From Flavihumibacter petaseus NBRC 106054 (GTDB lineage: Bacteria; Bacteroidota; Bacteroidia; Chitinophagales; Chitinophagaceae), in assembly GCF_000974785.1 (NCBI RefSeq), contig NZ_BBWV01000001.1, positions 496,001 to 560,000 on the forward strand: 64,000 bases of DNA. Reading direction: 5' to 3'. Below, one piece after another: positions 1 through 64,000 of this stretch (positions within the stretch are counted from its first letter, which is position 1; every line of letters starts with the position of its first letter). Both the position numbers and the translations under genes were made by a program. The notes below the pieces were generated by a model that was not told the origin of the DNA, ran no database searches, and saw nothing but the letters and a program-made list of their open reading frames with translations.

Positions 1-459
1 CCAACAGGACAGTTTCCCGTGCAACTGGCAATTGCAAAAATTGCAACCGATGAACGCGTCGCATATGCCAGGGTGAGGTTCACCAATGAACCAGTTACAA
101 AATGGGAGTATGCATTGCTTGGAGGGCAGGCGCCAATGCCCATAGGTGGCAAACAAATTTATGGCTACGGCGTCGATGCCGGTACCGGTATGTTCCTTGA
201 TGAAAAAGCCAATATTGAATTCAACCAGTTGTATGATAAAGACCCGGACATTTACAACCAGGTGTTCGTGGACATAATGGAACGGAACTACCGGCCGACC
301 TGGAGTTACCTGATCCATTCCTACGGGCACTATAACCTGGCTGCTTTTTCAACCGGCTATGGTGACGGAACCTATTCCACCTTTGTGGGCTACGATAATA
401 AAGGCAAGATCTGCCAGCTCCTGACTGATTTTGCACTGGTCAATTGGTGGGATTATTGA
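1..459 (+). CDS. DUF4241-like protein, 5' end cut by the window
   Basis: The reading frame is open from the first base, so the gene begins outside the window; an internal GTG at 19 is not the likely start because the frame upstream of it (PTGQFPV) fits the family. The visible 152 residues contain the block YGVDAGTGMFLD and the late FSTGYGDGTYSTFVGYD stretch, which I recognise as typical of DUF4241 proteins of Bacteroidota and Firmicutes. No signal peptide can be judged. The biochemical role of the family is unknown to me. It ends 55 bp before the HtrA-like gene, same strand. Confidence 0.65.
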   Translation, partial: PTGQFPVQLAIAKIATDERVAYARVRFTNEPVTKWEYALLGGQAPMPIGGKQIYGYGVDAGTGMFLDEKANIEFNQLYDKDPDIYNQVFVDIMERNYRPTWSYLIHSYGHYNLAAFSTGYGDGTYSTFVGYDNKGKICQLLTDFALVNWWDY

Positions 460-514
460 CTTTTTGAGAATTTTATATTTTATTTACGTTCTAAACAGAT
501 AAACCTCAATCCTG

Positions 515-1843
515 ATGCGCACCTCTAAACCGGCCCTGTGCTTTGCCATCCTGGCACTTAGTTTTTCAGCTTCATTTTCCCAGACAGTCAAAGTAAGCGC
601 AAACCCATCCAACGCAAAACTGGCTTTAAACTCGTCGAGCACCTCCGATTATGTGAAAGTAAAAGCGCGCCAGACCAATACCGGCGTACTCGCTTATCTC
701 GACGGCTACATCACTTCAGGGTTGATGGCCACTGAACTCGATGGGAAAAACGTGTCGGAATACACCATCAAACTGAATAAGGTCAACAAACTGCCGAAGG
801 ATTTCAATTCAAGGAAAATTGAATTCACCAAGCTGAAGATATCTGATGATAAGGAAGCCATCACGCCGCTGGTAACCATGGTAAAGACCACCATGTCTTC
901 AGCCGGTTACAAAATGGTGGGCACCAACAGCCTGTTTAACAACAAATCGGATGCTCCTGATCTTGCTGTAGGCGGCGAAATCCTGTGGGTATCTACAGAA
1001 ACCGCGGGCCGGGGATTCCAGGCATCCATACTGGTGCACTGGTCGGTGTACAGCATGGCTAAGGAGACTGTAGTGTATGAAGTAACTACCGGTGGCTTTT
1101 CCGATTCACGGAAAAGGGGCACCGTGGTAGATGAAATGACCCAGGCAGTTAAAGACGCCATTAATGGTCTTATCTATGATGCCAAATTCCAGGACCTTGC
1201 CATCAAGAAAAGTGAAGCAGTAGCGGCAACACCAAAAGATGCTATTGTTGTAGGCAAAGTGCCGGTAAAAAAATACGACAACTACAGTGCACTGATCAAA
1301 GAAAGTCTTGGATCTGTAGTTACCGTTAAAACCAACTTCGGAATCGGCAGCGGATTCATTGTCAGTACCGATGGCTATATCCTTACCAATGATCATGTCA
1401 TTAACAGCGCGGAAAAAATAGAAGTGATCTTCGACAACGGCTTCAGCTTTGAGGCTAAGCTTGTGCGCACCAACGAATCCAAAGATGTTGCCGTGATCAA
1501 AATATCCGGCAATGGATTCAAGCCTTTGCCCATTAATCCCGCAACAGAACTTGCCACTACCGGAAGTGAGGTATTCGCTATCGGCACACCGGAAAATATC
1601 AAGCTCGGTCAAACCGTAACAAAAGGAATCATCAGCGGCAAGAGAGAAATTGAAGAAAAGGTGTTCCTGCAAACGGATGTTGCTATCAACTCAGGCAATA
1701 GCGGCGGGCCGCTGATCAACAGCTCTACCGGTGAAGTGATTGGCATCGTGGCCGCCAAGATCAAGGCAAAAGGCGTGGAAGGGCTGGGCTTTGCGATTCC
1801 GATGGCAGATGCGTTGAAAGCATTGAATATTACTTTTGAATAA
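515..1843 (+). CDS. HtrA/DegP-like S1C serine protease, no PDZ domain
   Basis: A 442-residue protein with a cleavable signal peptide (about residues 1-22, ending SFSQ), so it acts in the periplasm or at the cell surface. The trypsin-like domain lies in the C-terminal half: His294 in TNDHVI, Asp324 in SKDVAVI and Ser396 in NSGNSGGPL form the catalytic triad of HtrA-type proteases. Residues about 25-240 are not a known HtrA part. They start with a PEGA-like stretch and continue with a segment rich in beta structure (DLAVGGEILWVSTE). DegP/HtrA proteins usually carry one or two PDZ domains after the protease; here the protein stops right after it. The ATG at 515 gives the signal peptide. Likely role: protein quality control or processing (inference). 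Confidence 0.85.
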   Translation: MRTSKPALCFAILALSFSASFSQTVKVSANPSNAKLALNSSSTSDYVKVKARQTNTGVLAYLDGYITSGLMATELDGKNVSEYTIKLNKVNKLPKDFNSRKIEFTKLKISDDKEAITPLVTMVKTTMSSAGYKMVGTNSLFNNKSDAPDLAVGGEILWVSTETAGRGFQASILVHWSVYSMAKETVVYEVTTGGFSDSRKRGTVVDEMTQAVKDAINGLIYDAKFQDLAIKKSEAVAATPKDAIVVGKVPVKKYDNYSALIKESLGSVVTVKTNFGIGSGFIVSTDGYILTNDHVINSAEKIEVIFDNGFSFEAKLVRTNESKDVAVIKISGNGFKPLPINPATELATTGSEVFAIGTPENIKLGQTVTKGIISGKREIEEKVFLQTDVAINSGNSGGPLINSSTGEVIGIVAAKIKAKGVEGLGFAIPMADALKALNITFE

Positions 1844-1872
1844 ACCCGACGGGAGGTCCGGGGGAAATTATT

Positions 1873-2142
1873 ATGCCTGTTTTATTCAGTTACTGCCTGG
1901 CCTATAATATCGTTACCCTGATCTTCGTATCGAATATCTACAAGGATCAGTCTGCCTCTCTCGGGTATATGTATTTCTTTCCGGCATTCTGGATCCTTGC
2001 CGGGCTTATCCTGATCATCCTGTATGTCCAGAAAAAAGTGCGTTTTGAGACCCGCTGGGAAAAAGTACTGCTGATCCTTTCCACGCCGGGTCCGTTCCTG
2101 GTACTAGTCTCTGTGCTTTCTATGCTGGCTGGTGCGTTATGA
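1873..2142 (+). CDS. small hydrophobic membrane protein
   Basis: An 89-residue protein with three apparent membrane segments (about residues 3-20, 30-52 and 65-87) separated by short charged loops (NIYKDQ and KKVRFETRWEK). It begins 29 bp after the protease gene on the same strand and may be co-transcribed with it. I do not recognise a family. The length, composition and ATG start make it plausible as a real gene, but there is no motif to support a function. Confidence 0.5.
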   Translation: MPVLFSYCLAYNIVTLIFVSNIYKDQSASLGYMYFFPAFWILAGLILIILYVQKKVRFETRWEKVLLILSTPGPFLVLVSVLSMLAGAL

Positions 2143-2213
2143 ACAAACCTTATTCTCCCCGGGCCATAAAACATCCTGTAAGTGAGCGGGCGAAGCTTTG
2201 ACGAAATCTACCC

Positions 2214-3023
2214 ATGTCATTTAACCGTTTCAGCGGATTCATCTTCCGGTGCATGTTCCTGGTGATTATTCTTTTCACGCTTCTTTGTGTTGGGCTATAC
2301 TTCCTGCAGGAGAAGCTTATCTATTTTCCTCAACGGCTGGACAAGGCCTACCGGTTTGATTTCAGGTCGTCGTTTGAGGAGATCAATATTCCCACTGAAG
2401 AAGGCGTTTTGAACGGCGTGCTGTTCAGGGCGGACAGTGCAAAAGGGTTGATCTTTTACCTCCATGGCAATGGGGGTTCCGTCGGTGACTGGGGCAGTGT
2501 GGCGGACCGTTACACCGCCTTGCGGTATGATGTCTTCATCCTGGATTATCCGGGATACGGCAAGAGCGATGGCGCCATCAGCAGCCAGGCTAAACTGTAT
2601 AAGGCTGTTCAGTCTGCCTACGATAAGATGAAATCCCGGTACAAGGAAGAAGAGATAGTCGTTCTCGGGTACTCTATCGGAACAGGCCCGGCGGCCTGGC
2701 TGGCGGCCGGCAACAGACCCGGAAAGCTCATCCTCCAGGCGCCCTATTACAGCCTGACCGACATAATGCGCAAGACCTGGCCGTTCGTTCCCACTTTTCT
2801 GCTGAAATACAAATTCCCTACGAATGAATACCTGGCCGCCTGCAAAATGCCCGTAGTCATCATTCACGGCGACCAGGATGAAGTGATCTATTACGGGTCA
2901 TCGCTCAAACTCCAAAAGGAAATGAAGGCGGGGGACACGCTAATTACCTTGCACGGACAAACGCACAATGGCATCACGGATAATCCCGACTATGTTGCTT
3001 TACTGCCAACTATTCTTCGATAA
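2214..3023 (+). CDS. membrane-anchored alpha/beta hydrolase
   Basis: A 269-residue protein with an N-terminal membrane anchor (about residues 9-30) followed by the conserved EKLIYFPQ segment of BEM46/YfhR-like hydrolases. The core shows the oxyanion motif HGNGG, the nucleophile elbow GYSIG with Ser154, Asp222 in HGDQDEV and His251 in GQTHNG, a complete Ser-Asp-His triad. Such proteins are esterases or peptidase-like hydrolases of unknown natural substrate. The next gene starts in the 18 bp after its stop. Confidence 0.85.
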   Translation: MSFNRFSGFIFRCMFLVIILFTLLCVGLYFLQEKLIYFPQRLDKAYRFDFRSSFEEINIPTEEGVLNGVLFRADSAKGLIFYLHGNGGSVGDWGSVADRYTALRYDVFILDYPGYGKSDGAISSQAKLYKAVQSAYDKMKSRYKEEEIVVLGYSIGTGPAAWLAAGNRPGKLILQAPYYSLTDIMRKTWPFVPTFLLKYKFPTNEYLAACKMPVVIIHGDQDEVIYYGSSLKLQKEMKAGDTLITLHGQTHNGITDNPDYVALLPTILR

Positions 3024-3041
3024 GCACTGATATTCCTGACT

Positions 3042-3386
3042 TTGGATAATTCATTTTTCGACGCCCTCGAATATTGTATCACCAAATTTCTCCGGTCGAC
3101 TGCAGCGCCAGAAACCAGGGGATACTGGTGTGATGGCGTATTGCCAGATTCATCGGGGGCAGTTCCATTCTCAAAAACCAATAAGCGTACCAGGCAAATG
3201 ACATTGGAAGCCTGCGTAGGTAACGATGGCCAGGGGAAATACAGACTTGAAGTTTTTTTGGGCAGGAAAGCCCAGAGCAGGAACGACAGAAATCTCGATC
3301 TTACCGAATGTATTCCGAAAACTGCAACACCTGACAATTTCAGCGTAGACACGAACACAAAAACAATCTGCCTGGTGTTAGATTAA
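3042..3386 (+). CDS. conserved hypothetical protein
   Basis: A 114-residue protein whose best start is TTG at 3042; no ATG is available between the upstream in-frame stop (3021) and this codon. The segments GYWCDGVLPD and LGRKAQSRNDRNLDLTECIP look like a conserved small soluble family of Bacteroidota, which I recall only as hypothetical. No signal peptide or membrane segment. It lies 18 bp after the hydrolase gene and could be its operon partner. Confidence 0.55.
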   Translation: MDNSFFDALEYCITKFLRSTAAPETRGYWCDGVLPDSSGAVPFSKTNKRTRQMTLEACVGNDGQGKYRLEVFLGRKAQSRNDRNLDLTECIPKTATPDNFSVDTNTKTICLVLD

Positions 3387-3416
3387 ATCTATGGATACTG
3401 AATCCCGACACATATG

Positions 3417-3424
3417 TAATTTTG
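3417..3424 (+). promoter_or_regulatory. -7 box TAATTTTG (Bacteroidota-type promoter)
   Basis: TAATTTTG matches the Bacteroidota -7 consensus TAnnTTTG and sits 31 bp before the ATG of the lipoprotein gene at 3455, a suitable distance. No convincing -33 TTTG is visible upstream, so this is a partial promoter call. Confidence 0.4.
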
Positions 3425-3454
3425 GTGGCAAATACAAAGCCTATTTTCGCCCAC

Positions 3455-3946
3455 ATGAAAGTACTTTCCAAAAGCAACAGAAAATCTGCTTTTGCCTGGT
3501 TGATCCCTGTTGTTGCCATCACCCTGACAGCGGGCTGTAAGGATAGTTTGATCGCGAATCAGACCGGTGCAGTCAAGATTACCGACACCAGCAGCGTCTC
3601 CTGGTTTAACTATGGCGGCTACAGTGATACCAGTGTAGCACTGATATCCGGAAAGGTCTTTGAACGGCTCGACCAACCAGATGGTTCTGATAGCATTAAG
3701 CCCCTGCCGGGCGTAAGCATCGAATTCAGAAAAATAAAGAAATCTACCTTATCTGATAGCAATGGAGAATTTCTGATCGGCGTCGAAAAAGGGATCTTTT
3801 CCATTATAATAAGCAAAAAAGGTTATGAGTCCATTACCCTCGACAACTACAGATCAGATCCGGACCAGGTGTCCTATACGCAGATCACCCTGGTTAAAGG
3901 CAACGAACAAAGAAGCTATAACATTCCCCCTCCCACCAGCAAATAA
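3455..3946 (+). CDS. lipoprotein with carboxypeptidase regulatory-like domain
   Basis: A 163-residue protein counted from the ATG at 3455, which gives a lipoprotein signal ending LTAGC with the lipidated Cys28; a longer TTG-initiated form from 3422 would spoil that signal. Residues about 60-150 resemble the carboxypeptidase regulatory-like (CarboxypepD_reg) beta-sandwich: ISGKVFE, PLPGVSIEF, SDSNGEFLIGVEKG and SKKGYESITL follow the family order. This fold usually serves as a surface or adhesion module in Bacteroidota. Expected location is the outer membrane or periplasmic face. Confidence 0.7.
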   Translation: MKVLSKSNRKSAFAWLIPVVAITLTAGCKDSLIANQTGAVKITDTSSVSWFNYGGYSDTSVALISGKVFERLDQPDGSDSIKPLPGVSIEFRKIKKSTLSDSNGEFLIGVEKGIFSIIISKKGYESITLDNYRSDPDQVSYTQITLVKGNEQRSYNIPPPTSK

Positions 3947-3998
3947 AGGAAAAGCTTTTCAGGATAAATTACTATTATTGGATGTAAACCTTACTCTG

Positions 3999-4472
3999 AT
4001 GAAAGTAGTCCATCTCGCCCGGCAATTCCCGGATAAGATCCCCATCGAAAGAATTGAAAATTATCATACCCACCACCTTGGCAGAACCGCTGACGGAAGG
4101 CAATTCTTCGGTTATGTAACGCATGTCTATTCCATCCTCCCCAAAGACGTGTCGGGCGATCCCGATGACTACCGGAACGAATACGCGATCCTGCACCTGT
4201 TTGATCAGGACGGTAACCACCTGGAAACAAAACACTGGCTGGGTGGCACCACGAAACAGGTAACTGACCGGATGATGTTCGCTCATCTCGCCGGCATGGT
4301 GGAAGCGCTGGGCGAAATACATTATGGAAACATTATCGTCCGGCTGTTTGAAACAGAAATTGATGGCGTCACTTTTGGACTCATTCCCGAAACACAATTT
4401 GGATTTATTGAACTGCAGCCGAATTCCACCATCGCCTTTGCCGCTCCCTGGGATGGTAGTTATGACACCTGA
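3999..4472 (+). CDS. conserved hypothetical soluble protein
   Basis: A 157-residue protein starting at ATG 3999; the frame is open further left but that part overlaps the lipoprotein gene and is not credible coding. It contains HHLGRTADGRQFFGYVTHV and a later FDQDGNHLETKHWLGG, arranged as alternating beta strands. I recognise the pattern as a recurrent uncharacterised Bacteroidota protein, with no known function. No signal peptide. It is followed immediately by a second small gene. Confidence 0.55.
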   Translation: MKVVHLARQFPDKIPIERIENYHTHHLGRTADGRQFFGYVTHVYSILPKDVSGDPDDYRNEYAILHLFDQDGNHLETKHWLGGTTKQVTDRMMFAHLAGMVEALGEIHYGNIIVRLFETEIDGVTFGLIPETQFGFIELQPNSTIAFAAPWDGSYDT

Positions 4473-4685
4473 TTGAAAGCCGTAACAGTTGACAGCCTTC
4501 CGGTGATCGTCCGCCTGCATGTGATCCATATGGCTAAGCTGGACAAGTCTGTCACGTTGTTCTCAGCTACGCGTCATTCTTCTGAAGATGAGGACCTGGT
4601 GGTTATGGAATTTAAAGAAAACGGGCATCTGAAAGTAGAAAACACACAAACACTGGATGCATGGCAGCGAACCCTCAATAAATAG
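4473..4685 (+). CDS. small hypothetical protein
   Basis: A 70-residue frame beginning with TTG directly after the preceding stop; an ATG at 4530 would give a shorter protein of 51 residues. The sequence is soluble (VVMEFKENGHLKVENTQ) with no recognisable domain. Its tight position between two same-strand genes, 5 bp before the next, argues for expression, but start and reality are both uncertain. Confidence 0.35.
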   Translation: MKAVTVDSLPVIVRLHVIHMAKLDKSVTLFSATRHSSEDEDLVVMEFKENGHLKVENTQTLDAWQRTLNK

Positions 4686-4690
4686 TTCGT

Positions 4691-5255
4691 ATGAAAAGAA
4701 AGCAATACACCCTGACCATCACAGAACCCTGCAACCGGGATTGGTCCGCCATGAAAGCAACGGGAGCTGGTAAATACTGCGATCAATGCAAAAAAGCTGT
4801 GATCGATCTTACAGGATTATCAGATGTTGAGAATCCGCCAGTTACTTCCCGGTTCAACCGGTTTTTTGCAGCACTGTTCTTCCTGGGCGTTGCCGAATCG
4901 CCGGCAGTTGCGGGCAATCCCTCTTCGCCTGCATATGCACAAATGCACGTTACTCCCCTTCAGATGGGTTCCCATGAAGCCACGATAGACGCTCCCCCAG
5001 GCGATCTGCTTTCGGGAGATTCAGCCGGTAACTTACTTACGGGCCGGATTCTCGAAGCGCGCACTAAACTGCCTGTACCAGGGGCTATTGTGAATTAAAA
5101 AACTTGTACTAACAATTGACGGCGTTGGTTACCAGACTACCGGCATAGAGTTGCAGGTAATTCCACTGGAGCCAATCATCGTCGGCACGCTTGCAGTAGT
5201 CATAGGCGACAAGAATCAGAGAATTAAAACAGGCTCAATCCAACAAAATGGCTAA
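4691..5255 (+). pseudogene. decayed carboxypeptidase-regulatory-domain gene with internal deletions and a frame change
   Basis: The first 135 codons (4691-5098) start with the recognisable Bacteroidota head MKRKQYTLTITEPCNRDW, followed by GKYCDQCKKAVIDLTGLSD, then jump directly to a hydrophobic segment RFNRFFAALFFLGV; intact relatives usually carry some tens of residues between these parts. The frame then enters a regulatory-like domain (LTGRILEARTKLPVPGAIVN) and stops at 5098. The other half of that domain, including LTIDGVGYQTTGIELQV, continues in a different frame from about 5100 to a stop at 5253-5255, overlapping the next start by 8 bp. I read this as a broken gene. Confidence 0.6.
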
Positions 5256-5721
5256 TAATTTATCTTACCTGAAGGGTGACGCCACCAACCCTCTGAATTC
5301 AGGCAACAAGATCATCGTGCATGTCTGCAATGATATTGGAGGATGGGGTAAAGGGTTCGTGATGGCCATTTCGAAGCGATGGAAAGAACCAGAAGCACAA
5401 TACAGAGAATGGCATCGCACCGGCGAAAACTTTGTGTTGGGCCAGGTGCAGTTTGTACAGGTGGAAGATGACCTCTGGGTTGCCAATATCATCGGCCAGC
5501 ACAAGATCAAAAGCGATGAAAACGGTGATCCGCCAATCCGTTACGAGGCCATTGCGTCAGGGCTGGAGAAAGTTTCGGAATTCGCCGTTGATAAGGCTGC
5601 AAGCGTCCACATGCCCCGGATCGGTTGCGGGCTTGCCGGCGGTACCTGGGACCGGATTGAACCAATTATAGAAGCAACATTAATGAAGAACAATCTTGAT
5701 GTTTATGTTTATGACTTCTAA
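5248..5721 (+). CDS. macro domain protein, TARG1/ALC1-like
   Basis: A single-domain protein of 157 residues. The N-terminal YLKGDATNP and HVCNDIGGWGKGFV blocks and the later MPRIGCGLAGGTWDRIEPII are the ADP-ribose binding loops of macro domains, in the arrangement of the TARG1/ALC1-like class. Members bind ADP-ribose and several remove ADP-ribose from proteins, nucleic acids or O-acetyl-ADP-ribose. No secretion signal, so it is cytoplasmic. Its 5' end overlaps the remnant reading frame of the pseudogene; its 3' end overlaps a small lipoprotein-like gene by about 20 bp. No partner ADP-ribosyltransferase is visible nearby. Confidence 0.85.
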   Translation: MANNLSYLKGDATNPLNSGNKIIVHVCNDIGGWGKGFVMAISKRWKEPEAQYREWHRTGENFVLGQVQFVQVEDDLWVANIIGQHKIKSDENGDPPIRYEAIASGLEKVSEFAVDKAASVHMPRIGCGLAGGTWDRIEPIIEATLMKNNLDVYVYDF

Positions 5722-5935
5722 AAAAAAGTTATTGATCGTCCTGCTGCCTGTATGCCTGATTATAGGTTGCTGGTTCGTCAATCATGAAATCAGGCAGGCG
5801 TTCGACACGGTTAATAACTCTTTTATAACGTCAAACGCGATCCACGATGAATCAATAGAAGATCTTTATGCCGCCATAAATCCAGTCCGGCATAACAACC
5901 CAACTCTCGCATCGAAGTATCAAGCACTATGTTAA
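5699..5935 (+). CDS. small putative membrane or lipoprotein
   Basis: About 78 residues from ATG 5699, with further in-frame ATGs at 5705 and 5711. It has a short basic N-terminus (TSKKK), one hydrophobic segment, and a possible lipobox LIIGC, followed by a polar region IRQAFDTVNNSFITSN. No family is recognised with certainty. It overlaps the macro domain gene by 23 bp and the next gene by 7 bp, which suggests translational coupling. The abrupt end could mean it is a truncated remnant. Confidence 0.4.
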   Translation: MFMFMTSKKKLLIVLLPVCLIIGCWFVNHEIRQAFDTVNNSFITSNAIHDESIEDLYAAINPVRHNNPTLASKYQALC

Positions 5936-6240
5936 ACTTTTTTAGAAAGAACCCAAAACCAATTTTCAGATTTAAAGAATCTGAAAATACAGCTTGTATC
6001 ACTTGTGATCATGTTCTCACCGAAAAAATGCCTATACTTTATGCAAGTCACTCAGCAGACGATGGATTTTGGCAGTTTCTATGTGGTCAGGACAATCATT
6101 CGGAGGAAAATTCAAAATTAATCTCTCTCAGGCAGGCAACATTGATAGATCCATCAATCAATGATCTCTTCGAAATGCCTCTGGGGGTAGGCGCAGTCAG
6201 AGAGTCAAAATCTGAAATCTGGAAACCATTCCGAATATAA
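5929..6240 (+). CDS. small soluble protein, DUF2185/Imm33-like
   Basis: A 103-residue protein starting with ATG inside the end of the previous gene. The segments CITCDHVL, DDGFWQFLCGQD, LRQATLIDPSINDLFEMPLGVGAVRE resemble the DUF2185 (Imm33) layout, in which a Gly-Trp/Phe-Gln-Phe block precedes a short helix with DPS/T-hydrophobic and a final MPxGxxAxR motif. Some proteins of that family are immunity proteins of polymorphic toxins; no toxin is seen here. Function therefore remains open. Confidence 0.5.
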   Translation: MLNFFRKNPKPIFRFKESENTACITCDHVLTEKMPILYASHSADDGFWQFLCGQDNHSEENSKLISLRQATLIDPSINDLFEMPLGVGAVRESKSEIWKPFRI

Positions 6241-6310
6241 TTCATAGGCAGCTTATGGCCATCTGCTGCCTGCTGAATTGCTTTAATATAAAATCCGGAT
6301 ATTCATCCCC

Positions 6311-6568
6311 ATGAAATTTGTCTTCCTTGGCTCAACAGTCCTCCTGCAATATCTATCCGTGCGCTACACAAGATTGCTGGATTATTTTGAAATATTTCTA
6401 CTTGTTTTTGCCTTATGCCTCGTATGCGGCTGGCTCCTGAAACGCACCGCTAAGCGAAAAAACCAGGCAAGCCAATACCACTTCGCATGGGGACTATTGT
6501 ATGGATCGTTGACTTCGCTGGTAATATTGGCGGCGTATGTTTCCTGGTTCTTTCTCAAATTCTCCTGA
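6311..6568 (+). CDS. small two-TM membrane protein
   Basis: An 85-residue protein with a hydrophobic stretch at about 24-43, a basic loop KRTAKRKN, and a second hydrophobic stretch at about 60-84. No family recognised. It lies alone, 70 bp after the previous gene and convergent with the GH127 gene. Confidence 0.4.
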   Translation: MKFVFLGSTVLLQYLSVRYTRLLDYFEIFLLVFALCLVCGWLLKRTAKRKNQASQYHFAWGLLYGSLTSLVILAAYVSWFFLKFS

Positions 6569-6578
6569 CTACCTGCAC

Positions 6579-6606
6579 TTTTGCGCCTCTGCACCTTTGC
6601 GAGAAA
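6579..6606. repeat. dispersed intergenic repeat of the gcgcctttgc type
   Basis: A GCGCCTCTGCACCTTTGCGAG-like segment between two convergent genes. Close relatives occur in this window at about 9925-9945, 10250-10290, 21011-21171 and 46484-46675, always in gene-free DNA. Role unknown. Confidence 0.45.
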
Positions 6607-6640
6607 TCCCTGCGAGCAAACCACCGCGCGCTTTTCCTCA

Positions 6641-8560
6641 TCACTTTTCCTTCACCGGCCAGTAGATCATATACCGCGCATCATGCAACTTATAAAACGG
6701 AATCAACTGCAGGTTTCGAAAACTTTCGGGAGATAAAATCGCCGTCGCGGAATAAGTCTGCGGCTTGCCAGCTACCGGCACCAGGTATTGCTCCGGGTGC
6801 TCACCCTTTTTCACCACCACCGGCACTTCATCTTCTCCATAAACTTTTCCTTTTGCACGATAACCACCGAACTGATCGCTGCCGGTGCCAATGCGATTGT
6901 CCAACCTGGTAGTATCCGTGAGAGCTGCCAGTACGATCGGTCCCTGAACAAATGCAACATATGCCGACTGATCTGGCAGGGTTTCCGAATGAACGGTCAT
7001 CGGTAGGTTCACGGTGATCACATCTCCCTTTTTCCAGGCGCGATTAAGTGTAATATAACTGCCTGGATTGCCAGGTGCCGGAATCTTTTTACCGTTAACA
7101 GCCACTTCCAGTTTACCTTCCGCCACCCAAGCCGGGTACCGGATATGGATTTCCCCCACACCTTTCCCGGCAGATTCGACCGTTAGCTTCGCAGCGGCCA
7201 CGTCGGGGAAATTAGTTTCCTGCCGCACCACCATTCCTTTTTCTTTCCACTCCAGTCGGGATGCCATAAACAGGTTCACATAAAGATCGCTGCCCTGGTG
7301 TGCGTAGATCAGTTCGCCGTATTTGCCATGGTTCTCCATCCCGGATCCCACGCAACACCACATACAATCATCTGCGTTGGAATAGGTGCGGTAATGCCGC
7401 GGGCGCATCGGCGTATAGTACACGAAGCCGCCTGTTTCAGGATGCTGGCTGCTCAGGATATGATTGTACAATACCCGTTCATAAAAATCGATGTAGGATG
7501 GGCTCCCTGAAGTTTCGAACAACTGCCCCGTCAGCTTCAGCATATTGTAGGAATTACAGGTCTCCGGTCCGGCGATGCTGTTCATCATCGTACGGTAATC
7601 ATTCGTGGGATTAAAATGTTCGTCCACGCTGTTGCCACCGATCACCACGGAGCGGTGCTGCGTGACGGTTTCCCAGAAGAACTGTGCTGCTTTCGCATAG
7701 GAAGCATCATTGCTGAGGGTGGCGATGCGCTTGTAGCCAACTGCTTTGGGAATCTGCATATTGGCATGAAGCCCGTTCATCTTATCCTGCCCCTGTACCA
7801 ACTGGTCCAGCAAAATTTTATGCGAAAACCTTTTCGCCAGCTGCAGGTATTTTTGATCTCCTGTAATGACCGAAACATCAGCAAATACTTCATTCAATCC
7901 ACCGTGCTCTGACACCAGCATGGTCTGGATCTGGTCATCTGACAGCTTACCGGCAATGGTTGCAACAAAATCAACGAGCTTAATGAGGATCACCTTACCC
8001 TGTTCTTTCCCGGCGATCGTGTAGGCATCCCTTAACCCCGCCAGTGTCTTGTGAAGATTATACAGCGGCACCCACTTGCCATTGAGGGCAAAGGTGTCGG
8101 AAGTGATCTTACCGGCAGCGATATCCTGCCAAAGCTGTATACCACCGGGCATGCCGCCCAGGTATCCCGTGCCGATCTTATCCTGGCATCGTTTCAGCTC
8201 CGCCAGCATATAGTCGAGCCGCTCGTTCATGCGGGCATCACCTGTTGCCGCATACATCAGCGATAAGGCAGAAAGGTAATGGCCGCCGATATGTCCGTCC
8301 AGCCCCGTATTCTCCCAATTGGGGTAATTGTCCATTTTCGCCGCGAGGCCTGCTTCCTTCAGGTAAGGCGCCAGCAGGCGATCGGGATCCAGCCGGAGCA
8401 TATAGTTCATGTCAGTCAGCTGTGCTTCCTTAAACGGCCCTTCCAGCAACCGCACCTGCTGAAGCGGAAAGGGTTGCATTTTTTCCTGCGCAGCCGCCTG
8501 TGCCAGAGAACTCAAGGATATTGAAGATGCGAAAAGAACGCAGATTATTCCCTTTAACAT
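6641..8560 (-). CDS. GH127 beta-L-arabinofuranosidase-like glycosidase
   Basis: A 639-residue secreted protein from ATG 8560, which gives a clean signal peptide ending LSSLAQ; a TTG further upstream would add 15 residues. It belongs to the DUF1680/GH127 family: an alpha/alpha-barrel with NWENTGLDGHIGGHYLSALS near the N-terminus. The zinc-site residues known from the Bifidobacterium enzyme HypBA1 appear to be present, as Glu-x-Cys in GPETCNSYNML and Cys-Cys in MWCCVGSGMENHGKYG. The family removes beta-L-arabinofuranosyl groups from plant glycoproteins or glycans. It stands alone, separated from the GH43 enzyme by about 10 kb. Confidence 0.88.
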   Translation of the reverse strand: MLKGIICVLFASSISLSSLAQAAAQEKMQPFPLQQVRLLEGPFKEAQLTDMNYMLRLDPDRLLAPYLKEAGLAAKMDNYPNWENTGLDGHIGGHYLSALSLMYAATGDARMNERLDYMLAELKRCQDKIGTGYLGGMPGGIQLWQDIAAGKITSDTFALNGKWVPLYNLHKTLAGLRDAYTIAGKEQGKVILIKLVDFVATIAGKLSDDQIQTMLVSEHGGLNEVFADVSVITGDQKYLQLAKRFSHKILLDQLVQGQDKMNGLHANMQIPKAVGYKRIATLSNDASYAKAAQFFWETVTQHRSVVIGGNSVDEHFNPTNDYRTMMNSIAGPETCNSYNMLKLTGQLFETSGSPSYIDFYERVLYNHILSSQHPETGGFVYYTPMRPRHYRTYSNADDCMWCCVGSGMENHGKYGELIYAHQGSDLYVNLFMASRLEWKEKGMVVRQETNFPDVAAAKLTVESAGKGVGEIHIRYPAWVAEGKLEVAVNGKKIPAPGNPGSYITLNRAWKKGDVITVNLPMTVHSETLPDQSAYVAFVQGPIVLAALTDTTRLDNRIGTGSDQFGGYRAKGKVYGEDEVPVVVKKGEHPEQYLVPVAGKPQTYSATAILSPESFRNLQLIPFYKLHDARYMIYWPVKEK

Positions 8561-8638
8561 TAGCCTTAGCTGATTTAAAGGGTAAAATATACACTTTTTA
8601 TTCAAATCTTGCCGATTCCGACGGAGACGGTGCTTGAC

Positions 8639-9586
8639 CTACTCCTCCCTTCCGGCCTTCGGCAACTGGATCAATAATCCTGTTCCACTACCCGCAACAG
8701 TAGTCGGTACCTGTCCGCTCCACTTCTGGATCTTGATGTATTCGATATACAACGGCGAGAGCGACATCTGTTCTTTCCGGATCGCTTCTGCCCGGCCCGC
8801 AGCCTGGATCACCGCCTGCGCCGAGTCACCTCGCGCTTCGGCAATCTTCCTTTCTGCTTCAGCAACAGCAACCTGCCGTTGATTCTCGGCCACCTGTACT
8901 TCCTGGATCGCCCGGGTCTTGGCCACGATCGATTCTGAAATCTCCTTCGGCGGCACAATGTTCGTCCGCAGCTGCGACACATTGAACCACTGCGATACGC
9001 GCTTGTTGCACTCCTTCACGATCGCGGATTCAAACTCTTCCCGGTGATTGAAAATAGAATCTACCGTATACCGGTTCGCCACATCGTTCACCGATCCTAC
9101 AATAGCATTCTTCAGCCAACCCTGCTCCATTTCCTTCACACCTACCCGCAGGTTCTGAAACATATCGGCTACATTGCCCGGATTGATGGAATAGTTGAAA
9201 GAAGGCTTGATGGTTGCCCGGAATCCACCCTTGGTCACGATATCATTCTCCTCATAGTCGATGTGCTGCTGGTGGATCGGGAACTCATAGATCCGCGAGA
9301 TCCAGGAATTGTAAAAGACCCACCCGGTCACATACTCAGACTTGCCGACACCGCGCTGGTCACCGATATTGCTCACTTTAATACCCACGGATCCGGCATC
9401 TATGCGTTCCACATCGATCGGGTTAATGGCCAGTACCAGGAAAGTCGCGATTACCGCCGCAGCAGGCCGCCACAAAGCTGCAGCCTGGAAGCGGCCGGAT
9501 TCACTTACATAAGATGACTTCCGGAAAACCTTCAGCAGGAATCCAATTACAAAGAATAAACACAGGAAAAGTAAAAAAGAGATCAT
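8639..9586 (-). CDS. SPFH/Band 7 (prohibitin-like) membrane protein
   Basis: A 315-residue protein with two N-terminal hydrophobic segments (residues 1-18 and about 42-58), an SPFH core beginning at GSVGIKVSNIGDQRG and running to about 210, then a long charged helix rich in Ala/Glu/Gln (VAENQRQVAVAEAERKIAEARG) typical of the coiled-coil that assembles these proteins into rings. SPFH proteins scaffold membrane microdomains and regulate membrane proteases. It follows a small membrane protein gene by 3 bp, forming an evident pair. Confidence 0.88.
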   Translation of the reverse strand: MISFLLFLCLFFVIGFLLKVFRKSSYVSESGRFQAAALWRPAAAVIATFLVLAINPIDVERIDAGSVGIKVSNIGDQRGVGKSEYVTGWVFYNSWISRIYEFPIHQQHIDYEENDIVTKGGFRATIKPSFNYSINPGNVADMFQNLRVGVKEMEQGWLKNAIVGSVNDVANRYTVDSIFNHREEFESAIVKECNKRVSQWFNVSQLRTNIVPPKEISESIVAKTRAIQEVQVAENQRQVAVAEAERKIAEARGDSAQAVIQAAGRAEAIRKEQMSLSPLYIEYIKIQKWSGQVPTTVAGSGTGLLIQLPKAGREE

Positions 9587-9589
9587 GGT

Positions 9590-9796
9590 TTAAGGTGTTT
9601 TGGTTATATGTTGTCGAAAGTAGACGACGTGTTTCAGAAACAGGAATACCAATACACCTACCACCAGGACAAACACACTGAATAGCAACCAGCTTCCGGA
9701 CAAATCCATGTTCAGGAAGTAGTTTACTACCAGGAAGCTCGCAAAGGCGTGGAAAAGCAGTGCGGCGAACCGGAGCAGGAAGTTCGGGGATCCCAT
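9590..9796 (-). CDS. small membrane protein upstream of the SPFH gene
   Basis: A 68-residue protein made almost entirely of two hydrophobic segments (about 7-27 and 33-55) and a short basic tail. It ends 3 bp before the SPFH start and is probably co-transcribed and functionally linked. No named family recognised. Confidence 0.6.
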   Translation of the reverse strand: MGSPNFLLRFAALLFHAFASFLVVNYFLNMDLSGSWLLFSVFVLVVGVLVFLFLKHVVYFRQHITKTP

Positions 9797-9976
9797 AACA
9801 GTTGGCGTTTACGGATAGACGGTGAGCCGATCCGGTCGGTTGCATAGGCATCCCGAATGTCGTGTTTTCACGCAAGGGCACAAGCCTCCTTCGCTAAAGC
9901 TCCGGTAGCCGAAGCGTGCCCCGCAAGGAGCAAAGGCGCAAATGAATGTTTGTACCTTCGGGTCCAATAATTCCTT

Positions 9977-10120
9977 ATGACAAGAGAAGCGATAAAAGCC
10001 GAAATCGATCATTTACTTGAACATTTTTCTGACGAGGCCCTGGCAAGTCTCCTCTCGTTGTTGCAAAGCCTGCAAAACGATGCTCCTGATTCCACCGACG
10101 ATAGTAGTCACCAGCATTAA
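9977..10120 (+). CDS. 47-residue hypothetical protein
   Basis: ATG 9977 to TAA 10118-10120, a short acidic amphipathic protein: MTREAIKAEIDHLLEHFSDE followed by a leucine-rich helix ALASLLSLLQSLQ and a polar tail. The helical pattern resembles small antitoxin-like proteins, but no toxin gene follows. TACCTTCG at 9953-9960 is near the -7 consensus TAnnTTTG. Too short for a firm call. Confidence 0.4.
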   Translation: MTREAIKAEIDHLLEHFSDEALASLLSLLQSLQNDAPDSTDDSSHQH

Positions 10121-10384
10121 CGTTACCCCGGCCTGTTTGAATACTCCGTTGCAAACCTCACTACTCTTCAAAATAAAAACCGCAAGAGTGGCTCAACACC
10201 AACTCCTGCGGTAACATTCACATCAAACTTCTACACCTCCCTGCTCACTTCCTTCTTCTTCGCGCCCCTGCTCCTTTGCGCGCTTTGCGTGAAAAAAATA
10301 CAACCAAGCCACAGGGAGCGCCAGCGACCCAACCAAACGGGCAAAAAATAACCTGTGAGCTATTCATTGCGGGCTTTTCTTTTC

Positions 10385-11938
10385 TTAATTCCATCCGCCA
10401 CCCAGCGCGCGGTACAGCTCAACTACTGCCGTGAGCCGCGAGCGCTGCACGATCGCGAGATACAACTCAGCCTGTAAGGCATTCTCCTGCGCGATCAACA
10501 CCTCGAGGTAAGTCGCCATATCGCTCTTGAACAACTGGCGGGCATTAGTCTCGGCAACACGCAGCGTGTCGGCCTGGCTTTGTGCGAAACGCTCCTGCTC
10601 TTTCAGTTTGGTCGTACGCACCAGTGCATCCTGCACCTCTCCCACCGCTTTAAGAACGCTTTGCCGGAATTCCAGTACGGCGGTTTCCCGCTCCAACTGC
10701 GCGACGGTGTAGTTGGTCACAACGGTCTTGCGTTGCAGGAGTGGCTGGGTGAGCGAACCCGCTGCCAGGCCAAACAGGGAAGCAGGGATATTGAACCAGT
10801 TGCTGGCAGTAAAGGTTTCGAGACCCACGCCGGCGGTAATGTTCAATGCGGGATAGAAGGCGGCCCGTGCAACGCCGACTTTGGCATTGGCTGCTGCCAG
10901 CTGAAATTCGGCTGCCTGTACATCCGGGCGGCGCTGCACCATAGAGGCGGGCAACCCGGTGGACAATTCAGGAAATACTTCGTCACGCAGTTTGCCGGTG
11001 CGGTTGATCCTTCCCGGGAGTTTGCCGGTTAGCACACTCAGGGCATTCTCCTGCAGCCCTACCTGCTGCTCAAGGGAAGGTACCAGCAACGCGGTCGCAT
11101 CGCGGCGGGCTACTGCTTGCTGAACTGCCAGCTCGGTTACAATACCGGCCGTTTTAAGGAGACGGCTCGCTTGCAGGAAGTCTTCGTTCAGCACGAGGTT
11201 TTTCTTTGTGATGGTGAGCTGTGCGTCCAGCATCAGCAGGTTGAAATATCCTTCTGCAATATCCGCGATCAGGCGCGTCTGCACTGCCTTACGGCCTTCG
11301 GCTGTGGCAAAATAGCTGGCGCGTACCGCTTCCTGCTGGCGGCTGATCTTGCCCCAGATATCAGCCTCCCAGGAAATGCCTACCATCGCGTTGTAGTTCT
11401 CGATATAACTCTTGCCGAGAAAACTTTTTGCACTCAGTCCGTTAAGGCTGTTGTCCGAAGGGCGATTGATGGCACCCGTGACAGATAGTTGCAAATCGGG
11501 CGTTTGTGCCCATTTGGCTCTTTTCAGTTGGGCTTCGGCGATATCCAGCCGGCGGGACGCAATCAGCAGATCATTATTGTACTGCAGACCAGTCTCCAGC
11601 AAATGCACAAGCGCCGTATCCGGGAAAAATTGCCTCCAGGGAATGTCGGCAATGCTGTTGCTGTCTGCATATTCGACAACTGCGGCATCAGCAGTTCCGG
11701 CTGCCGGGTTGGAAGCGAATGATGCTGTGTTTGAGGAAGGCGAAGTTCCTGCCGCAGGTGCCGTAAAATTAGACGGCATGTCCAGGGACGGCCGCTGGTA
11801 GTCCTTTCCCATCCGACAAGCGGAAAAGAAGAGGACTGCTATTGCGAGCCATGCTGCCGCAGGTGTTTTGTGCCAGCCTGAATACCAGGTGGCCTTATTA
11901 TTGTTCCAGCGGTTACGCCAGTGCTGTTTCGGTTTCAT
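10385..11938 (-). CDS. RND efflux outer membrane factor, TolC/OprM (NodT) family lipoprotein
   Basis: A 517-residue protein from ATG 11938, with a long N-terminal tail and a lipobox ending FFSAC (Cys41), then the diagnostic MGKDYQRP. Two tandem helical repeats (about residues 100-290 and 310-510) are the alpha-barrel halves of OprM/NodT outer membrane factors; QRRPDVQAAEFQLAAANAKVGVARAAFYP is the conserved second-repeat block, quoted here in its key residues R-R-P-D and A-x-F-Y-P. It forms the outer membrane channel for the RND pump. Its start overlaps the end of the pump gene by 26 bp, so the two are coupled. Confidence 0.92.
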   Translation of the reverse strand: MKPKQHWRNRWNNNKATWYSGWHKTPAAAWLAIAVLFFSACRMGKDYQRPSLDMPSNFTAPAAGTSPSSNTASFASNPAAGTADAAVVEYADSNSIADIPWRQFFPDTALVHLLETGLQYNNDLLIASRRLDIAEAQLKRAKWAQTPDLQLSVTGAINRPSDNSLNGLSAKSFLGKSYIENYNAMVGISWEADIWGKISRQQEAVRASYFATAEGRKAVQTRLIADIAEGYFNLLMLDAQLTITKKNLVLNEDFLQASRLLKTAGIVTELAVQQAVARRDATALLVPSLEQQVGLQENALSVLTGKLPGRINRTGKLRDEVFPELSTGLPASMVQRRPDVQAAEFQLAAANAKVGVARAAFYPALNITAGVGLETFTASNWFNIPASLFGLAAGSLTQPLLQRKTVVTNYTVAQLERETAVLEFRQSVLKAVGEVQDALVRTTKLKEQERFAQSQADTLRVAETNARQLFKSDMATYLEVLIAQENALQAELYLAIVQRSRLTAVVELYRALGGGWN

Positions 11939-14900
11939 GTGTAATCTTTTTACCGTTAATTTTTTCATGCAGGTACTGGAAGATGATGTAGAGCACGGGG
12001 ATCACAAATACGCCCAGCACTACACCGGTCAGCATCCCGCCCAGTGCACCGGTTCCGATGGACCGGTTACCCAGGGCTGATCCCCCGGTTGCCCAGGTCA
12101 GTGGCATCAGTCCCACGATAAAGGCAAGTGAGGTCATCAGGATCGGTCGCAGGCGCAGGGTCGCTGCCTCCAGCGCTGCAGCCGGAATGGACTTACCCGC
12201 CCGTCTTCGCTGCACCGCATATTCAATGATCAGGATCGCATTCTTGGCCAGCAGGCCGATCAGCATGATCAATCCTACCTGTACATAAATATTGTTTTCA
12301 ATGCCGGTCAGCTTGATAAAGGCGAACACCCCGAAGATGCCGGTTGGTATGGAAAGGATCACTGCGAATGGCAGGATATAACTTTCATATTGTGCTGCGA
12401 GCAGGAAGTACACGAACACCAGGCTTAGCAGGAAAATCAGGCTGGTCTGACTGCCGGCGCCGATTTCTTCACGCGTCATCCCGCTCCATTCATAAGCATA
12501 TCCTCTCGGAAGGTATTTCTCTGCTACTTCTTCAATGGCCTTGATCGCATCACCGGAACTATAGCCCGGCTTAGGCACCCCGTTGATGGTCACTGCATTG
12601 AAAAGGTTGTTGCGGGTCACCGTTTCGGGTCCGTACACGCGCTTCAGGTTCACGAGCCCGTTCACCGGTACCATCTCACCGATATTGTTCTTCACATACA
12701 TATGGTTGAGCGAACTCTCTTCAGAACGGAAAGGAACATCCGCCTGCACCATCACGCGATAATATTTACCGAAGCGGTTGAAGTCGGACACCATGCTGCT
12801 GCCGTAAAATACCTGCAAAGTCTGCAGCAGGTCATTCACTGATACCCCCAATTGTTTTGCCCTTGCATCATTCACTTCGATTTCATATTGCGGGTTGCCA
12901 TTGTTGAAGGTGGTAAAGGCATAGGCGATTTCTTTGCGCTGCATCAGTTCCCCGATAAACCCATAGGCGGTTTGTCCCAGTTTATCAAGGGAACCACCGG
13001 TGCGGTCCTGGATCAGGAATTCAAATCCGCTGGTATTACCAAAGCCCTGCACCGTGGGGAATACGAAGAGGAAAATATTTGCTTCCTTGATCACACTGAG
13101 CTTCTGGTTGATCACGCCCATCACGCCATCGATATTCTTTACAGCGCCACGATCCTTCGGGTTCTTCATGCGGATGAATCCCACTGCATAAGCAGAGCTG
13201 TTCGCATTGGCCACGATGTTCAGCCCCGTTACGGCACCCATTCTTTCAATGGCTTCCATCGGCTTCAGGATGCTGTCGATCTTGTCCATCACTTTCTGCG
13301 TACGGTCCAGTGATGCACCGGGAGCCAGGTTCACGGAGTACACGATGAAGCCCTGGTCTTCCGTAGGAATAAATCCTGTGGGGGTAGAACGCATCATGGA
13401 AACGGTCACCACGGTAACCAGTGCCAGAGCAGAAAGCGCCACCCACTTCTGCCTGAACAGGAATTGCAGTCCCCGTTTGTAGCGGTTGGTCGTTGCCGTG
13501 AAGGCAGCGTTGAAACCTGCGAAGAAGCGCCTGGAGAATCCGTTGAAGGCAATGGTAGTTCCTGCCGGTCCGTGGGCACCTTCTTTTCCATGATCATTCT
13601 TCAGGAAGAGGGCACAAAGCGCGGGACTCAAAGTCAACGCGTTCAGGGCAGAGATCAGGATCGCAATGGCCAGTGTAAAGGCAAACTGTTTATAGAATAC
13701 CCCTGCCGGTCCCTGCATGAAGCCAACGGGAATGAATACCGCCGTCATCACGAGGGTGATCGATACAATTGCTCCGGAGATCTCCTGCATGCTCTGCAAG
13801 GTCGCCTCCTTCGCCGGTTGATTGGTTCGTTCCATTTTCGCATGCACTGCTTCCACCACCACGATCGCATCATCCACCACGATACCGATCGCCAATACGA
13901 GGGCAAAGAGGGTGAGCAGGTTGATCGTAAAGCCGAATAGCTGCATGAAGAAGAAGGTACCGATGATGGCCACCGGAACCGCGATTGCCGGGATGAGTGT
14001 GGAACGGAAATCCTGCAGGAAGATGAACACCACAATGAATACGAGGATAAAGGCTTCGATCAGTGTGTGCTGTACCTGGCTGATGGAATCATCCAGGAAT
14101 TCTTTGGCATTGTACATGTTGAAATATTCAACGCCTTTGGGGAAACGCAGTGATTCTTTCTTCAGCACCTTATCCACTGACGTGAGGATATCATTGGCGT
14201 TGGATCCTGCTGTCTGAAAGATGGCGATACCGATGCCGGGATACCCTTCAATATAGGTATCGGCACTATAGCTCAGCGCACCGAATTCCACACGCGCCAC
14301 ATCTTTCAGGTGCAGCAGGGATCCATCGGGCAATGCTTTCAGGATAAGGTCTTCGTATTGTTCGTTCCTGCTGAGTTTGCCCTTATACTTGAGGATATAT
14401 TCAAAGGATTCGCGGCTGCCCTGTCCGAAACGGCCGGGGGCTGCCTCGATGTTCTGATCCTTGATCGCATTCAGCACTTCCTGTACGGAAAGCTTGTTGG
14501 CAGCAAGGCGGTCGGGCATCAGCCAGATGCGCATGGAATAATCCTTCGCCCCGAATACCATGGCCTGTCCCACACCGGATACCCGTTGAATTTCGGGGAT
14601 GATATTGATCTTGGCATAGTTCTGCAGGAAGGTTTCATCATAGGTGCTGTCTTTACTGAAGATCAGGGGCACCATGATCATGCTGTTCTGCTGTTTCTGC
14701 GTAGAGATGCCACTCTGCACAACTTCAGCAGGAAGCTGGTTCACGGCCTTGGATACCCGGTTCTGCACATTCACCGAAGCGAGGTCAGGATCGGTACCGA
14801 GTTTGAAATAAACGTTCAGCGCCAATGTACCATCGTTACTGGAAGTGGAGGTCATGTAGGTCATGTTCTCCACACCATTGATGGCTTCTTCCAGCGGGGT

Positions 14901-15086
14901 GGCCACGGCGCGCGCTACTACTTCAGCATTGGCACCGGGATAAGTAGCGGTTACCTGGACGGTCGGTGGCGCAATGTCCGGGAACAAGGTCACCGGCAAA
15001 GTATACAGACTGATCAGTCCCAGTAAGGTAAGCAGTACCGAGACCACCGTGCTCAGCACGGGTCTTTCGATAAATATCTTGAACAT
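11913..15086 (-). CDS. RND multidrug efflux pump inner membrane transporter (AcrB/HAE1 family)
   Basis: A 1057-residue protein of full family length with twelve membrane segments and two large periplasmic loops. The start MFKIFIERPVLSTVVSVLL is typical of HAE1 pumps, and the proton relay aspartates appear in TM4 as GIVVDDAIVVVE. The porter loops include the GRFGQGSRESFEY and FPTVQGFGNTSGFEF blocks. It exchanges protons for amphiphilic drugs or lipids and docks with the adaptor encoded 8 bp upstream and the channel downstream. All three genes read leftward from the same controlled promoter. Confidence 0.95.
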   Translation of the reverse strand: MFKIFIERPVLSTVVSVLLTLLGLISLYTLPVTLFPDIAPPTVQVTATYPGANAEVVARAVATPLEEAINGVENMTYMTSTSSNDGTLALNVYFKLGTDPDLASVNVQNRVSKAVNQLPAEVVQSGISTQKQQNSMIMVPLIFSKDSTYDETFLQNYAKINIIPEIQRVSGVGQAMVFGAKDYSMRIWLMPDRLAANKLSVQEVLNAIKDQNIEAAPGRFGQGSRESFEYILKYKGKLSRNEQYEDLILKALPDGSLLHLKDVARVEFGALSYSADTYIEGYPGIGIAIFQTAGSNANDILTSVDKVLKKESLRFPKGVEYFNMYNAKEFLDDSISQVQHTLIEAFILVFIVVFIFLQDFRSTLIPAIAVPVAIIGTFFFMQLFGFTINLLTLFALVLAIGIVVDDAIVVVEAVHAKMERTNQPAKEATLQSMQEISGAIVSITLVMTAVFIPVGFMQGPAGVFYKQFAFTLAIAILISALNALTLSPALCALFLKNDHGKEGAHGPAGTTIAFNGFSRRFFAGFNAAFTATTNRYKRGLQFLFRQKWVALSALALVTVVTVSMMRSTPTGFIPTEDQGFIVYSVNLAPGASLDRTQKVMDKIDSILKPMEAIERMGAVTGLNIVANANSSAYAVGFIRMKNPKDRGAVKNIDGVMGVINQKLSVIKEANIFLFVFPTVQGFGNTSGFEFLIQDRTGGSLDKLGQTAYGFIGELMQRKEIAYAFTTFNNGNPQYEIEVNDARAKQLGVSVNDLLQTLQVFYGSSMVSDFNRFGKYYRVMVQADVPFRSEESSLNHMYVKNNIGEMVPVNGLVNLKRVYGPETVTRNNLFNAVTINGVPKPGYSSGDAIKAIEEVAEKYLPRGYAYEWSGMTREEIGAGSQTSLIFLLSLVFVYFLLAAQYESYILPFAVILSIPTGIFGVFAFIKLTGIENNIYVQVGLIMLIGLLAKNAILIIEYAVQRRRAGKSIPAAALEAATLRLRPILMTSLAFIVGLMPLTWATGGSALGNRSIGTGALGGMLTGVVLGVFVIPVLYIIFQYLHEKINGKKITHETETALA

Positions 15087-15094
15087 GTTCTGGT

Positions 15095-16282
15095 TTATTT
15101 TTTAGAAAGCGGGTTGCTCTGCAGGATGCTGTCAAGGGAGATGATCTCCGGGGTAATCCGGGCACCTTCCTGCAGCCTGCCCATGCCGGCGAAAACGATC
15201 TTGTCGCCCGCATGCACACCGCCATTTACGAGATAATAATTTCCTGATTTTGCGTTGATCGAGATGGCTTTACCAGTAACGGTATTGCTGTCACTCACCT
15301 GGAATACGAATACCTTGTCCTGCAGTTCGTAGGTTGCCTCCTGCGGTACCACAACGGCATCATCATTTGCCCGGGGCAGTCTTACGGCACCAGTACTGCC
15401 GGAACGGAGTGCGCCGCCTTCATTGGGGAATACTGCACGGAGAGAGATAGTTCCCATCCGGTTGTTGAAGACCCCATTCACGGTTTCGATCCTACCCTTC
15501 TGCGGGTACACTGAGTTATCGGCGAGCACAAGTTCTACCGGTGGCACCTGTTTCAGTTTCGCGTCGAGGGTATTGCCCGGGAAGCGCTGGGAGAATTGCA
15601 GCCATTCTTTTTCACTGAGTGAGAAATAGGCATACACTTCTTTTACAGAGGACAGGAGCGTCAACGGTTGCGCGTTGCTGCTGTTCACCAGGCTGCCCGT
15701 TTTGTAGGGGATCCTTCCGATATAACCATCTGCCGGCGCTTTGATGAGCGTGTAACCGAGATTGATGCTGGCTTGCTCCTTCTGAGCGGCAGCCTGGCTG
15801 ACTGCAGCAGCTGCTGCATCACGGTTGGCGCGTGCGGTTTTCAGTTGCACATCACTCACCACGTTGGAAGAAACGAGCGGCTCGATCTTGCCGAGGTTGA
15901 TATCGGCGGATTCAAGGTTGGCTTCTGCCTGTTTCAGGCTGGCGTGGGCATTGTTGAGCGCTTCGGAATACCGGCGGCTGTCGATGGCGAATAAGGGTGT
16001 TCCTTTTTTCACCCAGGCGCCCTCGTCTACATAGATCTTGCTGAGGTAACCATCCACCTGGGGACGGATCTCGATGTCTTCGCTGCCTTCAAGAGAGGCG
16101 GTATATTCCTGGAAGGTGTTTACATCCTGGGCCTGGAGGGCGATGACGGGTAATGCTGGTGGCGGCGGCGCCCCTGCGCCTTCCGTGTTGGCCTTTGCAT
16201 TACAGGCATACAGGTACACCAGTGCGATACTGGCGAAAAAGATGCCGTTGAAATTGCTTGCTGATTTGATGAACTGTAACAT
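15095..16282 (-). CDS. RND periplasmic adaptor (membrane fusion protein) lipoprotein
   Basis: A 395-residue protein with an N-terminal lipoprotein signal (Cys27 in LYAC), a lipoyl-like barrel (VDGYLSKIYVDEGAWVKKG), a helical hairpin of about residues 105-175 rich in Ala/Gln, then the second half of the lipoyl domain and a beta-barrel (GYIGRIPYKTGSLV). This is the HlyD/AcrA architecture. It bridges pump and outer membrane channel. It is the first gene of the efflux operon; a TetR-type palindrome lies 29 bp upstream of its ATG. Confidence 0.93.
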   Translation of the reverse strand: MLQFIKSASNFNGIFFASIALVYLYACNAKANTEGAGAPPPPALPVIALQAQDVNTFQEYTASLEGSEDIEIRPQVDGYLSKIYVDEGAWVKKGTPLFAIDSRRYSEALNNAHASLKQAEANLESADINLGKIEPLVSSNVVSDVQLKTARANRDAAAAAVSQAAAQKEQASINLGYTLIKAPADGYIGRIPYKTGSLVNSSNAQPLTLLSSVKEVYAYFSLSEKEWLQFSQRFPGNTLDAKLKQVPPVELVLADNSVYPQKGRIETVNGVFNNRMGTISLRAVFPNEGGALRSGSTGAVRLPRANDDAVVVPQEATYELQDKVFVFQVSDSNTVTGKAISINAKSGNYYLVNGGVHAGDKIVFAGMGRLQEGARITPEIISLDSILQSNPLSKK

Positions 16283-16310
16283 GGATAACTGTTTATAACG
16301 TAACTATTAT

Positions 16311-16325
16311 ACCTAACACTGTTAG
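16311..16325. promoter_or_regulatory. TetR operator, copy 1 (efflux operon)
   Basis: ACCTAACACTGTTAG here is identical to a second site in front of the tetR gene. With the flanking base it forms CCTAACA-C-TGTTAGG (16312-16326), a perfect 7-bp inverted repeat. It lies about 29 bp upstream of the adaptor ATG, where bound repressor would block transcription of the whole efflux operon. Confidence 0.75.
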
Positions 16326-16351
16326 GTTTTCGGGCAAAAAAAATTTAATGG

Positions 16352-16957
16352 CTAGCGCTCGAGGTTTTTAATGAAGCCGGTCATGGCGTCGTCCAACACC
16401 ATTTTGTTGACTTCGTCCGATATCTCTGTACCGGTGGCGAGGGTTTTGATGGATACAAGACCGTGTATGATCGACCAGAAAGTATGATACTTCATGCAAG
16501 CATTTACATCTGTCCGGTGGTGATTGTTCAAAATTTTTTCAATTGGTTCGGAAACAAGTCTCCGGAAAGTGCCCCGTTCAGGGATAACCTTTTCCGTTTC
16601 ACAGGCCTGCATATTCAGGCCGAACATCAATTGGTAATACTCTTTATTGTTGAAAGCGAACTGCCAGTAGGCATCTGCTATCGCTTTCAGCTGGGCACCC
16701 GGATCATCGTGTTTTTTCTTGGCCTGGGCCAGTTTTTTGGTCAGGATACCGAAGCCCTGTTTGCCGAATTCGAGCAGGATGGCTTCCTTGTTTTCAAAGT
16801 GGTCATAGATCACGGGAACGCTGTACTCAATGGCATCGGCGATCTTACGGATGGAGAGTGCTTGCCAGCCTTCTTCACGGACCATTTCCCAGGCCGTCTC
16901 CAGGATGAGGTTTCGCACCTCTTCCCGCTGTCGGAGTTTTCGTTCAGCTATTCCCAT
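16352..16957 (-). CDS. TetR/AcrR family repressor of the RND operon
   Basis: A 201-residue protein. Residues about 15-60 hold the TetR helix-turn-helix (LILETAWEMVREEGWQALSIRKIADAI followed by VPVIYDHFENKEAIL, key residues S-I-R-K-I-A and Y-D-H-F-x-N-K-E). The C-terminal ligand domain contains FNNKEYYQLMFGLNM, as in TetR proteins with a WHG-type domain. It lies just upstream of the efflux operon on the same strand. The same palindrome precedes both, so it very likely represses the pump and itself until a pump substrate binds. Confidence 0.9.
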   Translation of the reverse strand: MGIAERKLRQREEVRNLILETAWEMVREEGWQALSIRKIADAIEYSVPVIYDHFENKEAILLEFGKQGFGILTKKLAQAKKKHDDPGAQLKAIADAYWQFAFNNKEYYQLMFGLNMQACETEKVIPERGTFRRLVSEPIEKILNNHHRTDVNACMKYHTFWSIIHGLVSIKTLATGTEISDEVNKMVLDDAMTGFIKNLER

Positions 16958-16964
16958 GTGAATT

Positions 16965-16979
16965 ACCTAACACTGTTAG
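16965..16979. promoter_or_regulatory. TetR operator, copy 2 (tetR-fabF intergenic)
   Basis: The same ACCTAACACTGTTAG as upstream of the efflux operon, a CTAACA-C-TGTTAG inverted repeat, ending 8 bp before the tetR ATG. It supports autoregulation. It also lies about 68 bp upstream of the fabF -7 box, so an effect on fabF is possible but less likely. Confidence 0.72.
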
Positions 16980-17046
16980 CAAAATTAAGACCGTTTTATT
17001 TCCCGCCAAACTTTTTTTACCAAAAAACGGTTAAAATGAATTGGGC

Positions 17047-17054
17047 TAATTTTG
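17047..17054 (+). promoter_or_regulatory. fabF -7 box TAATTTTG
   Basis: Exact match to the Bacteroidota -7 consensus TAnnTTTG, 21 bp before the fabF ATG at 17075. A clear -33 element is not visible in the A/T-rich stretch upstream. Confidence 0.5.
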
Positions 17055-17074
17055 CCCCCACTAAACTAAACATC

Positions 17075-18319
17075 ATGTTACCACGTGTTGTGATTACCGG
17101 TCTCGGTGTGCTAAGTCCCAATGGATCAACGGTTGATACCTTCTGGGACAATATCGTGAATGGCCGCAGTGCCATGGCCACCATTACCCGGTTTGACCCG
17201 TCCCTGTTCCGTACGCAGTTCGGCAGTGAGCTGAAAAATTATGACCCCACTCCTTTTCTCGATAGAAACACCATCAAGCGTACTGACCTCTTTACGCAGT
17301 ATGCGCTGATCGCCGCCGACCAGGCCATTGCTGATTCAGGATTTGATTTCAAGGCCATGAATCCTTTTGATGTGGGCGTGATCTGGGGATCCGGCCAGGG
17401 CGGCATGGATACTTTTGAAGAGCAGGTGAAGGAATATGTGCAGGGCGACGGCCATCCGCGGTTCAGTCCTTTCCTCATTCCGAAATTCATTCCCAATATG
17501 TCTTCAGGAATGATTTCCATACGGCACGGTTATATGGGCATCAACTATACGACGATCTCGGCCTGTGCCACTTCCAATACGGCGATCATGGATGCTTTCA
17601 ATTATATCCGGCTGGGCAAGGCGAAGATTATCGTAACCGGTGGATCGGAAGCGCCCATTACGCCTGCTTCGTTTGGTGGTTTCAGTGCCATGAAGGCGAT
17701 GAGTCACCGCAACGATGACCCGCAGCATGCTTCGCGGCCTTTTGATATTCACCGCGATGGTTTTGTAATGGCAGAAGGTGCCGGCGCCCTGGTGCTGGAA
17801 GAGTATGAGCATGCCGTTAAACGCGGCGCGCGCATATATGGTGAGGTTGCCGGTGCGTCGATGACTGCCGATGCCTATCATATGACGGCTACGCATCCGG
17901 AAGGTGCAGGTGCTGTACAGGCCATGCGGCTTGCGCTGGATGAGGCGGGCGTAAATGTTCATGACGTCGACTACCTTAACCCTCATGCGACCAGCACGCC
18001 GGTAGGTGATCTTTCCGAAACGAGGGCCATTGCCACGCTGCTGGGCGGTACGGCGAATAACCTGTTGCTGAGTGCCACCAAATCAATTACGGGGCATTTA
18101 CTGGGTGCTGCAGGTGCTGTGGAAGCGATCATTGCCCTGAAGGCGATGGCGCACAATGTTGTGCCACCTACTATCAACACCACTGAACTGGATCCGGAGA
18201 TCCCTTCCAGCCTGCATATCGTGACCGGTGCCGCCCGTGAGGCAAAGATCGATGTGGCGATGAGCAATACTTTCGGCTTCGGCGGCCACAATGCGACGGT
18301 GGTGTTTAAGAAAGTGTAG
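17075..18319 (+). CDS. fabF: beta-ketoacyl-ACP synthase II
   Basis: A 414-residue KAS II of usual family length starting at ATG 17075 with LPRVVITGLGVLSPNG. The frame is open for 612 bp further left, but that part is antisense to tetR and not coding. The catalytic triad is Cys164 in SACATSN, His304 in NPHATSTPVGD and His341 in GHLLGAAGAVE. It condenses malonyl-ACP with acyl-ACP in fatty acid elongation in the cytoplasm. It is not next to other fab genes here. A stand-alone copy next to an efflux operon might be a second, specialised KAS; the sequence does not decide this. Confidence 0.93.
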   Translation: MLPRVVITGLGVLSPNGSTVDTFWDNIVNGRSAMATITRFDPSLFRTQFGSELKNYDPTPFLDRNTIKRTDLFTQYALIAADQAIADSGFDFKAMNPFDVGVIWGSGQGGMDTFEEQVKEYVQGDGHPRFSPFLIPKFIPNMSSGMISIRHGYMGINYTTISACATSNTAIMDAFNYIRLGKAKIIVTGGSEAPITPASFGGFSAMKAMSHRNDDPQHASRPFDIHRDGFVMAEGAGALVLEEYEHAVKRGARIYGEVAGASMTADAYHMTATHPEGAGAVQAMRLALDEAGVNVHDVDYLNPHATSTPVGDLSETRAIATLLGGTANNLLLSATKSITGHLLGAAGAVEAIIALKAMAHNVVPPTINTTELDPEIPSSLHIVTGAAREAKIDVAMSNTFGFGGHNATVVFKKV

Positions 18320-18362
18320 CGGCTCAGGCTTTGTCCACTTAGCTTTAGCGATGGCGGGCATT

Positions 18363-18389
18363 GCGCTTCGGCTTTGTCTGCCGAAGCGC
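18363..18389. repeat. perfect 10-bp inverted repeat after fabF
   Basis: GCGCTTCGGC, a 7-nt loop, then GCCGAAGCGC. It could fold into a strong hairpin 44 bp after the fabF stop; no T-run follows, so it is more REP-like than a standard terminator. Similar gccgaagcg sequences occur at about 9920 and 41736. Confidence 0.55.
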
Positions 18390-18422
18390 TGGCGGAGGTA
18401 GAAGCCTTGGCGGAGAAGAGCT

Positions 18423-18454
18423 TTGCCCACCGAAGCTTTAGCGAAGGTGGGCAA
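18423..18454. repeat. REP-like palindrome TTGCCCACC...GGTGGGCAA
   Basis: Nine-bp perfect arms around a 14-nt loop. Relatives with the same core occur at 41706-41722 (GGTGGGC-CTT-GCCCACC) and at 50568-50628, all intergenic. They form a dispersed family in this genome. Confidence 0.55.
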
Positions 18455-18458
18455 TTTA

Positions 18459-18825
18459 TGAAACCGAGTGAAATGAGCCACTACACTGCGTTTCACAAAG
18501 ATGAACGTTTATAAACGGTTAGTTTAAATCAACTGGCAATACTGGCAAACCGCTAACGCGGGCACTGGCATGCTAGCCTTGTCTCCATGCTTTGCCTCGT
18601 GTCCCATGGCCCATAAAGATTTTGGATCCGGGGGTCAAAATGACTTTCCCGATTGACAGTTTACACGATTTATTTAACTCAACCTGGAAGCTTTTGGAAG
18701 CGGCAGGAAACGAATGGAAGTGTTTGGAAGCGGGGAAGCGCCTGGAGTGGCTGGAAGCGGCAGGACCCGCTTATTACACATACGGTTATGAAATGCAGTG
18801 TGGTGGCTCATTTCACTCAGTTTCA
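18459..18825. repeat. inverted-repeat-bounded block, possible insertion-element remnant
   Basis: A 37-bp sequence at 18459-18495 and its reverse complement at 18789-18825 match at 34 of 37 positions and both begin TGAAA and end TTTCA. A partial third copy lies at 41893-41940. Between the arms is no credible gene. The block includes TTCCCGATTGA at 18646-18656, also found at 41841-41851, and TGGAAGCGG-type short repeats around 18690-18765. The GGGGGTCAAAATGAC stretch (18630-18644) resembles termini of IS21-like elements (inference only). The gene-free stretch 18320-18907 holds only these repeats. Confidence 0.55.
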
Positions 18826-18907
18826 TGAATTACTATAATTTGAAAATTGACACATCCTCTCTTAAACAGCGAAATCAACAGAACCGAATAACTACGAAAA
18901 CAATAAC

Positions 18908-19933
18908 TCAGAATTTCGGAATTGCCTGCGGCGTCAGTGTTGGTGAAGTATTGGCGATCACGGGCCAGTCGTTCACCCAGCTGATCTTGTCGAGCAGCAT
19001 CTTCCTGCCTTTTGCGCCTGGCTTGTTATCGTACGCATGGTACAGCATCCAGGTTTGCCCGGCTTTGTCGGTCACCAGGTCAGCATTATGCCCGGTGCCT
19101 ACAAAACCTGTATTGCCCTCATTGCGGCGGAGCAATTCGGTTCCGCCATTGTCCAGCAAAGGTTTCCCTGACTGATCGATAAACGGCCCACGCGGAGCGG
19201 TGGCGCGACCCACCAGTACGCGATAGGTGCTTCTTTCGCCTTCGCAGCAGGTACCGACGGATCCGAAGTAATAATAGTAGCTATTGTGTTTGACTATGGT
19301 GGATCCTTCGTAAGCGCTACCGGCAACCTGAAATTTCTCACCCACTATTTTACTGCCGTCAGCAGTTAATTCAACTGCATAGATGCCGTGAAAACTTCCC
19401 CAGTACAGCAACAGTTTCCCGTCTTCCGCCCACAGGAAGGGATCGATAGAATTGTCCACACCGAGCTCCTGGCTGAAGAACAATTTGCCTTTGTCCGTGA
19501 AGGGACCCGCCGCTTTATCCGCCACGGCAAAACCGATACCGGGATTGGGATCACCCCAGGTGGAGAAAGAATAATACATCAGGTATTTGCCGTTCACTTC
19601 CGTAACATCCGGCGCCCAGATACCACCGGCAGGTTTCCAGTCGGGCTTTTTCGCCAGTGCCGGTCCGACAATTTCCCAGGCAGCGAGGTCTTTTGATTTG
19701 AGGATCGGGATGATCCTCCTGCCCCCGCTGATGCCGTCGGCGGACCAGTCAGCCTCTGTTGAATAGGCATACCAGTAACCATCATGTCCGTCCACCACAT
19801 TCGGATCAGGAAAATCATGATTGAATACCGGGTTGGTATAGGTAATTCGGTTATCCGGCGCCGAAACCTGCTTATTGGATGAGGTACAGGCGGCTATACA
19901 AAACAAAACAGGGAGGAAGGAAATCTTTTTCAT
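18908..19933 (-). CDS. GH43-family arabinanase-like lipoprotein
   Basis: A 341-residue protein from ATG 19933 with lipobox IAAC (Cys16). The five-bladed propeller of GH43 is evident: the base Asp43 in DFPDPNVV, a second acidic residue in NSIDPFLW, and the acid Glu in YEGSTIV. WAPDVTEVNGKYLMYYS and YHAYDN are standard GH43 blocks. GH43 enzymes of this type are usually arabinan endo- or exo-arabinosidases or related arabinofuranosidases. Lipidation places it on a membrane surface. With GH127 at 6.6 kb it suggests use of plant arabinose polymers. A further ATG 15 bp upstream is possible. Confidence 0.85.
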   Translation of the reverse strand: MKKISFLPVLFCIAACTSSNKQVSAPDNRITYTNPVFNHDFPDPNVVDGHDGYWYAYSTEADWSADGISGGRRIIPILKSKDLAAWEIVGPALAKKPDWKPAGGIWAPDVTEVNGKYLMYYSFSTWGDPNPGIGFAVADKAAGPFTDKGKLFFSQELGVDNSIDPFLWAEDGKLLLYWGSFHGIYAVELTADGSKIVGEKFQVAGSAYEGSTIVKHNSYYYYFGSVGTCCEGERSTYRVLVGRATAPRGPFIDQSGKPLLDNGGTELLRRNEGNTGFVGTGHNADLVTDKAGQTWMLYHAYDNKPGAKGRKMLLDKISWVNDWPVIANTSPTLTPQAIPKF

Positions 19934-20013
19934 ATACAAACAGTGCATGAAATAAATTCATTTCCTTCCAACCCTGTTGACCGATTCGTTCAATCTTTAT
20001 CCAATCTGTTTCA

Positions 20014-20430
20014 TTACTTTTTTTTAATCTCGAAAGTGCCGCCATTGGCCTTGCTGTTGTCAAAGCCCCAGTTTCCCAGGATCGCACCGTCGAAATCTGT
20101 GTAGAGACCAGCGAACGAAAACTTTGAGCCGTCATCCAGGAATATATAATAACCTTCTACATCAATGCCGTTGCGCGACCACTGCCCCGATGCAATTACC
20201 ACATCGCTTTCGTCGAGCCGCTCAAGTGTTCCGCCGGATTTGAACCGCAGCTTGTAATGGTAGGCCGGTTCATCGAATTCTTCCCCCCATTTGCCTTCGT
20301 ACACGCCTTCGAATCCGCCGCCTTTCTTTTCATCCTTTGATTTAGAACAGGCAGTCATGAGGCTGATGGTGAGGAGTGCGAGAACGAGTGTCCGCAATGT
20401 GGCGGACAGTGAAATGCTGATTGCTTTCAT
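20014..20430 (-). CDS. small lipoprotein, paralogue A
   Basis: A 138-residue protein with lipobox LMTAC (Cys28), then a beta-rich domain: GVYEGKWG, KLRFKSGGTLERLDES, GQWSRNGIDVEGYYIF, FDGAILGNWGFD. It shares the order W/GK-G, G-x-LER, G-x-W, and G-x-WG with the neighbouring lipoprotein gene, so the two are diverged duplicates. No family name is known to me. It is separated from its paralogue by 42 bp and lies upstream of the GH43 gene on the same strand. Confidence 0.6.
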   Translation of the reverse strand: MKAISISLSATLRTLVLALLTISLMTACSKSKDEKKGGGFEGVYEGKWGEEFDEPAYHYKLRFKSGGTLERLDESDVVIASGQWSRNGIDVEGYYIFLDDGSKFSFAGLYTDFDGAILGNWGFDNSKANGGTFEIKKK

Positions 20431-20472
20431 TGTTTTGTTTTTTTATTGATAAGGAATAGTGAAAAAACACAG

Positions 20473-20871
20473 TTACTGCTCGATAAACTTTGAGGCAAAC
20501 CAGGAACCACCACCGGTGAAGGCATCGCCGCTGCCCCAGGTACCTGCCAGTTGAAGGTTTTCCTTATTCAGGTTGCCTTTCAGGGAGATCCTGCCATTGC
20601 TTTCAATGAAATCATAATGTGCGGTGAATTCGTTGCCCGTTACTTTCCAGGAACCAATGCCACGAACTTCACCGCCACCGTTTACTCTTTCAAGCAACCC
20701 TCTTGGTTTCACGCGGATTTGAAATGGCTGGTCAGGAACATCATTTCCGGAACCGAGTTTGCCGGTCCAGATGCCTTCAGTGGCGAAGGCGGGTCCTTCC
20801 TCTTTTTTGTTGCAGGAGACTATAGGGACTAAGTACAGCAGCAATGTTGCTGCCATCACGAGCTGTTTCAT
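20473..20871 (-). CDS. small lipoprotein, paralogue B
   Basis: A 132-residue protein with lipobox PIVSC (Cys20) and a domain parallel to its neighbour: EGIWTGKLGSGNDVPDQPFQI, GLLERVNGGGEV, GSWKVTGNEFTAHYDF, LAGTWGSGDAF. The shared pattern resembles short lipocalin-like or extracellular binding domains, but this is only a shape argument. Expected on the periplasmic side of a membrane. Confidence 0.6.
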   Translation of the reverse strand: MKQLVMAATLLLYLVPIVSCNKKEEGPAFATEGIWTGKLGSGNDVPDQPFQIRVKPRGLLERVNGGGEVRGIGSWKVTGNEFTAHYDFIESNGRISLKGNLNKENLQLAGTWGSGDAFTGGGSWFASKFIEQ

Positions 20872-20992
20872 AAAAAGGTTTAATGGTTAATGGCTGATTA
20901 GCGGACACAAATGTAGGAAGCTGCAAACCCGCGTCACAGCTGCATTGCGTGGCTCGCAGATTTATTGAGTAATGTGCATGGGTTTCGCGCAG

Positions 20993-21171
20993 TTTCACGC
21001 AGGGTTCAGGGGAGCAGAGGCGCAGAGAAGAAGGTGAAGAATCGGAACAAGCAGAAGTGTGTATTAGTATTGTCTCTGCATGCCGGGGACACAGTTGATT
21101 TTGCAGAGCAGTCTTAACGTCATTAAAAATATCCCTGCGCCTCTGCTCCGCGTGAAAAACACTGCGTGAAA
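20993..21171. repeat. large imperfect inverted repeat
   Basis: GGAGCAGAGGCGCAG (21011-21025) pairs perfectly with CTGCGCCTCTGCTCC (21135-21149), and outside these TTTCACGCAG (20993-21002) pairs with CTGCGTGAAA (21162-21171). The arms belong to the dispersed gcgcctctgc family. The gene-free stretch 20872-21187 contains nothing else that I recognise. Confidence 0.55.
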
Positions 21172-21187
21172 AAAAGCGCCGCCAATA

Positions 21188-21934
21188 CTAGAATCGTGAA
21201 AACCTCTCCATGAACTCCTGCCGCCTCGAGCGGGAAACTGACACCGTTGCGTCATTGTCCATGATGATGTAGCCGCCCTCACCGCGCACCATCTTTTTGA
21301 TGTGGTTGATGTTGATCAGGAAAGAACTGTGCACCCGGAAGAAATCGGGACCGCTCAGGGCTTCGTCGATGTCTTTCAATACTTTGGAGACGAGTATCTT
21401 TTTGCCGCTGGTCAGTACAACGCTGGTGTAATTGCTGTCTGCCTCACAGTAGATGATATCGGAGGTGGGCACAAAGATGAGTCCGTCGCCCGTGCTGAGG
21501 GCAATGCGTGCCGGTGTTTGTTTCAGTTGACGAAAGCCCTGCATCAGGAGGTCCAGCTGCTCCCTGGTGGGCATCTGGGAGCGACTCTGAATCCTTTCCA
21601 CGGTTGCTTTGAGATCATCAGGGTCGATGGGCTTGAGCAGGTAATTGAGCGCACTGTATTTGAAGGCACGGATAGCGAACTGGTCATACGCTGTACAGAA
21701 TACTACATGGAAAGATGGCTGTCCTATGTGTTCGAGCAGGTCAAAACCATTTATGCGCGGCATCTCTATGTCGAGGAAAACCACATCCGGCTTTACCTGC
21801 TGGATGATGGGCAGGGCCTCTTCGGCACTGGTGCACATGGCAGCAATTTCCACTTCCGGGCAATAGGTACGCAGTAGCCATTCCATCATTTCGAGTGCAT
21901 TCTTTTCGTCGTCTACCAGTATAGCGGTGATCAT
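21188..21934 (-). CDS. LytTR response regulator
   Basis: A 248-residue protein. Residues 1-120 form a receiver domain with the acidic pair DDEKN and the phospho-acceptor in VVFLDIEMPRINGFDLL; residues about 145-248 form a LytTR DNA-binding domain (IIYCEADSNYTSVVLTSGKKILVSK, FFRVHSSFLININHI). It lies 11 bp after the sensor kinase gene on the same strand and is its cognate regulator. LytTR regulators bind short direct repeats; its target is not evident here. Confidence 0.93.
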   Translation of the reverse strand: MITAILVDDEKNALEMMEWLLRTYCPEVEIAAMCTSAEEALPIIQQVKPDVVFLDIEMPRINGFDLLEHIGQPSFHVVFCTAYDQFAIRAFKYSALNYLLKPIDPDDLKATVERIQSRSQMPTREQLDLLMQGFRQLKQTPARIALSTGDGLIFVPTSDIIYCEADSNYTSVVLTSGKKILVSKVLKDIDEALSGPDFFRVHSSFLININHIKKMVRGEGGYIIMDNDATVSVSRSRRQEFMERFSRF

Positions 21935-21945
21935 GTGTGGTATTT

Positions 21946-24900
21946 TTAATTGTCCAGGGGAATTCTCAGCAATACACGGGTGCCGGAAGGATTTCCATCG
22001 TGATACAGGTCGAGAATCGTAACTGATGCCGGTGTTTCAGATTGACGGTTCAGCAGGTTCAGCCGTTGCTCGGTGAGCTGCATACCGAGGGACTTTCTCG
22101 TGGCGGCGGACTTGCTTTTCAGTTCCCTCGCACGATGCCTGCCGACACCATTGTCTTCGATGGTGCATTCCAACGCATTGCCGTCATCGCAACTGATCTG
22201 GATCAGCAGTTTACCGGCTTCTTCTTTATGCAGCAGTCCATGCCAGATGGCATTCTCCACATAAGGCTGCAGGATCATGGGTGGAATCTGCAGGCTGTCT
22301 GACCGTAGTCCCTCAGACAGCTGGATCTGGTAACTGAATTTCTTTTCAAAACGAATACTTTCCATTTCAATATAAAGGCGCAGCGCTTCGAGCTCGTTGC
22401 TGAGGGTAACGGTCTTGTTATTGGAATTGTCGAGGATCAGGCGGATCAGTTTCGCAAATCGCGTCAGGTACAAAGATGCAGTGACCTGGTCGCTTTTCAC
22501 AATATAGCGGTTGATGGAATTCAGGCAGTTGAAAATAAAATGCGGGTTCATCTGCGCACGCAGGGCCTGCATTTCCACTTCTGCCATTTGTTGCCGTGTT
22601 TCCATCAGTATTTTTTCTGCCTCCAGTTTTTCGGCTTCTGCTCTTGCCTTGACCATTTTATTCGCACACAAGGACGCAATTGTGGTGAGTATGGACAAAT
22701 GCTTTTGCGTAAAGAACCCTTTTTTTGAGTGTTCACAATCAATCACCCCCAGTACTTTCCCATTGGCAACTATGGGAACCGTGATTTCAGACGCCCTTGC
22801 AGCATCATCAATAATATAGCGCGGGTCTTTGCTGGTATCCGGAACGATTTCCGCACGGCCATTGGCGGCGACCCAACCGGTGATCCCTTTTCCTACCGGA
22901 ATTTCTATCGGGGTATGAATCATGGGTGTGTGGATCTCGTTGCTGAGCGAACTTTTCGGTCCGTGGGCGGCTACCTGCCGCAGCACCTGCTTTTCTTCGT
23001 CCACCAGGTAGATGACACAATCTTCGAATTGAAGGCGGCCGATGCAATTGCGCGCCACATCCCACAGGATCTGTTCTTCCGTACTGAAGTCCATGATGCT
23101 GTTGGAAAAATAATTGATGGCCTGTTCTGCTTCCAGCTCTTCCTGTTTTTCTTCGATCTTGCGGTTCCGGTTGCGTACCAGCAGGATGATAAGCGCCAAC
23201 AGGGTTCCGCTCAGCAGGGTGATGAACCAGGCACTTCGCCAGAAGGGCGCTTTTATCTCCAGTGCCAGGGCCTGCGGCGCATCGACCCAATCAACGTTAT
23301 TGATGCTGGCCGCCAGCAGCAGCCGGTATTTACCGGGAGGCAGCGAACTGAAGCGCACGGAATTGGTGTTACCGGCATAGTGCCAGTCGCGGTCAAGTCC
23401 TTCCATCTTATAGCGGTACTTCACCTTTTCGTGGTTGTTGAAATAGGGGGCGACGAATTCTGCTTCAAGGGCCCGGGCGTTGTAGGGAAGTTCCAGCATT
23501 TTGTCCAGCTCATACCAGGAAGAATCATTGTTGCCGGCAATGACACGCTGAATGTATACCTGCAGGGAATCCTGGCGGGCACTGAAGCGTTTGGGCTGGA
23601 TATAGTTCAGACCGTTCGTGCCGCCGATGTACAGCATACCGTCCGGGCCTTTGTACCAGCTGTTGCTGTTGAAGCCATAACCCTGAACGTTGTCGGTATA
23701 GTCGAACAGGTAGAGTTTGGAATTCGCGGGATCAAAGCGGTAGATACCATTTTCGGAAGTTGCCCAGATAAGGCCTTCATCGTCGGGTACCAGTGAGGTA
23801 ATGAAAGCATCGTTGAGCAGTTCGGTGAATTTTTTGATGGTGACTTCGCTGCCGTCATATGTAGCCGAGTAAACGCCGCCTTCAATGGCAAAAAGAAAGC
23901 GGTTATCGGGGAGCATCACGCCAGCCGTGATCATCGGTCCTTTGCCGGGAAGATTGACCCTTTGAAGGTATTGCAGTTTTTCGTCGAGCAGGTGAAGGCC
24001 TCTTGTGGTAGTGAGCCAGATATTACCATCGCTGCCCTGGTAGGCAAAGTTGGTATTTTCATTGGCACCCGGCACATCGACAAAATCCAATTGGTAGGAT
24101 TTGCCGTTGAGCTGGTAAAGGTGATCGCGGCCCAGGAAAAGATGGTTGCCATTGCGCAGGGACGTGATCGCGTCGAAGAAATCGCGGGCGCTGCTGTTGC
24201 GCACGGAATCGCTGGCATAGGCGGGTCTTCTGAAACGGTCATTGGCCGGATCATATAACCATGGCCCCTGGTCACCGGGACCGAGCAGCATGTAATTCCC
24301 ATCCCAGGCGATGCCCCGCACCGAAGGAAAAGCAAGCCTGTTTTTGCTGCTGCCTTCGGGCAGGTGGAGTTTCCATTGATTGGTGGCGCGGCGCCATTCG
24401 ATGAAGCCATTGCCGGATGCCAGCCAGAGGTTGCCCTGTCCGTCTTCCGTGATGCTGCGGATATTGTCGATACCGGCGGGCAGGGTGGCATCATTCTGCC
24501 GGATCCGGATCAATCCGAAAGATTGCCCCTGCACATGGACGCGGGCGAGTCCATCGATGGTGGCCATCCAGAGGTAGTGTTCCTTGTCGAGGTACAGGAA
24601 ATTCGCGTAATCGGTGGTAAGCACAGGCCGTCCCTGGAGTTGCAGGTCAATCTTCCGGAATTGAAACGTGGTATTGTTGTAATCAAATAAGCCGTGGGTG
24701 GTGGCAAAAAAATAATGATGGTCGCCGGCATCGGCGATGCCGCGCACGCCGAATTTGTCGATGCCCGATGCCTCGCTGATTGTAGCTACTTCACGGGGAA
24801 CCGGTATAACAGTTCTGCGCTTGTCGCGGAAATTGTACCAGTACGATTCAATGGACCAGGTATTCACCACCACACTGTCTTCGTTCACAGGAAAGATCCG

Positions 24901-25518
24901 GCGCATATTGGCGTCGGGGAGGCTGTCGAGCTGGCGGGTGTTGACGCGGTAACAAAAGATCTTGCGGTTCTGCCCGAAGAAAATGCTGTTGCCGCAGCTG
25001 GCAAACGAGCGGGTGCTGAACCGGGACGATATCCCGAGAGCTGTGAAAGCCGGGATGAATTTGTTCTGCACCGGATCATAACGGAAAAAACCATTGCTGG
25101 TAATGACGTGTGTGCCCTGATCGGGCACTTCGAAAACGGGACCGACCGTGGCTGAACTATCGGAGACCGGCAGCGGGAAGGATTTGAATTGCGCGGTTGC
25201 TTCATCGAACAGGAACAGTTGGCGCACTGCTGATACCCAGATCCGGCCGGCCTGGTCACAGAACAGGTACTGCAGATCATTTGCCGTTTTGAAGCTGGTA
25301 GCCTGCCGGCCATCGAAGCGCTGCACATTACGGGGATAAAGGATCCAGAGAAAACCTTTACTGTCTTTCGCCATGGCCAGGTTGTTGCCGGGACGGATTC
25401 CTGATCCGTGATCAAAGGTTTGCAGGTGGTATTCGGGAAGCTGGGACCAGGCCGTGCCGGTCACCAGCAGCATAGCAGCCAGGTTCAGGAATACAGTAAA
25501 GGATAGGGCCGTGCGCAA
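21946..25518 (-). CDS. LytS-type sensor histidine kinase with periplasmic propeller and GAF domain
   Basis: A 1190-residue protein. The start is TTG at 25518: the only in-frame ATG nearby would cut into the signal peptide (residues 1-26, ending AWSQ), and a stop lies just upstream. Order: two-component-regulator propeller repeats (about 30-660; e.g. DSKGFLWI, EDGQGNLWLASGNG), a Y_Y_Y domain (YRYKMEGLDRDWHYAGNTN), a membrane segment (about 745-765), a coiled coil, a GAF domain (about 800-930), a LytS-type phosphoacceptor region with NPHFIFNCLNSINRYI, and an ATPase domain with ENAIWHGLLHK and DNGVG. It senses a periplasmic signal and phosphorylates the LytTR partner downstream. Confidence 0.92.
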   Translation of the reverse strand: MRTALSFTVFLNLAAMLLVTGTAWSQLPEYHLQTFDHGSGIRPGNNLAMAKDSKGFLWILYPRNVQRFDGRQATSFKTANDLQYLFCDQAGRIWVSAVRQLFLFDEATAQFKSFPLPVSDSSATVGPVFEVPDQGTHVITSNGFFRYDPVQNKFIPAFTALGISSRFSTRSFASCGNSIFFGQNRKIFCYRVNTRQLDSLPDANMRRIFPVNEDSVVVNTWSIESYWYNFRDKRRTVIPVPREVATISEASGIDKFGVRGIADAGDHHYFFATTHGLFDYNNTTFQFRKIDLQLQGRPVLTTDYANFLYLDKEHYLWMATIDGLARVHVQGQSFGLIRIRQNDATLPAGIDNIRSITEDGQGNLWLASGNGFIEWRRATNQWKLHLPEGSSKNRLAFPSVRGIAWDGNYMLLGPGDQGPWLYDPANDRFRRPAYASDSVRNSSARDFFDAITSLRNGNHLFLGRDHLYQLNGKSYQLDFVDVPGANENTNFAYQGSDGNIWLTTTRGLHLLDEKLQYLQRVNLPGKGPMITAGVMLPDNRFLFAIEGGVYSATYDGSEVTIKKFTELLNDAFITSLVPDDEGLIWATSENGIYRFDPANSKLYLFDYTDNVQGYGFNSNSWYKGPDGMLYIGGTNGLNYIQPKRFSARQDSLQVYIQRVIAGNNDSSWYELDKMLELPYNARALEAEFVAPYFNNHEKVKYRYKMEGLDRDWHYAGNTNSVRFSSLPPGKYRLLLAASINNVDWVDAPQALALEIKAPFWRSAWFITLLSGTLLALIILLVRNRNRKIEEKQEELEAEQAINYFSNSIMDFSTEEQILWDVARNCIGRLQFEDCVIYLVDEEKQVLRQVAAHGPKSSLSNEIHTPMIHTPIEIPVGKGITGWVAANGRAEIVPDTSKDPRYIIDDAARASEITVPIVANGKVLGVIDCEHSKKGFFTQKHLSILTTIASLCANKMVKARAEAEKLEAEKILMETRQQMAEVEMQALRAQMNPHFIFNCLNSINRYIVKSDQVTASLYLTRFAKLIRLILDNSNNKTVTLSNELEALRLYIEMESIRFEKKFSYQIQLSEGLRSDSLQIPPMILQPYVENAIWHGLLHKEEAGKLLIQISCDDGNALECTIEDNGVGRHRARELKSKSAATRKSLGMQLTEQRLNLLNRQSETPASVTILDLYHDGNPSGTRVLLRIPLDN

Positions 25519-25631
25519 ATTTTTTATTTAATATAAACAGAAATGTCGTGAATTACCGGTGGCGTTGCACGCTGGCTGTGTGGTCTGCAGTTTTTTTGAG
25601 TATCCGGCGGCGGGGATTTGTAAATTGCCAT

Positions 25632-27194
25632 ATGCAAGAGCAAATCCTGTTGTACATCGCCCTGATTATTGCGGTGTTGTTTATTGTGATGCTGGCGGAG
25701 AAACTGCGCACCGCCTACCCTATTGTGCTGGTGGTCGCCGGCCTGTTGCTGAGCCTGTTGCCGATCGTGCCGGAAGTGGTGATCAATCCCGAACTGATCT
25801 TCGTGATCTTTCTTCCTCCCCTTTTATATGAGGCAGCCTGGTATACTTCCTGGAAAGAATTGTGGCGGTGGCGGCGGGTAGTGGGCAGCTTTGCATTCCT
25901 GATCGTGCTGGTGACTTCGCTGGTCGTAGCCTGGGTTTCGTCTTCGCTGATCCCCGGTTTCAGTCTTGCCTTGGGCTTCCTTCTGGGAGGTATCGTGTCC
26001 CCTCCGGACGCAGTTTCGGCGACTACGGTGCTGAAGTATGTGAAAGTGCCCAAGCGCTTTATCGCCATCGTTGAGGGGGAGAGCCTGTTGAATGATGCCG
26101 CGAGCCTGATCGTGTTCCGGTTCGCGCTGATCGCTGTAGAAACGGGAAGATTTGTTTTTCATGAAGCCGCACTCAGTTTTGTACTGGTGATCGTGATGGG
26201 TTCGCTGATTGGTGTAGCCATCGCCATGGTGTATTATGCCATTCACCGCTGGCTGCCCACTACACCGAATATCGACATTGTACTCACCCTGACTGCGCCC
26301 TATGTGATGTATATCGTGGCAGAGCATTTTCATTTTTCCGGCGTGCTGGCGGTGGTGAGCGGCGGGCTGTTCCTTTCTTACCGCAGCCACCTGATATTGA
26401 GTCACCGCAGCAGAATCAGGGGTGCGAATGTGTGGTCGATGTTAGGCTTTGTTTTGAACGGGCTAGTCTTTATGCTGATCGGGCTGGAACTCCCGGTGAT
26501 CATCAAGGAGCTCGGGGATGTAAGCCTGGGAACAGCCATCGGATATGGCGTACTGATCACCGGCGTTCTGATTGTCGGTCGCCTGCTGAGCACCATGGGG
26601 GCATCTCTTTTCACCGTGTTCATCAGCCGCTGGATCACTACAGCAGATAGCCGCCCCGGCTGGCGTGGCCCTATCCTGCTGGGCTGGGCGGGCATGCGCG
26701 GGGTGGTTTCGCTGGCGGCAGCCCTTTCTATCCCCTATCATATCCCGCAACGGAACCTGATCCTGTTCATCACCTTTACGGTGATCCTGCTGACCCTGGT
26801 GGTGCAGGGATTAACATTGCCCCTGGTGGTGCGGCTGGTCAACCTCGATGACCCCGATCATATGGATACGCCGGAGCAGCAGGATGCCAATATCCGCAGG
26901 CAGCTGGCGCAGCGGACCCTTCACCTGCTCGAAAACAACTACCATGAAAATGTAGCGCTATCCCCTGCCCTGTTGCAATTGCGGGAAAAAATGCGGGCCG
27001 AGACCAATGGCACGGATGGTGAGACGCGCCATGCCTATGAGGATTTTCGTGAGGTATACCTGAAGCTGCTCGATGAGCAGCGCGACCTATTGCATGACCT
27101 GAACCACCAGCAGTTGGTGGACGAGGAAATTGTGCGTAAACACCTGGGACTGTTGGACTTAGAAGAAGAAAAAGTCCGGATGCGGTATGAATAA
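25632..27194 (+). CDS. CPA1-type Na+/H+ antiporter
   Basis: A 520-residue protein from ATG 25632; the frame is open 84 bp further upstream without a better start. About twelve membrane segments fill residues 1-405. Conserved motifs of the NhaP/NHE group are present: FLPPLLYEAAW, SPPDAVSATTVLK, and the ND ion-binding motif in GESLLNDAASL. A hydrophilic tail of about 115 residues (from about 406) is predicted in the cytoplasm. It exchanges Na+ or K+ for protons. Divergent from the sensor kinase gene. Confidence 0.9.
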   Translation: MQEQILLYIALIIAVLFIVMLAEKLRTAYPIVLVVAGLLLSLLPIVPEVVINPELIFVIFLPPLLYEAAWYTSWKELWRWRRVVGSFAFLIVLVTSLVVAWVSSSLIPGFSLALGFLLGGIVSPPDAVSATTVLKYVKVPKRFIAIVEGESLLNDAASLIVFRFALIAVETGRFVFHEAALSFVLVIVMGSLIGVAIAMVYYAIHRWLPTTPNIDIVLTLTAPYVMYIVAEHFHFSGVLAVVSGGLFLSYRSHLILSHRSRIRGANVWSMLGFVLNGLVFMLIGLELPVIIKELGDVSLGTAIGYGVLITGVLIVGRLLSTMGASLFTVFISRWITTADSRPGWRGPILLGWAGMRGVVSLAAALSIPYHIPQRNLILFITFTVILLTLVVQGLTLPLVVRLVNLDDPDHMDTPEQQDANIRRQLAQRTLHLLENNYHENVALSPALLQLREKMRAETNGTDGETRHAYEDFREVYLKLLDEQRDLLHDLNHQQLVDEEIVRKHLGLLDLEEEKVRMRYE

Positions 27195-27251
27195 AGCTTA
27201 AAATACGCTGTAACTTGCTGTAAATCAGTTTTAAAGAAGTCTAAAAGTTGT

Positions 27252-27324
27252 TTTATCCTTGCTTTAACCTTGCTTTGGAAGCGTGTTTATATTGGAGAAG
27301 ACCCCAATTTAAAGCAAGGATAAA
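27252..27324. repeat. 16-bp inverted repeat in an intergenic region
   Basis: A 16-nt stretch at 27252-27267 pairs perfectly with 27309-27324 around a 41-nt loop; the core is TTATCCTTGCTTTA / TAAAGCAAGGATAA. The AAAGCAAGG word recurs in the same 225-bp spacer (27353-27361). It lies between convergent genes and may act as a bidirectional terminator or be a dispersed repeat. Confidence 0.5.
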
Positions 27325-27420
27325 GCAATGATAAAGGAACTTTAAAGGGACTTTAAAGCAAGGACCAGCGCTTTGAGGGTTAGCACTAAGAAATAAGACG
27401 ACATCCCCTAAACCCTTAAA

Positions 27421-28017
27421 TCAAAAACTTTTCCGAAGTGCTTTTTTTGCTTCCGCCGAAATAACCTCATCCTCATCATTAACCAATTGAAGTAAAACCG
27501 CCCTCACCTTATCAGATTTTACCTTCCCCAATGCAGCTACAAGCATTTGCCGCGATAATCCGTTTTCTCTGTTTAACACTATAGGGAAAATATATGCGGC
27601 TTGTTTCTTTATAATTGTCGCTTTCACGGCATATCCAATAACCCATTTCAGGTCTTGATTATCATTAGGCAATTGCAAATAGGTCTCTAACAAAACAGGA
27701 ATTGCAAGCCCTTTTGCTTCCCGAACGGTCAAAGCCCTTACTATACCTTCCTTATTCCTGGCATAACTCACTAACGGCAGATATTTTATCAAAACAGGTA
27801 TTGCCAGGGGGTACTTACTCTTAGTGTTGACTAAATCCCAGATGGTATCTATTTCTATACCAAGTTCAGCCAGTTCTTTAATTAAACCGTGATATTCTTT
27901 TGCCCTCTCCAATTCTATTTGTTTCGCGAGCAAAAGGGTTTCTCTTACCTCTTCTTTCGTTTTTGGCTTACTTGCTAACTCCGACCAGCGTTTCTCCAAC
28001 AATTCAAGATCTGACAT
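27421..28017 (-). CDS. HEAT-repeat-like soluble protein
   Basis: A 198-residue all-helical protein. Paired helices recur: YPLAIPVLIKYL, EAKGLAIPVLLETYLQLP, GLSRQMLVAALGKVKSDKVRAVLLQLVNDED, SAEAKKALRK, the last resembling a HEAT/PBS lyase repeat. Such proteins are scaffolds for protein-protein contact. No signal peptide. It is followed, 23 bp upstream on the same strand, by a leucine-rich-repeat protein gene, likely in one transcript. Confidence 0.65.
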   Translation of the reverse strand: MSDLELLEKRWSELASKPKTKEEVRETLLLAKQIELERAKEYHGLIKELAELGIEIDTIWDLVNTKSKYPLAIPVLIKYLPLVSYARNKEGIVRALTVREAKGLAIPVLLETYLQLPNDNQDLKWVIGYAVKATIIKKQAAYIFPIVLNRENGLSRQMLVAALGKVKSDKVRAVLLQLVNDEDEVISAEAKKALRKSF

Positions 28018-28040
28018 AACAGGCCTCGTTTTTTTTACTA

Positions 28041-28919
28041 CTATTTTTTTATCATCTCCAGATTCTGCCTCACCAACCTTTCATAATCCTTGTTCTCTAA
28101 TTTGATATTGTAATGTTTCCGGTGCTTGTAAAATACCTCCTTAATGCTTTTGGCAGGAATCAAATCTCCATCTGCAACACTGGAATTCCCCAGTAAAGAA
28201 AGCTTCACCAGAGCAGCAAGGTGATCCACAAATTCAATTGAATCTATTCTACTGCAATCATCAAGCTGCAGGTCGTTTAGCCCGGACAAATTACCGACAG
28301 CACTTAAGTCACCGACATTAGGACAGCATTCGAAAGAAAGCTTAGCCAGCTGCTGCATATTTATCAATCCGCTAATTCCTTTCAATTTTCTGCAATTTCC
28401 AAGACGCAAATATTTCAACTTACTGAACGAGTCAATTCCTTCCAGACTAATTATTGAAGCAGTCTTTATTGTAAGCTCCTGCAGGCTACGCAGCTTCGCG
28501 ATTGGCTTGAGGTCTTTTTCATCATAGTCAATCAAACAGAGTGAATTCAATTGATGACAATTTTCCAACCCGGTAATTCTATCCTTTCTCCATGCCAACG
28601 TCAGGTTGTTTAAGTAGGCCTGGTTGCTGAGATTTATGACATTCTTCCCGTCAACAGCAATCGCCAGGTCTTTCAAATTCGGAAGGTCCTCAAGAAAATC
28701 AAATTCATAATCATCAAAGCTGGAAATATCAAGAGCTTCCAGAAATGAATACGCTCTTAAAAACTCCAGATTTTCCAGCCTGTCTTCACTAAGATGTGCA
28801 AAAATACGGAGCCCGCGCAGACCTCTTTCTTTGAGTATCAAACGAACGTCATCTGCTGTGTAACCTTTTTTGTATACTAACAGTGACCCGAATGGTGATA
28901 CTTCAATGTCTTTATTCAT
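28041..28919 (-). CDS. leucine-rich-repeat protein, cytoplasmic
   Basis: A 292-residue protein from ATG 28919; an upstream TTG would add 6 residues. Residues about 55-265 carry about nine irregular LRR units of the form LxxLxLxxCxxLxxIxxL, e.g. LKYLRLGNCRKLKGISGL and LNDLQLDDCSRIDSIEFV. There is no signal peptide or sorting tail, so it stays inside the cell, unlike most Bacteroidota LRR proteins. Probable role: binding of a protein partner, perhaps the HEAT-like neighbour (inference from position). Confidence 0.7.
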   Translation of the reverse strand: MNKDIEVSPFGSLLVYKKGYTADDVRLILKERGLRGLRIFAHLSEDRLENLEFLRAYSFLEALDISSFDDYEFDFLEDLPNLKDLAIAVDGKNVINLSNQAYLNNLTLAWRKDRITGLENCHQLNSLCLIDYDEKDLKPIAKLRSLQELTIKTASIISLEGIDSFSKLKYLRLGNCRKLKGISGLINMQQLAKLSFECCPNVGDLSAVGNLSGLNDLQLDDCSRIDSIEFVDHLAALVKLSLLGNSSVADGDLIPAKSIKEVFYKHRKHYNIKLENKDYERLVRQNLEMIKK

Positions 28920-28996
28920 TGTAGCCAAAATATACAAAAAAAACCGGCCATGCTCTATCCTGCCTTAACCTCGCTATAGCATCCTGTGTAAATTTT

Positions 28997-29527
28997 CTAA
29001 TTGCATGTGGTATATGGATTGTCGCATTGCATATCCGGCGCTATCCAACCCAAATAGGATTTGGCACCTATAGAAAACTGGATTTTCAACCATTCACCGG
29101 AACAATCCAGCACCCACACAGCCTCATTGATCCAGGTTTGGATCACCGCAACTTTTTTAGCTTTAGCGGAGGGCTGCTGGTATAAATTCAGATCCCCGGC
29201 ATAACTACGAACGTAGATCGCGAGGCGGGAATGCTGTTTTTTTATCCATCCCTGGTAACCCACCTCACTGATACTCATGCCGGCATCCACCAGGAAAGCA
29301 TTGTCTGTTCGCCTCTTTAAACTAACAGCCACATAATCCTCACTGGCTGCATCATTTGCAAGGTACCGCGGCTGCCTGAAATCCCGCGTTTTATACACAG
29401 CCAGTTTTCCGGAATGTAATGGATCATAAATTACGCTGCACGCGCATTCACCCGACTTTCCGGCCTGCCCGTTTGAAAGTAAAGACATCAACAACAAACC
29501 CGTAATTACAATAAAAATTCTCATCAT
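28997..29527 (-). CDS. secreted SH3-like domain protein
   Basis: A 176-residue protein from ATG 29527; a longer TTG form is possible. Signal peptide ends LLSNGQA. The C-terminal half (about residues 95-165) looks like a bacterial SH3 domain: LNLYQQPSAKAKKV, INEAVWVLDCSGEWLKIQF, and YLGWIAPDMQC. SH3-type domains of this kind bind cell wall or surface targets. Several cysteines may form disulfides. No catalytic motif seen. Confidence 0.55.
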   Translation of the reverse strand: MMRIFIVITGLLLMSLLSNGQAGKSGECACSVIYDPLHSGKLAVYKTRDFRQPRYLANDAASEDYVAVSLKRRTDNAFLVDAGMSISEVGYQGWIKKQHSRLAIYVRSYAGDLNLYQQPSAKAKKVAVIQTWINEAVWVLDCSGEWLKIQFSIGAKSYLGWIAPDMQCDNPYTTCN

Positions 29528-29593
29528 CCAGTACAAAGTTGCCTTCAGCAATAAGGAACAACTAAACAAATAAACAACTAAACCTCTAAACCA

Positions 29594-29624
29594 TAAAAAA
29601 TCCCGGCCAGGAATAGCCAGGATT
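29594..29624 (-). terminator. rho-independent terminator of the SusCD locus
   Basis: On the minus strand AATCCTGGC and GCCGGGATT form a 9-bp stem with one G-T pair and an 8-nt loop, followed by a run of six T. It lies 34 bp after the stop of the IPT-LamG lipoprotein gene, the last gene of the polysaccharide utilization operon. Confidence 0.8.
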
Positions 29625-29657
29625 TACAGTCGACTTACTGCTATATGAAAAAAACTA

Positions 29658-30809
29658 TCATCGGCCTGCCTGTCCCAGGTGGGCCAGCGCGAGGATTTCT
29701 GCGTCAGTCAATACTTTGTTGAAGACCCTTACATCATCGAGGGTTGCAGTGATGCCATGAGAGGCCCAGTCGCGGTCAGCAGCAGCTGGCGGATGCCCCC
29801 ACTGTCCATCAGGAAAATCATCTACAAAGGTGAAGGTGCCGAAGCTGACTTTATTGGGGGTCAGGAGGGCAAGTGTTTCGGGAGCCACCACATTTTCTGC
29901 CACGCGGCTGCCAAGCTTCACTCCATTGCCCCAATAGGTCATCGTGTTGGTGGGGCCATCATAAGTCACGGTGATCAGCGCCCAGCCATCTCCGTCATTG
30001 GTAAATCCTTCGGTTGCTGTCTCGCCTGGATTCAGGAACAACGCGTCATAGGTAGGATGCGTACCTGTTCCATTCACGTGCGTGGTCATGCCAGCGAGCG
30101 AATACACATTACCGTTGGTCCTGGTCGCTACGCCGATCAATCCCCAGATATCCTGGAAATCTTTTCCGTTGATCTGGAAGAGGGAACTCAATGTGCCGGT
30201 ATTGTCCGGCACCTGTGCCCACATGCTCACGGTAAAGTTTGCAAGGGCATCCGCGTTGTTAATGGCATCGATCTCCGGGTAGATCATGTATGCGCCGGTG
30301 AGTTTTGCCGCCTTCCCGATCCGGCCGGTTTCATAGGCTACGGTGCCCACTGTCTTCTCGGCAACTTTGGTGGACACTGACTCCTTCGAGTCAGCATCGA
30401 ATGTCCAGTGTGCGATCAGTCCGTCAGCAGCCACCTGGTTGGAATTGTCGTACCCGTCGATCTTGGGAACAAGCACCGTAAATCCCGGAAGGGTAACAGT
30501 TCCCCCGGGAGTAGTGACCTTCACGTCACCGGTAGCGCCGGTTCCGAGCACCGCCTTGATGGTGGTGGCATTTTCCACCACGAAAGAGCTTGCCGCCGTT
30601 CCGCCAAAGCTGACGGCAGTAGCGCCGGTAAAGTTGGTACCCGTAAGGGTGATGGTGGCGCCGGGTTCAGCCTGCGTGGGACTGAATGAGGCGAATGTCG
30701 GAGCGGGTACAACAGGAGGGCCATCATCGCTGTCGTCTTTGCTACAGGAATTCAGCAGTACCAGCAGTGCTCCGCCCATGGCGAGGCAGATTTTTTTTAA
30801 TTGTTTCAT
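29658..30809 (-). CDS. lipoprotein with IPT/TIG and LamG-like domains
   Basis: A 383-residue protein from ATG 30809 with lipobox VLLNSC (Cys22). Residues about 37-115 form an IPT/TIG immunoglobulin-like domain (FASFSPTQAEPGATITLTG, then a further GTNF), and residues about 130-375 form a laminin-G/concanavalin-like domain (GLIAHWTFD, FTVSMWAQVPDN, TLDDVRVFNKVLTDAEI). Its final position in the SusCD operon suggests a surface glycan-binding protein of the SusE/SusF functional type, not homologous to those proteins. Confidence 0.82.
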   Translation of the reverse strand: MKQLKKICLAMGGALLVLLNSCSKDDSDDGPPVVPAPTFASFSPTQAEPGATITLTGTNFTGATAVSFGGTAASSFVVENATTIKAVLGTGATGDVKVTTPGGTVTLPGFTVLVPKIDGYDNSNQVAADGLIAHWTFDADSKESVSTKVAEKTVGTVAYETGRIGKAAKLTGAYMIYPEIDAINNADALANFTVSMWAQVPDNTGTLSSLFQINGKDFQDIWGLIGVATRTNGNVYSLAGMTTHVNGTGTHPTYDALFLNPGETATEGFTNDGDGWALITVTYDGPTNTMTYWGNGVKLGSRVAENVVAPETLALLTPNKVSFGTFTFVDDFPDGQWGHPPAAADRDWASHGITATLDDVRVFNKVLTDAEILALAHLGQAGR

Positions 30810-30850
30810 GGTTGTAATGTTTAAGTAACCGTATTGCAATCGATAGTTCA

Positions 30851-32980
30851 CTATTTCGTGACGGGACGCAGCGTTACCGCGGCACCTCCGCCTTTTGCCA
30901 GCACGAGCTTCAGCTTTGTTTTGCTGTCCACTGCCTGGCGGGTAATTACATAGGCTTCCGGATTGTCTTTCCAGTCGGCATTGGCAGCATCACCATAGAT
31001 CACGGCCTGGAATTTTTGTCCCTTCGGCAAAAAGCTGAGATCCACAATAGCCATGCGGCTGTTCTCGTCAGTGATCGCACCGAGACACCATTCTTCTTTA
31101 TCCTTTGATTTACGCGCGATGGTGATGTAATCGCCGGGCTCGGCTTCGAGAATGATGGATCTTTCAAAATCCACCGGAACCTCCCTGATGAATTGAAAGG
31201 CATCGAGGTGCGGTGCATAGTTCTCGGGAAGGTCAGCAGCCATCTGCACCGGGCTGTACATCGTCACATACAGGGCAAGTTGTTTGGCCAGCGTCGTATG
31301 TACCTGCAGACCAGGGTTGCCGGTATTGTAGCCGCGTAGTTTGAAGATGCCGGGTGTGTAGTCCATCGGGCCACCCATGAGGCGCGTGAAGGGCAGGATG
31401 GTCTCATGTTCCGGGGGATTACCGATACTGAAGGCATTGAACTCGTTGCCCCTCGCCGCTTCGCTGGCCAGCCAGTTGGGATAGGTGCGGTATTGCCCGG
31501 ACGGACGCATCGGCTCATGCATATCTACCATCACCTGGTATTGTGCGGCTTTCGCTGCCACACGTTCGTAGTGCTGCACCATCCATTGCCCGTCGTGGCG
31601 TTCACCGCGGGGAATGATACGGCCTACATAGCCTGTCTTCACCGCATGATAGCCGTGCTCCTGCATGAAACGGAAGGCAGTATCCATCTGGCGTTCGTAA
31701 TTGGTTACGGCGCCGGAGGTTTCGTTGTGCATGATCAGTTGCACGCCCTTGCTGGTGGCATAAGCGCGCAGGCCATTCACATCGAAATCGGGGTAAGGTG
31801 TAACAAAATCGAAAGGTGATTCTTTCCAGGTACCGAACCAGTCTTCCCAGCCGGTATTCCAGCCCTCTACCAGTACGCCCTCAATGCCATTCGCTGCAGC
31901 GAAATCGATATACCGTTTTACGTTGGCAGTATTGCCGCTGTGTTTGCCGCCGGCAAGCGCCCAGGTTCCCACGCCTGTCTGCATTTCCCACCATACGCCG
32001 ACAAACTTCATGGGTTTGATCCAGGAAGGATCTTCCACTTTGGAAGGATCATTCAGGTTGACGATCGTATTGGAAGCGAGGATCGCGCGTGCATCGCGGC
32101 TCACCAGGATAGTACGCCATGGGGTGCGTGATGGCGCCTGCAGGTAGGCTTTGTTGTTATAGGTATCAGGAACGAGACTTGCCGTGAGGGCAAAACTGCT
32201 GTTGTCAACATGCAGCTGCAGGGCGGGATAATTGAGCTGCGCGGCTTCATGGATGTTCAGGTAGAGGCCATCGGCCGTTTTCATCATCAGCGGCGTTTGC
32301 ACGGCTTTGGGATCAGGCGCTGTACGTACGGCGATCTCCGTGCTTTTGGCCACCATTTCGCGGTTGTCGATGGCACTGATGGCGGATGTCGTATAGGTAT
32401 ATTCGTTGGAATCGTGATCTCCGGGGATCCAGAAGGTTTTGTGATCTCCGGTCAGCCGGAAGGCGGTATGTTCTTCCGAAATGATAAAATGGTTCAATTG
32501 AGGTTGCCGCGGGAATTCATACCGGAATCCCACACCATCTTCAAATACCCTGAATACAATATTCAGTTTGCGCTGTGTTGCTGCCTGGATCAACTGAACA
32601 GATAGCTGCCGGTAGTTGTTGCTGATCTTACTGTTGGCGCCCCATACCGTTGTCCAGGTTTCGTTCAGTGAATCCTGCCTGGAATCTGCGATGCTGAAAC
32701 CGCTGTTGAAATTGTCATTGCCGGCAAGTGTAAAACCCATTGCAGAAGGCAGGACTACAGGCTGGTTGCCATAGCTGACCTGGTAAAGCGGGGTTCCCTT
32801 GCTGTCGAGCGAAAACTCCAGCCGCACCTGGTTCATGGTCACCTGCAGCACAGGCTGCGAAGCAGCATTCGTGCCAGCAGGCGGTCCGCCCGGTGACTGG
32901 GCCACCGGTTGTGCGGCTACTGCTCCCGTGGCCAGCAACGAAAGTGATAAACAGAGATTTTTAACCAATTGCTGAATCAT
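30851..32980 (-). CDS. GH97 alpha-glycosidase (SusB-like)
   Basis: A 709-residue protein from ATG 32980 with signal peptide ending AVAAQ; a start further upstream is possible but would hide the signal. The N-terminal beta-sandwich, the (beta/alpha)8 barrel and the C-terminal sheet domain of GH97 are all represented: ANGIEGVLVEGWNTGWEDW, then HNETSG and MHEPMRPSGQYRTYPN. The Glu in HNETS and the Glu in HEPM match the base and Ca-site residues known for the inverting SusB-type enzymes. It would hydrolyse alpha-glucosidic bonds in the periplasm. It is encoded within the SusCD operon, 41 bp from the next gene. Confidence 0.88.
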   Translation of the reverse strand: MIQQLVKNLCLSLSLLATGAVAAQPVAQSPGGPPAGTNAASQPVLQVTMNQVRLEFSLDSKGTPLYQVSYGNQPVVLPSAMGFTLAGNDNFNSGFSIADSRQDSLNETWTTVWGANSKISNNYRQLSVQLIQAATQRKLNIVFRVFEDGVGFRYEFPRQPQLNHFIISEEHTAFRLTGDHKTFWIPGDHDSNEYTYTTSAISAIDNREMVAKSTEIAVRTAPDPKAVQTPLMMKTADGLYLNIHEAAQLNYPALQLHVDNSSFALTASLVPDTYNNKAYLQAPSRTPWRTILVSRDARAILASNTIVNLNDPSKVEDPSWIKPMKFVGVWWEMQTGVGTWALAGGKHSGNTANVKRYIDFAAANGIEGVLVEGWNTGWEDWFGTWKESPFDFVTPYPDFDVNGLRAYATSKGVQLIMHNETSGAVTNYERQMDTAFRFMQEHGYHAVKTGYVGRIIPRGERHDGQWMVQHYERVAAKAAQYQVMVDMHEPMRPSGQYRTYPNWLASEAARGNEFNAFSIGNPPEHETILPFTRLMGGPMDYTPGIFKLRGYNTGNPGLQVHTTLAKQLALYVTMYSPVQMAADLPENYAPHLDAFQFIREVPVDFERSIILEAEPGDYITIARKSKDKEEWCLGAITDENSRMAIVDLSFLPKGQKFQAVIYGDAANADWKDNPEAYVITRQAVDSKTKLKLVLAKGGGAAVTLRPVTK

Positions 32981-32993
32981 GATGTATTGTTGT

Positions 32994-34238
32994 TTAAGGA
33001 AAAGTTGACAGGATCTCCTGTGCTTTGTCAAACTGCAGAGAGACGAGATAATAAAATACCTGGTCCATCTTCTTTTGCGTTTCGGGTATGCCTGCCTGTG
33101 ACTTGCGCAACGTGTACATTTTAGCTACCATCTCCAGTTGTTCCTGGCTGATACTGCTCACACCAAGTTTTTGTTGCAGCATGGTGAGATAGCTGTACCC
33201 GCTTTCCTGTGTTGGCTCGATGATCGTTCCCTCTCCATAGTCATTCCACGTAGCCAGTTGCACATAGGGCAGCGCCGGTTTGCTGAGTGCGAGATCAAGG
33301 GTAGTGGCAAATGTGCCGGTGCCATTGTGGTCGATCGACCAGGTGGGTCCACCCCAGCCGCCTTCAGCATAATAGGAATCGAAGCCGGGATAGGCCGAGC
33401 CGAACTTCGTGCCTGTAAAAGGCATAGTGTAAAACCAGTTCAGGGTAGCGAGATGGTCCTGGGGGATCCAGGCGAACTCGCCGGTTTTATTGGCACCTGC
33501 TTCTGATGATTCAAACCAGAGCGGAAAGAATGCAGGGGCAGTGGTCAACCCGCTGAATACATTCGACCAGTCGGCCGGTGTGGTCAGTGCCTGCGGGCCA
33601 AATACCATCAGCAACGGCTTTCCATTGAACTTTTCATAGTAGGGCAGCGAGAAATATTTTTCCTGCAGGTAAGCCATATCTTTTTTCGCAGTTCCCACCT
33701 TATCTGCCACACCGGTATGGTTGAGGTTCTGGTCTTCGTATACGATGGCAAACTGTAATCCCACGCGGGCCATCAGGGTAACAATCTTTTCTGTGTTCCT
33801 GACCAGCAGCGGATAGTCAAACTTGTTCTGGATACCCGGCCAGTCGATGAATACGCCATCGATGCCGCTCAGCTTCATCAGCAACAACTGGTACTCGATC
33901 ACCATGGTGTCTCCTGAGGCATAGGGGCCGATCAGTGGATAATAATGTGATGCGATCTGCCGCTTGCCGGTACCATCTGTAATGTCAGGATTCTTATTGC
34001 TCATGGTCCAGTGAATCCCCCAGACACCACCATTGGTTGTCTTCGTTTCAAACCAGGGCATCAGGTGCGCGTAAACTTTTTTGCTGACAGTCTTTCCAAC
34101 AGCAACCGGCGCAAATACCTTCACGGTAGTATCGGGGGGCACCGGGTCAGATCCTGAAGATTTGCCGCAGGCGAGTAACATCACGCACATCGCCGTGGCA
34201 ACCAGGCAGTCTTTCATAGTGAATACAGTATAACGCAT
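32994..34238 (-). CDS. GH71/GH99-like glycosidase lipoprotein
   Basis: A 414-residue protein from ATG 34238, one base after the SusD stop; ATG 34217 is an alternative. Lipobox MLLAC (Cys24). The domain starts with KVYAHLMPWFETK and includes IASHYYPLIGPY, GIDGVFIDWPGI, FAIVYEDQN, and TWNDYGEGTIIEP, the pattern of GH71/GH99-like proteins with a (beta/alpha)8 barrel. Known GH99 members cleave alpha-mannosides and GH71 members cleave alpha-1,3-glucan; the ED and WNDYGEGTxIEP acidic residues fit the active sites. Combined with GH97 the target is likely an alpha-glucan or related polymer (inference). Confidence 0.78.
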   Translation of the reverse strand: MRYTVFTMKDCLVATAMCVMLLACGKSSGSDPVPPDTTVKVFAPVAVGKTVSKKVYAHLMPWFETKTTNGGVWGIHWTMSNKNPDITDGTGKRQIASHYYPLIGPYASGDTMVIEYQLLLMKLSGIDGVFIDWPGIQNKFDYPLLVRNTEKIVTLMARVGLQFAIVYEDQNLNHTGVADKVGTAKKDMAYLQEKYFSLPYYEKFNGKPLLMVFGPQALTTPADWSNVFSGLTTAPAFFPLWFESSEAGANKTGEFAWIPQDHLATLNWFYTMPFTGTKFGSAYPGFDSYYAEGGWGGPTWSIDHNGTGTFATTLDLALSKPALPYVQLATWNDYGEGTIIEPTQESGYSYLTMLQQKLGVSSISQEQLEMVAKMYTLRKSQAGIPETQKKMDQVFYYLVSLQFDKAQEILSTFP

Positions 34239-34239
34239 A

Positions 34240-36093
34240 TCAGTATCCGGGGTTTTGTTGTCCCGCCATCTTGATGTTGGCATTCAGTTCTTCGAGTGGG
34301 ATCGGGAAGGAATAGGAACGTTCATCACTCCAGTTGCTCGGATGATTATCGGGCAACAGGTTGCCATAATAAGCAGCTTCATTTGCACCGATCCGCCAGC
34401 GGCATACATCGAACCACCAGTGCCCTTCCGCGAACAGTTCAGCCCAGCGTTCGTAACGCAACGGCTGGTTGGCCAGGTTCACATCAGATGCGTCTGCTTT
34501 GGTACGGTCGCTGAGGGTTTTATAGTCCACATCAGAAGCACTGTTGACCGGAAGTCCATATGCACGGCGATGTACTTTGTTGATGTATTCCAATGCAGTG
34601 ATATCGTCACCGCTGTTCATGCAGGCTTCTGCATACAGCAGGTAAACATCCGCCATGCGCAACAGGTAATAGTTGGCACCATCCGCTTGCTTTACATCAT
34701 CCAGCCTGGAGTCAAGCGTCTGGTATTTCTTGTAACTCCACCCATGATACTCCTGCGTGGGCAGGTTGGCACATTTCGCTACAGGCCTTCTCTTGCCGGC
34801 ACCACCGGGCAGACCGAAATACACCGTATCCTGGTAGGGCTCCAGGGCGCAGACATACAAGCGGGGATCAGTGATCTTTTCCGCACGGTACTGTTTTGTT
34901 TTGACGGTATACTCCGGATCGGGTATGCGTTTGATATTGCCCGTAGCAACATCTTCAGGTTTGGTGATGTCGAAATCCGGGTTGTCTACCAGTGCATACA
35001 ACGGCAGATCATATCCAAAACGCACCAGGTTGCGGTCGTGCACACATTCGTTCGCATAACCCATGCCGATACTTCCCGTGCCCGCATCATTGAATCCACT
35101 GGGCGACCAGATCAGTCCCATGCTGGTGGTAAGGTTCTTGTTGGGCATGCCGCCGAAAATGCCATAGTCTGCCGCCACGCGATCCACATTGATCTCAAAA
35201 AGCGATTCTTCATTGAATTCACAGTTGGGATTATTGTTCAGGTTGCTGCCCACATTGGAATTGAACGCCATGCGGTATTTGTCATAAGGCATCAGCGTCT
35301 TGCCACTGTTGTCAATCACCTCTTTCAGGATGGTTTTCGCATTACCCCAATCCTGCGTGAATACATAGGCTTTTCCCAGCAGGGCTTTTGCCGCCCAGTC
35401 GGTTACCCGGCCGCGATAACGGTCTTCCCAATGAACCCCCTGCAGGAGTTGAGCCGCGGTTTGCAGATCCTGTTTAACCAGGTCCCACACCTGTTTCGCG
35501 GAACTTCTCGGTTGTTGTGTTTCCGCCAGTGTGGTGGGCACTTTCGTGAAGATGGGTACCCCCATTTTATCGTCACCGCCAGATGCGCTGATATAACTTT
35601 CGCCATACAGGCATTCCAGCATGAAATAATAATAGGCGCGCAGGAAATGTGCTTCACCGCGGATATAATTGACCATCTGCAATTCAGAGCTGGTCATGTA
35701 GTTGGCTTCATAAAAATCAGCCCGGTCGAGCGCCGCATTGGCGTCCTTCACGCCGGTAAACAGTCCCTGCCAGGTTTGTTTGGCCAGCAGGTTGGAAGAA
35801 TTCATGTTGTTGTACTGGATATCATTCCAGTAGGCCTGCCCGCCATAGACAAGGTTGGATGTATGTTCCGTTGCCGCAAAGGTTTTGCACAGCAACTGGA
35901 AACCGGAGAGGTATTCGTGACGGTAGTTGGCATAGGCCGTGCCCAATACAGACGTCAGGTCATCCAGTGAAGTAGGATAAGAACCGCTGCTGTACCGGCC
36001 GAGATCAGTTACGCTGTCCGGGTCTTTGGTGCAGCCGGTAAACAAGCCTGCTGCAACCATCACCATCGTTATTTTTCTATATAGCGCGTTCAT
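34240..36093 (-). CDS. RagB/SusD family nutrient-binding lipoprotein
   Basis: A 617-residue lipoprotein (Cys21 in LFTGC) with the SusD features: N-terminal SLDDLTSVLGTAYANYR, TPR-like helices including AHFLRAYYYFMLECLYG, LLGKAYVFTQDWGNA, and the C-terminal block RYERWAELFAEGHWWFDVCRW. SusD proteins form the lid on the SusC barrel and bind the polysaccharide at the cell surface. It follows susC by 10 bp and precedes the GH71/99 gene by 1 bp. Confidence 0.94.
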   Translation of the reverse strand: MNALYRKITMVMVAAGLFTGCTKDPDSVTDLGRYSSGSYPTSLDDLTSVLGTAYANYRHEYLSGFQLLCKTFAATEHTSNLVYGGQAYWNDIQYNNMNSSNLLAKQTWQGLFTGVKDANAALDRADFYEANYMTSSELQMVNYIRGEAHFLRAYYYFMLECLYGESYISASGGDDKMGVPIFTKVPTTLAETQQPRSSAKQVWDLVKQDLQTAAQLLQGVHWEDRYRGRVTDWAAKALLGKAYVFTQDWGNAKTILKEVIDNSGKTLMPYDKYRMAFNSNVGSNLNNNPNCEFNEESLFEINVDRVAADYGIFGGMPNKNLTTSMGLIWSPSGFNDAGTGSIGMGYANECVHDRNLVRFGYDLPLYALVDNPDFDITKPEDVATGNIKRIPDPEYTVKTKQYRAEKITDPRLYVCALEPYQDTVYFGLPGGAGKRRPVAKCANLPTQEYHGWSYKKYQTLDSRLDDVKQADGANYYLLRMADVYLLYAEACMNSGDDITALEYINKVHRRAYGLPVNSASDVDYKTLSDRTKADASDVNLANQPLRYERWAELFAEGHWWFDVCRWRIGANEAAYYGNLLPDNHPSNWSDERSYSFPIPLEELNANIKMAGQQNPGY

Positions 36094-36103
36094 TGTTGAA
36101 TGT

Positions 36104-39100
36104 TTAAAGGGTCAGGTTGATGCCAACAGAATAGATGCGGGTGCTGGGGTATTTGTAAGGGCCATCAATACCCCGCGACGTGGTACCACCATTGGTATTG
36201 AGGTCCTGGCTGCCGAGTTCCGGATCCAGTCCGCTGTAATTGGTGAGCCAGAAAAGATTATTGCCCATCACATAAAGCCTGGCAGATTTGATCTTCACGC
36301 GTTCCAGGAATTTGCCGGTGAAGCTGTACCCGATCTGCAGGTTTTTCAGCTTCACATAGGAACCATCTTCCACGAAATAAGAATTGGCCAAAGTATAGTT
36401 GCCGTTGGGATCAGGTGCGAAGGAAGTACCATCCGCACTCAACACGCCGATGCGCGGCTGGTCAGTGAGGCCATTGCTCCCGAGAAAGGATGCCTGGTAG
36501 GCTTTGGAGGTCGTGTTGCCGTCTGACCAAAAGGTTTCTGCATAAGGCGCCACACCATTGAACAGGTCCACTCCCGTTGCGCCGGTAAACAATAGTGCGA
36601 TGTCAAAACCTTTATAGTTGGCGTTGAGGTTCAGACCGAAAGTGAATTTCGGATAGGGATTGCCGATAACCGTACGGTCATCGTCTGTGATCTTTCCATC
36701 CTGGTTCACGTCTTTGAAGATCAGGTCACCCACATTGGCACGTTGACCAGGACGCTGGGGATGTTTATCGATCTGGTCTTCCGCGGTATACATGCCTTCC
36801 ACCTGGAAGCCATAGAATTGGCCGAAGGGAAGTCCCGCTTTGGTATACGTAAGCGCTTGTCCCACCCAGATGCCCTGGGTCGCATTGCCATCGCCATAGT
36901 TGTTGTTGCCGGTACGGATCGGATTGTTGTTGATGCCATCCAGGTCAAGCACTTCATTCTTGTTGAACGACCCTGTAAACCCGATACTGTAATTCAATGC
37001 CTTGTAAACATTGCGGTAACCGATGGCAAGATCAATGCCCTTGTTGTTCACCGATCCGATATTGGTAAAGAAATCACCAATGCCTACGCTGAGCGGTATC
37101 GGAAGGCGGTACAGGAGATCTTTCGTCGTCTTCGTGTACCAGTCCACACTGAAATAAAATTTTCCATTCCACAGTTCTCCATCGATGCCGATATTGGTTT
37201 CATACAGGCTTTCCCATTTGATCCCGCTGTTGGAAAGATTGGTCTGTGTGTAGTTCAGGATGGCCGTGCCGCCGGGGGTAAAATTCTGTGCACTCACCGC
37301 ATCATATACGGAGAGGAAACGATAAGCGGGGATCTGGCTGTTGCCCAGCACACCATAGGAGCCGCGGAATTTCAGGGAGCTGACAACGGGCAATAAGGGC
37401 TGGAAAAATTTCTCGTTGCTGATCCGCCAGCCGGCTGATGCTGCGGGGAAAACACCATACTGGTTACCGGGACCGAATTTGATGAAATCGCCATCGCGGC
37501 GTGCCGATATACTCAGCAGGTATTTGTCGTGGTAGGAATAGTTGATGCGTCCGAACAATGATTTCACCAGCGGGTAGGGATCGTACCCACCGTTTGCGAT
37601 ATTGAACACGGTACCCGATGTAGGCAGGTAGGCATAGCTGGAGCCGCCCACATCAGTTTCGTTGGTGTAAAGGCCATTGTAGGTACCGCGATACTGTTCA
37701 TACCCGATCAGCGCATTGATCATATGATCGCCAAAGCCATGATCAAAAGCGAGGGTATAGGCATTGAGCAGGTTGCGGTAGCTCACAAAGCTTTTTGCCA
37801 GTTGTTTTTTGACCACCGCGTCCACATCGGTGCGGAGCACGCCCTGGAAATCGTTCCCTTCTTCGTTGTAGCCTGTATAGCCGAGTGTTGCTTTGAAAGT
37901 CAGGTCCCATGGTAGTTTCACTTCCGCATAAGCATTGGCCTGAACATTCGTTTGCCGGTTGCTGCGGTCTTTGGTCATGATTTGTCCCACGATATTGGGG
38001 CCGCTGAATCCGGGTGGGTTTCTTGCCCATTCGCCATCGGCTCCATAAATCGCCATGGTGGGTACAGTACGGAAGGGCGGGTTCAGCCTTGGACTGATCG
38101 CGCTGCCTAACGGAGTGCCATAGTCGACGGGAGATGTCTTTCTTTCATATCCATAAACCTGTTCCCCGATCTTCAGCCATTTGGTCACTTTGATATCGGT
38201 ATTCACGCGGAAGGCATTGAAGGCCGATTCGTTGTTGAGGTATACCCCTTTCTGGTCGTTGTGCACTGCAGAAACAAAATAGGTGACCGCAGGTGTGGAG
38301 CCTGAAATGGACAGGTTATAGTCCTGCTCGGTACCATTCCTGAAGATCGCATCCACCCAATTGGTATTGGGAAAGGTATCGGTCATATTGTTGTTGGAAT
38401 AGACCGGATCGCGTACCAGTCTTTTCATCGCCACGAAATCATCGCGGTCGAGCAGTTCCAGTACATTGGGGGTGGTGACGCCGTAACGGGCGCTGAAATT
38501 GATGATCGGTTGCGGTCCCTGTCCGCGTTTGGTGGTGATCATGATCACACCGCCTGCTGCTGCAGCGCCATAGATGGACGCAGCGCTGGCGTCTTTGAGC
38601 ACATCGATCGTGGCAATGTCCTGGGGATTGATATTATCACCGCTGCCCCTGATTCCATCAATGATGTAGAGGGGGTTTGGTTGGTTGAGCGAGGACACCC
38701 CGCGTATGGTGATCTGGGCGCTGGTTCCCGGCTCGCCGGAGGATTTGGTGATGTCCACCCCTGCGACGCGGCCCTGGAGCGCTTCCGCAACATTCTGTAC
38801 GGGAAGATTTTTAATGGCCTCCCCTTTTACGGAGCTGATGGCACCGGTAACATCGCGGCGTTTCTGTGTGCCGTACCCGACCACGACAACCTGGTCAAGC
38901 GTGGTCGCCTGGGCGGCGAGGGTAATGGCGACCGTGGTTCGGCCCTGCAGGGGCACTACCTGGGTGCGGAAACCAATAAAGGTGACCGTTAGCGCGGTAT
39001 CGCCTGGATCGAGACTGAGGGTGAAGCTGCCGTCATTGGCGGTTTTAACACCAGCTGAAGGCGACCGTTGTCCCTTCACGGTAGCACCCGTGAGCGGAAC

Positions 39101-39217
39101 CTCCTTTTCATCGGTCACCTTTCCGGTGACTGTTTTTACCTGGGCAGAAGAAAACAGGAATGAAGTCAGGGCGGCACATAAGCATGACGCCATCAGCAGT
39201 TGTCGCGGCCATTTCAT
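36104..39217 (-). CDS. SusC/RagA TonB-linked outer membrane transporter
   Basis: A 1037-residue protein from ATG 39217 with signal peptide ending FSSAQ. Order: carboxypeptidase regulatory-like domain (about 30-110, ending IGFRTQVVPL), TonB box region with VVVVGYGTQKRRDVTGA, plug domain (about 115-225, NVAEALQGRVAGV, NPLYIIDGIRG), and a long beta-barrel finishing RIYSVGINLTL. It imports oligosaccharides across the outer membrane with energy from TonB. It is the first gene of the operon with SusD and the glycosidases; no dedicated sigma/anti-sigma pair is adjacent. Confidence 0.94.
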   Translation of the reverse strand: MKWPRQLLMASCLCAALTSFLFSSAQVKTVTGKVTDEKEVPLTGATVKGQRSPSAGVKTANDGSFTLSLDPGDTALTVTFIGFRTQVVPLQGRTTVAITLAAQATTLDQVVVVGYGTQKRRDVTGAISSVKGEAIKNLPVQNVAEALQGRVAGVDITKSSGEPGTSAQITIRGVSSLNQPNPLYIIDGIRGSGDNINPQDIATIDVLKDASAASIYGAAAAGGVIMITTKRGQGPQPIINFSARYGVTTPNVLELLDRDDFVAMKRLVRDPVYSNNNMTDTFPNTNWVDAIFRNGTEQDYNLSISGSTPAVTYFVSAVHNDQKGVYLNNESAFNAFRVNTDIKVTKWLKIGEQVYGYERKTSPVDYGTPLGSAISPRLNPPFRTVPTMAIYGADGEWARNPPGFSGPNIVGQIMTKDRSNRQTNVQANAYAEVKLPWDLTFKATLGYTGYNEEGNDFQGVLRTDVDAVVKKQLAKSFVSYRNLLNAYTLAFDHGFGDHMINALIGYEQYRGTYNGLYTNETDVGGSSYAYLPTSGTVFNIANGGYDPYPLVKSLFGRINYSYHDKYLLSISARRDGDFIKFGPGNQYGVFPAASAGWRISNEKFFQPLLPVVSSLKFRGSYGVLGNSQIPAYRFLSVYDAVSAQNFTPGGTAILNYTQTNLSNSGIKWESLYETNIGIDGELWNGKFYFSVDWYTKTTKDLLYRLPIPLSVGIGDFFTNIGSVNNKGIDLAIGYRNVYKALNYSIGFTGSFNKNEVLDLDGINNNPIRTGNNNYGDGNATQGIWVGQALTYTKAGLPFGQFYGFQVEGMYTAEDQIDKHPQRPGQRANVGDLIFKDVNQDGKITDDDRTVIGNPYPKFTFGLNLNANYKGFDIALLFTGATGVDLFNGVAPYAETFWSDGNTTSKAYQASFLGSNGLTDQPRIGVLSADGTSFAPDPNGNYTLANSYFVEDGSYVKLKNLQIGYSFTGKFLERVKIKSARLYVMGNNLFWLTNYSGLDPELGSQDLNTNGGTTSRGIDGPYKYPSTRIYSVGINLTL

Positions 39218-39400
39218 AGCAAGCAATTTTTGAGCTACAGAGACTGAAACTCAAAAGACGCATGGCTGCGAACGAAATCCAATTAGTACCGGCTTTATAT
39301 CCGAAATATCCGGCGCATTGACTTCAGATCAGAAAATTATGATCTGATAATTAATCCATTACAATAGATTACAGTAAATCCACATATACTATTCTTACCC

Positions 39401-39829
39401 TTAGTATCGCACATATTTTTCAACATTCAGGCGTTCAATTCCGAGGTTTTCAATTTTTTCGACCCCTGTCTGTATCAGTGAATCTTTGGTAACCCGAAGC
39501 GTAAATGTGAAATCATGGCCTTCCCATTCCCGCGCATTGCAATACTCGAGGTGTTCGGTGTACTGGTCACCTTTGAGCTGGTAGGTGCCGCCACCGGAAG
39601 AATACATGGCTGTCGCGCTGTCTTTTCCTTTGGAAAGGTCATGTCCCATAAAAGCAAAATGCGTGGCATTGATCACTTTAATAAAGGACTTGTCGCCGGT
39701 ATATTGGGTAGTCGTGGATTTTCCTTTTTCTACGACGGTTCCCGACACCAGCTTCCAGGTTCCCTGGACGGAAACTTCTTTAGCGGGTTTCGGAAACAAA
39801 GAAAGGCAGCACAAAAGCAGTGATAACAT
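39401..39829 (-). CDS. secreted lipocalin-like domain protein
   Basis: A 142-residue protein with a short hydrophobic N-terminus (MLSLLLCCLSLF) and a beta-barrel pattern: VQGTWKLVSGTVVEKG, SFIKVINATHFAFMGHDLSKG, YQLKGDQYTEHLEYCNAREWEGH. This matches small lipocalin-like (DUF4488-type) proteins of Bacteroidota. Probable small-ligand binder of the periplasm. Divergent from DUF202 and 183 bp downstream in position from susC. Confidence 0.65.
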   Translation of the reverse strand: MLSLLLCCLSLFPKPAKEVSVQGTWKLVSGTVVEKGKSTTTQYTGDKSFIKVINATHFAFMGHDLSKGKDSATAMYSSGGGTYQLKGDQYTEHLEYCNAREWEGHDFTFTLRVTKDSLIQTGVEKIENLGIERLNVEKYVRY

Positions 39830-39882
39830 ATTGGTTCAATTTGGTTCCCAATTTCAATAATTTAGGGGAGAATTGTTTCGAT

Positions 39883-40272
39883 ATGGAAAAAGATCAGCGG
39901 AATACTCCCCGGAACTCCAATGAGCATCTCGCTAACGAGCGGACATTACTGGCATGGATCCGGACGTCCATCGCGGTGATCACCTTCGGGTTTGTGATCG
40001 TCAAGTTTTCCCTCTTCATCAAACAGATGAGCATGGTCATGGGAAAGGAATATTCTGTACCGCAGCATGGTTACTCTGCGCCGGTGGGTATTCTCCTGGT
40101 GATCATGGGAGCATTGGGACTGATCTTCGGCGCCTTCCGGTACCGGGCAACCGAAAAACAGCTGGATGAAGGCCGCTATGTAAATCAGTCCGGCATGCTG
40201 TATATTTTTGTGGCGGCCATGCTGGTGATCAGCATCCTTCTTGTGTGGTACCTGGTGGTTACGACCCGTTAG
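39883..40272 (+). CDS. DUF202 (YidH-type) inner membrane protein
   Basis: A 129-residue protein from ATG 39883. It has the diagnostic LANERTLLAWIRTSIAVITFGFVIVKF block of DUF202, two further membrane segments (about 66-88 and 105-125), and a loop FRYRATEKQLDEGRY. Function of the family is unknown. Its last 14 bp overlap the end of the convergent MBL gene. Confidence 0.85.
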   Translation: MEKDQRNTPRNSNEHLANERTLLAWIRTSIAVITFGFVIVKFSLFIKQMSMVMGKEYSVPQHGYSAPVGILLVIMGALGLIFGAFRYRATEKQLDEGRYVNQSGMLYIFVAAMLVISILLVWYLVVTTR

Positions 40273-41656
40273 CCATGATTACCCCGGCCGCTTTCATTTC
40301 TTTCAGTCCGCCTTCCACATCAATTAAATTATCATAGCCCCTTGCCCGCAGGATGGAATTGAATACCATGGAACGGTAGCCGCCGGCACAATGCACATAA
40401 TAGGTCTTGTTCCTGTCCAGGGATTTCATATCGTCGTTCACAAAATCGAGTGGGGCATTGATGGCGTTCTGAACATGGCCGGCTGCATATTCATCTTCGC
40501 GGCGCACGTCGAGAATATTGATGGGGCCGGCATGTTGTAATGCGGCAAATGCTTCGGGTGTAATCACGGAAATGGAATCTTTTTCCTTTCCTGCCTGAAG
40601 CCAGGCCTCGAAGCCGCCTTTCAGGTAACCGATCGTGTGGTCGTAGCCTACCCTTGCCAGCCGGATGATCACTTCTTCTTCCCGCCCCTGGTCGGTAACC
40701 AGCAGGATTTCCTGTTGAATATCGGGGATCATGGCGCCGACCCATGGGGCAAAGCTGCCATCGATGCCGATATTGATCGAATTCGGAATGAATCCCCTGG
40801 AAAAATCTTCCGCATCACGGGTATCGAGGATAATGGCTCCGCTGGCATTTGCTGTCGCTTCAAAAGCATCGGGATCGAGTGCCTGCTGACCCCGGGCGAT
40901 CACTTTATCGATGGAATCGTATCCCTGCACATTCATCAGCACATTTAAGGGGAAATAGGCGGGTGGTGGCTGAAGCCCGTCGATCACCTGGCGGATAAAA
41001 TCCTCTTTGGTAAGGTCTTGTTGCAGGGCATAGTTGGTGCGTTTCTGGTGCCCCAGCGTATCGGAAGTTTCCCTGCTCATGTTTTTGCCGCAGGCACTGC
41101 CTGCGCCATGGGCGGGATAAACGATCAGGTCGTCGGCGAGGGGCATAATCTTATTGCGCAGGGAGTCATAAAGATGGCCTGCGAGAATTTCGGTGGTAAG
41201 GGTGGCATCTACTTTCTGGGCGAGATCCGGCCTGCCGACATCACCGATAAACAGGGTATCGCCACTGAAAAGCGCTTTTCCCTTTCCTGTTTCATCCAGC
41301 AGCAGGTAGCAGGTGCTTTCCATGGTGTGTCCGGGCGTGTGCAGCACTTTGATGCTGCACTTGCCCAGGGGCAGGATCTCGCCGTCAGTGGCGGCATAAA
41401 AGGGAAAGGAAGGTTTCGCCATCGGGCCGTACACGATCGATGCGCCGGTTTTGGCCGCAAGGTCCAGGTGCCCGGAAACAAAATCTGCGTGGAAATGGGT
41501 TTCCAGCACATAGCGGATGGTCGCCCCGTCTTTTTCGGCCCTCCTGATATAGGGTGCCACTTCCCGCAGCGGATCAATCACAGCTGCCTCCCCATCAGAC
41601 TCGATGTAATAGGCCCCCTGAGCGAGGCAACCGGTATAGATCTGTTCAATGCGCAT
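40259..41656 (-). CDS. MBL-fold sulfur enzyme with two rhodanese domains (persulfide dioxygenase-like)
   Basis: A 465-residue protein from ATG 41656. Residues 1-240 are an ETHE1/glyoxalase II-like metallo-beta-lactamase fold with the metal-ligand motif THFHADFVSGH, TPGHTMES and SGDTLFIGDVGRPDLA. Two rhodanese domains follow: about 260-355 (ILDTRDAEDFSRGFIPNSINI), where the usual Cys loop reads VTDQGREEE without cysteine, and about 370-460, whose loop HCAGGYRS retains the active Cys. Such proteins oxidise or shuttle persulfide sulfur. The DUF202 gene converges on its end. Confidence 0.85.
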   Translation of the reverse strand: MRIEQIYTGCLAQGAYYIESDGEAAVIDPLREVAPYIRRAEKDGATIRYVLETHFHADFVSGHLDLAAKTGASIVYGPMAKPSFPFYAATDGEILPLGKCSIKVLHTPGHTMESTCYLLLDETGKGKALFSGDTLFIGDVGRPDLAQKVDATLTTEILAGHLYDSLRNKIMPLADDLIVYPAHGAGSACGKNMSRETSDTLGHQKRTNYALQQDLTKEDFIRQVIDGLQPPPAYFPLNVLMNVQGYDSIDKVIARGQQALDPDAFEATANASGAIILDTRDAEDFSRGFIPNSINIGIDGSFAPWVGAMIPDIQQEILLVTDQGREEEVIIRLARVGYDHTIGYLKGGFEAWLQAGKEKDSISVITPEAFAALQHAGPINILDVRREDEYAAGHVQNAINAPLDFVNDDMKSLDRNKTYYVHCAGGYRSMVFNSILRARGYDNLIDVEGGLKEMKAAGVIMANGS

Positions 41657-41705
41657 CACTACAAATTTACCGCTTTCCCGTTTTACAGATGGCTTGCGTG
41701 GCTTA

Positions 41706-41722
41706 GGTGGGCCTTGCCCACC
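41706..41722. repeat. perfect palindrome GGTGGGC-CTT-GCCCACC
   Basis: Seven-bp perfect arms in the spacer 41657-42052 upstream of the phosphoketolase gene. It belongs with the REP-like palindromes at 18423-18454 and 50568-50628. Confidence 0.5.
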
Positions 41723-41892
41723 GTCTTAGTCTGCCGAAGCGCAGCGAAGGTAGAAGCTCAAAAATTTACGCGTTTGAATCCGGTTGTTGCGATGCTACCC
41801 CAGTTCCAACAAGGTTTCCCTACCAGGATTTTATATGAAGTTCCCGATTGAGAATTTACATGGTTAAGAAAGCTATTGAGCCGTCTAAAACG

Positions 41893-41940
41893 CATACGGT
41901 TATAGAATGCAGTGTGGTGGCTCATTTCACTGAGTTTTAC
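41893..41940. repeat. third copy of the 18.5-kb inverted-repeat arm
   Basis: About 48 bp nearly identical to 18779-18826, with the shared core CAGTGTGGTGGCTCATTTCA. The word TTCCCGATTGA precedes it at 41841-41851, as it precedes the 18.7-kb copy, so both sites carry parts of one longer element. The rest of the 396-bp spacer shows no gene, only a direct repeat GTGAGCACCAAA at 42019 and 42032. Confidence 0.55.
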
Positions 41941-42052
41941 AATTTGTCCAATTTTGAAAAAGAGGATATCGTTCTCAAAATGGCGATTCCGGTGATCACC
42001 GGCTGTCATTACAGAAAGGTGAGCACCAAATGTGAGCACCAAACGAACCGAC

Positions 42053-44398
42053 ATGACAGATCTGAAACTTATTGATGCTTATTGGCGAGCGGCCAATTAT
42101 CTTTCGGTGGGACAAATCTACCTCTTTGACAATCCGCTGCTGAAAGCACCATTGAAACTGGAGCACATCAAGAAGGCGCTGCTGGGTCACTGGGGTACGA
42201 CGCCGGGACAAAATTTCATCTATGTACACCTGAACCGGATCATCAGCCAGTACGACCTGAACATGATCTATATTTCCGGTCCTGGCCACGGGGGACCGGC
42301 ACTTGTAGCCAATACTTATCTCGAAGGAACCTATTCAGAAATCTATCCTGACATCACGCGCGACGAAGAGGGCATGCTCAGGTTATTCCGCCAGTTTTCC
42401 TTTCCCGGCGGTATTGCCAGCCATGTTTCCCCCGAATGCCCCGGATCCATGCATGAAGGCGGAGAACTGGGGTATTCATTGAGCCATGCTTTCGGCGCTG
42501 TATTCGACAATCCTGACCTGATGGTGGCCTGCGTAGTTGGTGACGGAGAAGCGGAGACAGGCCCTCTCGCAACGGCCTGGCATTCCAACAAATTTCTGCA
42601 CCCGGTGAAGGATGGCGTGGTGTTACCGATCCTGCACCTGAACGGTTATAAGATTGCAAATCCCACCGTGTTGGCGAGAATCGACCCTGAAGAACTTGAT
42701 GCCTTATTTAAAGGCTATGGCTATAAGCCCTATGTAGTGGAAGGTTCAGACCCGGAAGACATGCACCGCAAGATGGCCGATACACTTGACCAGGTGATCC
42801 GCGATATCCGGCAGATCAGGGAAAGGGCAATTGCCAATGAGCATGCAGGAAGGCCGCGCTGGCCCATGATCATCCTGCGATCGCCAAAAGGATGGACAGG
42901 TCCGAAGGAAGTGGATGGCGTACCGGTGGAAGGCAATTTCAGGAGTCACCAGGTACCGCTTTCCGATCCGGGAGAAAATCCTGCGCACCTTAAGTTGCTG
43001 GAGGCCTGGTTAAAACAATACCGTCCGGAGGAATTATTTGATGAAAAAGGTACGCTCCGGGAGGAATTGGCAGCACTGGCCCCGAAAGGCGAACGGCGCA
43101 TGGGTGCCAACCCGCACAGCAATGGCGGCCCCTCCCTGCGGGACCTGCGTATGCCTGATTTCCGGGAGTATGCGATCCCGGTGAAGGAACGCAGCGCAGC
43201 AGGCCCGGGCGATACTAAGGTTCTTGGGAAATTCATCAGGGATATCACCAGCAGCAATCCCGATAATTTCCGCCTCTTCGGTCCTGATGAAACATTATCC
43301 AATAAGCTGAATGCCGTTTTTGAAGTGACCAACCGGCAATGGCAGGCACCGGTTGATTCCGGAGACGAATTTCTTTCCCCATCCGGCAGGGTGATGGAAA
43401 TGCTCAGTGAACACCAGTGCGAGGGTTGGCTGGAAGGATACCTGCTCACCGGCCGACATGGACTTTTCAACTGCTATGAAGCCTTCATCCACATTATCGA
43501 CTCGATGTTCAACCAGCACGCCAAGTGGCTGAAGATGACGGCTGAGTTACCGTGGAGAAAAAAATTGCCGTCGCTCAATATTCTACTGGCATCGCATGTC
43601 TGGCGGCAGGATCATAACGGATTCACGCACCAGGACCCTGGCTTCATTGATCATGTGGTCAACAAGAAGGCTTCCGTGGTGCGGGTGTACCTGCCGCCGG
43701 ATGCGAACTGCCTGTTGAGTGTAATGGATCACTGCCTGAGCACAAGACATTATGTGAATGTGGTGGTGGCGGGAAAGCATCCCTCACCGCAATGGCTGCC
43801 GATGGAAGAAGCAGTGGTGCATTGCACCAAGGGAATCGGCATTTTCACCTGGGCCAGCAATGATGAAAAAACTGCACCGGATGTGGTGATGGCCTGCGCC
43901 GGGGATGTGCCTACACTCGAAACACTGGCTGCAGTATCCATCCTGCGGGAACATCTGCCGGAAATCAGGATCAGGGTAGTTAACGTGGTTGATCTCATGA
44001 AACTGCAACCGGAATCCGAACATTCACACGGTCTGAATGACCGCGATTTTGATGCGCTCTTTACAAAAGACAAACCAGTGATCTTTGCATTTCATGGATA
44101 TCCCTGGCTGATCCACCGGCTGACTTACCGGCGTACCAATCATCACAACATTCATGTGCGGGGCTATAAGGAAGAAGGTACCATCACTACGGCATTTGAC
44201 ATGACTGTACTGAACGACCTGGATCGTTTTCACCTGGTGGAAGATGTGATCGATCGTCTGCCTGCCCTCGGAGAAAAAGCCGCCTGGCTGAAACAGCTGA
44301 TGCAGGATAAACTGATTATCCACTATAATTACATCCGCGAACACGGCATTGATATGCCTGAAATAAGAGACTGGAAATGGAAGGTGCCGAAACAATAA
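42053..44398 (+). CDS. phosphoketolase (Xfp type)
   Basis: A 781-residue thiamine-diphosphate enzyme from ATG 42053, of usual family length. The N-terminal block ([46 protein letters not shown]) and the ThDP-binding [14 protein letters not shown] are diagnostic; C-terminal VNVVDLMKL and HGYPWLIH also fit. It cleaves xylulose 5-phosphate or fructose 6-phosphate with phosphate to acetyl phosphate plus glyceraldehyde 3-phosphate or erythrose 4-phosphate. It overlaps the start of acetate kinase by 22 bp, so the two form a coupled pair. Confidence 0.93.
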
Positions 44399-45618
44399 AC
44401 TGGCTGGTGGTGAATGCCGGCAGCAGTTCACTTAAAGTGAAGGTATTCGGGATGCCCGGGGAAAAGCTATTGTTGTCTGCCACTGCCGAACGGATCGGGT
44501 CCGGCAATGCCACTTTCCGCTGGCGTGCGGCGCCTTCAGAAACACCTTCAGCTGCGGACGGCTCGGAATCGCGCGAAAAAACACATGAAGCGGACCAGAT
44601 CAATGATCATGCTGCGGCATTGCAAAAGATCCATCAGTTGCTTGCCGATGATCCCGAGATACTGCTGGACCAGCAACACCTGCACATCGCACATCGTGTA
44701 GTACATGGCGGAACAGACTTTACGACACCTTGCCTGATCACGGATTCTGTGCTGGAAAAAATCAAAACATGGACGCCATTTGCTCCCCTTCACAATCCTG
44801 TCAGTCTCTCCTGTATTGCCGTTGCCTCGCACTTATTTCCCGGAGCCGATCAGTATGCCGTGTTTGATACCGCCTTCCACGCGACACTTCCGGAACACGC
44901 AGCCCGGTATGCCCTGCCTGAAGCGCTATACCGGGAAGAAAAGATCAGGGTGTACGGCTTTCATGGCATCAGTCATCAATATGTGAGCGGGGAGGTCCGC
45001 AAACAATATGGTCCCGATACGCGGCGTATCGTCAGCCTCCACCTGGGCAATGGGTGCAGTGCTTCAGCAATCCGCGATGGCGTTTCTACAGATACCAGTA
45101 TGGGGTTTAGTCCCCTTAACGGATTGGTGATGGGAAGCCGTCCCGGAGACCTGGATCCGGCAATTGTGTTGCACCTCGTACATGAATCCGGGATGGACAC
45201 GAAGGCAGTGGATCACTTGCTGAACCGTGACTCGGGACTAAAAGGACTTTGCGGTCAAAGCGACATGCGCGATATCAGGGAAGCGGCAACAGCCGGTGAT
45301 GCAGCGGCACAACTGGCCATCGCGATCTATGGTTACCGCATTAAAAAATATATCGGGGCATACTCGGCAGTACTCAATGGACTGGATGCGCTGATCTTTA
45401 CCGGCGGCGTCGGTGAACATGATGCTGCCCTGCGCAGTGAAGTTTGCATGGGCCTCAACCGCCTTGGATTATTGCTCGATGAAAACAAGAATGCGTTACC
45501 ATCGGAAACCATTGCTGAAATTCAGCAGGACGATGCGCCGGTGCGCATTCTTGTGGTGCCCACTGACGAAGCGCTGGAGATCGTCCGGCAGTGTTCAGCT
45601 ATTGTATCGCATCTCTAG
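44377..45618 (+). CDS. ackA: acetate kinase
   Basis: A 413-residue member of the acetate and sugar kinase superfamily: [15 protein letters not shown] at the N-terminus, [49 protein letters not shown] and [13 protein letters not shown] are its signature blocks. It converts acetyl phosphate and ADP to acetate and ATP. Its start lies inside the phosphoketolase gene, giving a direct route from sugar phosphates to acetate with ATP. Its stop overlaps the stop of the convergent SRPBCC gene by 4 bp. Confidence 0.93.
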
Positions 45619-46079
45619 GCGGCCGACAACAATCCTGCGAGGTATTTATCCAGTTTCTCGATATTCTGCCGCAGGCCTTCGTCTGCTTTGAAGGTTTTGA
45701 CCACCTGGATAAATTGTTCTTTGGATTCAAACAACATGTGCCAGTTCACCCTTGTCTGGTTGCCCACCGCTTCAAAGCTGATTGTTGCCAGGAACTTAGG
45801 GCCGCTTACGTGTTCGTACACCAGTTTCTGCAGTGGTATGATTTCCTTGAATACACTGTGATTTTTATAATCGGTACCGTCAGGGCCATGCATCACCAAC
45901 ACCCAATTGCCATTTTCCTTTACTTCCATCTGGCTGATGGTGTTGGTAAATCCGTTGGGCCCCCACCAGTTTTTGATATGGTGAGGATTGGTCCACACTT
46001 CCCACACCAGTTCGACAGGCGCATTCAGCAGCCGCGATAACCGGAGTTCGCGGTCAGCGGTGTCATTTTTTCCTTCCAT
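45615..46079 (-). CDS. SRPBCC/AHSA1-like protein
   Basis: A 154-residue protein from ATG 46079 with the fold markers RLLNAPVELVWEVWTNPHHIKNWWGPNGF and VNWHMLFESKEQF of the AHSA1/START-like family, which binds hydrophobic ligands in a deep pocket. It overlaps the end of the ArsR gene by 17 bp. ArsR plus SRPBCC pairs are very common and are usually co-transcribed, with the regulator first. Ligand unknown. Confidence 0.87.
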   Translation of the reverse strand: MEGKNDTADRELRLSRLLNAPVELVWEVWTNPHHIKNWWGPNGFTNTISQMEVKENGNWVLVMHGPDGTDYKNHSVFKEIIPLQKLVYEHVSGPKFLATISFEAVGNQTRVNWHMLFESKEQFIQVVKTFKADEGLRQNIEKLDKYLAGLLSAA

Positions 46080-46404
46080 GTTTTTTTTGTTTTTGAAGAT
46101 GATCAAGGTATTGTTCGAGGGAGTCAAGATGTTGCTCCCAGAATTGCCGGTATCGTTCCACCCATTGTGCGACCTCGCGGAGTTTGTCCAGTTGTGCTTC
46201 GCAGATGCGTTCGCGGCCCTGCTGCCGCAATACGATGAGTCCGCATTCCGACAGGATCTTCACGTGCAGCGAAACTGCCTGACGGGTCATGTCGAACCGC
46301 TCGGCAACGGTGTTTACGTTGAGTGGTTGGCCGGAGAGGAGGTCGAGAATCTCCCGGCGGGTAGGATCGGCAATAGCCTGAAAAACGTCCCTTCTTGCTT
46401 CCAT
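46063..46404 (-). CDS. ArsR-family winged-helix regulator
   Basis: A 113-residue protein from ATG 46404 (EARRDVFQAIADPTRREILDLLSG). The winged helix includes VAERFDMTRQAVSLHVKIL and GLIVLRQQGRERICEA. It lacks the Cys-rich metal-binding helix of metal sensors, so it belongs to the ArsR subgroup paired with SRPBCC proteins. A 42-bp inverted repeat covers its promoter region, just upstream of the ATG, and suggests autoregulation. Confidence 0.88.
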   Translation of the reverse strand: MEARRDVFQAIADPTRREILDLLSGQPLNVNTVAERFDMTRQAVSLHVKILSECGLIVLRQQGRERICEAQLDKLREVAQWVERYRQFWEQHLDSLEQYLDHLQKQKKHGRKK

Positions 46405-46406
46405 AG

Positions 46407-46448
46407 GCAAGTATTTGCTTGCTAATATACGAGCAAGCATTTACTTGC
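46407..46448. promoter_or_regulatory. 42-bp palindromic operator of the ArsR gene
   Basis: The outer arms GCAAGTA and TACTTGC and the inner arms TGCTTGC and GCAAGCA are mirrored around the centre; the only broken positions are the triplets between the arms and the central spacer. It ends 3 bp from the arsR ATG. This is the layout of a dimer-of-dimers or two-site ArsR operator. Confidence 0.7.
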
Positions 46449-46483
46449 GCAAATTAATTTCGCGCAAAGTTTTCACGCCAAGA

Positions 46484-46664
46484 CGCCAAGGTGCAAAGGC
46501 GCAATTTTTTGTTGGAGAAAGGTGACCTTCTGCAGGGCGGCCATTCTGGTCATCATAAAAGTTTGGTACCTGATATCCAAAATTACTGGCACACCTTCTT
46601 TGAAGGCAACATTATTCACCGGAAGCTGCACTAAATAACATATTTGCGCCTTTGCACCTTGGCG
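46484..46664. repeat. inverted pair of a 21-bp dispersed repeat
   Basis: A 21-bp sequence beginning CGCCAAGGTGCAAAGGCGC at 46484-46504 recurs as its perfect reverse complement at 46644-46664, 139 bp apart. Both belong to the gcgcctttgc dispersed family. The gene-free stretch 46449-46776 shows nothing else. Confidence 0.6.
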
Positions 46665-46776
46665 CCTTTGCGAGAAAAGAATACAGGGGAGTAAAAGCGA
46701 AGCGCCTTCAGGCTAAAACCATGCGGGAAACAAGATATTAGCCGACACCTGCGAGAACAAAATAGCGGGCTTTTCT

Positions 46777-47817
46777 TCATGCAATAACCTCGTAGGTCAT
46801 TACCGGTTTTGCCTTGTTTTTGAGGGAAAGTTCGCCTACAGGTTTGCAGTTAAAGGATTCTTTGATCTTGCCGTAGGCGGATTCATTGATGAGGATCTGG
46901 TTCTCGCCGGCAGCTGCCTGCAGACGTTGCGCGGTATTCACCACATCGCCGATCATGGTATAGTCCAGCCGCCGGAGGCTGGCGGAACCGATATTGCCGG
47001 AGATCATTTCTCCGCTGTTGATTCCGATAGAAACCCTTGGCCGGAAGCCGGACAACTGGGCTTCGGCGGGGAGTGCCTCGATCTGAGCCCGGATACTCAA
47101 TGCAGCATCAATGGCACGGTCCAGGTGAAAGTCGCCCCGGAAAACCGCCATCACCGCATCTCCGATGAACTTGTCGATATACCCTTCCTGCCGGATCACT
47201 TCTTTTACGATCACATCAAAGTAATTATTGAGCAACTGCACAACCTTATCTGCAGGAGCTGTTTCGCTGATGGCGGTAAAACTGCAGATATCGATGAATG
47301 CCACCGTGGCATCAACACTTTCGTTGGTGAGTAATGCGCCCTCAAACTCCTTTCCGCCCATGAATTTCAACACGTTTTCGTCCACGTACATGCGAAGGAT
47401 ATTGTTTTCCTGGATCGCTTTCATGGTTTCTCTCAGCTGATGGGCGTAGGAAAGGGTTTTCTCCATGGTAATGGAGAGGTCTTCAAAATTGATGGGCTTG
47501 GTGATAAAATCAAAGGCCCCGTGATTCATCGCTGTGCGAATATTGCCCATGTCGCCATAGGCAGAAACAATCACGGACTTCACCAGCGGATAGTCTTCTT
47601 TCAGGCGGCTCAGCAGGGTGAGGCCATCCATCTCCGGCATGTTGATATCACTGAGTACGATATCCACGTCGGGATGCTCATGAATTTTTTCAAGCGCTTC
47701 CTTTCCGTTGGCAGCAAATATGAAATCATACTGGCGCTCCCGTATCTTTTGCCGGAATTTCTGCTTGATCAGCAGTTCCAGGTCTGCTTCGTCATCTGCA
47801 ACCAGAATTTTCGCCAT
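46777..47817 (-). CDS. response regulator with class III adenylyl cyclase output
   Basis: A 346-residue protein: receiver domain (1-122, phospho-acceptor in VLSDINMPEMDG), a short linker, and a class III nucleotide cyclase domain (about 160-345). The metal aspartates appear in AFIDICSFTAI and KFIGDAVMAVF, the Lys in GYIDKFIGD and the TMIGD motif favour ATP over GTP, and the Asn/Arg pair is in VVNTAQRLQ. It would make cAMP on phosphorylation. It starts on the stop of the preceding response regulator gene (1-bp overlap), last in a three-gene operon. Confidence 0.9.
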   Translation of the reverse strand: MAKILVADDEADLELLIKQKFRQKIRERQYDFIFAANGKEALEKIHEHPDVDIVLSDINMPEMDGLTLLSRLKEDYPLVKSVIVSAYGDMGNIRTAMNHGAFDFITKPINFEDLSITMEKTLSYAHQLRETMKAIQENNILRMYVDENVLKFMGGKEFEGALLTNESVDATVAFIDICSFTAISETAPADKVVQLLNNYFDVIVKEVIRQEGYIDKFIGDAVMAVFRGDFHLDRAIDAALSIRAQIEALPAEAQLSGFRPRVSIGINSGEMISGNIGSASLRRLDYTMIGDVVNTAQRLQAAAGENQILINESAYGKIKESFNCKPVGELSLKNKAKPVMTYEVIA

Positions 47818-48191
47818 CAGTGAATGTGTTTAAGTTTTTCTTTCAACATATTGAAATCAAGCGGCTTGGTGAGGAAATCATCTGCCCCGTTTTCCTTGGC
47901 TATCCGGAAATTTTCCTCATCACCATAAGCTGTGATCATGATTACCACCGGTGTTGGTTCATAATGATTGTGCTTGATCCTGCCCAGCAGATCAAGGCCG
48001 CTCATCCCCGGCATATTGATGTCTGAAAGGATGAGCACGGCTTCCTGTGTATGGCTGTCCAGGTATTCCAGCGCTTCCTCGCCGGAATAGGCAAAAGCGA
48101 ACTCATAGGATTTTTCGCGGATCTCTTTCCGGAATCGTTGTTCGAAAAGCGACCGGATATCGGTTTCGTCATCAACTACCAGCACTTTCAT
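47817..48191 (-). CDS. single-domain response regulator
   Basis: A 124-residue receiver domain with no output: VLVVDDETDIRSLF, LILSDINMPGMSGLDLL (phospho-acceptor Asp), MITAYGDEENF and FLTKPLDF with the conserved Lys. It is placed between the kinase and the cyclase and overlaps both by 4 and 1 bp. It may compete for or relay phosphate between kinase and cyclase. Confidence 0.9.
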   Translation of the reverse strand: MKVLVVDDETDIRSLFEQRFRKEIREKSYEFAFAYSGEEALEYLDSHTQEAVLILSDINMPGMSGLDLLGRIKHNHYEPTPVVIMITAYGDEENFRIAKENGADDFLTKPLDFNMLKEKLKHIH

Positions 48192-49570
48192 GCTTTAGGG
48201 GTTTGAATGGGTAATGTGATAGTGAAGGCAGCCCCGCTTTCCTGTCCGGCCGGTGGTGTCTGTACATTCAGGGTTCCACCATGAGCTTTCACAATATCGT
48301 AACTGAGCGAAAGGCCGAGGCCTGTTCCCTGGCCGGTTGGCTTTGTAGTAAAGAATGGCTGAAAGATCTTGTCAAGGATCTTTTGGGGCACGCCGTTTCC
48401 ATTGTCGGTGACCGTGATCTCTACCCTGTTGCCGGCCTTCCGCGTACGTACGGCCACGGTGGGCTCATAAGGTTTTGAAGCCGGCTGTTGTTCAGCAAGC
48501 TGCTGTTTCTTCTCGTTGACAGCATAAAAGGCATTGGTGATCAGGTTGAGCACCACGCGGCCGATTTCCTGGGGCGCAAGGTCAAGCGTACCGATCGCCG
48601 GATCAAAGTCCGATTTCATGGTAGCATTGAACGATTTGTCTTTCGCCCTCAATCCATGATAGGCCAGGCGCAGATATTCATCCACCAGTTCGTTGATATC
48701 GGTAGGTTCTTTCTGGCCGCTGCTGGAACGGCTATGCTGAAGCATGCCTTTCACGATTCCATCGGCGCGCTTGCCATGATGCAGGATCTTATCAAGGTTC
48801 ACTTTGAGATCATCTGCGATCTCCATCGCTGTTTCCGGACGATTCTCTTTCAGCTCCTGGATCATTTCGTCCACCAGCTCCTTGGATACGTCAGAGAAAT
48901 TGGTGACAAAGTTCAGCGGGTTCTGGATCTCGTGGGCGATTCCGGCCGTGAGTTCTCCCAGTGAGGCCATTTTTTCGGACTGGATCAGCTGCGCCTGGGT
49001 AGCTTTAAGTTCCTGCAGGGTTTGTTGCAATTCTTCCTTCTGGCGACTGATGGCTTCGGTTCTTTCCGCCACCTGCACTTCCAGTTCCTTCTTCATCGCC
49101 TCACTCATCATGTATTGTTCTTCCTTTTCGCGGAGACGCTGTCGCTGCTGTTCCAGAGCCTTGCGCTGGTTGCGGGTCATCAGGTAAACACCAAACATCC
49201 AGGCGACAGCACATAGCATGACAACATCTGCCGCTTCTTCAATCTCCTCATATACGGTAGGCGCAACCGTCTCTATTATCTTGATGCCAAAAGCAATGAA
49301 CATATAGGGCGCTAATGCCACCATGATCCAGCGGAGCGGTTTGAACACCGTTTCCTTTTGCAACAGGTATACGATATATAAAAGAATCAGGAGGGCGAGC
49401 CAGTCAGATGTGGATCCTTTTTTTTCAAGGACACTGAGTATCAGCACCCCAATGGAAACAAAAAATCCGATCGTAAAAGTTTTCTGCCATTTTTCGGAAA
49501 GGCCCGATGACTGCGCAAAGACCCGCAGGTACCGGAAAGTGATCATGGCCAATACTGATTCCAGGTTCAT
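48188..49570 (-). CDS. membrane histidine kinase of the cyclase operon
   Basis: A 460-residue protein with about four N-terminal membrane segments (about residues 25-140) and hardly any extracellular part, a charged coiled coil (about 145-215), a HisKA-type dimer domain with H-box GIAHEIQNPLNFV, and a HATPase domain (LNLITNAFYAV, DNGNGVP, GTGLGLSLSYDIVKAHGG). It would sense the membrane or an internal signal and phosphorylate the following receiver and the receiver-cyclase. First gene of the trio; all three overlap by a few bases. Confidence 0.9.
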   Translation of the reverse strand: MNLESVLAMITFRYLRVFAQSSGLSEKWQKTFTIGFFVSIGVLILSVLEKKGSTSDWLALLILLYIVYLLQKETVFKPLRWIMVALAPYMFIAFGIKIIETVAPTVYEEIEEAADVVMLCAVAWMFGVYLMTRNQRKALEQQRQRLREKEEQYMMSEAMKKELEVQVAERTEAISRQKEELQQTLQELKATQAQLIQSEKMASLGELTAGIAHEIQNPLNFVTNFSDVSKELVDEMIQELKENRPETAMEIADDLKVNLDKILHHGKRADGIVKGMLQHSRSSSGQKEPTDINELVDEYLRLAYHGLRAKDKSFNATMKSDFDPAIGTLDLAPQEIGRVVLNLITNAFYAVNEKKQQLAEQQPASKPYEPTVAVRTRKAGNRVEITVTDNGNGVPQKILDKIFQPFFTTKPTGQGTGLGLSLSYDIVKAHGGTLNVQTPPAGQESGAAFTITLPIQTPKA

Positions 49571-49599
49571 AACGGGTGTTAAAGTTAAGGAACGACCGT

Positions 49600-50496
49600 T
49601 TACGCCGCGTGTCTTTTCTCTTTAAGAATGCCCCCTGATGCTTCCTTGATACTGTGAACAAACATAAAGGCGCGCGGATCTATCTGAAGCACAGCATCCT
49701 GGATCTGCTTGATCTCCAGGCGGGTTACCACGGTGACAATAATATCACAGTCTGAGCTTACTTCAAAACTGCCCGGCAAAAAACCACGTTTGCCTTCGTA
49801 CACGGTAATCCCCTTGCCCATTTCGTTTACCAGTAACTGTTTGATCGCTTCATCTTCCGCGGAAATGATATTCATCGCCGTGAATTCCTCGATACCATCC
49901 ACCACATAATTCGTGGCGCGGGTTGCTGTAAAATAGGTGATCAGGGAGTACATGGCTGTTTCAATGCCGAACTGGAATGCAGCAATGCCGAAGATTACCG
50001 TGTTGAACATGAGAATGATCTCACTGTTAGAGAAGCCGGTTCGTCGCCGGGTGAAAACGGCCATCACCTCCGCACCATCAATCACTCCGCCGCCCCTTAT
50101 GACGAGTCCCACTCCCGTTCCGATCAGCAGCCCGCCGAAAATAGCGATCAGCAGTTTGTCGGTGGTGATTTTCGGTATGGGCAGGAATACCAGCAGAATA
50201 GAAAGCAAAACGACCGCTATTGCGGTCTGCACGGCGAAGGTTTTGCCGATGCGGCGGTAACCGAGATAGACAAACAGCGCATTCAGCGTTATGATCAGCA
50301 CGCTGATATTGATGTGAAACACTTCATGCAGGAGTATCGAGATCCCGGTGATGCCGCCATCCATGAACCGGTTGGGGATCATGAAACCTTTCATGGCGAG
50401 AACGGCCAGGCCAACCCCCACAAGGAGATGAAGAAAATTTTTCCCGTTGGTTACCTGTTTCCATTCGATACGGTCGTGAAGCCTTTTGCTGGTCAT
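49600..50496 (-). CDS. YitT-family membrane protein
   Basis: A 298-residue protein with five to six membrane segments (residues about 20-190) containing the family blocks GGITGISILLHEVFHINI, GTGVGLVIRGGGVIDGAEV and a C-terminal soluble DUF2179-type domain (GKGITVYEGKRGFLPGS, DCDIIVTVVTRLEIKQI). YitT proteins are integral membrane proteins of unclear substrate. No partner gene. Confidence 0.87.
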   Translation of the reverse strand: MTSKRLHDRIEWKQVTNGKNFLHLLVGVGLAVLAMKGFMIPNRFMDGGITGISILLHEVFHINISVLIITLNALFVYLGYRRIGKTFAVQTAIAVVLLSILLVFLPIPKITTDKLLIAIFGGLLIGTGVGLVIRGGGVIDGAEVMAVFTRRRTGFSNSEIILMFNTVIFGIAAFQFGIETAMYSLITYFTATRATNYVVDGIEEFTAMNIISAEDEAIKQLLVNEMGKGITVYEGKRGFLPGSFEVSSDCDIIVTVVTRLEIKQIQDAVLQIDPRAFMFVHSIKEASGGILKEKRHAA

Positions 50497-50530
50497 ATGG
50501 GGGATGGGTTACGGGTGCAAACTTAGGGAA

Positions 50531-50565
50531 GTTTGGGGTTTGGGGTTTGAGGTTTGCGGTTTTGG
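50531..50565. repeat. five tandem 7-bp repeats (GTTTGGG type)
   Basis: Five consecutive heptamers: two GTTTGGG, then GTTTGAG, GTTTGCG and GTTTTGG. Purely intergenic, immediately followed by a TTGCCCACC/GGTGGG palindrome (50568-50628) of the dispersed REP-like family. Together they make up most of the 290-bp spacer 50497-50786. Confidence 0.6.
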
Positions 50566-50786
50566 CCTTGCCCACCGACATTGTCGGGCGTAGCGATAGC
50601 GAAGGCTGAAGCTTCAGCGAAGGTGGGGGTTAGGTTCGAAGTTTAGGAGATTAGTTGTTTAGAAGTTTCCAGTCGCGGCGTGTGGTGATGAGTCAGCAGT
50701 TCCGGTAAGGTTTGCATGGGTTTCGGTGGGCTTCAGGCGAGTTTTCAGGGGGGCATGATGTTCGCTGGCACCAGTTAAAAGTGCGT

Positions 50787-50978
50787 ATGAAAAAAATGCT
50801 TCTTTCCGGGATGATCTCGTTGACGATAGGGCTGGGTGCCTGTAACAACAATACGGCTGATGGCAATGACCGGGACCGCGATTCCACTACTTTGTATCCC
50901 ACCGACACGACACCTGCCAACCAGCAACGGGACCCTATTCACAACGGGGCTGACAGTCTCAACCGTGGCCACAGGTAG
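50787..50978 (+). CDS. small lipoprotein
   Basis: A 63-residue protein from ATG 50787 with lipobox GLGAC (Cys19) and a short polar tail rich in Asp, Asn, Thr and Arg (DGNDRDRDSTTLYPTD). No domain. Many such short lipoproteins exist in Bacteroidota without known role. A rho-independent terminator follows 24 bp after its stop, which supports it as a real single-gene transcript. Confidence 0.55.
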   Translation: MKKMLLSGMISLTIGLGACNNNTADGNDRDRDSTTLYPTDTTPANQQRDPIHNGADSLNRGHR

Positions 50979-51002
50979 GCTTCAAACTTTCTTAATGATA
51001 TG

Positions 51003-51032
51003 GGCCGGTGAAATATCATCGGCCTTTTTTTT
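51003..51032 (+). terminator. rho-independent terminator after the small lipoprotein
   Basis: GGCCGGTGA and TCATCGGCC form a 9-bp stem with a single G-T pair and a 4-nt loop, followed by a run of eight T. Confidence 0.85.
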
Positions 51033-51352
51033 CCAGCTACTGATAGTTTCAGCTACCACGGACTGTTTCGGATAAGGGTGCTGTTTACTTCGATAACCCG
51101 TGCCAGGCGCTGGTTGTGGAAATATTTACCGCATTAAAATTTGAATATTTCCCGGCCGGGGGACATTACGGTACAGTTCTTGTTGCTTTTACGCACCCGG
51201 TAATTCGGTTACTCCCACATCCACCCCTTTTGAAGACCACCGGTTGATTTCCCTTAATTATTGTTTGTAGTTATAAAGACGGCTGTAAAGTCGCCCGTAA
51301 ATCCATTATCCATAAGCGAATCGATATCCGACCCGATCCTTAACTGTACAAG
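51033..51352. other. gene-free stretch upstream of the polysaccharide lyase
   Basis: About 320 bp without a credible gene. It is A/T-rich near 51250-51290 and probably holds the lyase promoter, but no clear TAnnTTTG box is visible. Confidence 0.4.
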
Positions 51353-53455
51353 ATGATGACAAGAAATTTACTCCGGTTTCTGCGGGCAGGCGCGTTCCTG
51401 CTGGCGGGAATTCTGAACAAGGCTGTGGTTAGTGCACAAACAAACATTGTATTCCAGGATGATTTTGAAGGCAGTTCGATTTTTGCGGGGTGGGATGGCG
51501 AAGAGGATTGCTGCTCCTATTCCCTGACCAACAGCACCAATTTTAAACGGACGGGCAAAAAAGCATTAAGGGTTGAACTCCGGAAATCGGATGCAGAAGT
51601 AGCCGGCAGCAAAAGGGCGGAACTGATTGACAACAGCTACCCTGTTCCCCCGGAAACCAACCGGCGCTGGTGGGCCTTTAGCAATTACCTTCCCAGTGAT
51701 TTCGGCCTCGACAACGTGCATGAGATCGTTGCCCAGTGGCATGACCGGGCGAAAACCAGTAGTGTCTCCCTATCCCCTCCCCTTTCCCTTCAGATCTACA
51801 AAGGCGACTGGATCATCGAATTACGCTATGATTCCGTCGATATCAATTCCGACAGGGGCGCCAATGTCAAACTCAAGACCTTTAATCTTGGCCCCTGGCA
51901 GAAGGGCGTCTGGAACGACTGGGTATTCAACTATAATTACTCTCACAACACTGATGGCTCGCTGAAGATCTGGCGGAATGGCCAGCTTGTGCTGGACTAT
52001 AAGGGCCGGAACTATTATAACGGCTCCTACGACCCGTATTTCAAAGTCGGTCTCTACCGCTGGGTATGGGAATCTGACTGGCCATCAAAATCGGAGCAAT
52101 CCATCTACAGTTCCCGGATCTATTACGTGGACAATGTAAAAGTGGGCAACCAGAATGCCGTACTGCAGGATTTCACTATACCCAATCCTGTACCCACCAA
52201 TATTTCGCCGATCGCTTACCTCCGTTACAAACAGACTATCGGTCTCCCTACGAATACCGCCACGATCAGTGCCAGTGGCTGTTCGGATCCTGACGGCAGC
52301 ATTAAATCATACCAGTGGACACTTGAAAGCGGCCCGAGTGTTCCCACCATGACGAATACGACCGGCGTAGACCTGAAGATCTCGGGCATGATCAGGGGCA
52401 CTTATATCTACCGTGTAACAGTCACAGACAACCAGGGAGCAACGGCCTGGGCCACGTCGATCATAGAAATGACCAATAGCAGTACCCCCAATATTGTTCC
52501 CGTAGTGACCGCAGGAGCGACCAAACTCCTCACCCTCCCTACCAACAGTGTTCAGTTGTCCGCCATGGGCTCATATGATCCTGATGGATCGATTTCCGGT
52601 TACCTGTGGTCGCAGGAGTCGGGGCCAAATACTGCCACCATCTCCAATGTTTATGCATCAGCCCCTACCGTAAGCAACCTGGTAGCGGGGTCTTATTATT
52701 TCAAGCTGAAGATCACAGACAACAAAGGTGGATTCAACAATGCCTATGTGCAGGTGCTGGTATCCGGTACGGGTTCAGGGTCAGGGTCAGGGTCTTCAGG
52801 GTCAGACGGCTCCTCTGCCCCGGTTGCCAATAAGGTGCCCATCGCTAATGCCGGGCCCAACCAGAGCTTTGACGCACTGTACACCACCATCACGATGAAC
52901 GGGTCGGCTTCCTATGACCCTGACGGCACTATCAAAAGTTACAAATGGACCCAGGTATCCGGACCAACTGTAACGATGAGTTCAGCCAATTCGGTAAGCA
53001 ATGTAGCCCGCGGGGCTGTCGCGGGAACCTATGTGTTCAGCCTGACCGTTACCGATGATGATGGGGCAACCGCAACTGCCCAGATGACTGCGACGCTGAG
53101 AACAGTGAGTACGGCCCGGGCTTCGGGCACCCAAACGATCGCGATGGCGGGTCCGGTGGCAGTCGAATCACCCCGTTCCGGAACCTGGCAATGGCCCGGG
53201 AAACAGCTGGTGATCTATCCTAACCCCGCAAGGGAACAGGTGACGGTCAACCTGAATTCGTCCTATACCGGCGATGCGCTAATCCGGGTTTACACGCTCC
53301 AGGGAGCCCTGGTTTATGAAGAAAAATTCCGGAAAACCAGCCTGATCCACCAGCAGCAACTTCACCTGGCCCACCTGGCAGCCGGAACCTACATGGTCGG
53401 TGTCGTGGAAGGCAAAAAACAACTTGGCCTGGAAAGAATTATACGGGCAGAATAA
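51353..53455 (+). CDS. T9SS-exported polysaccharide lyase with PKD repeats
   Basis: A 700-residue protein. Signal peptide ends VVSAQ. Residues about 30-265 are a jelly-roll lyase of the heparin lyase I-like (Polysacc_lyase) family: FQDDFEGSSIFAGWDGEED, KRAELIDNSY, EIVAQWHD, VKVGLYRWVWE-like YFKVGLYRW. Three PKD-like domains follow (about 285-375, 385-470, 495-585), each with a SYDPDGSI-type motif and a W-x-SGP block. A Gly/Ser linker lies between PKD 2 and 3. The last about 80 residues are a T9SS sorting tail (VIYPNPAREQVTVNL, LAAGTYMVGV), so the enzyme is exported to the cell surface. Substrate unknown. Confidence 0.85.
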   Translation: MMTRNLLRFLRAGAFLLAGILNKAVVSAQTNIVFQDDFEGSSIFAGWDGEEDCCSYSLTNSTNFKRTGKKALRVELRKSDAEVAGSKRAELIDNSYPVPPETNRRWWAFSNYLPSDFGLDNVHEIVAQWHDRAKTSSVSLSPPLSLQIYKGDWIIELRYDSVDINSDRGANVKLKTFNLGPWQKGVWNDWVFNYNYSHNTDGSLKIWRNGQLVLDYKGRNYYNGSYDPYFKVGLYRWVWESDWPSKSEQSIYSSRIYYVDNVKVGNQNAVLQDFTIPNPVPTNISPIAYLRYKQTIGLPTNTATISASGCSDPDGSIKSYQWTLESGPSVPTMTNTTGVDLKISGMIRGTYIYRVTVTDNQGATAWATSIIEMTNSSTPNIVPVVTAGATKLLTLPTNSVQLSAMGSYDPDGSISGYLWSQESGPNTATISNVYASAPTVSNLVAGSYYFKLKITDNKGGFNNAYVQVLVSGTGSGSGSGSSGSDGSSAPVANKVPIANAGPNQSFDALYTTITMNGSASYDPDGTIKSYKWTQVSGPTVTMSSANSVSNVARGAVAGTYVFSLTVTDDDGATATAQMTATLRTVSTARASGTQTIAMAGPVAVESPRSGTWQWPGKQLVIYPNPAREQVTVNLNSSYTGDALIRVYTLQGALVYEEKFRKTSLIHQQQLHLAHLAAGTYMVGVVEGKKQLGLERIIRAE

Positions 53456-53476
53456 TGCTGTCCAAATGTTAACGGT

Positions 53477-53511
53477 ACGGTTTCCTGGCAGATTTTCTAC
53501 CGGGAAACCGT
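53477..53511 (+). terminator. hairpin after the lyase gene
   Basis: ACGGTTTCC and GGAAACCGT form a perfect 9-bp stem with a 17-nt loop, 21 bp after the lyase stop. No T-run follows, so it may be an attenuating or stabilising hairpin, not a full terminator. Confidence 0.5.
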
Positions 53512-53536
53512 AACTTCCGTGTCTAATCCGGCTTCC

Positions 53537-54058
53537 ATGCGATTTCTCATGGCCTGCCTCCTGGTGGTATCATTTCTCCCTTCAAATGCTCAAATGCGGT
53601 TTGGACCGCAACCGGACAGTAATGCCCTGAAGCAAAAATGGTCGGTCAGCACTTTTGTAGGAATGAGCTTCGGCTATGGTTGGGGCAGCTATGGCAACTA
53701 TCACCAAAATGGCAGTTTTGCCAGCGTGCCCATGACGGTCCAGGTCAATCGTCGCATAACTGATAACTGGTATGCTTTCGGTGCACTGACCGCCGCACCG
53801 GTTTATGGTAATTACGGGCCTTCCTTCCATAGTGCATTCATGGGTCCTGGTATGTACACGGCCAACCCATCTGTATTTGGCGCATCCGGCAAACCGGGAT
53901 TATACTCCCGGGCTGAACTGGGACTCATGTATGTAAACGACGCGAAGACCTTTTCCATTTCCGGTAGTTTCGGGGTGAGCCAAAGCAATTATCCCGGTGG
54001 CTACTATTATGGCATTCCGCAGCAACCGACTGACGGCAAACCTGCCGCACGCCCCTGA
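53537..54058 (+). CDS. secreted beta-barrel-like protein
   Basis: A 173-residue protein from ATG 53537 with signal peptide ending SNAQ. The mature part is rich in Gly, Tyr, Ser and aromatic residues in alternating pattern (SVSTFVGMSFGYGWGSYGNY, then SRAELGLMYVND and SGSFGVSQS), typical of small outer membrane barrels, ending in a Pro/Gly/Tyr-rich tail. No named family. It starts 81 bp after the lyase and may share its transcript if the hairpin is read through. Confidence 0.55.
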   Translation: MRFLMACLLVVSFLPSNAQMRFGPQPDSNALKQKWSVSTFVGMSFGYGWGSYGNYHQNGSFASVPMTVQVNRRITDNWYAFGALTAAPVYGNYGPSFHSAFMGPGMYTANPSVFGASGKPGLYSRAELGLMYVNDAKTFSISGSFGVSQSNYPGGYYYGIPQQPTDGKPAARP

Positions 54059-54108
54059 TCAATGCTCCGCCTCAGCGCTATAACAGCGGAAATTGTTTAT
54101 CTTCTGTC

Positions 54109-54660
54109 ATGATGTTTATCCAGCTGACCGGTCTTTCCGGATCGGGAAAATCAACAATTGCCAACGGTGCCAGGTTGCTGCTGCAGCAACGGGGCCACGC
54201 TGTGGAGGTAGTTGACGGCGATATATACCGGAATGCCCTATGGCCGGACCTTGGCTTTTCCCGGAAAGACAGGAACGAAAATATCCGCAGGCTTGGTTTT
54301 GTGGCCAACCGGTTTGCCGCGAATGGCGTTATCTCCATCATGGCAGCCATCAATCCATACGAAGACGTCCGCAAAGAACTGAGGAATTACGGGGATCACG
54401 TTGTTACGGTATGGATCAACTGCGACCTGGCAACCCTGCTGCGCCGGGATACCAAACAACTGTATCATAAGGCGCTACTCCCCGAATCACACCCCGACAG
54501 GATCAACAACCTTACCGGCGTGAACGACCCCTATGATGTTCCTGTTGATCCGGATCTTATCATCAACACACACGAATGCACGGAAGCACTCAGCATTGAA
54601 CTGCTGTATCATTTCATCGTGAACAGGATGGTTGCATCCCAGCAGGAAAAGGTCCGCTGA
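54109..54660 (+). CDS. cysC: adenylylsulfate kinase
   Basis: A 183-residue single-domain APS kinase. Walker A is GLSGSGKST at residues 8-16, followed by VDGDIYR, the family block DLGFSRKDRNENIRR, and SIMAAINPYEDVRKE. It phosphorylates APS to PAPS, the activated sulfate donor. No ATP sulfurylase or sulfotransferase is visible in the window. Its 3' end overlaps the convergent PPTase gene by 52 bp. Confidence 0.9.
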   Translation: MMFIQLTGLSGSGKSTIANGARLLLQQRGHAVEVVDGDIYRNALWPDLGFSRKDRNENIRRLGFVANRFAANGVISIMAAINPYEDVRKELRNYGDHVVTVWINCDLATLLRRDTKQLYHKALLPESHPDRINNLTGVNDPYDVPVDPDLIINTHECTEALSIELLYHFIVNRMVASQQEKVR

Positions 54661-55319
54661 TTCCCAGCTACAGCAAGCGCTGCAGCATACCCCGGCGCTA
54701 TCCCGAGATCGGTTCCCCACCAGCCATCGGGCCAGGCTGAAACATCACAATCTTCCGGAGGAGATGAAAATCCTTCACCCCGCGCTTTAAGCAATGCCTC
54801 TTTCCTGGTCCACAACTGGTAAAAAACACCAGGTTGCCATGCAGGCGGTGCTGCATTCAGTATCGCCTTTTCCTTTGCCGTAAAAAACCTGCCGGCGATC
54901 CGTTGATACTGCAGATCATTCCTGAAACATTCAAGGTCTGCACCCACAAGTGTTTGTGCGGTTACTGCCAGCAACACATAAGCTCCCGAATGCGAGAGGC
55001 TGAATTGCAGGTCCGCATCAGCCAGTTTCGGTTTTCCATAAGCGTTATATACAAATTGAAGTGCTGCAGGCGCCCTGTAGAGGTAGTGGCCCAGCGTTGT
55101 GCGCAACATGGCACGGGCAACCACAAATTGCCGGCGGTCCTTTTCGAAACGATACGCTGCTGCCCGTTGCTGCTCATCCCCTGACAGGAGGATTACAGGA
55201 TCTATTTCCGGCAATGTCGGGGCGACCTTCAGCAACCATAGATGGACGGTGTTGCGATCCAGATCCGGATCGGGCAAAAATGGTTGCCAGTGCAACCGGA
55301 ATGAACTATCCACCAACAT
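54609..55319 (-). CDS. 4'-phosphopantetheinyl transferase, Sfp type
   Basis: A 236-residue protein with the two Sfp/AcpT motifs: VGADLECF in place of the usual GVDIE, and FYQLWTRKEALLKARGEG, plus RFFTAKEKA between them. It transfers phosphopantetheine from CoA to the active Ser of carrier proteins. Its start overlaps the end of the P450 gene by 14 bp, so it belongs to the leftward part of the biosynthetic cluster and probably activates the ACP of the adjacent PKS. Confidence 0.9.
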   Translation of the reverse strand: MLVDSSFRLHWQPFLPDPDLDRNTVHLWLLKVAPTLPEIDPVILLSGDEQQRAAAYRFEKDRRQFVVARAMLRTTLGHYLYRAPAALQFVYNAYGKPKLADADLQFSLSHSGAYVLLAVTAQTLVGADLECFRNDLQYQRIAGRFFTAKEKAILNAAPPAWQPGVFYQLWTRKEALLKARGEGFSSPPEDCDVSAWPDGWWGTDLGIAPGYAAALAVAGNQRTFSCWDATILFTMK

Positions 55320-56673
55320 GGGAAGGTTGTCTTTTTTCCAGGATCATTTTCATGCCATAACGGGGCCGCAGGTTGATCAGCGGCTGCAGCGCAACGGGAT
55401 GGCCAGGCATCATCCGGAGGCGCCATTGCGAAGCGATCGTCGCCAGCACGAGCACCCCCTGCATCCACGCAAAGGGCTCACCGATACAGGATCTTGGCCC
55501 CCTGCTGAATGGAAAATATTCATACTTGGCCCGCTGTCCCTGCGCGTGTTGTCCCCACGCTACCGGATCAAATGTTTCAGGGTTGGCGCGGAAACGGGCA
55601 TCATGGTGAATCAGGTAGGGACTGATCAGTACGATCGTGCCTGCCGGAAAAGAATAGCCGCCAATGGTCACCCATTGGGCAGCTTGCCTGGGTACCAGGT
55701 ATGAAGGGGGATACAGGCGCAATGACTCACCAAATACCATCCGGGTATATTTCAGGTTTGGAAGATCTGCGGCTACAGGTAGCCTGCCCTGCAATACGGT
55801 ATCCAGTTCCCGGTGAAGTGCTGCTTCCGCGCCGGCATGTTGTGACAACAGGTACCAGGTCCAAGTCAAAGCCGTTGAAGTGGTATCAAATGCCGTCAGG
55901 AAAAGTGTGATCGCTTCGTCCCGCACCTGTTGCCTGCTCATGCCCTCGTCACCTGTTTCGCGGCTGGCACGCAACAGCAGGGAAACCAGGTCACCGTTAT
56001 CGTTGTTTCCCTTTTCGCGTTCCGCAATCATCTTCCGCAGGATATGATCAAGCCTGGCTTTTGCGCTGAGGAATCTTCGGGTACCCGGCAACGGCAATTT
56101 AAGCAGGTGTTCAGCAAACGGCAGCGGGATGCGCCCGAACAATCCCGTTGCCGTTTCCAGGGCACGGTTGATCTCCGGAACCGACTGGTGAACGTCCACA
56201 CCAAACAAAGCGCTGCCTGCTATGGCAATGCTCATTTCCGTCATTGCTTCCTTCATTTCCACCAACTGCCCGTCACGCCAGTCAGCCAACGTATGCTGAA
56301 TGTTTCGAACGATACCCGGTGCGTAGCCATCCAGCATATTGCGGTGAAAAGCAGGCTGGATCAGGCGGGATTGTTTCTTATGGACCTCTCCTTCGCTTGT
56401 AAGCAATCCCTCACCCAGTAAAGACCTGACCATTTGCAACGGGCGCCCTTTTATGAAAGCGGACTGCTGCGTGGTAAGCACTTCCCTGATATAGTCGGGA
56501 TGATTCAATAACACGATCCGTAGCGGTCCGATCGTGAAGTGGGCAATATCGCCGTATTGTTCTGCGAGATTTTTGAGAAACCCGATACTGTCTTTCCGGA
56601 AGGCAAACAGGTGGGCAAGCGGATATCTCGGCTTTGGACCTGGCGGTAGTCTTGATGTAAGGACAGTGCTCAT
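55306..56673 (-). CDS. cytochrome P450
   Basis: A 455-residue soluble P450. Heme-binding loop FSRGPRSCIGEP with Cys396; I-helix FLTAFDTTSTALTW; the K-helix ExxR motif in GESLRLYPPSYLVPRQ. The long form with PxxxG at the N-terminus (PGPKPRYPLAHLFAF) is similar to fatty-acid or terpene oxidising families. It lies 9 bp after the KAS III didomain gene and overlaps the PPTase gene, so all three are co-transcribed. Likely role: oxidative tailoring of the cluster product (inference). Confidence 0.9.
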   Translation of the reverse strand: MSTVLTSRLPPGPKPRYPLAHLFAFRKDSIGFLKNLAEQYGDIAHFTIGPLRIVLLNHPDYIREVLTTQQSAFIKGRPLQMVRSLLGEGLLTSEGEVHKKQSRLIQPAFHRNMLDGYAPGIVRNIQHTLADWRDGQLVEMKEAMTEMSIAIAGSALFGVDVHQSVPEINRALETATGLFGRIPLPFAEHLLKLPLPGTRRFLSAKARLDHILRKMIAEREKGNNDNGDLVSLLLRASRETGDEGMSRQQVRDEAITLFLTAFDTTSTALTWTWYLLSQHAGAEAALHRELDTVLQGRLPVAADLPNLKYTRMVFGESLRLYPPSYLVPRQAAQWVTIGGYSFPAGTIVLISPYLIHHDARFRANPETFDPVAWGQHAQGQRAKYEYFPFSRGPRSCIGEPFAWMQGVLVLATIASQWRLRMMPGHPVALQPLINLRPRYGMKMILEKRQPSHVGG

Positions 56674-56682
56674 CTCCGATAG

Positions 56683-58698
56683 TCAAAAATGATAAATAGC
56701 GCAGCCGATTTGTATACCTGAGCCAACGGTTATGATCAGCCCGATATCGCCGGGTTTTACCTGTTGGTTATCCAGTGCATATTTTATGGCATAAGGAACA
56801 GACGAAGTAAACAGGTCAGGGCCATCACCGGCCACATCAATCATTTTTTCCACCGGCACCGCCAGCGCCTTACTGACATTTTCAATAAAAGCAGTGGATA
56901 GCTGGGGTGGAAACAGCCGGGTGATCTGATTCAATTCCAGTCCAGATGATTCCAGCAGTTCTTTTACCGCTATGGTAATCCCGTTGATATAGATCGATTC
57001 AAGTGCTTCCGATTTTTCGGTACACAGTAATGGCCTGGCTTCTTCTGACCTGTAGCAGCTGGTATAGGCCTCCGTTGTACCTGCAGGATAATAAAAATGA
57101 AAATCCGAAAACCCCTGCCTGCCTGCAGGATCGGCTTCAAGAATAATGGCGGATGCTGTTTCGCGGATTTCCAAAGCGTCACTTTCAGCCATCCTGGCAT
57201 TGTTGTCTGTTTCCGCGGCTACGATCATGGCAGTTGCAGTATTACCTGCAGTAATCATTTGCTGCGCCACCAAACATGCATTAAGCCATCCCACTGCCCC
57301 GTTAAAAATATCAAAGGCAAGGGTCTGCCGGTGATCAGCAGCCGGAGCAGTTGCATTCATATCGAGCTCACCGGCGAGCAGGCTCGCATAGGCCGGCTCG
57401 AGCAGGTATTCATCGCGGTAGACGCCTGCATACAACAGCAGCCCGATGGCATTTGCATCATACCGGGAACGCGCCAGGCAATCGTTCGCAGCTGTTACCA
57501 GCATCTCCATTGAATGTCCTGACAAAGCCGGTTGGATTGGCAGTATTCCGATGCTCTCGCAGCGAATAAAGGCAGACGTTGTAAATTTTGCTGCAGGAAT
57601 CGCTGACGCCTGGCCGATAGTTGCCGGAGATTTGATAGCGGGCAAAGCTCTAAGACGGTCAGGCAGATCATCCAGCACATAGAGTCCGGTGCCGGTAGTC
57701 AGGCCAGAAGCGGTTACACTGAACACGATCCTGTCACCGGTATTGATCCGCCCCTGCCTTACCTGATCGCCTAACGCTATAAGGTGCGCAGTCGAAGCAG
57801 TGTTGCCTCTGTCTTCCAGGTTATTGATCGTATTACCATCGTGACACACCGGGCTGTTCAGTTTCCGGTTGATTTCATTGCGTGCACTGTTCATCGTCAT
57901 CGTTGAGGTCTGGTGCATCACCAGGTGCTGGAAACTCTCCGGCGCCCAGGCTGCGCGTTGCAAGGCATCGAGTGCATGTTTCGCACCGGAACGTATGCCC
58001 ACATCCGTCAGCCGCAGTGCGTCTGTATACATGATCATGCCACTGGTGGTTGCTGCCTTGGCGACACAATACGGACTGTATTTGCCGAAGGTCTGCAATT
58101 GCAGATCGACAAACCCTGTTCCGGGTACCGAACCCTGTTCCAGTACCACAGCCGCGCCCGCATCGCCCAGTGTCAGGCAGGCCAGCCGGGCATCCATGAA
58201 ACCACTTAGCTCCCGTTGTGCTGTTTGCGTGAGATGGGTGATATATTCACCGCTGACCACCATTCCGCGGCGCACGGCACCTGAGCGGATCATGGCATCT
58301 ACGATGTAGATGCCGGTGAACATTCCCGCGCATGCATTGGTGATGTCAAATACCAGTGCGTTGGCGAACCCGAATTCTGCCCGCAGTTTAGCTGCAGTTG
58401 ATGGTTCAAAAGAGATGCTGCCAGGCGCATCATAGCGGGATATATTGCAGCAGATCAACACATCAATTCCGGCTGCGGAATGTCGTGAATAAGATAAACA
58501 GTCGGTAACAGCCTTTCGGGCAAGGTCAATGGAAAATTCACTGACTCCGGCGACGCGTCTTGTCCTGATGCCGGTGGCTTTTTCGAGCGGAAAACGGACT
58601 TCGTTACGGCAGCCCTTCAACACTTCACCAGTGGTGCGGGCTTCAGGTGGAAGGTAAATCCCAAGGCTTTCCATGATGGTATTCGGCCGGAGATCCAT
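56683..58698 (-). CDS. KAS III didomain protein, second half catalytically degenerate
   Basis: A 671-residue protein formed by two FabH-like (KAS III) modules. The first (about residues 8-345) has the complete triad: Cys123 in ITNACAGMF, His262 in MHQTS and Asn299 in RGNTAST. The second (about residues 370-671) aligns as FDIFNGAVGW, where the Cys is replaced by Ala468; the His position reads FPPQLS and the Asn position GPDLFTSS, so none of the three catalytic residues remain. KAS III proteins start chains or transfer acyl groups; a dead partner half is known from the separate PqsB protein of Pseudomonas quinolone synthesis. It heads a leftward operon with the P450 and PPTase, divergent from FAAL. 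Confidence 0.85.
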   Translation of the reverse strand: MDLRPNTIMESLGIYLPPEARTTGEVLKGCRNEVRFPLEKATGIRTRRVAGVSEFSIDLARKAVTDCLSYSRHSAAGIDVLICCNISRYDAPGSISFEPSTAAKLRAEFGFANALVFDITNACAGMFTGIYIVDAMIRSGAVRRGMVVSGEYITHLTQTAQRELSGFMDARLACLTLGDAGAAVVLEQGSVPGTGFVDLQLQTFGKYSPYCVAKAATTSGMIMYTDALRLTDVGIRSGAKHALDALQRAAWAPESFQHLVMHQTSTMTMNSARNEINRKLNSPVCHDGNTINNLEDRGNTASTAHLIALGDQVRQGRINTGDRIVFSVTASGLTTGTGLYVLDDLPDRLRALPAIKSPATIGQASAIPAAKFTTSAFIRCESIGILPIQPALSGHSMEMLVTAANDCLARSRYDANAIGLLLYAGVYRDEYLLEPAYASLLAGELDMNATAPAADHRQTLAFDIFNGAVGWLNACLVAQQMITAGNTATAMIVAAETDNNARMAESDALEIRETASAIILEADPAGRQGFSDFHFYYPAGTTEAYTSCYRSEEARPLLCTEKSEALESIYINGITIAVKELLESSGLELNQITRLFPPQLSTAFIENVSKALAVPVEKMIDVAGDGPDLFTSSVPYAIKYALDNQQVKPGDIGLIITVGSGIQIGCAIYHF

Positions 58699-58766
58699 TT
58701 GATTAAATGTAGTTGTATTTACCCAAATTAATTTTTATTTTACAATAGTACAGATGCCGCCGTTAT

Positions 58767-60485
58767 ATGACTCATCTGCCCAACTCACTCGTTGATATTT
58801 TACGATGGCGCGCAATTCACCAACCGCAACGGTTGGCCTACCGGTACCTGATAGATGGTGAATTTGATGAAGCGGTTCTGACCTATGAGGAATTGGATCG
58901 GCGCACGCGCGCTGCCGGAACAATGCTGCAGGCTGCCACCCAACCTGGAGACAGGGTATTGTTGTTATTACCGCCTGGTCCGGATTTTATTGTTGCGTTC
59001 TTCAGCTGCCTGTATGCCGGTGTGATCGCGGTCCCTTCCTGGCCTCCGCATCCGGCGCGGCTGGAAAACCAGCTGGTACCCATTCAGCGTCTTGTTGAAA
59101 ATGCTTCGCCTGCTGCTGTCTGGATGAATCTGACCCTTGCAGAAAAAATTCACACGATTCCGGAAGCGGGTCGCCTGTTTCAGCCATTGAAGGTATTGTT
59201 GATAGAAGCTGCGGCAGCTCACTCCCCAGAACACTGGCGGAAACCGGCCATCAATGGGAGTGATATTGCCTTCCTCCAATATACATCAGGTTCAACGACA
59301 CTTCCCAGGGGTGTTATGGTAACACACCATAACCTGTTGCACAACCTGGGCATGATGGAAAACAAGCTTGGTCAATCCACGAACAGCCACGCAGTCATCT
59401 GGTTACCCCCCTATCACGACATGGGGCTGGTGGGCGGTATCCTGCAACCATTGTTCACCGGATATCCGGCCACCATCCTGCCACATCTCCTGTTTCTGCA
59501 ACGGCCGGTCCGCTGGCTGCAGGCGATCTCCCGATTCGGTGCAACCACCAGCGGCGGGCCGAATTTCGCGTATGACCTGTGCCTCCGGAAAATAAAACCG
59601 GAACAGCGGGATCAGTTGCAACTCAATACCTGGACAACCGCGTTCAATGGTGCAGAACAGGTGTCCGCACAAACGGTCCTGGAATTCACCCGCTTTTTTG
59701 CCCCTTGTGGCTTTCACAGCAATGCCTGGGTTCCGTGTTATGGACTGGCAGAAGCAACCCTGATGGTCAGCGGGCGGCAATACCCGGAGCCTTTGATCAG
59801 GCACCTGGATCGTGCAGCACTGGAACAGCAGCGGGTCAGTGCAGTTACCGGCGATGATGAAAAAGGATTGCAACTTGTTGCCTGCGGCACAGTAGCTGAT
59901 GATCAGCAGGTCATTGTGGTCGACCCGCACACATTGCTGAAAGTTGATCAGGGGAATGTGGGCGAGATCTGGATCAAGGGGCCCAGTGTGGCAAAAGGCT
60001 ACTGGAACAATCCGGCAGCCACTGAACAGACTTTCAGCGCATCACGAACCGGGCAAACAGGAGAAAATTACCTGCGCACCGGTGATATGGGATTTTTAGC
60101 AGAAGGAGAACTTTTTATCACTGGCAGGTGGAAAGATGTCATCATTGCCGACGGACATAATCACTATGCGTGTGATATTGAGAAAACGGTAGAACATTCA
60201 CATCCCGCGATCAGGCTCTCGGGTTGTGCAGCGATTGGCATCAGCCGGGATAACCGGGAAAGACTGGTGATCCTGGCGGAGATCGAACAACAGACCATTC
60301 TACAAAAGGATGCTGTCACCAAAGCCATCCGTACTGCAGTTTCATTGTGCCACGAACTCCAGGTGGACGATATCCGGTTCGTCTATCCCGGTGCCATTCC
60401 AAGAACACGCAGCGGCAAGATCAAACACTACGCCTGTAAAACAAATTACCTGAACGGAAACCTAAAAGAAATCATCGCCATATGA
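58767..60485 (+). CDS. fatty acyl-AMP ligase (FAAL)
   Basis: A 572-residue adenylating enzyme. YTSGSTTLPRGVMVTH starting at Tyr172, WLPPYHDMGLVGG, TSGGPNFAYDLC, YGLAEATL and TGDMGFLAEGELFITGRWKDVII (key Asp440) define the FAAL family. The C-terminal lobe reads IADGHNHYACDIE, where the common form has GRNHY. FAALs activate a free fatty acid to acyl-AMP and load it onto an ACP of a PKS or NRPS rather than CoA. It opens the rightward operon and overlaps the monooxygenase gene by 4 bp. Confidence 0.94.
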   Translation: MTHLPNSLVDILRWRAIHQPQRLAYRYLIDGEFDEAVLTYEELDRRTRAAGTMLQAATQPGDRVLLLLPPGPDFIVAFFSCLYAGVIAVPSWPPHPARLENQLVPIQRLVENASPAAVWMNLTLAEKIHTIPEAGRLFQPLKVLLIEAAAAHSPEHWRKPAINGSDIAFLQYTSGSTTLPRGVMVTHHNLLHNLGMMENKLGQSTNSHAVIWLPPYHDMGLVGGILQPLFTGYPATILPHLLFLQRPVRWLQAISRFGATTSGGPNFAYDLCLRKIKPEQRDQLQLNTWTTAFNGAEQVSAQTVLEFTRFFAPCGFHSNAWVPCYGLAEATLMVSGRQYPEPLIRHLDRAALEQQRVSAVTGDDEKGLQLVACGTVADDQQVIVVDPHTLLKVDQGNVGEIWIKGPSVAKGYWNNPAATEQTFSASRTGQTGENYLRTGDMGFLAEGELFITGRWKDVIIADGHNHYACDIEKTVEHSHPAIRLSGCAAIGISRDNRERLVILAEIEQQTILQKDAVTKAIRTAVSLCHELQVDDIRFVYPGAIPRTRSGKIKHYACKTNYLNGNLKEIIAI

Positions 60486-61792
60486 AATTCGGCATCTTCA
60501 TCGACCTCCAGTTACCCCGTCCCTGGCAGGATGGTGATGAGGCAAGGCTTTTCCGGGAAGCGATGGAGCAGGTGGAACTGGCAGACCGGCTGGGCATTGA
60601 CTATGTCTGGGCACAGGAACATCATTTCCTCGAAGAATACTGTCACTCCAGCGCTCCCGAAGTATTTCTTGCAGCCTGCAGCCAGCGCACGTCACGCATA
60701 AGGCTTGCCCATGGCATTATCGCCATGTCGCCGCGCTTCAATCATCCCGCACGAATCGTTGAGCGGCTCGCCACACTGGATCTTCTCAGTAATGGCAGGG
60801 TAGATTGGGGAACCGGAGAATCCGGATCAAGAATGGAACTGGAAGGATTCGGTGTTGACTTTGTGGACAAACGCGCCATGTGGGAAGAAGCGTTACGTGA
60901 AGCAGTAAAGATGATGTGCATGCAACCTTATCCTGGTTACCAGGGAAAATATTTTTCGATGCCGCATCGCAATATTGTGCCCAAACCAGTACAAAAACCG
61001 CATCCTCCCTTGTGGGCTGCCTGTTCCAACCGCGATAGTGTACAGCTCGCCGCAAGTCTTGGAATGGGTGCACTCACGTTCGCCTTTGTAAACGGCGATG
61101 AAGCGAAATTTTGGGTAGATACCTATTACGATACATTATTCAGCAACTGTACACCGATTGGTCAGACCATCAACCCCAATATTGCGATGCTCACCGGCTT
61201 CTTCTGCCACGAGGACAGTGATTATGCACTAGAGGCAGGACAGGAAGGTGCGCAGTTTTTTGCTTACGGACTGGGACATTACTGGCGAGATGGTGTACAT
61301 GTACCTGGTAAAACCAACCTGTGGCATGATTTCCGGCAGCGTCCAAATACCGTAACAGAAAAACTGGAAAGGGAAAGAAAAAAAGCCGGGATGGGCGGCA
61401 TTGGTAATCCGCAGCAACTGACCGAAAATTTCAGGGCACTGGAAGCTGCGGGTGTTGATCAGCTGATCTTCCTGCAGCAATGCGGGAATTATTCACATGA
61501 AGCCATATGTACTTCGATGAAGTTGTTTGCTGAAACAGTACTTCCGGAGTTCCGGGAGCGGGAAGTTAAAAGGCAGAAAGAAAAACAGGAATGGATATCG
61601 CCCCATCTCGAAAAAATCCGTCAGGCAATTATTCCGCCGGATCCCATGATGCCGGTGCCACCCGTGGAAGCCTATCCCCTGATCTGGAATCAGCATCGTG
61701 ACGGGCAACCGCAGGCCGCACCGGATCGCAGGCCGGGCATGACGGCATTCTGGCAAATGCAGGTGGGAGGCAATCGTTCCGGAAAGATTTAA
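60482..61792 (+). CDS. luciferase-like flavin monooxygenase (LLM)
   Basis: A 436-residue protein with the bacterial luciferase-like TIM barrel: MKFGIFIDLQLPRPWQDG, EQVELADRLGIDYVWAQEHHF, RIRLAHGIIAMSPRFNHPARIVERLATLD, and DWGTGESGSRMELEGFG. Such reduced-flavin enzymes insert one oxygen atom, as hydroxylation or Baeyer-Villiger-type oxidation, and recur in polyketide and lipopeptide clusters. It is coupled to the FAAL gene (ATGA overlap) and ends 4 bp before the PKS start. Confidence 0.88.
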   Translation: MKFGIFIDLQLPRPWQDGDEARLFREAMEQVELADRLGIDYVWAQEHHFLEEYCHSSAPEVFLAACSQRTSRIRLAHGIIAMSPRFNHPARIVERLATLDLLSNGRVDWGTGESGSRMELEGFGVDFVDKRAMWEEALREAVKMMCMQPYPGYQGKYFSMPHRNIVPKPVQKPHPPLWAACSNRDSVQLAASLGMGALTFAFVNGDEAKFWVDTYYDTLFSNCTPIGQTINPNIAMLTGFFCHEDSDYALEAGQEGAQFFAYGLGHYWRDGVHVPGKTNLWHDFRQRPNTVTEKLERERKKAGMGGIGNPQQLTENFRALEAAGVDQLIFLQQCGNYSHEAICTSMKLFAETVLPEFREREVKRQKEKQEWISPHLEKIRQAIIPPDPMMPVPPVEAYPLIWNQHRDGQPQAAPDRRPGMTAFWQMQVGGNRSGKI

Positions 61793-61796
61793 TCAC

Positions 61797-64000
61797 ATGT
61801 TGAGCGAATACGATATTCAGCAATGGCTGGTCAGACAACTGGCGGCCAGTCTGCACCTCGAACCCGAATTGATTGATATTCGTGAACCCTTTGCGCATTA
61901 CGGTCTAAGTTCCGGTGAAGCCGTCAGCCTTTCGGGGGAACTGGAAGAATTGCTGGGAAGAAGATTATCTCCCACCCTGGTTTACGAATATCCCAGCATC
62001 TTTACCCTTGCACAATTCCTGGTTCAGGCAGATGATCACGCTGATATAAGCAGGGTGGGCAACCCGCTTCCGGATGAGCACCCGGAACCCAAGCACCATG
62101 AAGCAGTTGCGATCATTGGTATCAGTTGCCGTTTCCCGGGAGCAAAAGATCCTGATGCTTTCTGGGAACTCTTGCGAACAGGTACTGACGCGATCACAGC
62201 CGCACCAGAAGAAAGAAAAAACATTTCCCAATGGGGAGGATTCCTGGAAAACATTGACCAGTTCGACCCTTTTTTCTTTGGCATTTCTCCCGTGGAAGCA
62301 GCAGGCATGGACCCGCAGCAACGGCTGTTAATGGAACTCTCCTGGGAATTGCTGGATGATGCCAACCTGAACAAAGATGCCATAACCGGCACCGACACTG
62401 GTGTATTTATCGGCATCGCATTGAACGAGTACAGCCAGCTGCAATTGGGGAACACAGATATGCTGACCAGTCATTCCGGAACAGGAAATGCCTTATCCAT
62501 TGCAGCTAACCGGATCTCCTATTACTACGATCTCCATGGGCCAAGCATGGCTATTGATACCGCCTGCTCTTCTTCCCTGTCAGCCCTCCATCTGGCTTGT
62601 AAAAGTCTGCGGGATGGCGAATGCAGCATGGCTATCGCTGGCGGCGTGAATATTATGCTTTCACCGGTGCATGCCATTGCTTTCACGAAAGCAGGTGTGC
62701 TTTCCCCCGATGGAAGATGCAAAGCCTTTGATGCCCGGGCAAATGGTTATGTGCGGGGAGAAGGTGGCGGACTCGTTCTGTTGAAACCATTGGAGGCGGC
62801 ATTAAGAGACGGCGATACGATTCATGCGGTTATCCGCGGAAGCGCCATGCGGCAGGATGGCCGGACCAACGGCCTGATGGCGCCCAGCCGTGAATCACAG
62901 GAAGCGCTTCTGGTAGCAGCGTGTCAGCAAGCCGGCGTAGCGCCATCACACCTGCAATATGTCGAAACACACGGCACAGGCACCCTCCTGGGTGATGCCA
63001 TGGAAGCTGCAGCTCTAGGGGCTGTTATGGGCAGGGATCGTATTGTAGGGCCATGTATTATCGGAACTGTAAAGAGCAATATAGGTCACCTGGAAGCAGC
63101 TGCCGGCATCGCCGGACTGATCAAGGTGATCCTGTCTATGCGGCACAAAATGATCCCGGCCTCCCTGCACTACCTGTTGCCCAATCCGCATCTTGCCTTT
63201 GACACGTTGCACCTACAGGTACAGCAAATCATATCGGCCTGGCCGTTGAACGAGGGTACTGCACTGGCAGGTGTCAGCTCCTTCGGGTTTGGCGGCACAA
63301 ATGTTCATGTGATCATTTCCAAAGAATACAAAACTGAGTTGCCAGATGCTGCTGTCACTGGCAACGATACAGCAGGGGTATATTTATTACCCCTTTCATC
63401 AGGCGGGGAACAGGCACTCCGACAACTTGCTGATCAATTTCGGGTAATGCTTTCCGATAGTTCCCTGTCTGTCCGCGCGATCTGCAGCGCTGCTGCCTGG
63501 CGGCGAAGCCAGCAATTTCCCCGGATTGCCGTCATGGGGAACAACCGTGAACAAATGATCGCAGGTCTGACAGCTTTCCAGCATGGATTGCCTGATACCG
63601 GATTAACTGTTGGTGATGAGGCAGTGACCCCGAACCGCAGGCTTGCCTTTATATTTCCCGGCCAGGGAGGGCAATGGCCTGGCATGGGAAGGGAACTGTT
63701 AAGATCTTCACCAGTATTTGCCGGCAAAATCAGGGAACTGGATAGCCTGATGCAACAATACCAGGACTGGTCACTCGAAGACTATCTGCAGTGCCATATA
63801 AGTTCCCAAAATGACCAGGAGATTGACATCATTCAGCCTGCCATTTTTGCAATCCAGGTAGGTCTTGCAGCAGTATTCGGGCACTGGGGAATCACTCCGG
63901 ATGCCGTAGCAGGACACAGTATGGGCGAAGTTGCCGCTGCACAGGTTGCCGGAAAGATTAACCTTGAAGATGCTGTTCGCATTATCTGCAGGCGCAGTCA
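61797..64000 (+). CDS. type I polyketide synthase, ACP-KS-AT start, cut by the window end
   Basis: The frame is open from ATG 61797 to the last base with 734 codons visible. Domains: a loading ACP (about 1-80; YGLSSGEAVSLSGELEELLG with the phosphopantetheine Ser, typical of FAAL-partner ACPs), a ketosynthase (about 100-520) with Cys257 in DTACSSSL, His392 in ETHGTGT and His431 in NIGHLEAAAG, and an acyltransferase with GQGGQWPGMG and Ser708 in GHSMGEVAAA. The AT specificity motif lies outside. The FAAL is expected to charge the ACP with a fatty acid, which the KS then extends. Confidence 0.93.
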   Translation, partial: MLSEYDIQQWLVRQLAASLHLEPELIDIREPFAHYGLSSGEAVSLSGELEELLGRRLSPTLVYEYPSIFTLAQFLVQADDHADISRVGNPLPDEHPEPKHHEAVAIIGISCRFPGAKDPDAFWELLRTGTDAITAAPEERKNISQWGGFLENIDQFDPFFFGISPVEAAGMDPQQRLLMELSWELLDDANLNKDAITGTDTGVFIGIALNEYSQLQLGNTDMLTSHSGTGNALSIAANRISYYYDLHGPSMAIDTACSSSLSALHLACKSLRDGECSMAIAGGVNIMLSPVHAIAFTKAGVLSPDGRCKAFDARANGYVRGEGGGLVLLKPLEAALRDGDTIHAVIRGSAMRQDGRTNGLMAPSRESQEALLVAACQQAGVAPSHLQYVETHGTGTLLGDAMEAAALGAVMGRDRIVGPCIIGTVKSNIGHLEAAAGIAGLIKVILSMRHKMIPASLHYLLPNPHLAFDTLHLQVQQIISAWPLNEGTALAGVSSFGFGGTNVHVIISKEYKTELPDAAVTGNDTAGVYLLPLSSGGEQALRQLADQFRVMLSDSSLSVRAICSAAAWRRSQQFPRIAVMGNNREQMIAGLTAFQHGLPDTGLTVGDEAVTPNRRLAFIFPGQGGQWPGMGRELLRSSPVFAGKIRELDSLMQQYQDWSLEDYLQCHISSQNDQEIDIIQPAIFAIQVGLAAVFGHWGITPDAVAGHSMGEVAAAQVAGKINLEDAVRIICRRS

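Follow-up and report, generated by a model that had tools for sequence, protein, structure and literature searches.

A gene cluster of Flavihumibacter petaseus NBRC 106054 encodes a KAS III didomain that, as judged from its sequence, is a fusion of LstA and LstB, the condensing pair of lipstatin biosynthesis. On balance, this didomain probably releases the chain built by a neighbouring PKS-NRPS by joining it to a second acyl chain, with the OleD, OleC and OleB reactions and sulfation following. The release step of NRPS and PKS assembly lines normally sets the end of the product as an acid, an amide, a ring or an aldehyde. If the proposal is true, a release domain that forms a C–C bond and so unites the chain and a second lipid, served by its own beta-lactone/olefin relay, would be an added mode of release, giving a predictable scaffold. 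The original prediction had held that the product could not be predicted; this was too pessimistic, as limits can be set on how the chain is released and on the chemistry of its end group.

Extent and conservation of the gene cluster

The window is the whole stretch of 64,000 nucleotides that was analysed, and positions beyond 64000 carry its numbering on (host-contig position minus 496000). The six ORFs described before, arranged in two divergent operons that share the spacer 58699–58766, were confirmed at their coordinates, with families assigned by Pfam. They make up half, the left one, of a single biosynthetic gene cluster that spans about 54109–77289 and contains the following features:

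54109–54660, + strand: APS kinase of the CysC type, for PAPS supply (PF01583, 143.9 bits; TIGR00455, 151.0, passing the cut-off of 138.7)
54609–55319, − strand: 4′-phosphopantetheinyl transferase, PPTase (PF01648, PF22624)
55306–56673, − strand: cytochrome P450 (PF00067, 247.5 bits)
56683–58698, − strand: KAS III didomain, 671 aa, assigned as fused LstA-LstB from alignments, trees and an AF2 model
58699–58766, no strand: divergent spacer between the two operons, 68 bp
58767–60485, + strand: fatty acyl-AMP ligase, FAAL (PF00501; PRK05850, 421.8 bits, below the cut-off of 775)
60482–61792, + strand: luciferase-like monooxygenase, LLM (PF00296, 164.4 bits)
61797–70556, + strand (61797–64000 in the window): PKS-NRPS, 2919 aa (domain matches, motifs)
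70446–71075, − strand, right of the window: DUF6629 protein (PF20334, 65.7 bits)
71091–72104, − strand, right of the window: OleD-like protein (NF042422, 388.4, cut-off of 580 not reached)
72101–73747, − strand, right of the window: OleC-like protein (NF045786, 611.4, cut-off of 900 not reached; PRK09274, 689.8, cut-off of 478 passed)
73744–74625, − strand, right of the window: OleB-like protein (PRK03592, 166.1, cut-off of 241 not reached)
74626–76062, − strand, right of the window: candidate diiron protein, 478 aa (conserved residues)
76129–77289, − strand, right of the window: sulfotransferase (PF13469, 117.1 bits)

The tight packing noted earlier was borne out by the gene junctions: the P450 and PPTase genes overlap by 14 bp and the FAAL and LLM genes by 4 bp, and gaps of 9 and 4 bp separate KAS from P450 and LLM from PKS, respectively. 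The spacer and its surroundings gave no match to the Bacteroidota-type promoter motif TAnnTTTG. Contrary to what had been proposed, 54609–64000 does not hold the entire pathway, since OleBCD, the candidate diiron protein and the sulfotransferase lie to the right, and 54609 is not its left edge, since the APS kinase joins the set. The latter was counted with the cluster because its homologues adjoin the sulfotransferase gene in three relatives (G220, with a copy 65.5% identical, G246 and G248) and the PPTase or P450 gene in two further ones (L058 and L063).

The core formed by FAAL-LLM-PKS and didomain-P450 is present in all 12 Bacteroidota clusters examined, the present one included, with the P450 gene adjoining the didomain in each of them and an LLM that is 70–74% identical in the 11 others. 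The recurrence of the same neighbourhood in 11 other Bacteroidota genomes indicates that the grouping is more than chance; named strains with the core are Algoriphagus sp. AK58, Lewinella cohaerens DSM 23179, Ferruginibacter paludis CECT 8366 and Pontibacter diazotrophicus H4X. The gene cluster is conserved but rare in bacteria. The view of one co-inherited lipid-polyketide pathway that brings along a FAAL, an activator of its carrier proteins and oxidases is upheld, and no match to a described pathway was found: literature searches among open-licence PMC papers gave no description of the cluster.

The OleB, OleC and OleD homologues form one operon (71091–74625), whose OleC and OleD members stay below the NCBIfam equivalog cut-offs. 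Of 11 Bacteroidota clusters in which a check was possible, nine have Ole genes, the present one and eight others. The layout of OleB-OleC-OleD in Algoriphagus (L106/L107) is that of the present cluster, and in L058 and L063 the didomain gene has the three genes upstream of it, on its own strand. Chance proximity to the didomain was rejected: within the phylum sample, OleC occurs in only two of the 394 other genomes, versus seven of the nine didomain-bearing Bacteroidota genomes searched. Among the 13 genomes searched in all, OleC was also found in two Lentisphaeria and was absent from G252 and G255. Because G220 and G247 have the core, together with the sulfotransferase, and lack OleC, OleBCD is not obligatory.

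Alignments were used to examine motifs, as the first-pass patterns were too narrow (OleB 5/9, sulfotransferase 5/11, DH 3/10 and KR 8/12 rows). They showed HDWGG and GHY in all nine OleB sequences and YRSGTS and LKSP in all 11 sulfotransferases, the present proteins included. In the candidate diiron protein, E271, E302xxH305, E353 and E386xxH389 are invariant in 7/7 sequences. This protein had no Pfam match at E 0.001, solved structures searched by sequence and by profile included no convincing relative (lowest E values 0.044 and 0.15, respectively), and its AF2 model is poor (pLDDT 45.3, pTM 0.32), so the conserved E and ExxH residues are what suggests the diiron reading.

Identity of the KAS III didomain

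The original prediction was right about the family and position of the KAS III didomain, and what has to be revised is its identity, since recognising a fused LstA-LstB pair changes the predicted release chemistry. Both domains lie within one ORF in all 16 didomains compared. The alignment showed that the triad C123/H262/N299 of domain 1, E434 of domain 2 and also E98 are invariant in 16/16, and that domain 2 lacks Cys at the catalytic position in every case. The triad aligns with C128/H271/N305 of a Streptomyces LstA homologue (published LstA numbering), and E434 aligns with E57–E59 of all five LstB-like proteins; LstB E60A is inactive (PMC12141560).

The phylogeny agrees with this assignment. 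In a tree of 57 rows, domain 2 grouped with LstB (100/99) and domain 1, with moderate support, with LstA (85/92), and the LstA group stood next to OleA with a support of only 80/60. Wrong or long-branched sequences had been left out of this tree (OleA L129, L132 and L134, FabH L015 and KASx L009), as had FabH L022, L034 and L038 and KASx L016 to shorten the run. A tree of 66 rows, in which some OleA rows were wrong ORFs on long branches, gave 94/78 and 94/97 for the groupings of domain 2 with LstB and domain 1 with LstA, respectively. In a tree of 51 rows, flawed by OleA rows of the same kind, domain 1 did not join LstA. The AF2 model of the didomain had a pLDDT of 83.8 and a pTM of 0.91.

Two other identities were rejected. 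Plain OleA is contradicted by the PRK09258 score (197.3 bits against a cut-off of 285) and by the separate clade in the tree, and no protein anywhere in the genome matched PRK09258 over the cut-off; Photobacterium and Nocardia plasmid matches, considered as possible OleA references, did not prove to be OleA. A true FabH was rejected, although FabH proteins are the best single PDB and Foldseek matches, because the trees place both domains with the Lst pair.

Further, in one planctomycete and one unclassified bacterium (L066, 1785 aa; L070, 1784 aa) an NRPS module carries a homologous didomain at its end, so that C-A-PCP-didomain forms one ORF. The position behind the PCP fits a direct action on the carrier-bound chain. 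In L071, the NRPS and the didomain are encoded by adjoining genes.

Chain building, release and alternative routes

FAAL, the ACP-initiated PKS and the NRPS module are all encoded on one strand. The PKS gene is not truncated just after the window, its ORF (61797–70556) being intact, and it starts with ACP-KS-AT as had been described; it encodes a PKS-NRPS with a predicted glycine module and not a plain PKS. Pfam analysis of the 2919 aa gave the order ACP-KS-AT-DH-KR-ACP-C-A-PCP, with no ER domain and no thioesterase or other canonical TE or reductase release domain. The code DILQLG[LM][IV]W is found in eight of nine A domains, and DILQLGMIWK appears as a Gly code in a published study (PMC12283262), which makes glycine the predicted substrate; the exact code of the present domain, DILQLGLIW, had no match in open-licence papers. 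The fused NRPSs of the other bacteria have a different amino-acid code, so a glycyl substrate is not general.

From the genes, their order, the catalytic residues, the phylogeny and the NRPS-didomain fusions observed elsewhere, we infer substrates, step order and product as follows. FAAL would load a fatty acid onto the first ACP, the KS-AT-DH-KR-ACP module would extend it by one ketide (2,3-unsaturated with a working DH, otherwise 3-hydroxy), and the C-A-PCP module would add glycine. The carrier-bound acyl-glycyl chain would then be taken onto Cys123 of the didomain and undergo a non-decarboxylative Claisen condensation with a second fatty acyl thioester. Glu434 of the Cys-less domain, which corresponds to LstB E60 and OleA Glu117, would probably act as the base. 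OleD would reduce the beta-keto acid so formed, OleC would close it to a beta-lactone, and OleB, where it acts, would bring about decarboxylation to an internal alkene; relatives that lack OleBCD would lose CO2 from the beta-keto acid and end with an amidoketone. The LLM, the P450 and the candidate diiron protein may oxidise the chain, and the sulfotransferase would sulfate it with PAPS from the APS kinase.

A different use of the same enzymes is possible, though unlikely. The lipstatin NRPS attaches an amino acid as an ester to the hydroxyl of a beta-lactone lipid, and by a similar route the didomain would condense two ordinary acyl-CoAs, OleD and OleC would give the beta-lactone, and a separately made PKS-NRPS acyl-glycine would be esterified late onto its hydroxyl. 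The nearest homologues of the didomain pair do sit in lst-type operons with the NRPS downstream, as KAS-KAS-OleC-OleD-NRPS-formyltransferase in three of five examined plasmid loci that have two KAS genes side by side. Moreover, two Lentisphaeria loci (L064 and L068) have the didomain with no NRPS in the 7.3 and 22 kb available, which suggests that plain acyl-CoAs may serve as its substrates too, and both genomes carry OleC (43–45% identity) on other contigs. However, the formyltransferase that stands beside lstABCD and the NRPS has no counterpart among the cluster proteins scanned, the didomain shares one ORF with the preceding PCP in L066 and L070, and the core persists in G220 and G247, which lack OleBCD.

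It is improbable that the didomain merely transfers or hydrolyses the chain, giving ester or acid release and no C–C bond. Some KAS III relatives are acyltransferases, but the invariance of the Cys-His-Asn triad and the LstB glutamate (16/16) and the repeated linkage to OleC and OleD, which fits a beta-keto acid product, speak for condensation. We give hardly any credence to a MOX-like action of the LLM, by which the glycyl alpha carbon would be hydroxylated and the chain would leave as a primary amide, the didomain pathway being independent. DILQLGMIWK is common to four Gly domains with MOX (PMC12283262), and in L070 an LLM fused to an MbtH domain lies directly behind the NRPS-didomain gene; against this, the present LLM scores 62.1 where the cut-off for the MupA/Atu3671 secondary-metabolism LLMs is 244.45, and its gene stands alone, with FAAL on one side and the PKS on the other.

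Returning to release by condensation, the chances seem about even that it represents a new assembly-line ending, in which fused LstA-LstB would release an acyl-aminoacyl chain by C–C condensation and an OleDCB relay would lead to a beta-lactone or alkene. A hidden lipid family would result, often sulfated and built on an amido-ketone, amido-beta-lactone or allyl-amide/enamide core. Its makers would be scattered over Bacteroidota, Planctomycetota and one or more unclassified bacteria, and its amino acid would differ from lineage to lineage. Beta-lactones such as lipstatin are covalent enzyme inhibitors, so the clusters with OleCD could yield new ones.

Comparison with known systems

Lipstatin is an anti-obesity drug whose two fats are joined by the Lst condensing enzyme. 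That KAS III heterodimer resembles the didomain in that one partner has the Cys-His-Asn triad while the other lacks the Cys and has an essential Glu, in that LstA groups with domain 1 and LstB with domain 2, and in its linkage to OleC/OleD-like genes and an NRPS. LstA and LstB are two polypeptides, whereas here a single 671-aa ORF lies in a FAAL-PKS-NRPS cluster with OleB, LLM, P450 and sulfotransferase genes; since the pair has been characterised as separate proteins, such natural fusions may aid structural work. With the OleABCD olefin pathway the cluster shares an operon of OleB, OleC and OleD homologues; in contrast, the condensing enzyme here is of the LstAB and not the OleA type, and it probably takes one or more of its substrates from a carrier protein. 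MxnB and CorB, from myxopyronin and corallopyronin biosynthesis, are KAS III relatives that join two carrier-protein-bound PKS/NRPS chains (PMC5724707). Compared by description, they differ from the didomain in being homodimers that make an alpha-pyrone from two beta-keto chains. Those systems are not known to include Ole enzymes. Finally, FAAL-initiated PKS-NRPS lipopeptides, for example jamaicamide and ambruticin, begin with FAAL and an ACP and place the PKS before the NRPS (PMC11837247), and the present assembly line does the same; it differs from them in that no TE was found, the KAS III didomain is the likely releasing enzyme, and Ole enzymes and a sulfotransferase would tailor the product.

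Cluster organisation within and beyond the window

The original prediction of two divergent operons, with a KAS III didomain, a P450 and a PPTase on the leftward arm and a fatty acyl-AMP ligase (FAAL), a luciferase-like monooxygenase (LLM) and a PKS on the rightward arm, was borne out by ORF calling and profile searches in the positions, spacing and families of all six ORFs. The window corresponds to positions 496001-560000 of contig C22 of the host genome (G000; 5.69 Mb, 99.7% complete), and the contig sequence to its right confirmed that the PKS continues past 64000. Positions beyond 64000 carry the window numbering on along the contig (C22 minus 496000). The extended cluster comprises the following further features:

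54109-54660, APS kinase, left of the originally predicted edge, in tail-to-tail overlap with the PPTase gene
61797-70556, plus strand, PKS-NRPS of 2919 aa, ACP-KS-AT-DH-KR-ACP-C-A-PCP
70446-71075, minus strand, DUF6629 protein
71091-72104, minus strand, OleD-like protein
72101-73747, minus strand, OleC-like protein
73744-74625, minus strand, OleB-like protein
74626-76062 (L002:4626-6062), minus strand, unclassified 478-aa protein
76129-77289, minus strand, sulfotransferase

The GC content of the cluster genes is 0.494-0.544 vs 0.511 for the window, and a domain search of the 2919-aa PKS-NRPS found no thioesterase or reductase domain. Other ketosynthase loci exist in the host. A stand-alone FabF-like ketosynthase gene (17084-18319, within an over-called 618-aa ORF) is divergent from a TetR-like regulator and RND-type efflux operon (11913-16957; TetR and RND being names from sequence reading), and two more ketosynthase/KAS III gene groups (C22:246198-250414 and C22:1345669-1379640) are possibly pigment or aryl-polyene type clusters.

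Relationship of the didomain to LstA and LstB

The 671-aa didomain ORF (56683-58698, minus strand) is read as a fusion of the lipstatin condensing pair LstA and LstB. In a 57-row tree, from which five wrong or long-branched rows and four further ones had been dropped, domain 2 grouped with LstB (100/99) and domain 1 with LstA (85/92); the latter group adjoined the seven OleA rows with weak support (80/60) and was separate from the eight FabH/KAS III rows. The same pairings received 94/78 (domain 2) and 94/97 (domain 1) in a 66-row tree in which some rows were wrong, and a 51-row tree with one wrong row recovered domain 2 with LstB (94/91) and did not settle the placement of domain 1. The closest NCBIfam model was PRK09258, of the OleA type, yet its score lay below the cut-off (197 vs 285 bits). 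Foldseek matches of the AF2 model (pLDDT 83.8, pTM 0.91) were KAS III enzymes, OleA among them, and were not discriminating.

A tblastn search of plasmids with the didomain returned 175 records, every one below 60% identity; one place covered at least 80% of the query in 10 records, and the best places spanned two adjacent genes, not one. Such a pair was present in five of the seven records opened; the remainder, Photobacterium and Nocardia plasmids considered as OleA references, turned out not to be usable as such. Three pairs (Streptomyces NBC_00536 and NBC_01001; Rhodococcus qingshengii TG-1) stand in the order KAS, second gene, fatty acid CoA ligase, NAD epimerase, NRPS and formyltransferase, with a small hypothetical gene just before or after the NAD epimerase, an order that we take to be that of the lipstatin operon. 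The other two LstA/LstB-like pairs, both on Rhodococcus plasmids (L046:11923-13885 and L049:9923-11894), are without lipstatin-type neighbours: near them are universal-stress genes together with CBS-domain genes (L046) or trehalose genes (L049), and OleC, OleD and NRPS are absent.

According to PMC12141560, LstA has the triad C128/H271/N305 and LstB E60A is inactive. The NBC_00536 homologue carries C128/H271/N305 under the same numbers as LstA, aligning with C123/H262/N299 of the didomain; in domain 2, E434 falls at the position of E57-E59 of all five LstB-like proteins. Across an alignment of 16 didomain proteins, C123, H262, N299, E98 and E434 were invariant, and Cys was absent from the domain-2 position in every one. 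Glu117 of OleA is reportedly, by the title of a study cited in PMC7064751, key to condensation.

Of 243 other genomes in the family sample, one (G220) has a full-length didomain, as does, at E 1e-40, one of 394 others in the phylum sample (G368). None of 193 other genomes in the phylum of G253 had one at this threshold, and the didomain of the planctomycete locus L070 found no full-length match among 283 others in the phylum of G255, with one partial match (G1021). One scan of genome contigs yielded 15 didomain loci, including L067, the G220 contig.

Conservation among Bacteroidota clusters

Twelve Bacteroidota clusters were compared (G000, L057-L063, L065, L067/G220, L069 and G368). FAAL-LLM-PKS is divergent from didomain-P450 in all of them, and all have an NRPS; the PPTase is present in 11, none being seen in L063. 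The C-A-PCP is whole in ten, only the C domain being present in L057 and L061, at the edge of the stretch examined, and in L065 the NRPS sits on a separate contig of the same genome (L112). Between the arms lie Ole genes in L058 and L063 and the 478-aa gene in L058, L069 and G368. Among 11 genomes checked (nine Bacteroidota plus G000 and G368, with L061 outside the count), the sulfotransferase was found in all and OleB, OleC and OleD in nine; OleC was not found in Pontibacter G247 nor in G220. When a genome has OleC, the gene is found close to the sulfotransferase, NRPS or didomain, and in G244 and G251 it adjoins the sulfotransferase on a different contig from the didomain. Algoriphagus AK58 has the layout of G000, but with the APS kinase at the opposite end. 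OleC occurred in two of 394 other genomes of the phylum sample, G368 being one, and is rare outside these clusters, a comparison biased by the clusters having been picked by didomain and not by OleC. An additional 367-aa ORF lies between NRPS and sulfotransferase in G368 (L124:12844-13947), with no match among reference proteins.

The 478-aa gene was found in eight of the 11 genomes, all eight having OleBCD. Neither the roughly 42 kb of G249 nor the G247 stretches examined showed it, and it occurred in no further genome of the family sample. The protein has no Pfam match at E 0.001, and its E / ExxH / E / ExxH residues are invariant in seven of seven members, the sequences marking a candidate undescribed diiron oxygenase family.

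The nine-residue A-domain code, located by alignment to GrsA positions, reads DILQLG[LM][IV]W in eight of nine distinct Bacteroidota genomes (counted without G368; the L057 and L061 stretches contain no A domain), the exception being G251 (DLHQLGMVW). For the G000 code, DILQLGLIW, no entry was found in open-licence literature; DILQLGMIWK is a Gly code in PMC12283262. All ten rows that span them keep the KS Cys and the AT Ser; the KR Tyr and the DH Asp are each conserved in 12 of 12 rows, and the DH His in 11 of 11. Because the Gly of the DH motif HxxxGxxxxP is replaced in nine of 11 rows (G000 not among them), though His and Asp are kept, the DH is probably, but not certainly, active. The AT motif, [VI]ASH, is presumably compatible with malonyl or methylmalonyl. 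OleB retains HDWGG and GHY (9/9), and the sulfotransferase YRSGTS and LKSP (11/11).

Proposed position in the assembly line and mode of release

C-A-PCP and didomain form a single ORF in L066 ("bacterium isolate Bin_79R"; 1785 aa) and L070 (Planctomycetota; 1784 aa). The stretch separating the PCP match from the didomain is 43 residues long in L066 and 48 in L070. In L066, FAAL and PKS lie upstream of the fusion gene and an NAD-dependent reductase (Epimerase/3Beta_HSD; 31% to OleD) directly downstream; in L071, the didomain gene comes after a C-A-PCP gene. It is mainly because of the fusions that the didomain is placed last in the assembly line. Counting against the generality of this placement, the Lentisphaeria loci L064 (7.3 kb) and L068 (22 kb) have a didomain but no NRPS or assembly-line gene in the stretches examined; both genomes carry OleC at 43-45% on other contigs, with OleD after OleC in L121. 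The A-domain codes of L066, L070 and L071 differ from the Bacteroidota code. Directly behind the L070 fusion gene, an MbtH domain is fused to an LLM (L070:12016-13302), which ties an LLM to an NRPS line.

From LstAB and OleA chemistry, as set out in PMC12141560 and PMC7064751, the didomain product would be an alpha-branched beta-keto acid, expected to become a ketone by decarboxylation unless it is taken on by OleD, OleC and OleB. Olefins come from clusters with OleB and beta-lactones from those lacking it (PMC7064751), and MxnB is a KAS III enzyme joining two carrier-bound chains of PKS/NRPS origin (PMC5724707). Given this chemistry and the MxnB precedent, the favoured reading is that an acyl-glycyl chain would be released via carbon-carbon bond formation, substrates and product being predicted; either partner as electrophile would give an alpha-amidoketone once decarboxylated. 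Neither this cluster nor any NRPS-LstAB fusion was found described in open-licence literature, which does not prove absence. PMC12141560 mentions natural fusions in general terms, citing LstAB work, so the LstA-LstB fusion as such may already have been noted.
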